Positions 1 through 43,116 of a stretch of 43,116 nucleotides of DNA are shown piece after piece. Position numbers and translations under genes: made by a program. The DNA is from Deltaproteobacteria bacterium (GTDB taxonomy: Bacteria; Myxococcota_A; UBA9042; PHBI01). The notes under the pieces are model-generated. The model searched no databases, was not told the origin of the DNA, and saw only the letters and a program-made list of their open reading frames with translations. The number at the start of each line of letters is the position of its first letter. Position 1 is the first letter of the stretch. The stretch covers positions 1 through 43,116 of the forward strand of contig SBGO01000561.1 in NCBI GenBank assembly GCA_006226565.1, read 5' to 3'.

Positions 1-147
1 GACCTCGCCCGGACCTTCGCCTACCTGGCCCAGGTCGCCGTACGAGCGTCCGACGTCGCCGACCTCGCCGAGCGTCTCGACGCCCTCGAGGCCGCGCTGA
101 AGGACCGGGACACGACAACCGCAGGAGGACGCCATGCGAAGCACTGA
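1..147 (+). CDS. C-terminal end of an unknown protein (partial)
   Basis: Frame 1 is open from the first base to a TGA at 145-147, giving 48 residues. The first part is alanine/leucine rich with a heptad-like run (DLAERLDALEAALKDRD) that looks helical or coiled-coil. The stop lies inside the next gene, whose ATG is at 134, a 14-base overlap that suggests translational coupling. The protein starts outside the window and I do not recognise it. Confidence 0.6.
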   Translation, partial: DLARTFAYLAQVAVRASDVADLAERLDALEAALKDRDTTTAGGRHAKH

Positions 148-340
148 CCGCAAGCGACTCGACCGCCTGACCACGACCGCCGACGGGGTCTGTCCGCTCT
201 GCGGCCGCGGGCCAACGGCAGACGCGCAACAGCCTGAGCTCACGGACGAAGAGGTCGCCGAGATCCTCATCCTCGCGGCTGACATGGCGAAGTACATCGG
301 GTTCGACGAGTTGGACCCTGGGACCGCGGGCCGCGAATAG
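134..340 (+). CDS. Small Cys-pair protein, unknown function
   Basis: A 68-residue protein begins at an ATG with a strong ribosome binding site (AGGAGGA, four bases upstream) inside the 3' end of the preceding gene. It has a single CPLCG zinc-knuckle-like pair at about residues 20-24 and an acidic helical C-terminal half (DEEVAEILILAADMAKY). Small proteins like this are common in phage and island operons, but no family is recognised. The overlap with the upstream gene and the good Shine-Dalgarno sequence are the main reasons to think it is real. Confidence 0.6.
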   Translation: MRSTDRKRLDRLTTTADGVCPLCGRGPTADAQQPELTDEEVAEILILAADMAKYIGFDELDPGTAGRE

Positions 341-512
341 CTCCGTGGAGCTCCTTCTTCGCGGTTCAAAGGGGGAACCATGCGCCGCGATGAGGCTTCG
401 TCGTGAGACGTGCCGGTGACGCCAAGCGGGCGAATCGTCCGACTACGGGTGGTACGAATCGGGGTGATCGAGGTAGACGTCGCGGATACCGGCGCCATCA
501 CAGGAGCTTGAT

Positions 513-1004
513 ATGCATGTTCAGCCCTTCCCGACGGCCGAGTCGATCCTCGAGGAGGTGGAAGGCCGTGCCCTGCTGGTTGCACGCATGTTCGAAGCCT
601 CCGACACGTTGAGCGACGAGGATTGGAGCTGGCTCGTCTACTACGCCGAGCGGAACGCGACGGCACGCGGAGCCTTCGTCAACGCCATCGTCGGCATCAG
701 CGCCGGCGGCGACGCCGACGCTCTCGTGGCTGACCTACCGCCGCATGGGCGTTGGCTGGCCGCTGTGTACACGGCGGTCCCGCTCACTTCGGAGTGGTGC
801 GCCGGCGGGTCGCGTTTTCACAAGCGCGTGATGGACCAGTTCGGAGGTTCAGTATCACCTGGTCGGGTCCTCCGTGAGATTCGTGGTCTCAAGCCGGCGC
901 TGAAGGAGTTGCAGGCTCGCCTGCCTCAGTTCGATCCGAAGTTGCTCGAGAACATCGCGATCGACGAGACGTTCGAGCAGCTCGGTCGCCACATGCTACC
1001 GTGA
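513..1004 (+). CDS. Hypothetical protein, 163 aa
   Basis: The ATG at 513 is preceded by CAGGAGCTTGAT, a good ribosome binding site. The product is a soluble, mixed-charge 163-residue protein with no signal peptide or membrane segment and no motif I recognise. It has tryptophan/tyrosine-rich helices near residues 35-45 (SWLVYYAERNATARG) and an amphipathic C-terminal third. The gap to the previous gene is 172 bases with no obvious terminator, so it may have its own promoter. It is probably island cargo of unknown function. Confidence 0.6.
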   Translation: MHVQPFPTAESILEEVEGRALLVARMFEASDTLSDEDWSWLVYYAERNATARGAFVNAIVGISAGGDADALVADLPPHGRWLAAVYTAVPLTSEWCAGGSRFHKRVMDQFGGSVSPGRVLREIRGLKPALKELQARLPQFDPKLLENIAIDETFEQLGRHMLP

Positions 1005-1521
1005 ACGCGTGCGGGTAGCTCCGATGCTTCCCATGACGACTCAACGCGCCGGACCATCGGTCGGATCATCGACACGCGTTCCCATGGCCGTTGTTGGCGT
1101 CCGCATTCTGTCGTGCGACGCACACAATTCGCCGCGAAGGGCCCCGGCGGCCGCGTAGCGCGCGTAGTTGGACGCAACCGGTCAGTCCCCTGGCGTCGCG
1201 AACCGAGCGCGTCTCGCGTGCGCTCGACGCCGTCCTGGGCGAGAGTCCAACTCCAACTACGCCCGCGCGCGGATGCTCCTCGCGGATATGGCGCTCGCAC
1301 GCTGTCGCGTTGGCTCTCGCGCCCCGTGGCGCCCGTTTGGGCCGCAAAAGGACCTTTTGCGCCCTTTTGCGCCCTTTGGGCTGACAAGCGGTCGGGCAGT
1401 GCCCGGCCGCGGTCGACCAGACGCCCGAAGCGTCGTCTCTCGGAAGGCGGATTTGCGGCCCGATTGCGGTCGAGCTTGAGGTGGGTGACCCTCGTCGCCG
1501 ACGCACGACGGAGGAGCAACC
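1005..1521 (+). other. 517-base intergenic stretch without a convincing gene
   Basis: Open frames here are arginine/proline/alanine-rich on both strands, overlap each other, and lack sensible ribosome binding sites, so I read the stretch as non-coding. It contains a compact inverted repeat at 1344-1360 followed by two short direct repeats (see the separate entry). Nothing else is recognised. It could be a regulatory region or decayed DNA. Confidence 0.5.
1344..1360. repeat. Near-perfect palindrome with downstream direct repeats
   Basis: GCAAAAGG and CCTTTTGC face each other around a single A. The right arm is part of CTTTTGCGCCC, which recurs immediately downstream, so the strand reads as a palindrome plus two short direct repeats. 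With a one-base loop the structure would work better as a protein-binding dyad or cruciform than as a terminator. It lies in the gene-free stretch upstream of the gene at 1522. Confidence 0.5.
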
Positions 1522-2088
1522 ATGAAGCATCTTGTCGGCTCTGTGAGCTGGAACAGCAACGGCTGGGCCGCGAGGCCCACCGACGAGGACCTGAAGCGGT
1601 CGGGGCACGGCAACGTGCGCGCCGGCTACGTCGGCAACGAGTGTCTCAACCTCGCCATGGAGGCCGCGACTATCACGAAGGGGTGGAAGTACGGCGCGGT
1701 CGAGAAATTCGAGCAGAAGAGCCGCTTCACCAACGGCGGGCTCGTCTTCTTGTGGTCGAGGAACCCTGGCGCCGACGCCGCTGAGATCGTCGGAGTTCTT
1801 GCTCAGGTCGAGCGGCTCGGCGCCTACAGCCGCGGCCACGAGACGTCCGCCGGGACCCTGGAGTTCAACTTGCGACTGCCCGCTGTCGAGGGGTTGGCGA
1901 TCCGATTCGCTCCTTCTCTTGCCGTCGATCCCGAACGCCACCTGCACGACGGCGACCAGCAGAAGAAGGGGCCAGGGCAAGCCTGCGGCTGCTATATCGA
2001 CGACGCATCCGCGAGGCGGATATTAGAGGACGCAGCGGCAGGAGGGGATGACCGCGCTCTCGCGATCGCTCGGCTCTACGGCTGGTAG
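1522..2088 (+). CDS. Hypothetical protein, 188 aa
   Basis: The ATG at 1522 follows ACGGAGGAGCAACC, a strong ribosome binding site. The 188-residue product has no signal peptide. It contains a glycine/asparagine-rich N-terminal part (GYVGNECLNLAMEA, about residues 35-48), a lysine-rich middle, and a C-terminal helix with DDRALAIARLYGW. I do not recognise the family. It is the last plus-strand gene before the convergent minus-strand block, and 2089-2298 shows no gene or clear terminator. Confidence 0.6.
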   Translation: MKHLVGSVSWNSNGWAARPTDEDLKRSGHGNVRAGYVGNECLNLAMEAATITKGWKYGAVEKFEQKSRFTNGGLVFLWSRNPGADAAEIVGVLAQVERLGAYSRGHETSAGTLEFNLRLPAVEGLAIRFAPSLAVDPERHLHDGDQQKKGPGQACGCYIDDASARRILEDAAAGGDDRALAIARLYGW

Positions 2089-2298
2089 CGTCGAGCGTCG
2101 CCCTACGTCATACGTCCAACGGCGACCAAGAGGCCGTCGGTTCCGCGCCCAAACTTGTCGTGTGAGAGGAGCTTCATGACCTCGCGTCGCCCTCTGCCTC
2201 GGGGGCCGGAGGCGCGACCGAACCGGCCGCTAGGCGCGTCACACCCCGCCGGCGGGCCCGTCTTCGTACACGACGAGTGGGGCCGACCCGCCCCTCCG

Positions 2299-2625
2299 CT
2301 ATCGGTAGAATGATAGCATCCGGCGCCATGCCAGAACGTGCTGCACCGCCGAGTCGATCTCGCTCTCGACGGTCTCACCTCTTTCGGTGAACGTGGTTGC
2401 GATCTCAATCTTGCACCCGGACGAGTCGACGTAGACGCACCAATTCCCGTCATCGGCGCGCCCGACCGTGAGATCGACTTGTTCGTACCGGAGGGGGCGG
2501 TCCCACACCAGCGAATGCCGCGAATCACCACCATGGACTTCGGCTTTGTGAGCCCGGATCGATCTCACGATCGTCCACAGTTCGTCCTCGCTCCACTCCC
2601 ATAGCCCGCTCACATTCCTCGGCAT
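2299..2625 (-). CDS. Hypothetical protein, 108 aa
   Basis: The frame is open further upstream, but the start MPRNVSGLW at 2625 has GGAGGGATA just before the ATG and the residues upstream look non-coding, so I chose it. The 108-residue product is tryptophan-rich near the N-terminus (GLWEWSEDELWTIVR) and seems to be a small alpha/beta protein. It is the last gene of the minus-strand series that follows brxHI, with a 122-base gap from the preceding gene. No function can be given. Confidence 0.6.
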   Translation of the reverse strand: MPRNVSGLWEWSEDELWTIVRSIRAHKAEVHGGDSRHSLVWDRPLRYEQVDLTVGRADDGNWCVYVDSSGCKIEIATTFTERGETVESEIDSAVQHVLAWRRMLSFYR

Positions 2626-2747
2626 TATCCCTCCCGCACCACCTACACGCCCCGCCGTCGACCGCCGCGTCGGCCACCAGTACCGCTCGCCGTGGCGTCG
2701 GGCCGGAACTCGCACCAGGACCGCTCGGCCCCGCGCGATTAAAGGCG

Positions 2748-3527
2748 TCAACTCACAGCAGACTTCGGCCCGACCGCATACCATGTCACGTCTCCGTGCC
2801 GTGACCAGCTATCGCTCGGCGTGACTCGAATTGGAGTCAAACTTGGCTCAGGGCCGTGGGGGCAGAGGGCGGGATAGATCTCAAGCGCCGCGGCGTCACC
2901 TGATTGGAGTTGGGCGTGATCGTCAGTGAGGAAGAACTCGCACCCGAGACGACCCAGGACATTCTTGAGCCAGATTCCACTGGCTTTGCCACCGCCGCCA
3001 GCTCCACCTCCGTATCGCACGTGAATCACGTGCGAGAGCATGCCTTTGTTCGGTAGAATCATCTTTCCGCAGAAGGCTTCGTTCTCCGCGAAAACATAGA
3101 GGCACCGCGCCGGGTATTTACCAAGCTCGGTCGAGCGCACTCGAAGCTCGAGGTAGATGACTCGCCCGGTGGCGATGCTACCTTTCGGGAAGTCGACGAT
3201 CCGCTCGTCGAGCGGCAGGTCGAGACGGGGTAGCTCCTCGATCACGCTGACGTCTATCGCAGTGCGGCCATCGTCGTGCATGGATAGACGGTCTAGAAAC
3301 CTCGACCCGGTCCACGGGAAGTAGTCCGAGTGGAGATAGATATCGGGTGCAGGTACGGGCGAATCCGTGGACGCTGCGTACGCGCTGCTAAGATACAGAA
3401 TGTCTCTGAAATCCTCGCCGGCGGAAGGATACCAGGAAATACGCGGCGGCCGATCGCGTGTCGACAGGAACTGATGAAATGCCCCGCGCTGGCTGCCGTT
3501 CAGCGATTCGAGCAGGTCGAGCGACAT
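2748..3527 (-). CDS. Conserved-looking hypothetical protein, 259 aa
   Basis: The chosen ATG (MSLDLLESLNGSQ) has GGAGG placed correctly, whereas the upstream in-frame ATGs do not. The N-terminal third contains WYPSAGEDFRDILYLS (about residues 33-48), a pattern I associate with an uncharacterised bacterial family that often has the W-Y-P-S-(A/S)-G-x-D-F-R core. A glycine run (YGGGAGGGGKASG) near residue 175 resembles a flexible loop. There are no membrane segments. It could be a small enzyme or a toxin-like effector, but nothing in the sequence decides this. Neighbours on the same strand are also unknown. Confidence 0.65.
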   Translation of the reverse strand: MSLDLLESLNGSQRGAFHQFLSTRDRPPRISWYPSAGEDFRDILYLSSAYAASTDSPVPAPDIYLHSDYFPWTGSRFLDRLSMHDDGRTAIDVSVIEELPRLDLPLDERIVDFPKGSIATGRVIYLELRVRSTELGKYPARCLYVFAENEAFCGKMILPNKGMLSHVIHVRYGGGAGGGGKASGIWLKNVLGRLGCEFFLTDDHAQLQSGDAAALEIYPALCPHGPEPSLTPIRVTPSDSWSRHGDVTWYAVGPKSAVS

Positions 3528-3635
3528 CGTGCCCTCCGTCGAAGCTGACTGCATAGTCCTCCGCGGTTCGTTGCCCGTCAACGCATACGGTCGCCCTGAC
3601 TTGGGAGTCGCTCGGTACCTCGCCGGCAGGCGATC

Positions 3636-4253
3636 CTAGTCTTGGAACAAGTCGAACTGCCCGCGCCCAAGCACGACGCGACGCGGCTCGAGGCTGAAGG
3701 TCGTCTTCCCGGTGGCGACCGCCGCGAGGTGCGCCTCGACCCATGCCGCGACGTGCTCTTCCGTGACGCCGAGCCACTTCAGCGCGGCGGCGGCGGTGTC
3801 GACCGAGCGCGCCTTCCGCTCCATCGCGTCTGCGACCCGGTCGGCAAGCCCGGCGTCTTCGATCTGTGAGGCTCCGTGACGAATCGGCAGGAGAGCGATG
3901 TCGAGCGGGCGCGCGTTCACCGGCAAGAGCTGCGGTACGTCGTCGTCTCTCTGCTCGACGCTGAAGCTGTACGAGCCTTCCCAGTAGAACCGGCCGTCCT
4001 CGACCCGGAACTCGTGCTCGGGGGTCGTAGGCAGGTCGAGGCGAGCCACCCCACGCATCGTCTTGTTTGACATGCGAACGCAGGTCGTCGCGTCTCCTGC
4101 GACAGGCAGAGAGACCGTGACTCCGGCCCACTCAATCGACAGGCGTTCCGGTTCGAATCGCCAGCTCGCAGCGCCCGCGAGCCTCTCCGCGCTTCGCCGT
4201 AGCGTCTTGAAGGCGTGTTTCAGGTCGGCGACCTGCATTCTCCAACGACCCAT
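3636..4253 (-). CDS. Hypothetical protein, 205 aa
   Basis: The ATG at 4253 follows GGGAGGAAAGGCC, a good ribosome binding site. The 205-residue protein is soluble. Its first 110 residues look beta-rich (RLSIEWAGVTVSLPV, YWEGSYSFSVEQRDDD) and its second half is alpha-helical with alanine-rich stretches. It ends with FSLEPRRVVLGRGQFDLFQD. The short hydrophobic tail QFDLF faintly resembles the clamp-binding peptides of replication-associated proteins, but that is only a resemblance. It sits 70 bases downstream of the lipoprotein gene on the same strand and may be co-transcribed with it. Confidence 0.6.
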   Translation of the reverse strand: MGRWRMQVADLKHAFKTLRRSAERLAGAASWRFEPERLSIEWAGVTVSLPVAGDATTCVRMSNKTMRGVARLDLPTTPEHEFRVEDGRFYWEGSYSFSVEQRDDDVPQLLPVNARPLDIALLPIRHGASQIEDAGLADRVADAMERKARSVDTAAAALKWLGVTEEHVAAWVEAHLAAVATGKTTFSLEPRRVVLGRGQFDLFQD

Positions 4254-4323
4254 GGCCTTTCCTCCCGCACGAACCTTGAGCGGACGTCGACGCCCTTCCG
4301 ACTCATCCTACCGCTCTCCGTCA

Positions 4324-4908
4324 CTACCGTCCGAGGCAGTCCCGCATTGCGCCGAGCGTCGCCGCTTCGCGCGCGCAATGGCGCTCGCGTGCGGACCACT
4401 TCGGGCATTCCGAGATACAGGTCTTGGCCCGGCTGCCGACCTCGAGACCTTCGGCTTCGACGAGGTCGACGTAGTGCCGACAGAGCTCAGCACACGCCTC
4501 GCCTGGCGGCGCCTCCTCGTTCTTGGGCTGCGGCGGCGCGGTCGGGACGACCTTCGGTTCAGCCGCAGCCGACGGCGCCGGCTTCGGGGGATGCGGCGCG
4601 ACCGCGCCGCCTTCCTCCCACCGCGCGCGGCGACAGACGGGCGGCTCGCCGGGCATCGGGCAGCAGAAGAACAGACGCTCTTCGAAGGGTCGGGTCTTGG
4701 TCGCGCCGGCGAGTCCTCCGAGACTCGAGCTCTCCGACTCATTCACCAGGGCCCAGACACCCCCACGGCACTGCAGCCCCGCTCCGGCTATCCATCCCGA
4801 CACGTCTTCGGTCTTGAGGATCTCGATGGAGCTCTGCTTCTGCGTGGCGCAGCCGGGAGCGGCCCATACGAACATCCCAACGATGAGCGCGGTAGCGGCG
4901 AGTCTCAT
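4324..4908 (-). CDS. Putative lipoprotein, Cys-rich C-terminus
   Basis: The N-terminus MRLAATALIVGMFVWAAPGC is a lipoprotein signal peptide ending in a lipobox (AAPGC), so the mature protein is predicted to be lipidated at Cys20. The 194-residue product then has a proline/alanine-rich linker (about residues 105-135) and a C-terminal domain with six cysteines (CAELC, CISEC, HCAREA, DCLGR) that could form disulfides. The ATG has AGGAGGCCACC upstream. It begins only 20 bases after the brxHI stop codon on the same strand, so it may ride on the BREX transcript. Lipoproteins are not known BREX components, so it may simply be a neighbour. Confidence 0.7.
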   Translation of the reverse strand: MRLAATALIVGMFVWAAPGCATQKQSSIEILKTEDVSGWIAGAGLQCRGGVWALVNESESSSLGGLAGATKTRPFEERLFFCCPMPGEPPVCRRARWEEGGAVAPHPPKPAPSAAAEPKVVPTAPPQPKNEEAPPGEACAELCRHYVDLVEAEGLEVGSRAKTCISECPKWSARERHCAREAATLGAMRDCLGR

Positions 4909-4928
4909 GGTGGCCTCCTACATCGAAG

Positions 4929-7736
4929 CTACTCCGAACGGACGCCACCGTCTTCGTCTTCTGGCTCGACTTCGTGGTCAGGCGTCGGCGGCTCGGTGAC
5001 CACCGACTCGAACCGAGCGAACAGCGGAACCAGAACCTCGGCGTCCACCGCGGCGTAGGCGAGCTGAGAGGCGGTCAGCGGGCGTGCAAGCCAGTTCGAT
5101 TTCTGCTCGCGCTTGTTCAAGCGAATCCCGAGCTCGCGTGCGCAGACCGCCGCCAGTCCATGTCCACCGGTCGCACCCGGGCGCGCGGCCCGGGCGGCGG
5201 TTTGCGTGTCGAAGACGCCGTCGAGCACAAAGCCGTACCGCCCGAAGACGTCGCGCTCGAACGCCGCGTTGTGGATCGCCTTGGTGATGTTCGGCGACGC
5301 CAGCATCGGCGCGAGCGGTGAAAGGTCGGCGATGACGAGCGGATCGATGACGTAGGTACGCTCCCCCGTCGCCAGTTGAATGAGGCACAGCTCCCGACTG
5401 AAGAGCGTGGTCTCTACGTCCAAGCCGACGATGCGCTGCGTGAGCAGGTCGGCCACGGCCGCAGTCAGGGCCGCGTCGCTGTCCACCCATACGACCGGCC
5501 GCGACGGCTCGAATGCGCCGGCGACCTCAACTCCCGAGACGTCATCCGCGGCAGGAGCCTCCGCGAGCTCTCCGAGCGCCGCGAGCAACATCGGCGGGAG
5601 CCGTCTTCGGTCGACCTCGGTGCGCGGTCGGCCTGCCGCGAACTCTCGCGCCCCGTCGACATCGAGCAGATAGGTCGCGACGACCTCACGCTCGATCCAG
5701 GTCGGCATCAGGCTCTGGAACTTGCTCAGGCGGAAGGCCGGTAGCCCCTCCGCGATCTCACGCCACAGCTGCTCGTCGCCCCACGGCTCCGGCGACGCGA
5801 GGCGCGCGATGACGGCCCGAACGCCGAGCAGGCTCAGCTCGTCATCACCTCGGAACACCAACCGGAGGTTGTCCGCGGCGACCTTCCACGGCGTCCCGAG
5901 TGCGTCGATCGCTCGCTTCAAGGTGACGTTGATACGACCGCCTGCGAAGGTCCACCACCTCACCTCGCCGCCGAGCTCCTCGAGCCCGTCCCCCTCGGGG
6001 TGAACGACCTCGGCGACCTCGGCCCTGCGGTCGGCGAGCGCGACGCGGGCCTCGCGCCCGAGCCAGGACGGCTCCGCGTCAGAAGCAAGGACGACCTTCA
6101 TCTGCTGGCAGAGCTCGTAGCCGAGAAACTGCGGCGTCATCCCGCCCCAACTCGGCTGACGCCCACGCGGCGCCGGCGACACCTTCACGCGCCGCAGCTT
6201 GTGATCGATCTCGTCCACGACCCACGCGCGCCCGCCGAGGAGGAAGCTGCTCACCTCGTCGACCAGGCGATCGACGAAGTCCTGGCTCAGCGTGCCGACC
6301 GGACGATCGCCCGGCGCGCGCACGTCGTAGCTCTTTGGGCTCGAGAAGACCGCGTAGAGCTCCATGAAATTGCGCCGCCCGAAGCGCTTCTCGGCCTCCC
6401 GTCCCACGACGAGCCGGCCGCTCGCCTCATACAGCGCTTCGGTCTCGACGAGGTGCGTGACGAGGCGCTCGTACTCTGCTCGACGAATGCCCCGGAAGTC
6501 CGGTACGCGCGCCAACCGACGCCACGCCGACTCCCGCGTCACCCCCTCCTCCGCCAGTGCGAGCGCGAGCAGCTGATGCACGAGCACGGGCCAACAACGG
6601 TCCGTGATCGCGACCTCCTCGACCCACCCCTCGCGCGCAAGCTCTACCAGCGCGACCGCTTGCACCAAGGCGTCGACGGACTCGCAGAAGAAGGTCGTGT
6701 TGGCCACCTGACCCGCGCGTCGCCCGGTTCGACCCATTCGCTGCAGGAATGACCCGACCGTGTCCGGCGCGTCCGACTGGAGCACGCGGTCCAAGTCTCC
6801 GACGTCGATCCCGAGCTCCAACGTCGAGGTGCAGACGATGCATGCCGCGCCCCCTCCATGGAAACGCTCCTCGGCGAGCTCGCGCTCCTCCTTCGAGACC
6901 GCGCTGTGGTGGACGAACACCTCGACGTCTGCCCGCCCCACGTGCTCGGCCACCAACTCCGTCGCGGCGCGGCTCTGGCAGAAGAAGAGGCTCTTCCCAC
7001 CGCGCGCCATGCGTGCCGCGCGCCGCGCGAGCCCCTCGATGGATGGCTCGTAGAGCGCGAGAAGCTCCCGCTGTGATCGCCCCTTCGGCGGATCGACGAT
7101 CACGCCGTCCCGCGCCGACGAGCCGCCGAGCCAGCCGAGGATGGCGTCGGGGTTGCCGACGGTCGCGCTCAGCCCGACCCGCTGCACGTCGTGCCGCGAC
7201 AAGGCCGCCAACCGCTCGATCACGCTCATCATGTGCGCGCCGCGGTCGGTGCCGGCGAGGGCGTGGATCTCATCGACGATGACCACCCGGAGGTCGCCGA
7301 ACAGCGCTCGCGTGTCGACTCGCGGCGACATGAGCATCACCTCGAGCGACTCCGGCGTGGTCATCAGGACCGTCGCCGGTTCGGCCAAGAAGCGCTTGCG
7401 CGGAGCCGCCGACACGTCCCCGTGCCAGACGAAACGGGTCAGGCCGACCATCTCGGTGTACTGACCGAGCCGTCGCGCCTGGTTGTTGAGCAGCGCCTTG
7501 ATCGGCGCGAGGTAGATCGCCCCGACGCCCGCCGGCTCATCGTCGAGCAGCGCGGACAGCGTCGGGAACAGCGCCGCCTCGGTCTTTCCCCCGGCCGTCG
7601 GCGCCAGGATCACGGCGTTCTTGCCGTCGAGGAGCGCGTTCCCCGCCTCGTCCTGGACGGGACGCAGACTGGTCCACCCCAACCTCGCGACGATGGCCTC
7701 GCGGAGACGCGGGGCGAACCTCGGGAAGACGCTCAC
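4929..7736 (-). CDS. brxHI: BREX helicase BrxHI with C-terminal RNase D-like exonuclease
   Basis: This is a 935-residue SF2 helicase of the Lhr-like group. It has Walker A APTAGGKT (residues 45-52), a DEIH box near 155, motif III GLSATVG, and motif VI QRMGRTGRR near 330. From about residue 745 to the end there is a DEDD-type 3'-5' exonuclease domain: D-x-E in GLDVETT, the second Asp in AAFERDVF, and Y-x3-D in LAYAAVDAEVL. The start is GTG at 7736, overlapping the brxD stop by 4 bases; an in-frame TTG is one codon upstream. The 3'-terminal place in pglZ-brxD-brxHI matches type 6 and type 2 BREX, where BrxHI is the accessory helicase. The fused nuclease would couple unwinding to 3'-end trimming. 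That is an inference from the domains. Confidence 0.85.
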   Translation of the reverse strand: MSVFPRFAPRLREAIVARLGWTSLRPVQDEAGNALLDGKNAVILAPTAGGKTEAALFPTLSALLDDEPAGVGAIYLAPIKALLNNQARRLGQYTEMVGLTRFVWHGDVSAAPRKRFLAEPATVLMTTPESLEVMLMSPRVDTRALFGDLRVVIVDEIHALAGTDRGAHMMSVIERLAALSRHDVQRVGLSATVGNPDAILGWLGGSSARDGVIVDPPKGRSQRELLALYEPSIEGLARRAARMARGGKSLFFCQSRAATELVAEHVGRADVEVFVHHSAVSKEERELAEERFHGGGAACIVCTSTLELGIDVGDLDRVLQSDAPDTVGSFLQRMGRTGRRAGQVANTTFFCESVDALVQAVALVELAREGWVEEVAITDRCWPVLVHQLLALALAEEGVTRESAWRRLARVPDFRGIRRAEYERLVTHLVETEALYEASGRLVVGREAEKRFGRRNFMELYAVFSSPKSYDVRAPGDRPVGTLSQDFVDRLVDEVSSFLLGGRAWVVDEIDHKLRRVKVSPAPRGRQPSWGGMTPQFLGYELCQQMKVVLASDAEPSWLGREARVALADRRAEVAEVVHPEGDGLEELGGEVRWWTFAGGRINVTLKRAIDALGTPWKVAADNLRLVFRGDDELSLLGVRAVIARLASPEPWGDEQLWREIAEGLPAFRLSKFQSLMPTWIEREVVATYLLDVDGAREFAAGRPRTEVDRRRLPPMLLAALGELAEAPAADDVSGVEVAGAFEPSRPVVWVDSDAALTAAVADLLTQRIVGLDVETTLFSRELCLIQLATGERTYVIDPLVIADLSPLAPMLASPNITKAIHNAAFERDVFGRYGFVLDGVFDTQTAARAARPGATGGHGLAAVCARELGIRLNKREQKSNWLARPLTASQLAYAAVDAEVLVPLFARFESVVTEPPTPDHEVEPEDEDGGVRSE

Positions 7737-9055
7737 CAATCTTCGAGGACCGGCACGTCGCCGCCGTCGTCATCGTCTGTGTCGGCCGGAGGGCGGCCGA
7801 GCGCCACTTCCTCCTCGCTGGTCAAGGCGATCGGTTCGAAGCCGAGCGCGACCATCGGATCGAACTCCTCGTGCTCGTCCACGAGGTCGAGCACGTTGAC
7901 CAGCTTCCGCAGGAACTGCCGCGGCACGACGCCGACGTCCCTGGCAAACCCCTCGGTGACCGCCTGAACGAGCTGCTCGATGAAGTGCGGCGGCACGCGG
8001 TCGACCAACCGCTCGCGCTCCTCTGCCGGGTAGAGGTCGCGGAGCCTCAGCGCGACTTGCTTGAGACGCTCATCGTTGAAGGGGCGGAGCTCGAGCTGAG
8101 GCTGACGCAGGTTCACGAAGTCCCCGTGCGTCTCGAAGCGGATTCGCTCATGGAGCGGCGCGAGCCCACCGACGCCGCGACGCCCGTCGAAGAAGTCCGG
8201 CGTACCGGTGAACACCCAGAGAAGTCCAGGGTACGACCCTGCGGCGTCGTAGATCTGCCGGATCCCGTTCAACGACTTGTGACGCGTGTCCTGCCGCATC
8301 CGAAGGATCGTCTCGGCCTCGTCGATGACGATGACGAGCCCCTTGTAGCCGGCCGCCTTGACGATCTCGAGGGCGCCGCGGAGGTAGTCGAGCGCCGCGC
8401 GACTCTCGATGTCGCCCTTCACACCCGCGAGCTTCTTCGCCTGCGCAGCGACGTTTCCACTGCCCGAGAGCCACGAGAGTAGCGCCCCGGCTTCGGCCAG
8501 CCCGCCGTCCTGCTTCAATCGAAAGATCGTCTGCACGACTCGGACGAAGTCCGCCGGCGCCTTCCCCCCCATCTTGAGGTTCAGCTCTTCGTCGAGGCGC
8601 TCGTGGACGCGCTCGTCGAAGTCTGCGCCGTCGGGATCGACGCCCTCGTCCTCGAGCTGCATCTCGACCCGGCCGATCCACCGGTCGAGCACGTCACCCA
8701 GGGCGCCACGCGGGCAGGTCGCGGTGCCGAGCTCGCCCATGACCTTGCGGTACACGTCGTCAAAACGATGGAAGCGCAGGTCGTTGTCGGACACGACGAC
8801 GAAGCTCGTCGCGAAGCCACGCGCTTGGGCCTCGAGCAGCACGAGCCGCGCCATGAACGTCTTGCCGCAGCCGTACCCGCCGCGGAGGAACTTCACCACG
8901 CCCTCGCCGCGCTCCGCGAGGTCGAGCTGCCGCCCGAGCTCGCGCCTCTCGCGCTCGATCCCCACGGCGAACGCGTCGAGCCCGCGCTCCGGGACGGCGC
9001 CGCCCCGCAACTTCTCGAAAATGTGCTCGCGGTCACGCACCGTCAGCGTGCTCAT
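7733..9055 (-). CDS. brxD: BREX ATP-binding protein BrxD
   Basis: The 440-residue protein has a P-loop GGYGCGKTF (about 59-67) and a Walker B VIVIDEAETIL (about 238-248), the pattern of the DUF2791/BrxD family of AAA-like ATPases that accompany the BrxHI helicase. The ATG at 9055 overlaps the pglZ stop by 4 bases, and its own stop overlaps the brxHI start by 4 bases, so pglZ-brxD-brxHI is a tightly coupled unit. It probably acts as an ATP-dependent adaptor or loader in the cytoplasm. Its exact role in BREX is not established. All expected ATPase motifs are intact. Confidence 0.9.
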   Translation of the reverse strand: MSTLTVRDREHIFEKLRGGAVPERGLDAFAVGIERERRELGRQLDLAERGEGVVKFLRGGYGCGKTFMARLVLLEAQARGFATSFVVVSDNDLRFHRFDDVYRKVMGELGTATCPRGALGDVLDRWIGRVEMQLEDEGVDPDGADFDERVHERLDEELNLKMGGKAPADFVRVVQTIFRLKQDGGLAEAGALLSWLSGSGNVAAQAKKLAGVKGDIESRAALDYLRGALEIVKAAGYKGLVIVIDEAETILRMRQDTRHKSLNGIRQIYDAAGSYPGLLWVFTGTPDFFDGRRGVGGLAPLHERIRFETHGDFVNLRQPQLELRPFNDERLKQVALRLRDLYPAEERERLVDRVPPHFIEQLVQAVTEGFARDVGVVPRQFLRKLVNVLDLVDEHEEFDPMVALGFEPIALTSEEEVALGRPPADTDDDDGGDVPVLEDW

Positions 9056-11895
9056 CCGCCGCCTCCCTCGCGCACGTAGCGCTTCTTGCCTCCGGTCATG
9101 TCGACGCGCACACCAAAGGGCGCGAGCGCCGCGTGCCGCTCTACGCTCGCCGCGAAACGGCGCGCACTCCGCGGTGAGCCGAGGATTCGAGTCAGCGTCG
9201 CCTCGTCGACATCGCCGTGAGCGGCCAGGAGCTCGAAGACCTTGCGGATCCCCGCGTCTTCGAATCCGTCGAGCCAGTCATCGGTGGCCGGGAGCGACTC
9301 GTTCGCCCGCCGCTCCTCGAGCGCCGATCGGACCGGGAACCGCTGCGGAGGGGTCGCCGGCTCGACCTGGACCTGACCGCGCTGATGCGCGAGGCGCACC
9401 TGTACGCGCCGGTCCGACGGCCCGACCAGCTCGAACCGCACCACGAACCTCGCCCCGATGCGCACCACGGCCGTTCCTTCGACCAGGCGCGCCCCTGGGC
9501 CTTCGACCGCGCGCACGAGCGCTGACACGCCGGGCGCGCCAACCGGCTCCAGATCGAGCTCGACCGATGGAGCTCCGCCAAAGGGTAGTCCCTGCTGGGC
9601 GATCGCCTCGACGACGCCGGCCAGCGCCATCTCACCAGGGGTGTCGACGGGCTCGAGGGCGATCCTGTATCCCGCGCTCCGGCTCCCCGCCGCGGTCCGA
9701 TGTTGCACCGTCAGCACCGGGATCACGCGCTCCTGCAGAGACGCTCCCCCGTGCACGAACGGCGTCGGGCGATCGCCCGGGTCGAAGATCGCCAGGCCCG
9801 CGGGCATCACGAGCTGCTGGTCACCGTCGACCGCGTATTCGAGCGCGGCCAGTGGGACCCGCAGCTCTCCGTCGTGATCGACCGAGATGCGCTCCATCGC
9901 CCAGCGCAACGGCGCATCGCCCTTGAGGCCACGCCGCTGTCGGGTCACCTCGCGCCGATCGAGGAGCAGGAAGCCGTGGTCGGCGACGAAGACGAAACGC
10001 AACACGCCGGCCTCGCGGAGGCGCCGCCACGCGCCCTCGAGCTTGCGCAGGACACGCTCGAAGGCGTCATAGCCGGCGCCGGCGTGCCCCGCCTCGTCGA
10101 TCTCCTTGGAGTGGACCACGACGAGGCGCGCCTGGGCGATCCGCCGCCGCAGCCGCTCGGCCTCATCATCGAGCACATCGTCGAGCCGGAGCCACGGGCA
10201 GGTGTCGCCGCCGACGCGCTCCTGCATCGTCCGTCGTCGGTCGTCCGGTCGCGTGACCTGCAGCTCGGCGCTGTAGAAGCCCTCGATCTCCTTCTCACCG
10301 CGGAGGACCGGCCGCAACGGCGCGCCGCGCCACACCGGAGCCAACGCGTTCATCCCCACCGAAGAGATCGTCGGCAGCTCGGCGAGGCGCGCATCGAGCC
10401 GCGCGTGGGTCCCCGGGGACGCCGCCAGAGTCTCACGGAGCGCCTGACCCAGCTCGAAGCGGAGAGCGTCGACCACGAAGAGCGCGACGCGCTCGCCGTC
10501 GTCCAGCAGGGGCCGGACCACGTCGTCGAAGATCCGGCGCTGCTGGAGCTCAGGCTCGGGAAGGAACCCCCCACGCCGACAGGTCGCGTCCCAGGTGGCG
10601 CCTGTGTCGATGGCCCAGGCGCGGTACGCCTCGCGCAGGTCCTCGACGACCTGTCGCACGCGATCGTAGCCCCACACCCGGCCGGGGTAGAGCCCGACCG
10701 CGACGGTCTGCTCCAGCTCCCGCCGCGCGCGGTCCACCGTCGCGCCGCGGGTCGCGTACCACGCGACGCCCGCGCTGAGGCCGTCGAGCCCCTGCCGAGG
10801 GACGCGGTTGTCACCGATCGCGCGCCCGAGCCTGGCCGCGGCGTCCACGAGCTCCCACGCCGCCCGGCGCGCCGGGTCCCGGCGGACCCAGAAGGCGTCG
10901 TCGCGACGTCGCACGGTGGCCCATTCGAGCGCGCGGTCCCACTCGAGCTCGCTCAGCGCCTGGAGTGCCGCGTCGAAGATGGCGTCGGTCTCGAACGCGA
11001 AGGTGTCGATCTGCCCCAGATCCTCGGGATCTTGCTTCCGTCGCTCCTCATCGAGCAGTTGCGCCTCGACCTCGTCTGCAAGCGCGACGTAGCGGTCGGG
11101 GTCGTCCCGCCGGAGCGCCGCCGCGAGCCCCCCGCACGCCTTCACGAGCGGCGCGGCGAGCTTGGTCAGCGGCTGGAGCGTCGCCTGACGCGGCGCCCGG
11201 GTCTTGCGCAGGTCGTGGACATACTCGACCGCGAGGGCCCAGCTCACCGCCGCGAACCCGACGTCCCGCCGCGAACGCTCCGACGGCTTCACCGCCGCAT
11301 ACCATGCGTCGGACACCCCGAGCGTGCTCGCGAAGTGGGCCTCGAGCACCGCCGCGTCGAGCGCCAGCGCCTCGTCGCCGTCCAGGAGCCGGCTGACGAT
11401 GCCAACGGGTTCTTGTCTCCGTAGCTCCTCGAGCTCGGGCGAGCCGCCGCCCGCCCGGTCGGCGAGCCAGGCGTCGGCCGCGGCGAGGTCGACGTCCGGG
11501 CGCTCGAGGAAGGCGCGCACGTCGTCTGCCGGCACGAGCCCGGCCGCCGCGTCTTTCACCAACGTGTCCAGCCCCCGTTGGAGCTCCGTCCCTATCGCCG
11601 CGATCTCGAGCAACGGCGTGTCCCGCAGGTCCTCTCGCAGAAAACCGGGCAGGTAGAGGACCAGCGGCTCGGGGTCGGCGCCGTCTACCCGCCCGTCGAG
11701 CGTCTCGATGACCTCCAGGAAGCTGCCCCGGAACGGCACGACGGGAAGTGCCGCCGTGTCCTTTCGTCCGGCCAGCTCGTGGGCGAACGCCTCGTACTGA
11801 CGGTGCCGGTCCAGCCAGACCACGACGCCGTTCCGGCGAACGGCGTCGCGGAGCTGGCCTTCGAGTGCTTCGGAGACGGGTTTGAGCGTGCTCAT
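9052..11895 (-). CDS. pglZ: BREX alkaline-phosphatase-superfamily protein PglZ
   Basis: The 947-residue PglZ is a core BREX protein. The metallo-phosphatase fold is visible in the last half: FVVDALR (about 468-474, metal-binding Asp), TISSVGM (about 500, nucleophile region), VVVHSKEIDEAGHAG (about 592) and FVADHGF (about 632, Asp-His metal ligands). The ATG at 11895 (MSTLKPVSEALE) was chosen because the 57 codons upstream look non-coding. Its length and its place before brxD fit type 6 BREX. It begins 67 bases after the beta-CASP gene and is separated from pglX by about 15.6 kb, which is unusual, since pglZ normally follows pglX directly. Confidence 0.9.
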   Translation of the reverse strand: MSTLKPVSEALEGQLRDAVRRNGVVVWLDRHRQYEAFAHELAGRKDTAALPVVPFRGSFLEVIETLDGRVDGADPEPLVLYLPGFLREDLRDTPLLEIAAIGTELQRGLDTLVKDAAAGLVPADDVRAFLERPDVDLAAADAWLADRAGGGSPELEELRRQEPVGIVSRLLDGDEALALDAAVLEAHFASTLGVSDAWYAAVKPSERSRRDVGFAAVSWALAVEYVHDLRKTRAPRQATLQPLTKLAAPLVKACGGLAAALRRDDPDRYVALADEVEAQLLDEERRKQDPEDLGQIDTFAFETDAIFDAALQALSELEWDRALEWATVRRRDDAFWVRRDPARRAAWELVDAAARLGRAIGDNRVPRQGLDGLSAGVAWYATRGATVDRARRELEQTVAVGLYPGRVWGYDRVRQVVEDLREAYRAWAIDTGATWDATCRRGGFLPEPELQQRRIFDDVVRPLLDDGERVALFVVDALRFELGQALRETLAASPGTHARLDARLAELPTISSVGMNALAPVWRGAPLRPVLRGEKEIEGFYSAELQVTRPDDRRRTMQERVGGDTCPWLRLDDVLDDEAERLRRRIAQARLVVVHSKEIDEAGHAGAGYDAFERVLRKLEGAWRRLREAGVLRFVFVADHGFLLLDRREVTRQRRGLKGDAPLRWAMERISVDHDGELRVPLAALEYAVDGDQQLVMPAGLAIFDPGDRPTPFVHGGASLQERVIPVLTVQHRTAAGSRSAGYRIALEPVDTPGEMALAGVVEAIAQQGLPFGGAPSVELDLEPVGAPGVSALVRAVEGPGARLVEGTAVVRIGARFVVRFELVGPSDRRVQVRLAHQRGQVQVEPATPPQRFPVRSALEERRANESLPATDDWLDGFEDAGIRKVFELLAAHGDVDEATLTRILGSPRSARRFAASVERHAALAPFGVRVDMTGGKKRYVREGGGG

Positions 11896-11962
11896 CCCGC
11901 TCAACCGAACGCAGCCGATGAAGGCTGTCAAGGGCGGCTGCGCGCACATCCGCGGCGCTTTG

Positions 11963-13738
11963 CTAGAGCCGATGCTCGATCTCCTCGATCCGGTCGAGGA
12001 CGTCCCGCAACAACTGCCGCATCTCGGGCAGGCAGGCGACCGCGTCGACCAGGATGCGTAGGTCACCGGCGGTGATGACCGCCGGGCTCGCCTCCGGCTC
12101 GAGGCCCAGCGCGGTCGCCGCCGAGACCTCGTCGCCCGACTCCAGGTCCAGCGCCACGTCGTCAGTCATCGGCATACGCACCTCGATCTCGCCGAGCCCG
12201 AGCTCGTGTGACCGCTCCCGCAGGCGCTCGGCGAGCTTTGCGCGGGCCACGTCGTTGCCGTGCGTCAGAATGACCCGCCCTCCCGCCTGCCTCACCGTCC
12301 CGTTGTGGTTCGGGAACAGCCAGTCGACCAGCCCCGCCTGGTCGGCGTGCGCCGAGTAGCCCCATAGCGACTCGACCCGCGCCCGAAGATCCCGGAGCCG
12401 GAACGGGGCGTCCCCGACGAGGACCTCGCGGCTGAGACGGGCCCTCTGGTCGGGCACGAGGGCGCCGACCTGCTGGAGCGCGCCGCCGAGGGTGCAGGGG
12501 GAGCAGTATCCGCTGAGGAGCACGGTGGCCTCGGGGCGATGGAGGTGACCGGCCAGCCACGAGACGACCGGACCTCCCTCGCACATCCCTCCGCTCGCGA
12601 CGACGACCTTCGCTCCGCCGGCTTCGACGAGCGCGTCACGCTCCTCCCAGGGGACCGGACGCCACGCGGGCAGGAAGCGTAGGAAGACCCCTTCGTCTTT
12701 CGGGTGCGGCGGCTGCGGCCGCGGAGAGTCGGTGAATATGGCCGCGAGGCGCACCTGCAGCCGTCGGATGTGGTCGGTGTCATCGGGATCGAGCCCGAGA
12801 TCGCGGAACGTCCCCTTCCCGAGCCACGCGAGGCGCACCTTGCCGCTCGAAGAGACGAAGTCCCGCTGCGCCGCCTTGCCGACGATGCGGTTGATCTTCA
12901 GCCCCATCGGCGCGTCGACGAGGAGCGTCTCGGGGTCGAGGTCGAGCTCCCCGCGCGCGACGAGGAGGTGAAGGTCGTACAGCACGTCCTGGAGACGCTG
13001 CACCGCGAACACCGGGATGATGACGGGCCCGCCGCGCTCGAGGCCCTCGCGGACCAGCGCAGCCAGCCGCTTCCGGCGGAGCTCGCCGTCCAGCTGCTCG
13101 GGGCTCCGACGCCGATCGCCGTAGGTCGACTCCATGACGACCCAATCGGCGGGGCGCGACGGGAGCATCCGATGGCCCAGGAGCGGCTGCACGGCGACCT
13201 CGCGGGTGTTGTTGCCGATGTCACCGCTGAACACGATGCGGCGCTCACGGTCGGGATCCGATGGCGAGGTCTTGATGATCTCCACCGACACGGCGCCGAC
13301 GATGTGGGCCGAGCGGTGGAAGAGGGCCAGCAGGTTCTTCGCGAGGACGAGCGGCTTGGCGAAGAGCTTGCGGTCCGGGTGCCGCCACTTGATGCGGTCC
13401 ACCCACCGCGGGTCGTAGCGCTCGCTCCACCGGGCCGCGTCCGCGAGCACCACCTTCGCCACCTCCGCGGTCTCCCGCGTGCAGTACACCGGGCCCACGA
13501 AGCCGTCCGCGTACAGGTCGGGGATGCGCCCGCAGTGGTCGAGGTGACCGTGGGTCAGGACGACGCAGTGGATGCGGCGCGGGTCGAAGGGGAAGGGCTC
13601 GCGGTTCTTCGCGTCGGGGTCGGGACCATCCTGGTGCTCGCCGCAGTCGACGAGGACGCGGATGTCCGCCTCCTCGTCGTGCAGCAGGTAGCAGGACCCG
13701 GTGACCTTGCCGAGCGGACCGAGGGATACGAGCTTCAT
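11963..13738 (-). CDS. Metallo-beta-lactamase / beta-CASP ribonuclease-like protein
   Basis: The 591-residue protein carries the zinc-binding signature THGHLDH (62-68), a further Asp in FSGDIGNNT, the beta-CASP segment (MESTYGDRRR, PVFAVQRLQDVL), and RMMBL motifs SGGMCEGGP, GYSAHAD and LTHGN. This is the architecture of CPSF73-like/RNase J-like RNA nucleases. It is longer than the usual 450-470 residues because of an acidic C-terminal extension of about 100 residues. The ATG at 13738 has AGGAG eight bases upstream. Its promoter region carries a 35-base element shared with the GRDP gene. It lies 67 bases upstream of pglZ on the same strand and could be co-transcribed with it. Substrate (RNA or other) is unproven. 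Confidence 0.8.
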   Translation of the reverse strand: MKLVSLGPLGKVTGSCYLLHDEEADIRVLVDCGEHQDGPDPDAKNREPFPFDPRRIHCVVLTHGHLDHCGRIPDLYADGFVGPVYCTRETAEVAKVVLADAARWSERYDPRWVDRIKWRHPDRKLFAKPLVLAKNLLALFHRSAHIVGAVSVEIIKTSPSDPDRERRIVFSGDIGNNTREVAVQPLLGHRMLPSRPADWVVMESTYGDRRRSPEQLDGELRRKRLAALVREGLERGGPVIIPVFAVQRLQDVLYDLHLLVARGELDLDPETLLVDAPMGLKINRIVGKAAQRDFVSSSGKVRLAWLGKGTFRDLGLDPDDTDHIRRLQVRLAAIFTDSPRPQPPHPKDEGVFLRFLPAWRPVPWEERDALVEAGGAKVVVASGGMCEGGPVVSWLAGHLHRPEATVLLSGYCSPCTLGGALQQVGALVPDQRARLSREVLVGDAPFRLRDLRARVESLWGYSAHADQAGLVDWLFPNHNGTVRQAGGRVILTHGNDVARAKLAERLRERSHELGLGEIEVRMPMTDDVALDLESGDEVSAATALGLEPEASPAVITAGDLRILVDAVACLPEMRQLLRDVLDRIEEIEHRL

Positions 13739-13780
13739 CGGGGCTTCTCCTGGGCGCGGCGCGGGCTCCGTGCCCGCGCA

Positions 13781-13815
13781 CACCCTCCCCACTCGCGAGG
13801 CTCGATTTCGTGACA
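13781..13815 (-). promoter_or_regulatory. Shared 35-base promoter/operator element, copy 1
   Basis: This stretch upstream of the beta-CASP gene matches 16900-16934 at 27 of 35 bases. On the minus strand it reads TGTCACGAA, a variable spacer, then TCGCGAGTGG and a G-rich run. TCACGA-N9-TCGCGA is a near inverted repeat, and the second copy is a perfect one. An A-rich tract lies just upstream in both copies. It ends 42 bases before the start codon. It may be an ECF-type promoter or a dyad operator; which one is not decided by sequence. Confidence 0.6.
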
Positions 13816-13833
13816 GGGCGAGCGACGTTTTTT

Positions 13834-15117
13834 TCAGTCGGCGGCCTGATACAACGCCTGCAGGCGCTCGAGCGCCCGCTTCTTCTTCTGCCGCGCGCCC
13901 GCCTCGGTGATGCCGAGCTCCTCGGCGATCTCCGCGTAGGAGTAGCCCTCGACGAAGAGGCGCAGCACGAAGTGGTCCTCGGCGCTCAACCTCCTCCAAC
14001 CCCGCTGCAAGTCGATTCCCGCCTCAGTACGGCGAAACCCGGCACCACAGTCGATAGCCCCATCCGTCACGGTCGCGTCGAGCGTGCTCGGGTCCACGCC
14101 GGGCTCGCGACCGGTGACCCTGCAGGCGGTGAGGGCCGTGTTCGTCAACGACTTCCAGAAGTACTTCACGAGGTCCTTGACCGGCGCCTTCACGTGGCGC
14201 TCGCACACCTTGACGAGGGTGTCCATGGCGATGTCGTACGCGTCGGCGGCGCGCTTGAACACACGGCTCACCCTGTGCATCGCCGCGGTGAAGACGGCCT
14301 CGCGCTTCCCTCTCGTGCGGTAGAGCGTCTCAGCGCACTCGTCGAAGGCCGTGCTGGCTCGTGAGGACCGCCTTGGGGCAACCGCCGCTGCCGCGACGAC
14401 GCGGAGCTCCCGCAGATCGTCGTCCACCTCTCCCGGCGGCGCGGGGAACGGCGAGACGTCGTCAAGGCGTGTATCCGTGACGCCCGCCGCCCCCGCCCCG
14501 AGCAGGAGCTGACCGCCGGCGAGACCGACGACCAGGGCGAGCCCGCCGACGCTTGCCGCCACGCGTCGGTCCCCCCAACCGCGCCGCAACGCGAACCAGA
14601 TCCCGCGTCCGAGCAAGTAGAGGAACGTGACCGGCAGGACCAGCCTCCAGAGCCACGCCGCGCCGAGGAGCACGAGCGTCGTGAGCCCATCGGGCGCGTC
14701 GTAGCTCCCGCGCATGTCGGGGATGACGAGCACGACGAAGCCGAGCGCGTAGGCCCCGATCAACGCGACGAGGGGCAGCATGGGCCCGGGACGTTGCCGG
14801 AGACGCCTCCACCCGCACCACAGGAGCACGACGCCGGTGACGATGAGGGTGAACCAATAGCTCACCTCGAAGGTCCCGGGGTCGAGGCCGTCGGTGCGCT
14901 CGAGCGCCGCCGCGGTCAGGAGCGTGACGACCGAGGACGAGCCCCACCACGCGGCGAACAGCGCCGGGAAGGCGCCCACTATCGCGCCGAGCAGCAGCGC
15001 GACCACGAGCGCCGAGCGCGCGAACCAGCCGGGCGTGCGCACCGGGGTCGGCGCGACTGGCTCGGGTACGGGTTCCGGCGGCTGAGGGGTAGGGCTCGGA
15101 GCGACCTCGTCCGTCAT
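13834..15117 (-). CDS. Membrane protein fused to an ECF-sigma-like domain
   Basis: The 427-residue protein starts at ATG 15117 (a GTG lies directly before it; GGAG is eight bases upstream). After a proline-rich cytoplasmic-like start there are about five or six hydrophobic helices (roughly residues 30-52, 90-107, 118-135, 150-175 and 190-212). The C-terminal half resembles an ECF sigma factor: a region 2-like helix (AYDIAMDTLVKVCERH) and a region 4 helix-turn-helix (SYAEIAEELGITEAGARQKK, about 395-415). Sigma factors are normally soluble and held by separate membrane anti-sigma proteins. Here the anchor and sigma parts share one chain. Two of its neighbours share a promoter-like element, so it may regulate them. 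Confidence 0.7.
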   Translation of the reverse strand: MTDEVAPSPTPQPPEPVPEPVAPTPVRTPGWFARSALVVALLLGAIVGAFPALFAAWWGSSSVVTLLTAAALERTDGLDPGTFEVSYWFTLIVTGVVLLWCGWRRLRQRPGPMLPLVALIGAYALGFVVLVIPDMRGSYDAPDGLTTLVLLGAAWLWRLVLPVTFLYLLGRGIWFALRRGWGDRRVAASVGGLALVVGLAGGQLLLGAGAAGVTDTRLDDVSPFPAPPGEVDDDLRELRVVAAAAVAPRRSSRASTAFDECAETLYRTRGKREAVFTAAMHRVSRVFKRAADAYDIAMDTLVKVCERHVKAPVKDLVKYFWKSLTNTALTACRVTGREPGVDPSTLDATVTDGAIDCGAGFRRTEAGIDLQRGWRRLSAEDHFVLRLFVEGYSYAEIAEELGITEAGARQKKKRALERLQALYQAAD

Positions 15118-15213
15118 CACAGGACTCCGGCGTCTGAGGGGTGGCTCACCAGTCTAGGCAGACGGGGCGAAATGCGCGACCATCGCTGCCCCCCGAAATC
15201 AGCGAGGTAGAAA

Positions 15214-15711
15214 GTGGAAGACCAAGCAGTACGTTGGCCGATGAGCGCAGAGGAGCTTCTCGCCGTCGTCCGCCGCGAGGACCGCCTCGGGCTCGGCGCG
15301 ACCCTCGCGGACGAGCTGTCGCTTCACCTCCCCCCATCCGAGTCGGTCCACGCCCGGCTGCGTCTCGAGCACGGTCCCGCGAGGTCCTACGGTTTCGCCA
15401 TCTCAGACAGCGACGCGCGCGCGGAGACGTGGCTCATCCTGACGGAGCGGCACCTCGTCCGAGCGCACACGTCGCAGGCCCTGCACGCCGACGGGCGTCC
15501 GACGATCGAGGTCGGATCGAGCCCCCTCGGCCGTCTCCGTGGCGTGAAGACCCGGCGCGACCCCGACGACCGCTGGCACCTCGTGCTGGACCTCGCCGGA
15601 CCAACATTCGGCGACGAGGAGGTCGAGCCCATCAGGTTCTGGGGCGAGGGCGACGGCCCCAGCCCCGAGGCCCGCGCGTTCCTGGCCGCCCTCGCCACCG
15701 TCCGACGCTAA
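15214..15711 (+). CDS. Hypothetical protein, 165 aa
   Basis: The likely start is GTG at 15214, with GAGG six to seven bases upstream; an ATG at 15241 is the alternative. The 165-residue product is soluble, with no recognised domain and a beta-rich middle (TWLILTERHLVRAHT, WHLVLDLAGPTFG). The gene is divergent from the membrane-sigma gene across a 96-base gap, so both may share a promoter region. It is convergent with the TauD-like gene: the two stop codons overlap by 4 bases (15708-15711). Third-position GC is high, like neighbouring genes. Confidence 0.6.
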   Translation: MEDQAVRWPMSAEELLAVVRREDRLGLGATLADELSLHLPPSESVHARLRLEHGPARSYGFAISDSDARAETWLILTERHLVRAHTSQALHADGRPTIEVGSSPLGRLRGVKTRRDPDDRWHLVLDLAGPTFGDEEVEPIRFWGEGDGPSPEARAFLAALATVRR

Positions 15712-16358
15712 CGCGGCCACGACTCCAGCGGCCCGATCCAACGCCGCTCGAGGTGCCTGAGGCTCTCCGGTGACACCGCGTGGCGCCCGTGCAGCACGCG
15801 GCGATTGTCGACCACCAACACGTCCCCGGGCGCGAGCCGGATGCGCGTCACCGGGGCCCGCTCGATCTCCGCCCGGAGCCGCTCGAGCGCCTCGAGCGCG
15901 GTTCCCTCGGCGTCGTGCGTCAGCCACGGCGCCCAGAAGCAGCGGCCGGACCGCGGCTCGTAGATGTGCGCCTCGCCGCTCATCCTGCCCCCGCGCAGCC
16001 TGATCTTCGCGAGCAGCTCCCGGTCCACGCGGGTCATCCCCTCGATGATCGCGCGCAGGTCGACCAGGAGGCTCGCGCCGTCTACGTCGTCCTGACGCTC
16101 ACAGCGCCACGCGATGAGCGGTACCCGCGGGTCGTCCGCGTGTAGCGGGATCGCACCAGGGCTGCACAGGTAGGAGCGAACGTCGGACGAGAGACGCACC
16201 GTGGTCGCCAGCGCAGTCCCTCCGAGCGCGTCCACCAGGGCGTCGAAGCCGGCGAGGTCGACATCCGCCAGGGTCGCGAAGCCTTCGCGGCCGAGCGCGG
16301 CCCGGACCGCGCGGGTCCGGGCCGACTCGTCGCGCACGCCAACCGTGCGCGGGCTCAC
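15708..16358 (-). CDS. TauD/TfdA-like Fe(II)/2-oxoglutarate dioxygenase
   Basis: The 216-residue protein has the cupin-type Fe(II) ligands of the TauD/TfdA family: H-x-D in IPLHADDPR (about residue 100) and a distal His in VLHGRHAV (about 192), followed by an Arg-rich 2-oxoglutarate-binding stretch (HLERRWIG). It is shorter than typical TauD proteins (about 280). It starts at GTG 16358, overlapping the stop of the upstream GRDP-like gene by 4 bases. The two are therefore translationally coupled. The substrate is unknown. The tight pairing raises the possibility that it hydroxylates its small partner protein, but that is speculation. Confidence 0.75.
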   Translation of the reverse strand: MSPRTVGVRDESARTRAVRAALGREGFATLADVDLAGFDALVDALGGTALATTVRLSSDVRSYLCSPGAIPLHADDPRVPLIAWRCERQDDVDGASLLVDLRAIIEGMTRVDRELLAKIRLRGGRMSGEAHIYEPRSGRCFWAPWLTHDAEGTALEALERLRAEIERAPVTRIRLAPGDVLVVDNRRVLHGRHAVSPESLRHLERRWIGPLESWPR

Positions 16359-16840
16359 GTGGCGACCATGTCCAGGAGCGGATCCTGGATCGACTTGCAG
16401 GCGTGCCAGCAGCGCCCCTGGCAGTCGTGCCAGCACTTCGTGGCCGACTCCTCCGCACGGGTCACGTAGGGCTCGCCGTACGCCTCCAGCCAGAAGGCCT
16501 CCGTGCGGCGGAAGACCCGCTCGAGGACCGGCGCCTCGTCGGGCGCCTTCCCGAAGCCGCCGTCGTGGTCGAGGAGCCCGCCGAAGAGCCGCTCGCAGTC
16601 CGCGTGGTAGGCGACGGGCTTGAGCATGTGCAGGTGCCAGATCATGTCGATGTCACGGGTCGGCGCCATCGCCAGGCCCGGGTGACGCCGCACGAGCCCC
16701 AGGAACCGCAGGTAGCGCACCACCTGGTGCTCCAGCTCCGCGTCGGTCAGCGCGGCGTCGAAGTCGTCGGAGCGTCGGGCGGCGGCGACGAGGTCGACGC
16801 TGATCTCCACGGCGGGGGCGAGGTGAGGGTGCTCGGTCAT
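16355..16840 (-). CDS. Small GRDP/DUF1399-like protein with CWHxC repeat tail
   Basis: The 161-residue protein contains DIDMIWHLHMLKPVAYHADC (about residues 62-81), the core motif of bacterial glycine-rich-domain (DUF1399-like) proteins. Unlike many relatives it has no glycine-rich tail. It ends instead with a tandem CWHDC-QGR-CWHAC unit (about residues 136-148) followed by a short tail. The ATG at 16840 has GGAG eight bases upstream. Its upstream region carries the 35-base element also found before the beta-CASP gene. It is the first gene of a two-gene unit with the TauD-like oxygenase. The Cys/His repeat could bind metal or be modified; neither is shown. Confidence 0.7.
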   Translation of the reverse strand: MTEHPHLAPAVEISVDLVAAARRSDDFDAALTDAELEHQVVRYLRFLGLVRRHPGLAMAPTRDIDMIWHLHMLKPVAYHADCERLFGGLLDHDGGFGKAPDEAPVLERVFRRTEAFWLEAYGEPYVTRAEESATKCWHDCQGRCWHACKSIQDPLLDMVAT

Positions 16841-16899
16841 GTCACGTCTCCAGGTCGAGGCTCCGAAGAGCCGGTTGAGCGAGCAACCGGGTAGCTGCT

Positions 16900-16934
16900 C
16901 ACCCCCTCCACTCACGACCGCCGAATTCGTGACA
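16900..16934 (-). promoter_or_regulatory. Shared 35-base promoter/operator element, copy 2
   Basis: This element matches copy 1 (13781-13815) at 27 of 35 positions. It contains a perfect inverted repeat TCACGA-N9-TCGTGA on the minus strand, inside TGTCACGAATTCG and TCGTGAGTGG. The downstream edge is 59 bases before the GRDP-like start codon. The strong conservation next to an AT-rich upstream tract argues for a regulatory function common to both genes. Confidence 0.6.
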
Positions 16935-17047
16935 CGCCAAGCTCACTTTTCTGTGAAGACGATAGCGAAGTCCGAGCTGCGGACCGGAGGCGACGCTCTC
17001 TCCGAGGCGGTTTCCGACCGGGCGGTGAGCTGCTAACCTCACGCCTG

Positions 17048-17075
17048 CCGTCCGTCCGCCCCCTGGAACGGACGG
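17048..17075 (+). promoter_or_regulatory. Leader hairpin before the DUF4011 helicase gene
   Basis: CCGTCCGT (17048-17055) and ACGGACGG (17068-17075) form a perfect eight-base stem with a 12-base loop. It ends 18 bases before the ATG at 17094 and just upstream of the ribosome binding site AAAGGA. There is no T-run, so it is not a classic terminator. It could affect mRNA stability or translation, or be a dyad operator. Confidence 0.45.
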
Positions 17076-17093
17076 GTCGCAAAGGAACGCGTG

Positions 17094-20000
17094 ATGACCG
17101 CTCAGCTCGGATTTCAGTGTGACTACACGCCCCGCGTGAACTTCGCTCTCCAGCAGAACGACATCCCGGTCATCCGGCTCTTGAGAGTCGACAACCTCAC
17201 CGACGCCCGGGTCGAAGACATCGAGCTGCGCGTCAGCGCCGACCCCATGGTCTTCGAGCCGTGGACCACCCGCATCGCCGCGATCGACGCGCACGCGACG
17301 TACAACCTGCGCTCGCTACCCCTGGCGCTGTCGGCGGACCGACTGGCCGCGCAGACGGAGAGCGAGGCGGGTCGGATCCGGGTCGACGCGTTCGTCGCAG
17401 GCGCGCCCGCCGGCAGCATCGACCTCGACTTCGAGATCCTCGCCTTCAACCAATGGAGCGGCCTGCGCTCGCTCCCCGAGCTGCTCGCCGCCTTCGTCCT
17501 ACCGAACCAGCCGGCCATCGAGACCGTGCTGAAGGTTGCGCGACGACACCTCGAGCGCCTCGTCGGCGACCCGAGCTTCAACGGCTACCAGGAGCGCAGC
17601 CGCCAGCGCGTGGTGGCGATGTCGGCCGCCATCTACGGGGCGATCCAGGACCTGGGCATCACCTACGTCAACCCGCCCGCGAGCTTCGAGCAAGAGGGTC
17701 AGAAGGTGCGCCTCCCGGATCAGCTCCTCGCGAGCCAGATGGGGACCTGCCTCGACCTGACGGTCCTGCTCGCGGCGTGCCTCGAGCAGGCCGGGCTCAA
17801 CCCCTTCGTGAACGTGGTCGAGGGCCACGCCTTCCCCGGCGTCTGGCTCGACGACTTCTCCCTCCCCGAGCCGTCGATCTCCGATCCGACGGCCGTCCGC
17901 AAGCGCGTCGACGGCGAGGAGGCCCTCGTCTTCGACTCGTCGGCCGCGGCGATGAAGGCCGACTTCCGGCACGCGACCGCGGTCGCGCGACGCGCGCTCG
18001 AGGACACCGACAAGTTCATCTGCGCGGTCGACATCCGGCGCGCCCGCGTCGCGAAGATCCGTCCGCTCCCCGTTCGCCGCACGGAGCTGGGCTGGCAAGC
18101 CATCCCCGACGCGGTCCCGGACTCCCCACCTCCGCTCCCGGCGTCGAGCATCCCGCAGCTCCACCTCCCCGCCGAAGACGCCCGGTCCACCGCCGAGACC
18201 ACGCGCACGCGGCTCGACCGCTGGAAGGGCAAGCTCCTCGACCTCTCGCTGCGAAACCGCCTGCTCAACGTCCGCTTCAGCCTCAAGTCGATCATCCCGC
18301 TCGAGAGCGCCGATATCGGCGTCCTCGAAGACGTCCTCGCCGGCGGGGCGAAGCTCGCGTTGCTCCCTCGCCCTGACGAGCGCGAGGTCTTCGGTCCCCG
18401 GAGCAGTCAGCTCCTGGAACAGCGGGTCAACGAAGACCCCATGCGGACGTTCCTCGCCGACGCACTCGATAGACGTCGGCTGCACGCCGACCTGGCCCCC
18501 GCGGACCTGCAGAGCCGCCTGACGAAGCTCCATCGCGACTCTCGCACCGCGCTCGAGGAGACCGGCTCGAATACGCTCTACCTCGCGCTCGGGTTCCTCT
18601 CGTGGTTCGAGGCCGACAACTCCGAGACGGAGCGCTTCGCGCCGCTCGTCCTCCTGCCCGTCGCGCTCCACCGCGGCTCGGCTCACGAGGCCTACCGCGT
18701 GAGCGTCACCGACGATGACCCGCGCATCAACGTCACCTTGCTCAAGAAGCTCGAGACCGAGTTCGGCGTCGACGTCCGCGGTCTCGACGAGATGCCCGAG
18801 GACGACGCCGGGCTCGACATCACGCTGATCCTCAACCGCTTCCGCAAAGCCGTGATGACCATCCCGCGGTGGGAGGTGAAGGCGATCGCGGCGATCGGTG
18901 AGTTCTCCTTCGCCAAGTACCTGATGTGGACCGACCTCGAGGACCGCACCCAGACGCTGCTGGCGAACTCCCTGTTCGAGCACATCATGAACGGCAAGGG
19001 TGCGCCGTACCCGCTCGAGCGCCCCTTCGCCTCACCGGAGTCCATCGACGCCGAGCGCTCGGTTCACGACGATCTCTGCGTCGTCGACGCAGACTCCTCC
19101 CAGCTCGCCGCGGTCTTCGCCGCAAAGGACGGCAACAGCTTCGTCCTGCAAGGCCCGCCGGGCACCGGGAAGTCGCAGACCATCACCAACCTCGTCGCGC
19201 AGCTCGTCGGTGACGGCAAGACCGTCCTCTTCGTCTCCGAGAAGATGGCCGCCCTCGAGGTCGTCCACCGGCGCCTCAAGCTCGCGGGCGTCGGCGAGTT
19301 CTGTCTCGAGCTCCACTCCAACAAGTCCAATAAGACCGAGGTCATCAGGCAACTCGCCGCGCCCTTCGAGCTCGCCGGCAAGAGGAACCACAGCGAGTGG
19401 GCCCTCCGCGCCGACGAGCTCCGCGACCTCCGGGCGTCCCTCAACCACTTCGCGGAGGCGCTGCACGGCCCCGGCCCCTACGGCGCTTCGGTCTTTGGGG
19501 CCGCGTCGATGGTCCTGAAGCACGCGTCCGCGCCCGTGGTCCCGCTCGCCCTCGACCCACCTCGGAGCGTCACCCCCGACCGCATCAACGGGCTCCGTAA
19601 ACGCCTCGAGGCCGTGGAGGTCGCCGCCCGCGACGTCGGCGACCCGGCCACCCACGCCTGGCGCGGCGTGCCGATCGGCGGCTGGACCCCACACGCCGAG
19701 CGCACGATCACCGCCGCGCTCGACGCCGCCATCGAGCACGCGCGGACCGTACACGAGACCGCCCCCCTGGCCGCTCAGGCGTTGGCGCTGAACCTACCGG
19801 CGATGACGGACGCCGTCCTGACCCGGCTCGACCGGGCTTCGTCCGTCCTGGCGACCTCGCCGGGCCCCCCGCGCGAGATGCTCGACGCCCAGAACTGGTC
19901 CCTCGAGCGCCAGCGCGCCGAGAGCCTCGCGAAGACCGTGCAGGACCGCCGGGCGACGTGGTCCGACGTGGACGAGCACTTCGCCCCCGGGATCCTCGCG

Positions 20001-23000
20001 ATGGACCTGACCGAGCTCAACGCGAGGTTCGGCAAGTGGGCCAACGCCATCTTCCTGATCGCCTTCTTCATGCTCTGGAGCGCTCGCCGCTCGCTCAAGC
20101 GGGTCGCGAAGGACGGCAAGCTCCCCTCCAACTCGGACACCCTCGAAGACCTCCAGCGGGCCGTCACCGTCCAAGAGCGCGACGAGACCATCGCGCGCCA
20201 GGACGCCGCCGCCCGGAGCTTCCTCGGCCCGTTCTGGGAGGGCCTCGACACCGACTGGGACGCCATCGACGCGATGTTCCGCTGGGCCGAAGCCTACCGC
20301 GCCCTGACCCTCGACCTCGGCGACGACATGGCCGGCGGCGCCCTCCTCGCCGGTCGCGAGGGTCGCGAGCGCCTCCTCTCCCTCGCGACCGAGGAGCGGT
20401 CGCTCCTCGCCGCCGGGAGCCCCCGAGGCGACGCGATCCGGCGCTTTCACGAGGCATGGTCGTCGTACCGCTTGGCGCGAGCCACCCTCGTACAGCAGCT
20501 CCGCCTCAACGCCAGCGGCAATCGGCACGGCGCCGTGCTGACCGACCTGCCGCTCGCCACGGCACAACTTCGTACCTGGCGCGGCGCCATCCGCGAGCTG
20601 CGCGATTGGTGCGCCTGGCGCGACACGATCGACCTCGCCGGTACCGACGGCGCGGTCACGGACCTCCTCGCGCGGCACGCCGACGGCGCGCTCCCGGGCT
20701 CGCTGCTGATGGCGGCCTTCGAGCGCGGGTTGGCGACGTGGTGGATCGACGAGGCCGTCAGCACCGTCCCCGCGCTGCGCGAGTTCCGCGGCACCGCCCA
20801 GGACGCGCGGATCGAGCGCTTCCGAGCGCTGGACCTCGAGATGCAGGCCATCGCGCGCGAGGAGGTCCGCTCCCGGCTCGCCACCCGCCTCCCGGCGATC
20901 AACGGCCCCGGCGAGGTCGCGCTCCTGCGCGGCGAGCTGAAGAAGCAGCGGCGTCACATGCCGATCCGCAAGCTCTTCTCGCGGATCCCCCACACGCTGA
21001 TGAAGCTCAAGCCCTGCGTCCTGATGAGCCCGCTGTCGGTCGCACAGTACCTGGACCCGGCGCTGTCGCTCTTCGACGTGATCGTGTTCGACGAGGCTTC
21101 GCAGATCCCCCCCTGGGATGCCATCGGGGCCATCGCGCGCGGCCGCCAGATGGTCGTCGTCGGTGACAGTAAGCAGCTCCCGCCCACGAACTTCTTCCAG
21201 AAGGCCGACGACGACACCCCGCCCGACGACGACGACATGGAAGAGCTCGAGAGCATCCTCGACGAGTGCGTCCGCGCCGGGTTCGTCTCCCACTCGCTGA
21301 AGTGGCACTACCGGAGCCGCCACGAGTCGCTGATCGCGTTCAGTAACCACCACTACTACGACAACCGCCTCCACATCTTCCCCGCCGCCGACTCCGACGT
21401 CCCGGCGCTCGGCGTGAAGTGGCGCCACGTCCCCAAGGGCTTCTACGACAAGGGAAAGTCCCGCACGAACCAAGCCGAAGCGGAAGCCGTCGTCGCCGAG
21501 ATCGCGCGCCGCCTGAGCGACCCCGCGCAGTCGCACAAGAGCATCGGCGTCGTCACGTTCAGCCAGGCCCAGCAGACCCTCATCCTCGACCTGCTCGACG
21601 AGCTCCGCCAGAAGAACGAGCGCCTCGACCCCTTCTTCACGGAGGCCGTGCCCGAGCCCGTCTTCGTCAAGAACCTCGAGAACGTCCAGGGCGACGAGCG
21701 CGACGTGATGCTCTTCAGCATCTGCTACGCGCCGGACAGGGCCGGCAAGCTCGCGATGAACTTCGGCCCGCTCAACCGGGACGGTGGCGAACGCCGCCTC
21801 AACGTCGCCATCACCCGGGCGCGCGAGCTCTTGATCGTCTTCTCCACCCTGACCCACGACCAGATCGATCTCGCGCGGACGAAGGCGCTCGGCGTCGCGC
21901 AGCTCAAGACCTTCCTCGACTACGCGCGCCGCGGGCCGCGGGCCATCGACGAGGCCGTCGCGCTCAACCCCGAGGCCGACTTCGAGAGCCCGTTCGAGGA
22001 GGCCGTCTGCAACCGCCTCCGCGCCGAGGGCTACCACGTCGACCTCCAGGTCGGCTGCGCCGGCTATCGGATCGACCTCGGCATCAAGCACCCCGACCGC
22101 CCCGGGAGCTACATGCTCGGCGTCGAGTGCGATGGCGCGACCTACCACTCGGCCCGCTCCGCGCGCGACCGCGACCGCCTCCGCCAGAGCGTCCTCGAGT
22201 CGCTCGGCTGGCGCCTCTTCCGCATCTGGTCCCTCGACTGGTGGCACGACCCCGAGCGCGTCATGACGCGCCTGCGCCAGGCGATCGAAGACGCTCGCCG
22301 CGCACCCCTGCGCGCTTCCGAGGCGACCCGCGGCCGCAACGACGCCCGCAGCAAGTCCGGCGGCGCCGCCGCCGACGGTACCCCAGAGACGGCGCCCGCA
22401 GCGGTCGACGTCGAGGCGCTCCTCGGCGCCGACGCGGCGGCGCTGACCCTGCCCGAGCACGCGGCTGACTACCGCCTGGCCGAGACCCCCATCCTCGGCC
22501 CGCGTGAGCTCTGGGACGTCACCCACATCGCGCCGCTCATCGCCGGTCGACTCATCGACGTGGTCGCGGTCGAGGGGCCAATTCACATCGACGAGGCGAC
22601 CCGCCGTGTCGGAGCCTCCTGGGGGGCCTCGAGGGCGACCAAGCGCAGCGTCGAGAAGGTTCAGGACGCGTCGAGGCTCATCGCGACGGGGGCGCGGCCC
22701 ATCGCGCGCGGCGACTACCTGTGGCCGCCGGAGCTCGACCCGACGACGTGGCGCAGCTTCCGCCTGCACCCGGACGTCGACACACGACGAGCGCCGGAAT
22801 ACCTACCCCCACAGGAGATCGCCAACGCGGCCGAATGGCTGATCTCGCAGTCCGGCTCAATCGTCCATCACGAACTCGTGCAGGAGCTTTCCCGACTCTT
22901 CGGCTACAAAGCGACGGGCAAGAAGGTCCGCGACGCCATGGCGGCGGGCATTGAGCACCTCGTGGCCGAGCGCCGAGCCGAGCTCACCGGCGACAGCCTT

Positions 23001-23021
23001 CGTCCGCTTTCGAGGGACTGA
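17094..23021 (+). CDS. DUF4011/DUF3320 SF1 helicase with Vsr-like nuclease and transglutaminase-like domain
   Basis: This 1975-residue defence-type protein has several domains. A transglutaminase-like region lies near residues 130-300 (Cys in QMGTCLDLTVL about 219, His in VEGHAFPG about 245). A DUF4011 region lies near 365-440 (LLDLSLRNRLLNVRFSL). SF1 helicase motifs are split by a long insert: Walker A QGPPGTGKSQT about 686-696, DEASQIP about 1332, GDSKQLPP about 1356, and VAITRARE about 1569. A Vsr/MTES_1575-like nuclease follows near 1630-1725 (YRIDLGI, GVECDGATYHS). A DUF3320 region lies near 1800-1862. The ATG at 17094 follows AAAGGA; a GTG is one codon upstream. Such proteins are typical of defence islands and are thought to degrade foreign nucleic acid. 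All core motifs look intact. Confidence 0.8.
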   Translation: MTAQLGFQCDYTPRVNFALQQNDIPVIRLLRVDNLTDARVEDIELRVSADPMVFEPWTTRIAAIDAHATYNLRSLPLALSADRLAAQTESEAGRIRVDAFVAGAPAGSIDLDFEILAFNQWSGLRSLPELLAAFVLPNQPAIETVLKVARRHLERLVGDPSFNGYQERSRQRVVAMSAAIYGAIQDLGITYVNPPASFEQEGQKVRLPDQLLASQMGTCLDLTVLLAACLEQAGLNPFVNVVEGHAFPGVWLDDFSLPEPSISDPTAVRKRVDGEEALVFDSSAAAMKADFRHATAVARRALEDTDKFICAVDIRRARVAKIRPLPVRRTELGWQAIPDAVPDSPPPLPASSIPQLHLPAEDARSTAETTRTRLDRWKGKLLDLSLRNRLLNVRFSLKSIIPLESADIGVLEDVLAGGAKLALLPRPDEREVFGPRSSQLLEQRVNEDPMRTFLADALDRRRLHADLAPADLQSRLTKLHRDSRTALEETGSNTLYLALGFLSWFEADNSETERFAPLVLLPVALHRGSAHEAYRVSVTDDDPRINVTLLKKLETEFGVDVRGLDEMPEDDAGLDITLILNRFRKAVMTIPRWEVKAIAAIGEFSFAKYLMWTDLEDRTQTLLANSLFEHIMNGKGAPYPLERPFASPESIDAERSVHDDLCVVDADSSQLAAVFAAKDGNSFVLQGPPGTGKSQTITNLVAQLVGDGKTVLFVSEKMAALEVVHRRLKLAGVGEFCLELHSNKSNKTEVIRQLAAPFELAGKRNHSEWALRADELRDLRASLNHFAEALHGPGPYGASVFGAASMVLKHASAPVVPLALDPPRSVTPDRINGLRKRLEAVEVAARDVGDPATHAWRGVPIGGWTPHAERTITAALDAAIEHARTVHETAPLAAQALALNLPAMTDAVLTRLDRASSVLATSPGPPREMLDAQNWSLERQRAESLAKTVQDRRATWSDVDEHFAPGILAMDLTELNARFGKWANAIFLIAFFMLWSARRSLKRVAKDGKLPSNSDTLEDLQRAVTVQERDETIARQDAAARSFLGPFWEGLDTDWDAIDAMFRWAEAYRALTLDLGDDMAGGALLAGREGRERLLSLATEERSLLAAGSPRGDAIRRFHEAWSSYRLARATLVQQLRLNASGNRHGAVLTDLPLATAQLRTWRGAIRELRDWCAWRDTIDLAGTDGAVTDLLARHADGALPGSLLMAAFERGLATWWIDEAVSTVPALREFRGTAQDARIERFRALDLEMQAIAREEVRSRLATRLPAINGPGEVALLRGELKKQRRHMPIRKLFSRIPHTLMKLKPCVLMSPLSVAQYLDPALSLFDVIVFDEASQIPPWDAIGAIARGRQMVVVGDSKQLPPTNFFQKADDDTPPDDDDMEELESILDECVRAGFVSHSLKWHYRSRHESLIAFSNHHYYDNRLHIFPAADSDVPALGVKWRHVPKGFYDKGKSRTNQAEAEAVVAEIARRLSDPAQSHKSIGVVTFSQAQQTLILDLLDELRQKNERLDPFFTEAVPEPVFVKNLENVQGDERDVMLFSICYAPDRAGKLAMNFGPLNRDGGERRLNVAITRARELLIVFSTLTHDQIDLARTKALGVAQLKTFLDYARRGPRAIDEAVALNPEADFESPFEEAVCNRLRAEGYHVDLQVGCAGYRIDLGIKHPDRPGSYMLGVECDGATYHSARSARDRDRLRQSVLESLGWRLFRIWSLDWWHDPERVMTRLRQAIEDARRAPLRASEATRGRNDARSKSGGAAADGTPETAPAAVDVEALLGADAAALTLPEHAADYRLAETPILGPRELWDVTHIAPLIAGRLIDVVAVEGPIHIDEATRRVGASWGASRATKRSVEKVQDASRLIATGARPIARGDYLWPPELDPTTWRSFRLHPDVDTRRAPEYLPPQEIANAAEWLISQSGSIVHHELVQELSRLFGYKATGKKVRDAMAAGIEHLVAERRAELTGDSLRPLSRD

Positions 23022-23044
23022 CATGAGCACGCAGAGGCGTCCTC

Positions 23045-23185
23045 TGCTGAGCGGCGGCGCTTGGCCTCCCTGTCGGTGACCTCGCGGACGAGGTCGAGGC
23101 GGTCGGCGACGAGGCGGGCGTCGGCCACTTCGCGGTCGGGCTCATCGAGGATGAAGTGGGGGCCCATTTCGTCGTGGAGTCGCAT
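23045..23185 (-). pseudogene. pglX: Relic of a second pglX 3' end
   Basis: Read on the minus strand this stretch encodes RLHDEMGPHFILDEPDREVA and continues DLVREVTDREAKRR. It aligns without gaps to the C-terminus of the intact PglX (RLQDEIGPDFILEEPDRAEA and onward to TDKETKRR, around 27605-27745). By eye about 85% of the bases match over roughly 125-140 bases. It has no start, no natural stop and no upstream pglX sequence, so it is a fragment of about 47 codons. It lies 24 bases beyond the stop of the DUF4011 gene, tail to tail, and about 4.5 kb from the intact pglX tail, in the same orientation. Confidence 0.8.
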
Positions 23186-23299
23186 CGTTACCGCGAGAAC
23201 CGACGCGCCACTGATTGAGGATCGCGCTCGGCGATCTCACCTGCTACGATCTCCTCGACGCGGGCGACGGTATCCGCCGCGGGAGATGCGCTGCGAGCG

Positions 23300-24274
23300 A
23301 TGGCGACCTCAGACCAGATCATGGCGCTCATCAAGAGCCACCTGAAGGACGATGACGACCGCTTCCTCGCGGTCGCGATCCAGGTGGCAGCGCATGCCGC
23401 GCGGCAGGGCCACGGTCGCGTCGCGGAAGAGATCCGCGTGCTGGTCGACAAGGCAGAGGCGGACCGGAAGCGGGCCGCTCGTCCCGTTCCGATCACGACG
23501 CCACGCGGCGAGCTCGCCGCGCTGTTGTCGGTCTCGTACCCCGAGACGCGCCTGTCCGACATGGTCCTCACAGAGGCCGCACGGATTCGTTTCGACCGGC
23601 TGCTCCGAGAGCAGCGCGGGCGGCAGAAGCTACTCGCCCACGGCCTCGAGCCCCGCCGGAAGCTCCTCCTCGTCGGCCCCCCCGGCTCCGGCAAGACGAT
23701 GACCGCGAGCGCCCTCGCCGGCGAGCTCCAGGTCCCCCTCTACACGCTCCTGCTCCATGGGCTCATCACCAAGTTCATGGGCGAGACGGCGGCCAAGCTC
23801 CGCCTCGTCTTCGACGCGCTCGCCGACAGTCGGGGCGTCTACCTCTTCGATGAGTTCGACGCCATCGGCGGGCAACGGGCGGCGACGAACGACGTCGGCG
23901 AGATCCGGCGCGTCCTCAACTCTTTCCTCCAGTTCCTCGAGCAAGACGCCTCGTCGAGCCTCATCATCGCCGCCACCAACCACCCCGAGGCCCTCGACCG
24001 CGCCCTGTTTCGGCGATTCGACGACGTCATCGAATATGACGCGCCCGTGGACGCGCTGGCACTGCAGATCATGAGGAACACCCTCGCGACATTCGATACC
24101 GCGGAGGTCGATTGGGACCTCGCGGTCTCGGCCGCGGGCGGGTTGAGCAACGCCGACATCACCCGCGCGTGCGAATTAGCTGCCAAAGAGGCCGTGCTCG
24201 ATGATACGCTGACCGTGTCGACCAGCGCCCTCGTCGGTGCGCTCGAAGAGCGACGACACGCACACACGGATTAG
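23300..24274 (+). CDS. ietA: AAA ATPase of the IetA type
   Basis: The 324-residue AAA+ ATPase has Walker A VGPPGSGKT (about 124-132), Walker B VYLFDEFDAIGG (about 179-190), sensor-1 ATNHPEALDRALF (about 221-233) and an Arg-finger region RRFDD. The N-terminal 100 residues are a helical lead-in. This protein type is found next to a subtilase (S8) gene in the two-gene IetAS anti-phage system and related AAA-plus-protease pairs. Here a subtilase start follows 11 bases downstream but is truncated. The ATG at 23300 has only a weak Shine-Dalgarno-like GGGAGA 14 bases upstream. The ATPase itself looks complete. Confidence 0.75.
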   Translation: MATSDQIMALIKSHLKDDDDRFLAVAIQVAAHAARQGHGRVAEEIRVLVDKAEADRKRAARPVPITTPRGELAALLSVSYPETRLSDMVLTEAARIRFDRLLREQRGRQKLLAHGLEPRRKLLLVGPPGSGKTMTASALAGELQVPLYTLLLHGLITKFMGETAAKLRLVFDALADSRGVYLFDEFDAIGGQRAATNDVGEIRRVLNSFLQFLEQDASSSLIIAATNHPEALDRALFRRFDDVIEYDAPVDALALQIMRNTLATFDTAEVDWDLAVSAAGGLSNADITRACELAAKEAVLDDTLTVSTSALVGALEERRHAHTD

Positions 24275-24285
24275 CGAGCACGAAC

Positions 24286-25008
24286 ATGCCGAATGGCGAC
24301 GAACGCCGCCCGCACCTTCTCGTCTCGGGCACGGCCCAGGCCGAGCCGTACACCTATCCGAAGGAAGGCGGAGGCGGTGGCTTCGACCGTCCACCCCGCA
24401 ACCGCGCCGGTCACAGCGCACGCCTGCTCGCCGACCTCGACCAGGCCCATGTGGATATTGACGCGCGCCGCTCGGCAGAAGGAGCGGTCGATCTCCTCGG
24501 GATGACGCTCGAGCTCGAGAGCGAGCCCGGCTTCGAGCTGGCCCTCGACAAGCTCGACCGTCGCCGCGACGGCATCGAGCTCGCGTCCGTTCGACAGCGC
24601 GGGACTGTGACGTTGGCGACGATCTTCGTGGCCGAGGGCAAGCTCTCGAAGCTCGAGGACCTGGTGCGCGCCTATCGGGACGAGAACGACAAGCGGTACC
24701 AGCGCCCGAAGAACCGCACGCTGGTCGAGAGCGTGTCGGCGTTGCGCGCCGCGGCCATCGAGTCGTTCTGGGAAGGCATCGCGCGCTGTTGGTGTTCCGT
24801 AGCGCGCGACGGCGAGCGCGACCTGGTTTCTCGAACGTACTGTCAATGCACTTTACAACCAGCCGTGTGGCACGTACCGTCTAGGCTACCGGAGCGAGGG
24901 GCGGATGGAACCATCGAAGTTTCGATTCAAGACCTATGTCGCGAAGATCGTTTACGAACGAGCAACGCTTCAGACGCTCAGAGCGGCGATGGAGTCGGTG
25001 GCCGATGA
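24286..25008 (+). pseudogene. ietS: Truncated IetS-like subtilase, N-terminal part only
   Basis: The first 165 codons resemble the N-terminal region of S8 peptidases that partner IetA-like ATPases: HLLVSGTAQAEPYTYP, a glycine run, then FDRPPRNRAGHSARLL, ending at IESFWEG (about 24780). A full partner would be several hundred residues longer and would carry the Asp-His-Ser catalytic triad. No trace of that domain follows. After 24780 the frame continues as unrelated sequence to a stop at 25008, overlapping the next gene. The gene is therefore a 3' deletion caused by the arrival of the 24905-26687 cassette or by an earlier loss. Whether the stub is still translated is unknown. Confidence 0.7.
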
Positions 25009-25687
25009 CGAGTTCCTGATTCACCCACTCGCGGACAGCGCCGGGTACTCGCTGGTGACGCCAAGTGGAAGCTCGCGCGCGCAGGTTGGAGCTCACGAGA
25101 CAGTCATCTCGACGGAGTTCTTCGACGGCTTCGAGGAGGCGGACTCTCGCGATCGCCGCGACGAATACATCCTGAAGAAGCTCGACGCCATCGGGGAGAA
25201 CCTCGAGCGCGGAGGCGTGAGGTTCCTCTTCATCGGGCTCACTCAGATTGCACAGCTGCCCTTGATCGGCAACGCCGCGAAGCACTACCGTCGAGCGACA
25301 GTGCCACGTCTGCTTGCGAGGCCGGAGGCGATGGTAGGTTCTGGGGAGCCGTTCGACTTCACGTTTCGCGTCAGTCGTCACCTTGGTGAGCTTGCGTATT
25401 TCAACGTATACGTTGGGTGGTACCAGTCCCGGAAACACCAGATTCTCATCAGAGCGGACGAGCTTGCCGTCGCGCACCCATGGGACGGGGTCCTCGACTC
25501 GGAGGGGCTCGAGGTGCGGTTCGACATGAACAACAAGCGCGGCCTCTACGACGGAAAGAAGCGTTGGAGCTGGGCAGAGCTGCGAGGCGTCGTCGAGATT
25601 GGCCTCGATGAGGCGGGGCGCTCGCTCGGCGATGTCTTGGAGGCCCTGCCGGACGTCGACGTCGATGGTATGGAGGACGTAGGATGA
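24905..25687 (+). CDS. First gene of three-gene unknown cassette, 260 aa
   Basis: The ATG at 24905 (MEPSKFRFKTYV) follows GAGGGGCGG. The 260-residue product is soluble, with alternating beta and helix segments and a conserved-looking centre (HLGELAYFNVYVGWYQSRKH, about 160-179). It has no recognised catalytic motif. Third-position GC is visibly lower than in the BREX genes, which suggests separate acquisition. The stop overlaps the next start by 4 bases (ATGA at 25684-25687). The gene replaces the missing 3' part of the ietS stub. I cannot assign a function. Confidence 0.65.
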   Translation: MEPSKFRFKTYVAKIVYERATLQTLRAAMESVADDEFLIHPLADSAGYSLVTPSGSSRAQVGAHETVISTEFFDGFEEADSRDRRDEYILKKLDAIGENLERGGVRFLFIGLTQIAQLPLIGNAAKHYRRATVPRLLARPEAMVGSGEPFDFTFRVSRHLGELAYFNVYVGWYQSRKHQILIRADELAVAHPWDGVLDSEGLEVRFDMNNKRGLYDGKKRWSWAELRGVVEIGLDEAGRSLGDVLEALPDVDVDGMEDVG

Positions 25688-26250
25688 TCGTGCCCGTCAC
25701 GTCGGACACCGCCTGTGCACCGGTCGACACCACCGCCATCGTGGCCTTCTACGAATCGGCGGGCGCCGCAGACGAGCTCCTCGAAGAGGGCACGCAGACG
25801 TTTCAGCGGTTCCTTCATCGCTTGATTCGCGTCAGCCAAACGGCTGCCTCCACCGTAGGGAACGATGACGTCGTGTTTGCGGGCCTCACGCTGCTCGGGA
25901 TGGCGGTTCGCCGAATTGACACACTGAGAGCGTGGCAATCGAATTGGGATGGGTTTGGCTCTCCGGCTCCCAGCGGCCCCGCAATCACCCGCGCTAAGGA
26001 GCTCGTTGCCGAGGCGTTCGCGACCCCAATCGGGTCGGAGTGGACAGTCCCGATGGTGAGCGCGGACGAAGATGGCAATGTCGTTCTCGAGTGGTGGTGT
26101 GACGGGCCGAACCGCCTCTCGCTGTTCGTTTCGGACGAGGCCACAGAGTACGTGCGTTCCTGGGGTGAGCACATCTCACAGGAGATGGATGAGGGCGCTC
26201 TGTCGGGCGGGCTCGAGCTGCGGGAGCTGATTCGTTGGGTTCAGGGATGA
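25684..26250 (+). CDS. Second cassette gene, NWDGFG-motif protein, 188 aa
   Basis: The 188-residue product contains SNWDGFGSPAPSGPAITRAK (about residues 88-107) followed by VVLEWWCDGPNRLSLFV. This is the N-W-D-G-(Y/F)-G pattern of small uncharacterised bacterial proteins that I associate with multi-gene cassettes also encoding a protein with a C-terminal HA-x-I-x-G motif. That link is from memory and is not proven here. There is no signal peptide or membrane segment. Start and stop both overlap neighbours by 4 bases (ATGA), so the three genes are one translationally coupled unit. Confidence 0.65.
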   Translation: MIVPVTSDTACAPVDTTAIVAFYESAGAADELLEEGTQTFQRFLHRLIRVSQTAASTVGNDDVVFAGLTLLGMAVRRIDTLRAWQSNWDGFGSPAPSGPAITRAKELVAEAFATPIGSEWTVPMVSADEDGNVVLEWWCDGPNRLSLFVSDEATEYVRSWGEHISQEMDEGALSGGLELRELIRWVQG

Positions 26251-26687
26251 GGTGTCCGGTGGAGGAGCCCCTCGGGGATGACGACTCCGTCTTCCGTGGT
26301 CTCCCCGTCGGGACCAACCACTACGAGTGGAAGGGCGAGCAAGCAGTCGTCAAGCAGAGCGCCTTCAACGACCGCTCGAACAAGCCCTCCGTCGACGTGA
26401 AGAGGCTCTCTCCCGGCCAGGAGCCGCGTCCTGAGCTGCACCCTCACGCGGGAATCCTGGAGTTGGGCGTCTCTGCCGTGCGGTCTTTGAGTGGAGCCGT
26501 CCAAACGGGCCTGGCTGAACCGCCTAAGAGCTACGCGATCGATGTCGCTCACCGCCCGGAGGAGACCAACCTCGCGCATGCTCAGATTGAAGGACAGCCG
26601 GAGATCGAGCGTGGCACGCACTTCAAGAAGGTGAAGATCGCGCTCGCTCGGATTTCGGCGTGGCTGATTCCGCCGCCCGCGCCATGA
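26247..26687 (+). CDS. Third cassette gene, 146 aa
   Basis: I chose the ATG at 26247, which overlaps the previous stop by 4 bases (ATGA); a TTG 12 bases upstream is the other option. The 146-residue product has an early VFRGL, a middle SAFNDRSNKPSVDVKRL (about residues 38-54) and a late ETNLAHAQIEGQPE (about 110-123). This layout matches the small proteins I recall with an F-R start and an HA-x-I-x-G end. It may be an effector whose activity is controlled by the NWDGFG protein, but no active site can be named. It is convergent with the nuclease-like gene 43 bases away. Confidence 0.6.
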   Translation: MRCPVEEPLGDDDSVFRGLPVGTNHYEWKGEQAVVKQSAFNDRSNKPSVDVKRLSPGQEPRPELHPHAGILELGVSAVRSLSGAVQTGLAEPPKSYAIDVAHRPEETNLAHAQIEGQPEIERGTHFKKVKIALARISAWLIPPPAP

Positions 26688-26730
26688 AAGCGAACGCTGA
26701 CGCGCTACTCACTTCAGTGTCGATCTGATT

Positions 26731-27519
26731 TCAGCGGCCGGTCTCGAGGTCCCGCCGCTGAACCGACAGCGCGCTTCGAGCATAGCGGAGCTCCTCGAGC
26801 TGCTCGCAGAGCCCTGAGCCCTGGTGGTTGGGCCGCGCGGGACGGATGACGGCGGTCATGAAGCCGCCTTGGTCGTTCACCGACAGCGCCGTCGGCTGCA
26901 CGAGCTCCGAGAAGACGAGCCCGACCTCGGGCTCGAGGTGCCACGCTTGGACCGCCTCCGCAACCTCCCGGACGGCCGCGTCACTTCTCCGGCCCATCGG
27001 GTTCGGGGCGTTGCCGCGGCTCCCGTCGACGAGGAGCACCACCCAGAGCCAGGTCTGGTGGAAGCCCAGCCCGTGGAGGGCGTTGGCCTGGTCCACCGCG
27101 CCGCGGAGCTTGCCGAGCCGGTTGACCTTGTGGCTGTCGTCCTCGCGCAGGCTCACCTTGACGCACTTCGCCTCGAGCGCGACCGCGAACCGCAGGTCTC
27201 GGGGCAGGCAGATGACGTCGATGTCTCCGGGCTTCTCGACCGAGGCCCGCACGACCGGCTCGGTGACCTCGGTGTAGACGTCGACGTCGCCCGAGAGCCC
27301 GAGCCGCTCGAGCAGCGCGCTTCTCGCCGCGTGGTCGCCGACGCACCACGTGACGACCTCGGACTCCAAGGCACGCGTGACGCGATCCTCGGTCGCTTCG
27401 CCCTCGCGGTCGACGCCGAAGGCTGTGTGCGTCCCGGCCGGAATCGTCCCGTTCTCGACGTGTAGCGCGACGCGGCCGTGCCAGATACCACGCCACGTGA
27501 TGAACCCATCATCGCTCAT
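26731..27519 (-). CDS. PD-(D/E)XK nuclease-like protein in the BREX operon
   Basis: The 262-residue protein has a PD-(D/E)XK-like core: an N-terminal Glu-rich helix (EDRVTRALESE, about 44-54), GDID (98-101), EAK in VALEAKCVKV (116-118), and a following helix with LRGAVDQANALHGLGF (138-153) that could supply the common Gln. The C-terminal part is unassigned. It begins 34 bases after the pglX stop on the same strand and so is probably the last gene of the brxEABC-pglX transcript. It is not a standard BREX component. Its place suggests an accessory nuclease, but it could be inactive or self-contained cargo. Confidence 0.65.
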   Translation of the reverse strand: MSDDGFITWRGIWHGRVALHVENGTIPAGTHTAFGVDREGEATEDRVTRALESEVVTWCVGDHAARSALLERLGLSGDVDVYTEVTEPVVRASVEKPGDIDVICLPRDLRFAVALEAKCVKVSLREDDSHKVNRLGKLRGAVDQANALHGLGFHQTWLWVVLLVDGSRGNAPNPMGRRSDAAVREVAEAVQAWHLEPEVGLVFSELVQPTALSVNDQGGFMTAVIRPARPNHQGSGLCEQLEELRYARSALSVQRRDLETGR

Positions 27520-27553
27520 CGACGACCTCGGACGGCGTCCGCTCGCACGCGCG

Positions 27554-31414
<3,861 letters not shown>

Positions 31415-31418
31415 GGGG

Positions 31419-35066
<3,648 letters not shown>

Positions 35067-35082
35067 GGAGGCGACTCCGGGT

Positions 35083-35733
35083 TCAGCCGTAGATGCGCGG
35101 GCGGTAGTCGCGATCGGGGGACAGGACGCCCATGAAGGAGAGGCCCTGGTCGCCGTGGCGCTCGCCCGGGTAGAGGAGGACGACCGGGATCTGGTGGGTG
35201 CGGCCGTCGAGGTGGCGGAGGAGCGCCGAGCAGCGCAGGAAGGGATAGAGCGCGCCGGCGCGGCCGAGGACGACGAGGGTGCGGTCGACCTGGCCGGGGT
35301 GTGCCGCGGCGAAGGCGTCGACCTCGGCGGCGATGTCGGCGGCGAGGCCGTCGGGCCCCTCGAGGAGGTCGGCGAGCTTCTCGCGGAGCACGTTGAGGGC
35401 GCGGTCGTGGCCCTTCGCGGAGGCGCGGCGCTCGCGCTCGATGAGGCGGCGGACGAAGTCGTCGCCGCGGGCGTGGATCCGGGCGAGCAGGAGCTTCTGG
35501 AGGGAGAGCGTCAGGACGACCCAGCCGCGCTGCGACAGATCGGCGGTGAGGCGGGCGGTGTGGCCGCGGAGGGCGAGCTCGTCCTTGGGGGGGTAGACCA
35601 GGAGCGCGAAGCGGTAGTTGCGCATGGTCGAGATGCGCGGGACGTCGCCGTCGAGGAGATCGGAGCGCAGGGCGGCGAAGGTCGCGTCGAGGCTGCCCGG
35701 GGCGGGCGCCAGGCCGAGGGAGGCTTGCGTCAT
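35083..35733 (-). CDS. brxB: BREX protein BrxB
   Basis: The 216-residue protein starts at ATG 35733, overlapping the brxA stop by 4 bases. The sequence MRNYRFALLVYPPKDELALR (about 37-56) and the C-terminal PVVLLYPGERHGDQGLSFMG fit BrxB (DUF1788), a conserved small BREX protein of unclear biochemical role that sits between brxA and brxC. It lacks membrane segments and obvious catalytic motifs, as usual for the family. Confidence 0.85.
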   Translation of the reverse strand: MTQASLGLAPAPGSLDATFAALRSDLLDGDVPRISTMRNYRFALLVYPPKDELALRGHTARLTADLSQRGWVVLTLSLQKLLLARIHARGDDFVRRLIERERRASAKGHDRALNVLREKLADLLEGPDGLAADIAAEVDAFAAAHPGQVDRTLVVLGRAGALYPFLRCSALLRHLDGRTHQIPVVLLYPGERHGDQGLSFMGVLSPDRDYRPRIYG

Positions 35734-36521
35734 GCGGTCGGACCTCCGGCGGCGGCGAGGTCGAGGGTGGCGGCGGCCCAGGCGGCGAGGTCGGGGTAGG
35801 CCCAGTGGACGTCGAGGCTGTCGCCGAGGCGGCGGAGGGTGACGGCGCCGAGGGTGCGGAGGCGGTCGTCGAGGGCGGGGCCGACGAGGCCGACCGACTC
35901 GAGGTAGGGGTTGTCCACGAGCGTGCCGGCGAAATGGACGCCGCGGAGCGCGTGGAGCAGGTAGGCGAGGGCTTCGTCCGGGACGCGCGGGGCGAGGAGG
36001 GCACGCGGGCCTGCGGTGCCTTGCCCGCCCTCGATGAGGCCGGCGGCGGCCGCGGCGCCGAGGAGCTTCGAGGCGAACTGGACGCGGGTCGTCGTCGTCC
36101 AGCGGCCCGGGGCCTGGGCGTCGACCCAGGCGACGACGGGGTCGCGGGAGACGTTGCCGAGGGCGCGACGGGCCGGGAGCCAGGCGCCGGTGAAGCGGCG
36201 GTAGAGGGGGTCCGCGAGCTGGAGGTGCCAGTGACAGACGAGGCGTCGGGTGTCCGTGGGCATGGTGCGCCAGCGGCGGAGCACGGAGAGGGCCTCGGGG
36301 AAGGCGTCGAAGCGGCCGCGCATGTTGGCGAGGAGGACCTCGACGCGGTCGAGGCGCTTCGGGCCGAACCAGAGGCCGTCGAAGGCGACGTGCGCGCGCG
36401 GGCGTGGGTCGGTCGGGTCGACCTCGCGCCAGTAGGCGCGGGACTCGTCGACGGCGAGCGCGCACTTGAGGAGGCGCGTGTGGAGGGCGGTCGCCTCGGC
36501 GGGCTGGTGCGGCGGGGTCAC
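35730..36521 (-). CDS. brxA: BREX protein BrxA
   Basis: The start is GTG at 36521, overlapping the brxE stop by 4 bases (GTGA). The long open frame upstream is antisense-like Arg/Pro-rich sequence and is not used. The 263-residue product is consistent with BrxA (DUF1819), a helical DNA-binding protein found at the promoter-proximal end of BREX operons. Visible landmarks are HTRLLKCALAVDESRAYWRE (about 14-33) and RRFTGAWLPARRAL near residue 110. It is followed by brxB with a 4-base overlap. Confidence 0.8.
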   Translation of the reverse strand: MTPPHQPAEATALHTRLLKCALAVDESRAYWREVDPTDPRPRAHVAFDGLWFGPKRLDRVEVLLANMRGRFDAFPEALSVLRRWRTMPTDTRRLVCHWHLQLADPLYRRFTGAWLPARRALGNVSRDPVVAWVDAQAPGRWTTTTRVQFASKLLGAAAAAGLIEGGQGTAGPRALLAPRVPDEALAYLLHALRGVHFAGTLVDNPYLESVGLVGPALDDRLRTLGAVTLRRLGDSLDVHWAYPDLAAWAAATLDLAAAGGPTA

Positions 36522-37084
36522 AGCGCGACGTGCGGGAGCGGGTAGCGGCCGGCCACCGGACGCAGCGCGGCCGCGAGGTGGCGCGCGAGGAGCGCGGGCG
36601 CGGTCGGAGGAGCCTTGAGGCGGCGGCCGAGCGGGGTCGCGTCGTGCGCCGGCGATGCGTCGCACGTGGCGGCGAGCCAGTCGTCGAAGCGAGCGGGGTC
36701 CCACGGGGACGCGAGGAGGGCGCCGAGGTCCGGCAGCGCCTCGGCGGGAGGGCGCTGAGCGGTCTTGAGGGCGCGGAGGCGGTCGTCGAGGGCCTCGTCG
36801 AGGGCGAAGCCGAAGCGGAAGAGGGTGACGATTCGGTCCGGGTCGTGCGCCTGGCCGCGGGCGATGGCGTCGGTGCGGCGGGCGGCCTCGCGGGCGGCCT
36901 GCAGCGTGGCCCAGGGCCAGGTCCGAGGGGCGAGGGTGCGGAGGAGATCCTCGCCGCCGTAGGGGTCGACCATGGCGGTGCGCCACCAGCCGAGGCGAGG
37001 CGGATCGGTGTCGGCCTCGCCGGCCCAGGCGACGGCCAGCTGTAGGGTCAAGACGGCGTCGAGGGTCGTGTCATCAGGCTGCAT
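36518..37084 (-). CDS. brxE: BREX type 6 protein BrxE
   Basis: The 188-residue protein begins MQPDDTTLDAVLTLQLAVAW and continues GLGWWRT-like (RLGWWRTAMVDPYGGEDLL, about 31-49), then WATLQAAREAARRTDA (about 59-74). These features fit the BrxE family, a marker of type 6 BREX. I chose ATG 37084 because homology-like sequence begins there; the frame upstream is low quality. It is the first gene of the operon, and the 158 bases upstream should hold the BREX promoter. The gene has no recognised catalytic motif. Confidence 0.8.
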   Translation of the reverse strand: MQPDDTTLDAVLTLQLAVAWAGEADTDPPRLGWWRTAMVDPYGGEDLLRTLAPRTWPWATLQAAREAARRTDAIARGQAHDPDRIVTLFRFGFALDEALDDRLRALKTAQRPPAEALPDLGALLASPWDPARFDDWLAATCDASPAHDATPLGRRLKAPPTAPALLARHLAAALRPVAGRYPLPHVAL

Positions 37085-37242
37085 CGGCGGGATGATGGCG
37101 TCAGGGACCCGGCTTGTCCACCGCGTCGAATTGGCGCGGCCGTGGGCGCGGGCCGGTTGGGGCTCGTTGAACTCGATATGCGTGTTTCCGGTGACGGCAA
37201 TCCGTCCTGTGACCGCTCGCCCGAGCGCACGCGGAATCAGCG
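37085..37242 (-). promoter_or_regulatory. Probable BREX operon promoter region
   Basis: This is the only gene-free interval upstream of brxE on its strand. On the minus strand it includes TTGCCG about 15 bases before ATATCG, a weak -35/-10-like pair, but no strong consensus. The reading frame running through it is open but has no start site or family resemblance. I assign the region by position rather than by a clear motif. Confidence 0.35.
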
Positions 37243-37791
37243 TCAGCCGACGATTTGAAGGCGAATGTGAATCCTGCCCCCGTCTTCGAGCTCGACCGAC
37301 AGCTCGGGCGGGTCGTAGCCCTCGCTCTCGAAGTCGTCGGTGATCCAGCTCTCGAGCCGTTCGACCAGGGCAGGGTCGGTGGGCCCCGGGGTCCGCGGCG
37401 CGACCTGAATGCTGAAGAGGAGACCGCACAAGCCGTAGATCGTCTCGTAGTAGATGTCGCAGGGATCGGCTACGCCGACGTAGACGCCGGCGTAGCCGGT
37501 GTCCGCAAAGACCGTCCAGGGCGCGTCGGGCTTGGGCCCGAAGTAGGTGTTCCAGGCCAGGAACCTCCGGGCGGCCTCGCCGTCGTCCTCGGTCATCCGC
37601 GCGATGGCGCCGGCATGCCAGGTGATCACCTCGGCGTGCTCGTCGACGTAGCGCGCCAGCGCCTCTGTCGTGGGTTCGTTGAGACAGAATTGAAGCGCGA
37701 ACGCGGCGTAGCCGTCCGCCCGCGCGGCCTCGCGATAGCGCTCAGCCCACTCTTCGAGGTTCAGCGCGGCTTCGACTGGCGACGTCTCCAT
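37243..37791 (-). CDS. Hypothetical protein, 182 aa
   Basis: The chosen ATG at 37791 (METSPVEAALNLEEW) has GAGGAGAGCTTG directly upstream; an ATG at 37809 is possible but has a weaker site. The 182-residue product is acidic and rich in aromatic residues (WNTYFGPKPDAPW, DTGYAGVYVGVADP, DIYYETIYGLCGLL). No signal peptide or known domain is seen. It lies upstream of the BREX operon on the same strand, but the 158-base gap suggests a separate transcript. Function is unknown. Confidence 0.6.
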   Translation of the reverse strand: METSPVEAALNLEEWAERYREAARADGYAAFALQFCLNEPTTEALARYVDEHAEVITWHAGAIARMTEDDGEAARRFLAWNTYFGPKPDAPWTVFADTGYAGVYVGVADPCDIYYETIYGLCGLLFSIQVAPRTPGPTDPALVERLESWITDDFESEGYDPPELSVELEDGGRIHIRLQIVG

Positions 37792-37906
37792 CAAGCTCTC
37801 CTCGTCCATGAGGGTCGTCCTGACGCATCCGGACAATGCTATCACGGCCGCGAAGCCGTGCCCGGCCTTCCCTCCGCGGAGGGACCACATGCCGCGGTCG
37901 GTTGCA

Positions 37907-38251
37907 TCAGCCTCTGGCGAGGACGCGGGCACGCGCGTCGGCGTGCTCCTGGTCGTCGATCACGCCGTCGGCATGAAGCTCCTGGAGCTCGCGGAGCCGC
38001 TCCCTCAGAGCTACGCCGCCTTGCGCGCCGCCGGCGAGCGTCGGCCCTGCGTTCGCGGAGGCGATCGCGTGCGCGAAGCGATGCTCACGCTCGACCTGCA
38101 CGGCCGCGCTCGGCTCGAGGACGGCGATGATGATGACGCCGATCCAGCCGAGCAGGAGCCCGAGCACGAACCCGAGCCCGGCACGCCCCTTGTTCGACCC
38201 GATCACGGCCCCGACGATGATCGCGAGCACCCAGAAGAAGACCACAACCAT
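37907..38251 (-). CDS. Small membrane protein with SHOCT-like C-terminus
   Basis: The 114-residue protein starts at ATG 38251 with GGAGG six bases upstream. It begins with two hydrophobic helices separated by GSNKGRAG (about residues 3-17 and 27-47), so it is probably an inner-membrane protein. The last 30 residues (LRERLRELQELHADGVIDDQ and following) match the SHOCT pattern, a short oligomerisation-type C-terminal motif with L-x-L-x-x-G-x-I-x-x-x-E-F/H. Its role is unknown. Confidence 0.65.
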   Translation of the reverse strand: MVVVFFWVLAIIVGAVIGSNKGRAGLGFVLGLLLGWIGVIIIAVLEPSAAVQVEREHRFAHAIASANAGPTLAGGAQGGVALRERLRELQELHADGVIDDQEHADARARVLARG

Positions 38252-38570
38252 GAAGCGCCTCCGTGTCCGTTGTCGAAGACAGGATGGCGCACGGTCGGGG
38301 CCCGCGAGCGCACTGAACGGGTGTCCGCGGGCGTAGGTTGCGACGTCAGGTTTTGGTGTGGCGCGGCCGAGCAGGGCCACAGGGATGGTGCTCGGCGGCC
38401 TGATCCGAAGTCGTCACTTCGTGCGCCTGTTGCGCGGTGGTCGCAGTTTTTTGATTGGAATGTCTTATGTGTCCTGAATTGATTGTGTTTCTCCCTCGCG
38501 CGTTCGCGAAAACTTGCGTCGTCATGTTGACGATTGCCGGCGCGGTCCTGCAGCGTCTCAGTAGCTCTTG
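38252..38570 (+). other. Intergenic region between divergent units
   Basis: This stretch separates the SHOCT gene from the plus-strand integrase operon. It contains an AT-richer part around 38448-38495 (TTTTTTGATTGGAATG and nearby) that could hold the operon promoter, and a short dyad CGTCA-TGT-TGACG near 38518. I see no gene that I trust; the minus-strand frame crossing it is an antisense shadow. Confidence 0.45.
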
Positions 38571-38627
38571 GACGGACACCGGGAGACGCGACCTGCCTCG
38601 CGTCTTTTCTTTTTCCCGGAGGTCCGT
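38571..38627 (+). promoter_or_regulatory. Hairpin leader covering the start of the element operon
   Basis: A strong inner hairpin AGACGCGA-cctgcc-TCGCGTCT (38584-38605) is followed by a pyrimidine run TTTCTTTTT, like an intrinsic terminator. An outer stem pairs CCGGGA (38579-38584) with TCCCGG (38614-38619), and ACGGAC upstream with GTCCGT downstream. The outer stem includes the Shine-Dalgarno GGAGG of the next gene, whose TTG start is at 38628. The arrangement would allow attenuation or translational blocking of the element's operon. This is inference from base pairing only. Confidence 0.55.
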
Positions 38628-38897
38628 TTGGAAACCGAGCTTCTCACCGTCCGCGAGGTGGCCCGCTACGCGCGGTGCAATCGTCGCACGGTCTACCGCG
38701 CTGTCGCGTCCGGCGAGTTGAGAGCGGGCCGGAAAGGCTCGACGCATCTTCTGTTCGATCCGGTCGATGTGCGGCGCTGGGTCTTCGGTGACTCTGGCGC
38801 TGCAGATTCTCGTAGCGATTCCAGTGCGGCGGAAGAGCCACCGCCGCAGGCTGCCCGGATGAGCACCTCGAGCAACGGTCGGCGCCGCGATGGCTGA
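38628..38897 (+). CDS. HTH (excisionase-type) DNA-binding protein
   Basis: The product is 89 residues from TTG 38628, with GGAGG seven bases upstream. Residues LLTVREVARYARCNRRTVYR (about 5-24) form a MerR/excisionase-type winged helix-turn-helix, followed by ASGELRAGRKGSTHLLF and a Ser/Pro-rich tail. Such proteins act as excisionases or regulators of integrative elements. The stop overlaps the next gene's start (ATG 38890), so the two are coupled. The TTG start and the structured leader suggest tight control. Confidence 0.7.
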   Translation: METELLTVREVARYARCNRRTVYRAVASGELRAGRKGSTHLLFDPVDVRRWVFGDSGAADSRSDSSAAEEPPPQAARMSTSSNGRRRDG

Positions 38898-39999
38898 CTT
38901 CGGACCGATCCCTCGAGATGTCTTCAGCGACGTAAGGCTCCGGCGGGTTCCGCCCGAAGCCTTCAGCCTTTTCATCGTGATCTTGGCGCAGGTCGATCCG
39001 CACGGTTTGTTCGAGGCGGATCCCGTGGAGTTCGCGACGACCATCCGGCGCGTTCAGGATGTCGAGTACATCGCCAACCATCTTGATGCGCTCAGAGCTG
39101 CCGGGCTGATTCGCGTCTACTTCGGCCGCACCGAGCACGACCAGACCATCCTTGTCGGAGAAGTGGTCGGCTACAAGGACTACTCAGGCCTTCCCGACAA
39201 CGCCCGGTTTCCCTCGAAGCGACCGAAACGCTCATTGCCGGAGGAGGCGTCCGACCTGGACTCCCCGGCGCAGCTCACGAGCATGATAGGGGCGGGCGCG
39301 GCGGCGCTGCGTCCGACGGCGCAAATTCTGAATCCCGAACGGCGTGCGAAGGACGTCGGAAGCCCATCGGAAGTGTCACCTCGCTCGACCGAGCGGGCCT
39401 CGGGGGCCGGCCGGGTGGACGACGAAGGCCCGCCTACGAAGGCGAACGGAAGTCCCGCCGAAGGCTCCGCGAACTCGGTGCGCAGGCAAGACATAGACAG
39501 AGAACGAGAAGAAGAAAGAAACAGAGACGGGGGCGCGCACGCGTGCGCGCGCGAGACGGAGGCTGCGCCGGCCCCCCCGCTTCCAGTCAAGAAGACGGAT
39601 TGGAGGCCATACGGCGATTTGCAGGCTGCGGCAGAGCCTGTGGCGGGGTGGAGGCAAGACCACCGCTACTCGGCTGATCGGTGGCTTCAGGTGCAGCTCG
39701 AGCGCGCTCCGACTGCGATGGTCACTGCCAACGACTTGTTGCGGCTCGCCGAGGAATACCCGAGCGAATTCGTGCATGCCTGCCAGCGACACGTTCAAGA
39801 TGTGCGTCAGAAGGCGTGGAAGCGGCCACTCAGCTGGTTGGCCAACGAGTGCAAATTCGTCCGCGAAGACACTGAGGACCGTCACGGTCCAAACGTCCAG
39901 CCCCGGGCGAAGCCGACTGGCGGCATGATGGTGCCGATCGGACCGCCAATCATCCTCAACGACCCCATGCTCGATGAATTGGACGAGGTGGGGAGATGA
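38890..39999 (+). CDS. Phage/plasmid-type replication protein candidate
   Basis: The 369-residue product begins with a winged-helix-like domain: IPRDVFSDVRLRRVPPEAF, VILAQVDPHGLFEADPVEFA, then NHLDALRAAGLIRVYF and GEVVGYKDYSGL (first 100 residues). This layout is common in phage and island replication initiators or helicase loaders. The middle is low-complexity and charged (about 110-220). The C-terminal part includes ATRSRC-free helical sequence ending in LANECKFVRE. It overlaps the HTH gene upstream and the small ORF downstream (ATGA). Assignment to replication is by resemblance and context only. Confidence 0.5.
   Translation: MADFGPIPRDVFSDVRLRRVPPEAFSLFIVILAQVDPHGLFEADPVEFATTIRRVQDVEYIANHLDALRAAGLIRVYFGRTEHDQTILVGEVVGYKDYSGLPDNARFPSKRPKRSLPEEASDLDSPAQLTSMIGAGAAALRPTAQILNPERRAKDVGSPSEVSPRSTERASGAGRVDDEGPPTKANGSPAEGSANSVRRQDIDREREEERNRDGGAHACARETEAAPAPPLPVKKTDWRPYGDLQAAAEPVAGWRQDHRYSADRWLQVQLERAPTAMVTANDLLRLAEEYPSEFVHACQRHVQDVRQKAWKRPLSWLANECKFVREDTEDRHGPNVQPRAKPTGGMMVPIGPPIILNDPMLDELDEVGR
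39533..39550. repeat. Perfect 18-base palindrome of alternating purine/pyrimidine
   Basis: GCGCGCACGCGTGCGCGC is its own reverse complement and is an alternating purine-pyrimidine run, which favours Z-DNA or cruciform formation. It follows a purine-rich tract (about 39495-39530). Both lie inside the low-complexity middle of the replication-type gene, where they encode Arg/Glu- and Ala/His/Cys-rich residues. An origin-like role is possible but not shown. Confidence 0.6.
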
Positions 40000-40205
40000 A
40001 GTACCGGACGCTGGAAGTCCGCGTCTTCGGCGGTCGGAGGGGCTTCGTCCGGTGCGGGGTGAAGGGCGATAGCGCCGATATCAGGCCCATCGCGAGTGAT
40101 GGACTTGGCGGAGGTGAGCCCGTCACTTCCCCCCGGCGGCGTAGCTCTGGGCGCGGCACGAGGACGTGCGAGCGTGTGGCGACGTGTAGGAGCGACGAGC
40201 AATGA
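39996..40205 (+). CDS. Small basic protein, 69 aa
   Basis: The ATG at 39996 overlaps the preceding stop by 4 bases, and its own stop overlaps the next start by 4 bases (ATGA at 40202-40205). This double coupling is the main reason to accept it. The product is Arg/Gly-rich with no recognised domain. It could be a small regulator or simply a coupling ORF. Confidence 0.5.
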   Translation: MKYRTLEVRVFGGRRGFVRCGVKGDSADIRPIASDGLGGGEPVTSPRRRSSGRGTRTCERVATCRSDEQ

Positions 40206-40411
40206 TCGAAGAACTCGAAGCTCGGACTTCAGGCCTGACCGTGTCCGAGGTCGCCAAGCACCTCAGCATGACGGAGAAGGGCGTCCGAAGCATGCTCGAG
40301 GCCCGCAAGCTCCCGTACTACAAGGTCGGGCGGCTTGTTCGCATCGACCCCAAGGAGCTGCTACAGTGGCTGCGGGAGAACCGAGTCAGCGCTCTCAAGC
40401 GGAGCAGCTGA
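40202..40411 (+). CDS. Excisionase-family HTH protein
   Basis: The 69-residue product is almost entirely an HTH_17-type excisionase domain: LTVSEVAKHLSMTEKGVRSM (about 12-31), then ARKLPYYKVGRLVRIDPKEL with the typical wing and K-V-G-R-x-x-R-I motif, and LLQWLRENR. It is translated with the upstream small ORF and ends 1 base before the integrase ATG. It probably directs excision of the element or controls the integrase. Confidence 0.85.
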   Translation: MIEELEARTSGLTVSEVAKHLSMTEKGVRSMLEARKLPYYKVGRLVRIDPKELLQWLRENRVSALKRSS

Positions 40412-40412
40412 C

Positions 40413-41519
40413 ATGGCGTACAAGCGCGGAAACCAGTGGTACACGGACGTCCGGTTCGAGGGCGAGCGGTACCGGATCAAGAGCCCCGTGAACTCGAAGC
40501 GCGGCGCGCTCGAGTACGAACGGCTCATCGTCTCGCGTCGGATGAATGGCCGCCCCGCCACGGGTGCGCTCGAGGACGAGGACGCGCCCGAGGAGGTGGA
40601 GGTGCCGCAGGAGCGGCCGGAGACCTTCGCCGAGTGGGCGAACCAGTGGCACGAGGTCATGGTCGTCGCCAACGACGCGCCGAGCGAGATCGCGAGCAAG
40701 CGACGCATCCTCGACAACCATCTCCTGAAGCACTTTGGCGAGATGCTCCTGTCGGACATCGGATACCCCGACGTCGAGCGCTACAAGGCGCTCAAGGTGG
40801 CCGTGCCGCTCAAGGCGAAGACCATCAACAACCACCTGACCGTCCTGCGGACGTGCCTCTCGGAGGCCGTCAAGTGGGGCAAGCTCGACGTCGTCCCCAT
40901 GATCAGGCAGCTCAAGATGCCGGACGCCCCGTTCGACTTCCTGGAGTTCGACGAGGCCGAGCAGCTCCTGAACGCGGCCACGGGCGTCGAGCGCACGATG
41001 ATTCTGCTGGTGCTCCGGGCCGGCCTCCGTCGCGGCGAGCTGCTCGCGCTCCGCCAGGACCGCCTCGACCTCCGACGCAACCTGATCCGCGTCGACGCCG
41101 CGGTCAGCGAGAGCGTTCTGCGCGACACGACGAAGGGCTACAAGAGCCGCTCGATCCCCATGGCGGCCGATCTGAAGGTCGCGCTACAGAGTCAGCGACA
41201 CCTGCGGGGGCCCTTCGTCTTCTGCGAGGAGGACGGGCAGCGCCTGACGACCAACCAGGTGAAGCGGATCGTGCCCGACGCGTGCCGCCGTGCCGGCCTG
41301 CGCGAGGTGAACTGGCACGTCCTCAGGCACACGTTCGCGAGCCACCTCGTGATGCGAGGGGCGACGTTGAAGGCGGTCCAGGAGTTGATGGGGCACCGCG
41401 ACATCAAGACGACGATGCGGTACGCCCATCTGGCTCCTGGCCACCTGGAGCAGGCCGTTGACCTGCTGGTGCCCGTTGGTCACAATACGGTCACAGGTCG
41501 TGGACGCGGCCGTAAGTGA
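40413..41519 (+). CDS. int: Tyrosine recombinase (integrase)
   Basis: The 368-residue integrase begins at ATG 40413 (MAYKRGNQWYTDVRFEG, an arm-type N-terminal domain). A SAM-like core-binding domain follows (about 70-165), and a catalytic domain with the Arg in RAGLRRGELLAL (about 204-215), HVLRHTFASHLV (His-x-x-Arg, about 305-316), GHRDIKTTMRYAHL (His and nucleophilic Tyr, about 329-342). All catalytic residues are present. It ends 12 bases from the tmRNA 3' end, so it most likely integrates the element at ssrA. Confidence 0.92.
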   Translation: MAYKRGNQWYTDVRFEGERYRIKSPVNSKRGALEYERLIVSRRMNGRPATGALEDEDAPEEVEVPQERPETFAEWANQWHEVMVVANDAPSEIASKRRILDNHLLKHFGEMLLSDIGYPDVERYKALKVAVPLKAKTINNHLTVLRTCLSEAVKWGKLDVVPMIRQLKMPDAPFDFLEFDEAEQLLNAATGVERTMILLVLRAGLRRGELLALRQDRLDLRRNLIRVDAAVSESVLRDTTKGYKSRSIPMAADLKVALQSQRHLRGPFVFCEEDGQRLTTNQVKRIVPDACRRAGLREVNWHVLRHTFASHLVMRGATLKAVQELMGHRDIKTTMRYAHLAPGHLEQAVDLLVPVGHNTVTGRGRGRK

Positions 41520-41560
41520 TTGAGATTTAACTGGAGGCGCGGGGAGTCGAACCCCGGTCC
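41520..41560. other. Probable attachment site at the ssrA 3' end
   Basis: The integrase stop is at 41519 and the tmRNA T-arm/acceptor sequence begins at 41532. Integrases of this kind often recombine within the 3' end of tRNA or tmRNA genes and keep the gene intact, so the junction should lie in or beside this interval. CCA is not encoded after the acceptor, which is consistent with, but does not prove, replacement of the original downstream sequence. The core limits cannot be set without the other end of the element. Confidence 0.5.
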
Positions 41561-41887
41561 GAAAGTGGTCCGCAACACAGGCGTCTACGTGCGTAGAATC
41601 CGTGATTTATTTGAGCACCTAGAGCTCCCACGGGCAGGATCTCTCGGGCCGGACCTCGAAAGTCTCGTCCAACGCCGTCGAGGTACCGGCGCGGACCAGC
41701 TCACATTTGTATAATAGTCTTACCAGCGCCGTGAGCAGGCTCCAGCTCGACCACCTCACCTAATTAAGCGGCGAGGGCAAACGCGTTGTCGTTGGCGTTT
41801 GTAAAACCCTACAATTTCTAACCGGGTAGCAGGGCCCCGGACACGCAGCCTGGACTTCACACCCCCGTCGAAAACCGATTCGCCCCC
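41532..41887 (-). ncRNA. ssrA: Transfer-messenger RNA (tmRNA)
   Basis: On the minus strand the 5' end GGGGGCG (41887-41881) pairs with CGCCTCC at the 3' end to form the acceptor stem. The T-arm GGGGTTCGACTCCCC precedes the acceptor, and the 5' region contains TTTTCGACGGGGG. The tag reading frame at 41796-41764 reads ANDNAFALAA followed by TAA, a typical tmRNA degradation tag. Length is 356 bases, normal for a one-piece tmRNA. It rescues stalled ribosomes and serves here as the integration site of the element. Confidence 0.92.
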
Positions 41888-41991
41888 ATGTCAACGAGCA
41901 CCGGCCGACGCGCATCGCGCCGCCCGAGGCCCACCTTACGTCCTCGGCGCGCCGAGTCAATGCCCAGCGCTCCCTATCGCTCGCCGAGACG

Positions 41992-42861
41992 TCAGGGCTT
42001 GTCGGTCAGCAGGCTCCAGCTCGTCACCTCGAGCTGCGGCCGGCAGTAGCTCGACATCGCCAGCTTCACCACGCGCCCCTGCACCGTCAGCCCGATGTCC
42101 CGGTGCAGCGCGATGTGATCCATCAGCTTCCGCGTGCTCGCGTTCCGCGGCAGGTACGCCTGGATGAAGCGCCCCCCCGCGTCGTGCAGCCGCAGCGCGT
42201 AGTGCGTCCTCGTCGCCCCCCGGAACGCGCAGCTGTACGACGTCGACACCCGCGCCCCCGCCGTCAGCTGCACGTCCTGCCCGACGTACTCGGAGTCGAT
42301 CTTCCGCAGCTCCTTCCACATCGCCCGCTGCCCCGACACCGTCAGCTGCTCCTTCGTCGGCTGCAGCGACGTGTCCGGACGTCCCGGCGTCAGCGACCCG
42401 TCCGGGTACTGCCACCCCCGCGACCACTTCAGCACGTCCACCTGGTCCGGACACAGCTCGCTCAACCGCTCCGGGTCGAACCGCACCTGCACCGTGATCG
42501 GCGTCCACGGGTCCTGCTCCAGCACCCGCAGCAGCACCCGCCCGAGCTCCTCGGGCATGTACCCCGTCAGCGTCTCGTACGGCCCCCCGAGCAGCGTGAA
42601 CGCCTGCAGCCGCCCCGCCGTCCCCCGGTACCCACAGTTGTAGTAGTCCGTCGCCCGCGCGAAGACCCGCAGGTTGAACACCTGCCCGGCGACCTCGTAG
42701 CGGTCCCCGATGAGCCGCGACACCGTCGGCCAGTTCCGCGGGTCCTGGTCCGGCGTCCCCTCCGCACGCACCACGTCCCCACGCCCCACCACCGTCATCA
42801 CCACGGCGAGGGCGCAGACCTTCGACAACATTCGGCTCAGCTTCGACACGCCGCGCATCAT
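41992..42861 (-). CDS. Secreted/periplasmic protein, 289 aa
   Basis: The ATG at 42861 (MMRGVSKLSRMLSKVCALAV) has GGGGAG about five bases upstream and opens a signal peptide ending near VVRAEG. The mature part shows two similar halves: YEVAGQVFNLRVFARATDYYNCGYRG... and YVGQDVQLTAGARVSTSYSC..., each with a lone Cys and a Y/F-rich beta pattern, which suggests an internal duplication of a beta-barrel-like (OB-like) domain. It lies outside the integrase end and probably belongs to the host chromosome. Function is unknown. Confidence 0.7.
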   Translation of the reverse strand: MMRGVSKLSRMLSKVCALAVVMTVVGRGDVVRAEGTPDQDPRNWPTVSRLIGDRYEVAGQVFNLRVFARATDYYNCGYRGTAGRLQAFTLLGGPYETLTGYMPEELGRVLLRVLEQDPWTPITVQVRFDPERLSELCPDQVDVLKWSRGWQYPDGSLTPGRPDTSLQPTKEQLTVSGQRAMWKELRKIDSEYVGQDVQLTAGARVSTSYSCAFRGATRTHYALRLHDAGGRFIQAYLPRNASTRKLMDHIALHRDIGLTVQGRVVKLAMSSYCRPQLEVTSWSLLTDKP

Positions 42862-42880
42862 CAAAGCTCCCCACGGGCCA

Positions 42881-42900
42881 GGCAAGTTTGTTTTCTTGCC
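42881..42900. promoter_or_regulatory. Short hairpin in divergent promoter region
   Basis: GGCAAG and CTTGCC flank an eight-base T-rich loop in the 71-base gap between two divergent genes (starts 42861 and 42933). Its position suggests an operator or promoter element serving one or both genes. Confidence 0.35.
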
Positions 42901-42932
42901 GCGATCTACGCGCCCTGCTACCCGATTCATCC

Positions 42933-43116
42933 ATGCCCCTCCGGCCGCTCGCACACCTCCGCGCTCGCGCGCTCTTCCTCGCCTCGGTCTGCGTCGCCTG
43001 CGTCGCGTGCAACGCCGTCACCACCGACGCCGTCGCCGAGCCGCCGGCCGCCGCCCCGATCCCCGCGTCGCCCGAGCGCGCCCCCGCGATCGCCAGCGCC
43101 AGCTCCCCCGCGGCCC
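42933..43116 (+). CDS. Putative lipoprotein (partial, runs off the window)
   Basis: The ATG at 42933 opens a frame that stays open to the end of the window (61 codons). The first residues (MPLRPLAHLRARALFLASVC and VACVACN) form a signal peptide with a lipobox VAC-N. It continues with a Pro/Ala/Ser-rich linker typical of lipoproteins. It is divergent from the secreted protein gene, and the 71-base gap between them must hold both promoters. The C-terminal function cannot be seen. Confidence 0.6.
   Translation, partial: MPLRPLAHLRARALFLASVCVACVACNAVTTDAVAEPPAAAPIPASPERAPAIASASSPAA

Follow-up and report, generated by a model that had tools for sequence, protein, structure and literature searches.

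A predicted membrane-bound ECF sigma factor and its candidate promoters as a probable local switch for antiviral genes at a BREX type 6 locus

How bacteria turn on their defence genes only when required is, to our knowledge, largely an open question. The stretch of DNA analysed here (43,116 nucleotides, referred to as the window) carries a BREX type 6 set (brxE, brxA, brxB, brxC, pglX, pglZ, brxD and brxHI) and also a gene for an ECF-like sigma factor with a membrane domain, flanked by two similar short elements. An earlier note, made from the sequence of the window, had proposed that these elements are copies of one regulatory element that links the units on either side with the membrane sigma. 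We asked what the elements are and which genes they would serve.

Both elements are promoter-like and lie on the minus strand. Element A (13787..13815) is upstream of the gene for a beta-CASP metallo-hydrolase (11963..13738, minus strand), its predicted target, and begins at 13815, about 20 bp beyond the stop codon of the sigma gene. It is composed of TGTCAC (13815-13810), a 17-bp spacer and GTGGG (13792-13788). Element B (16906..16934) has the same layout, with TGTCAC (16934-16929), a 17-bp spacer and GTGGA (16911-16907), and is upstream of a gene pair encoding a GRDP-like protein (16355..16840, minus strand), its predicted target, and a TauD-like protein (15708..16358, minus strand), whose genes overlap. 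An A-tract precedes each element on the same strand, that of element A (13828..13834) abutting the sigma stop codon and that of element B lying at 16947..16950. The identity of 27 of 35 bases reported for the two elements was confirmed on the minus strand; the highest value among 3000 Markov-resampled pairs from the same leaders was 24. The genome-wide motif search that the earlier note called for found TGTCACGAA-N8-TCGNGAGT at only two exact sites in the 7.7-Mb genome, both in the window (none for the reversed control), and the pattern BGTCACRAA-N14-STGGR found the same two sites (control 0). The motif is thus not abundant across the genome, and a wide regulon of the strict element in this genome was ruled out. 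No sigma-70-type consensus promoters were found between 11700 and 17100. Based on the spacing, transcription would be expected to start near 13781 and 16900.

Domain and helix predictions bore out the description of the protein encoded between the elements (13834..15117, minus strand, 427 aa) as ECF-like with a membrane domain. Five membrane helices were predicted within residues 31-216, followed by sigma2 (252-335) and sigma4 (365-426). The sigma4 domain was indicated by PF08281 (E 2.5e-9), by the sigma4 helices and by PDB profile matches. The sigma2 domain was also assigned; the match to TIGR02937 (residues 281-421) scored 42.5 bits, just under the 42.9 cut-off, and among members of the family only L126 gave a Pfam region 2 match. 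The best structural match of the sigma part was SigL of M. tuberculosis, with about 180 columns aligned to 6dv9 by Foldseek. The nearest full-length homologue found had 39% identity, and the one other match in the same genome was a generic sigma-like protein (E 0.003). A scan of the window found no strong element upstream of the membrane sigma gene itself, in contrast to many ECF sigmas that are autoregulated. The constant 17-bp distance between the two blocks is what a sigma promoter would show, and the protein has both sigma2 and sigma4.

To compare loci, relatives of the sigma were gathered by protein homology first, and the DNA after each sigma stop codon was examined next. Relatives were found in 15 other genomes, and the element after their stop codons was strict, diverged or undetected. 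It was strict in the window, G108, G214, G265, G019, G008 and G293, seven loci that share a TGTCAC-like block, 17 bp and STGGR, mostly with an A-tract ahead; in the relatives the element lies 14-53 nt past the stop codon. Its form across genomes is TGTCAC(G/A)AA ... (G/C)TGG(A/G), in which the 17 bp after TGTCAC are fixed and an A-tract usually precedes. Leave-one-out scores of the 150 bp that follow each sigma stop codon, compared with about 4000 genomic stretches, gave p values of 0.0002 to 0.003 in seven genomes, window included, and weaker values in G350 (0.014) and G087 (0.064). Over the same 150 bp the strict element was not significant in G058, G352, G354, G368, G011 and G086, several of which show diverged look-alike elements by eye.

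The pattern with its A-tract, searched in 379 genomes of the phylum, presumably Myxococcota, gave nine sites at sigma loci and 18 scattered elsewhere, with nine for the reversed control (a manual tally from the result table); the pattern had been built from eight of the nine sigma-locus sites, and those eight are not independent. The one new site, in G008, is flanked by the broken relic of a membrane sigma on one side and by a TauD-GRDP gene on the other. In addition, G293, found through protein homology only, has two element sites; behind the second is a gene for a B12-binding radical SAM protein (L126:4566-6014), a possible new defence gene. Pattern matches in G112 and G048 were set aside, as the ORFs listed at these places included no apparent membrane sigma, and carriage of the family by phages or plasmids was rejected, since searches of viral contigs and of plasmids turned up no relative. 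The family includes a truncated sigma (G122) and one with an in-frame stop codon (G214). A sub-family (L127:6920-8200 and L131:6508-7767) has a TGTCCC-type look-alike element and a common 154-171-aa neighbour, the L127 copy of which had no Pfam match. The G011 sigma ORF (L129:6440-7300) has no helices, but a short ORF, MKKTLIGIATAVVAAIGGYYGF, resembling a signal anchor overlaps it in another frame; the beta-CASP frame of this genome also looks broken.

The neighbours of the sigma genes were frequently defence genes. Viperin genes lie beside the sigma in eight genomes (G008, G087, G108, G214, G352, G086, G350 and G122), and since pVip genes occur in only 32 of the 379 genomes, these eight pairings are far from chance. 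PADLOC supported the viperins of G008, G108, G214, G087 and G122 as well as viperin-type proteins in G086 and G350, and the viperin of G352 was identified by a viperin family search and a Pfam radical SAM match. In G008 the viperin gene is divergent from the sigma gene, and in G122 a beta-CASP gene lies between the truncated sigma and viperin. In G058 the sigma is part of a CBASS-like gene row, in which it follows a SAVED-domain gene and precedes a CD-NTase gene and an E1-E2 gene. TauD-GRDP proteins resembling the window pair were present in G019 and G008, and beta-CASP proteins follow the sigma in G122 and, frame-broken, in G011. Other relatives have sigma neighbours without known function. 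The recurrence of the element after sigma genes beside defence genes in other genomes supports the proposed tie between the shared element and the membrane sigma.

The perfect TCACGA-N9-TCGTGA dyad that the earlier note had observed in one copy is present, in element B only, and element A is nearly dyadic. These dyads are what might be expected if the elements were operators of a dimeric DNA-binding repressor or activator, with the sigma gene a bystander. However, the dyad is not kept in orthologous elements, where between one and all six of its pairs are conserved, and a role for it as the functional core was not supported, as its arms vary; what is kept is a pair of asymmetric blocks, always 17 bp apart, and across genomes the element tracks the sigma family. 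We consider an operator improbable and, based on the conserved blocks and their constant spacing beside variable dyad arms, we think the shared elements are best read as promoters.

A promoter could in principle serve another ECF sigma of the cell, with the membrane sigma merely adjacent. Further ECF-like sigmas are encoded in the genome, and the match between element and membrane sigma is itself deduced from sequence, but both of the genomic sites flank the membrane sigma gene and the pairing recurs across several genera, making this explanation unlikely, if marginally less so than an operator. That a 27/35 likeness with two genomic copies is fortuitous, or a relic of a duplicated leader region, is very improbable, as it beats all of the resampled pairs and homologous positions in other genomes also carry the element. 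What can be read directly from the DNA is that the elements come as a pair, that this locus is the only one in the genome to have them, that the element is conserved next to sigma genes of this family, and that defence genes lie adjacent. We assign a probability of roughly 0.8 to the reading that elements A and B are promoters of the intervening membrane ECF sigma and that this sigma works in cis, as a single protein, to switch antiviral genes on. Counting against it are the missing strong element ahead of the sigma gene itself, the relatives in which the strict element is marginal or not significant, the truncated sigma of G122 and the in-frame stop codon of that in G214, and the membrane topology described below. 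A membrane ECF switch that acts in cis and is associated with defence is in our opinion a well-supported prediction; its control of the beta-CASP and GRDP-TauD genes is likely, and the sigma probably serves to activate antiviral defence locally.

In the mechanism we propose, membrane attachment would keep the sigma domain inactive until an infection- or envelope-related event freed it to bind RNA polymerase. The freed sigma would then transcribe its immediate neighbours only, beta-CASP and GRDP-TauD, with transcription from beta-CASP perhaps continuing into pglZ-brxD-brxHI. Recognition of the element by this sigma, the trigger and the release step are the parts of this scheme that we infer.

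The topology predicted from hydropathy and charge is N-in/C-out, based on odd helix numbers and a K/R-rich loop before the last helix. This loop was present in every helix-bearing member except G058, for which the automatic segment call chose an earlier helix. Such a topology would put the sigma domain outside, across the membrane from the cytoplasm, a position for which the proposed release step does not account. The sigma parts are also rich in cysteine, with a mean of 4.6 in comparison to 0.95 in 39 ECF controls of the same phylum (a small number of which have helices too). Two of these cysteines are invariant (14/14), and the other two are jointly missing in G108. Based on the helix count, K/R-rich loops, and cysteine excess and invariance, we speculate that the protein could be an alarm for export failure: the sigma domain would normally be exported, disulfide-closed and silent, and a collapse of export or membrane potential caused by a phage or toxin would keep newly made sigma cytoplasmic and reduced, and so able to fire the adjacent defence promoters. 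We regard this model as rather unlikely.

It had also been suggested that the same control could reach the second half of the BREX system, pglZ-brxD-brxHI (4929..11895, minus strand), which would require read-through from element A. Such read-through is possible because beta-CASP and pglZ, on the same strand, are separated by a 67-bp gap in which no terminator-like site was listed. In G019, too, a second membrane-sigma unit adjoins brxD-brxHI. Against this, the beta-CASP/pglZ gap contains a TTGACA, the BREX genes of G019 are oriented away from its sigma unit, and 19 other BREX-6-type PglZ loci showed no beta-CASP gene and no copy of the element (flanks up to about 1.5 kb). The arrangement is not conserved at those loci, beta-CASP was rejected as a standard BREX-6 gene on the same comparison, and we judge control of BREX by the sigma to be possible, with the odds somewhat against it. 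The G019 unit (L062:6506-11425) comprises the membrane sigma and TauD-GRDP and faces away from brxD-brxHI and a 533-aa gene without known function; an assignment of these neighbours as Shango was discarded, as the PADLOC score was higher for BrxD/BrxHI. The window BREX has other genes inserted between pglX and pglZ, among them those for a Hhe/PDC-S37-like helicase-nuclease and an IetA-like ATPase (17091-23021, 23300-24274). In a further genome (G189:C605:218-5640), a viperin gene lies about 2 kb from a BREX-6-type pglZ.

Going by its account in PMC12288465, the closest known system is DdvS/DdvA of Myxococcus xanthus, in which an ECF sigma and a transmembrane anti-sigma control a CBASS/CRISPR-Cas island (Bernal-Bernal 2024, via PMC12288465). 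Both have a membrane-linked ECF sigma; control of an antiphage island is described for DdvS/DdvA and is here predicted from gene neighbourhood. Sigma and membrane part are two proteins in DdvS/DdvA whereas here they are fused in one. As that island is described, its genes also differ from the neighbours found here (viperin, beta-CASP, TauD-GRDP and BREX). ECF36 sigmas likewise have membrane helices ahead of the sigma domain, in N-terminal transmembrane extensions carrying DUF2275, with no defence link described (PMC8999054); in contrast, no Pfam match to DUF2275 was found in the N-terminal extension of the members scanned, the membrane sigma of the window included. IutY (ECF243) and ECF48/52/53 are also sigma-membrane fusions, and IutY is freed by regulated proteolysis, but their membrane or anti-sigma part is C-terminal (PMC8999054), whereas here the membrane part is N-terminal. 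Dedicated local control of BREX and other defence loci, similar to the role proposed here, is known from BrxR and other WYL regulators (PMC9122589, PMC9122601); BrxR is a WYL-domain transcription regulator, whereas the protein here is a sigma factor. Full-text searches of open-licence literature found no description of a fused membrane sigma with defence genes.

One membrane sigma and one promoter thus look like a compact, portable switch, found in association with various types of gene that are antiviral or may be so. The switch can flag candidates for new defence genes, such as TauD-GRDP, the beta-CASP protein and the B12-binding radical SAM protein of G293, and it makes the question of the trigger directly testable.

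The leaders between elements and start codons were also unusual in their folding, with a mean z of -2.15 for 16 leaders in comparison to -0.16 for 90 control leaders; the leader of G019 and three from G008 are represented by their first 60 nt, as their start codons were not located. When the leaders were aligned with MAFFT, the hairpins did not fall into register. In the window, a stable hairpin (13752..13785, minus strand) separates element A from the start codon of beta-CASP, and a weaker one (16877..16904, minus strand, z -1.4) separates element B from that of GRDP. These hairpins could block the ribosome site or shield the 5' end. Stable nested hairpins were also observed in the leaders of L025, L026, L029, L061, L126, L127 and L128, and the 3' arm of the hairpin often overlaps the Shine-Dalgarno sequence.

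What the first reader, a model, noticed from the sequence alone, without database searches (positions are those of the whole stretch)
23045..23185. Relic of a second pglX tail inside the insert
A 140-base fragment aligns without gaps to the 3' end of the intact pglX (around 27605-27745), in the same orientation, 4.5 kb away. It sits tail to tail with the DUF4011 gene. The two copies differ by roughly 15%, so the relic is not a recent duplication; it more likely came from a different BREX allele. The region bounded by the two pglX tails (ietA, ietS stub, three-gene cassette, nuclease gene) may have entered by recombination at pglX.
Basis: seen in the sequence. Interest (0 to 1): 0.7.

Follow-up and report, generated by a model that had tools for sequence, protein, structure and literature searches.

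The report
Leftover pglX tail beside nested defence cargo
A 130-base decayed leftover of the end of a BREX methyltransferase gene lies among other anti-phage genes that sit inside a BREX locus; the same kind of leftover recurs in three unrelated BREX loci, so it probably marks where such defence genes were swapped in and out, although the leftover itself does nothing.

Summary
The repeat is real: 23053-23182 matches 27610-27739 without gaps, 130 nt, 86.9%, E 4.5e-39 (next best self-match about 1e-4). It is a pglX 3' tail in pglX orientation and frame. It lacks the last 56 nt, stop codon included, and is changed at near-invariant residues, so it is a dead remnant. The window is a BREX type 6 locus with a 15.5-kb cargo pocket between pglX and pglZ, the largest of 67 measured. 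The relic splits the pocket: a nuclease gene, a three-gene cassette, a truncated ietS and ietA on one side; the DUF4011 (PDC-S37) gene on the other. The pattern recurs: in Sorangium (L057, 97.6% over 374 nt), a Polyangiaceae MAG (L040, 88%) and a Planctomycetota MAG (L028, 83%) a second pglX tail also lies downstream of pglX; in the first two it flanks a different defence operon. About 4 of 89 distinct pglX ends have one; brxC, brxD, brxHI and brxE have none; no nearby second tail was seen in E. coli BREX-1. Best reading: a scar of recombination at the pglX 3' end that delivered cargo. That the relic is a foreign allele is not decided for the window. The pocket is known; I found no published account of the tail scars.

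The parts
23053..23182 (-). pglX tail relic (43 codons, RLHDEMGPHFILDEPDREVADARLVADRLDLVREVTDREAKRR); lacks the last 56 nt of pglX
   Evidence: 130-nt ungapped repeat, 86.9%, E 4.5e-39; pglX tail by protein search, 63%, E 5e-13; pglX HMM iE 2e-5
27610..27739 (-). matching stretch in the intact pglX
27554..31414 (-). intact pglX of BREX type 6 (1286 aa)
   Evidence: PADLOC PglX 1784 bits; Eco57I / N6_Mtase domains
26731..27519 (-). nuclease-like gene directly after pglX, same strand; D...ExK motif by eye
   Evidence: no family hit; no homologue in 376 other genomes of the phylum
24905..26687 (+). three-gene cassette with lower GC3 (0.75-0.78)
   Evidence: ORFs; weak PDC-M32A hit to the second gene; GC3
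24286..24772 (+). ietS N-terminal stub (about 160 aa), the rest lost where the cassette begins
   Evidence: 33% to the N-terminus of an ORF of at least 712 aa that follows an ietA homologue in L171, E 3e-16
23300..24274 (+). ietA (AAA ATPase)
   Evidence: PADLOC IetA 7.8e-68; 60% to IetA in L171
17091..23021 (+). DUF4011 / PDC-S37 gene on the far side of the relic
   Evidence: Pfam DUF4011, MTES_1575; PADLOC PDC-S37 1453 bits
23031..23047 (.). 7-bp perfect hairpin between the DUF4011 stop and the relic, possible terminator
   Evidence: sequence; folding energy no better than shuffles, z 0.13
9052..12066 (-). pglZ (BREX-6), other wall of the cargo pocket
   Evidence: NF033443 885 bits
31419..35066 (-). 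brxC
   Evidence: PADLOC BrxC 1609 bits
7733..9055 (-). brxD
   Evidence: NF033438
4929..7739 (-). brxHI-like helicase
   Evidence: helicase families; same place in BREX-6 relatives
36518..37063 (-). brxE (BREX-6)
   Evidence: NF033448 209 bits

Best explanation
The stretch is a dead fragment of the 3' end of a second pglX copy. It was left when recombination at the pglX 3' end placed or exchanged defence cargo in the pocket between pglX and pglZ of a BREX type 6 locus. Shown: the homology, the decay, the position at the edge of the cargo, and the recurrence of a second downstream tail in three other BREX-6 loci. Inferred: incoming DNA carrying a pglX end plus cargo recombined in pglX, either by one homologous and one illegitimate crossover, or by a circle with cargo and a pglX tail integrating by a single crossover. 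The second tail is the by-product and has no function. In the window other events are layered on this (order inferred): the three-gene cassette cut ietS short, and the DUF4011 side removed the last 56 nt of the relic.
For: Repeat statistics. Near-invariant Q, I and D of the RLQDEIGPDF motif (61, 59 and 48 of 65 homologues) are H, M and H in the relic. Second pglX tails downstream of pglX, same orientation, in L057 (374 nt, 97.6%, stop codon included; cargo OloA/OloB/M28B-like), L040 (128 nt, 88%; cargo HEC-01A/B) and L028 (135 nt, 83%). Relics found by own-locus search are of the two genes that flank the pocket: pglX tails about 4/89 and pglZ pieces 2/80, against 0/252 for brxC, brxD, brxHI and brxE (Fisher p 0.004). 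The L028 tail copies differ mainly at third positions, 14/20, p 0.0009, so two coding alleles met there. No recombinase family was found among the window or L057 insert genes scanned.
Against: No empty-site relative or donor allele of the window was found, so the crossover is not seen directly. L028 has two tails but only about 130 nt between them and no cargo. No DUF4011 gene lies beside another pglX. In E. coli BREX-1, where loci with cargo (AAA ATPase pair) and without it both occur, no nearby second tail turned up in 395 genomes, so cargo exchange need not leave this scar.
Confidence: 0.6

Rival explanations
1. Tandem pglX genes: the locus once held two pglX genes in a row; the downstream one was eroded and cargo replaced its body, leaving only its tail.
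For: Complete or near-complete tandem pglX pairs exist in BREX-6: L065 (5852-9775 and 9810-13505), L105, L169. Orphan pglX tails also arise by erosion, for example L141 next to a DDE transposase, L134 and L144.
Against: Needs loss of nearly all of the second gene plus insertion of cargo in the same interval. In L057 and L040 the interval holds a defence operon and no further pglX pieces were detected; in L057 the tails are 97.6% identical, unlike the divergent tandem pair in L065.
Confidence: 0.2
2. In-place segmental duplication of the pglX end (about 190 nt) at an early cargo junction, followed by neutral decay; no foreign allele involved.
For: Window differences are close to neutral (4/4/9) and L040 likewise (2/3/4); the relic is far closer to its own pglX (87%) than any other homologue found is, best about 71-74% over longer stretches.
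Against: L028 differences are of coding type. A reason for repeated duplication of just this gene end is missing.
Confidence: 0.12
3. Site-specific integration: a mobile unit uses the pglX 3' end as attachment site, and the repeats are attL/attR.
For: Direct repeats of a gene 3' end flanking cargo resemble integrative elements.
Against: No integrase found among scanned insert genes; repeat edges differ (about -362, -186, -110, -105 from the stop), so no shared edge; the window repeat does not reach the stop codon.
Confidence: 0.04
4. Chance similarity or assembly artefact.
For: The genome is a fragmented assembly (780 contigs, 3.8% contamination).
Against: E 4.5e-39; 13% divergence is not expected from duplicated reads; the same layout is present in a complete chromosome (L057).
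Confidence: 0.01

Closest known systems
Cargo between pglX and pglZ in BREX loci (BrxU, PARIS/AriAB)
   Same: Foreign defence genes sit between pglX and pglZ; Went et al. 2024 (PMC11341690) count about 7,000 of 9,000 genomes with genes there, about 5,000 of them without a known system; Zaworski et al. 2022 (PMC9009780) show the two-gene indel between Salmonella and E. coli HS.
   Different: The passages I read describe no duplicated pglX tail; this is BREX type 6, with a 15.5-kb pocket holding several modules.
Gene-end duplications left by integrative elements
   Same: Direct repeat of a gene 3' end flanking cargo (general knowledge).
   Different: No integrase found in the insert, variable repeat edges, relic not functional.
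Duplicated or tandem pglX
   Same: A second copy of pglX sequence in the same locus.
   Different: Only 43 codons remain here.

Membership tests
BREX type 6 | brxE, brxC, pglX, BREX-6 pglZ, brxD, helicase brxHI in conserved order | tested here: met
   brxA/brxB placed only by conserved position
pglX-pglZ nested defence cargo | Recognisable anti-phage genes between pglX and pglZ | tested here: met
   IetA and PDC-S37/DUF4011 between 12066 and 27554
pglX pseudogene fragment | Homology to pglX in frame, truncated, constraint lost | tested here: met
Integrative element with attachment site in a gene 3' end | Integrase inside the insert and a common att core | tested here: not met
   no recombinase family in scanned insert genes; edges differ
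Recombinase-driven pglX shuffling | Partial pglX copies able to exchange, with a nearby recombinase | tested here: inconclusive
   Relic is direct and 130 nt, 87% identical; a tyrosine recombinase lies 9 kb beyond pglX at 40335-41519, more likely the island integrase
Donor from a distinct pglX allele | Coding-type divergence, or a sister allele closer to the relic | tested here: inconclusive
   4/4/9, p 0.075; no sister allele found

The most novel reading that the evidence does not exclude
Defence operons flanked by two pglX tails are recombination-mobile cassettes without a recombinase of their own: the pglX 3' end serves as a shared homology port through which cargo is excised as a circle and integrated into other BREX loci, each cargo entry leaving a second tail.
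Probability: 0.2. Interest if true: 0.7.

Novelty: new variant of a known kind. Interest (0 to 1): 0.42.

Why it matters
It is known that BREX loci carry other defence systems between pglX and pglZ, but how they get there is open. A recurring pglX-tail scar points to recombination in pglX as one route and gives a cheap sequence marker to find recent acquisitions, date them and recognise new candidate defence genes in the pocket.

Tried and rejected
Chance or codon bias: rejected by self-comparison and shuffles. A second BREX locus in the same genome as source: none. DUF4011 as an ancestral neighbour of pglX: none elsewhere. Tracing the insert by its nuclease gene: no homologue in 376 other genomes. 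E. coli BREX-1 as a population test: 398 tail places in 397 records, no second tail near pglX in the one record with two places. Polarising the L057 tails with two relatives at 72-73% protein identity: only two substitutions and one 6-nt indel, too few. More Polyangiaceae loci (L162-L169): no new relic. Site-specific integration: no integrase, no common core.

Full report
Observation. The window was compared with itself. The best repeat by far is 23053-23182 against 27610-27739: 130 nt, ungapped, 17 mismatches, same orientation, 4557 bp apart, E 4.5e-39; the second best self-match has E 7e-5. Shuffles of codon blocks reach an alignment score of at most 37, the real one is 175. One copy lies inside pglX (27554-31414, minus strand). 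The other reads RLHDEMGPHFILDEPDREVADARLVADRLDLVREVTDREAKRR against RLQDEIGPDFILEEPDRAEAYARLLADRPDLVREVTDKETKRR in pglX, and lacks the last 56 nt of the gene.

Setting. The locus is BREX type 6: brxE, brxC, pglX, BREX-6 pglZ, brxD and a brxHI-like helicase, all on the minus strand. Most of the eighty loci fetched from other genomes show the same order where they are long enough. The distance from pglX to pglZ varies: of 67 loci with both genes, 29 have less than 300 bp and 32 have 1 kb or more; this window, with 15,491 bp, is the largest. The pocket holds, from the pglX side, a nuclease-like gene, three genes of lower GC3 (0.75-0.78 against 0.87-0.96 in the BREX genes), an ietS stub, ietA, the relic, the DUF4011/PDC-S37 gene, and further genes up to pglZ. 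The ietS stub is genuine: it matches the first 160 residues of an ORF of at least 712 aa that follows a 60% identical ietA in another genome.

The relic is dead. In the conserved motif RLQDEIGPDF, Q, I and D are kept in 61, 59 and 48 of 65 distinct homologues; the relic has H, M and H. Of 17 differences, 9 are at third positions (p 0.075), so there is at most weak coding-type divergence.

The pattern recurs. In other BREX-6 loci the pglX end was compared with the rest of the locus. L057 (Sorangium cellulosum So ceGT47, complete genome) has 374 nt at 97.6% identity, from 362 nt before the end of the pglX stop codon to 12 nt after it, 6.4 kb downstream; between the copies lies a five-gene operon with OloA-like, OloB-like and PDC-M28B-like proteins. 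L040 (Polyangiaceae MAG) has 128 nt at 88%, with HEC-01A/B between. L028 (Planctomycetota MAG) has 135 nt at 83% with almost nothing between. L057 and the window also have further cargo beyond the relic before pglZ. Relics of this kind were found in about 4 of 89 distinct pglX ends with 300 nt or more downstream. The same own-locus search gave pglZ pieces in the pocket at two loci (L103; L081, with L137 the same region) and none of comparable kind for brxC (74), brxD (70), brxHI (63; one 19-aa repeat in L124 set aside) and brxE (45) (Fisher p 0.004). L028 was missed by that particular search and is counted from the DNA comparison, and some loci were sampled twice, so the test is approximate. 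The further Polyangiaceae loci added none.

Control. In 395 E. coli genomes with a BREX-1 pglX end, the search found 398 places in 397 records; the inspected record with two places has an ordinary pglX-pglZ junction. E. coli loci are clonal, so this is a weak negative.

Mechanism. The pglX-side edges of the repeats lie at about -362, -186, -110 and -105 from the stop, and the far edge is just past the stop in three cases but 56 nt short in the window. That, and the lack of any recombinase among the scanned insert genes, speaks against site-specific integration. Recombination in pglX by incoming DNA that carries a pglX end plus cargo explains position, orientation and variable edges. L028, where 14 of 20 differences are at third positions (p 0.0009), shows that two separately evolved alleles can meet; for the window this is not shown. 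Tandem pglX genes in L065, L105 and L169 keep erosion of a second gene alive as rival.

Known and new. Cargo between pglX and pglZ is known (PMC11341690; PMC9009780). In the papers searched I found no description of duplicated pglX tails at the edge of that cargo; most subscription papers are not held, so this is not proof of novelty.

Verdict. A real, non-functional gene remnant; ordinary in itself, of moderate interest as one of four instances of a scar that may show how defence genes enter BREX loci.

Noticed in passing
L134 3507-4349 and 10616-10729: Decayed BREX-6 locus: a 281-aa pglX tail, four cargo genes (HSDR_N-like, SMC-like ATPase), then a pglZ head stub; no other BREX gene found in the 11 kb fetched.
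   Followed up: partly
L168 3235-9257: Another decayed BREX-6: brxC head joined to pglX middle, then a 4.3-kb pocket, then pieces of pglZ.
   Followed up: no
L073 13944-14365: PglX of Thiocystis violacea carries in-frame tandem repeats of its C-terminal unit (77% DNA identity).
   Followed up: no
L150 19826-24691: Pseudanabaena plasmid BREX-6: the PglX-like protein is annotated as a 1621-aa DUF559 protein, perhaps a PglX fused to a nuclease domain.
   Followed up: no
L142 5-841: Internal pglZ fragment followed directly by a pglX tail.
   Followed up: no
L119 17957-18217; L090 23299-23898; L137 17244-17486: pglZ C-terminal fragments outside pglZ: upstream of pglX, or beyond brxHI.
   Followed up: no
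window 24772-24905: ietS is cut off where the low-GC3 three-gene cassette begins: a separate event in the same pocket.
   Followed up: partly
window 40335-41519: Tyrosine recombinase about 3 kb upstream of brxE, possibly the integrase of the island.
   Followed up: no
window 11963-16915: Beta-CASP metallo-hydrolase, sigma-like ORF, TauD-like and GRDP-like genes between pglZ and the DUF4011 gene; their role is unclear.
   Followed up: no
window 26731-27519: Nuclease-like gene right after pglX has no homologue in 376 other genomes of the phylum.
   Followed up: partly
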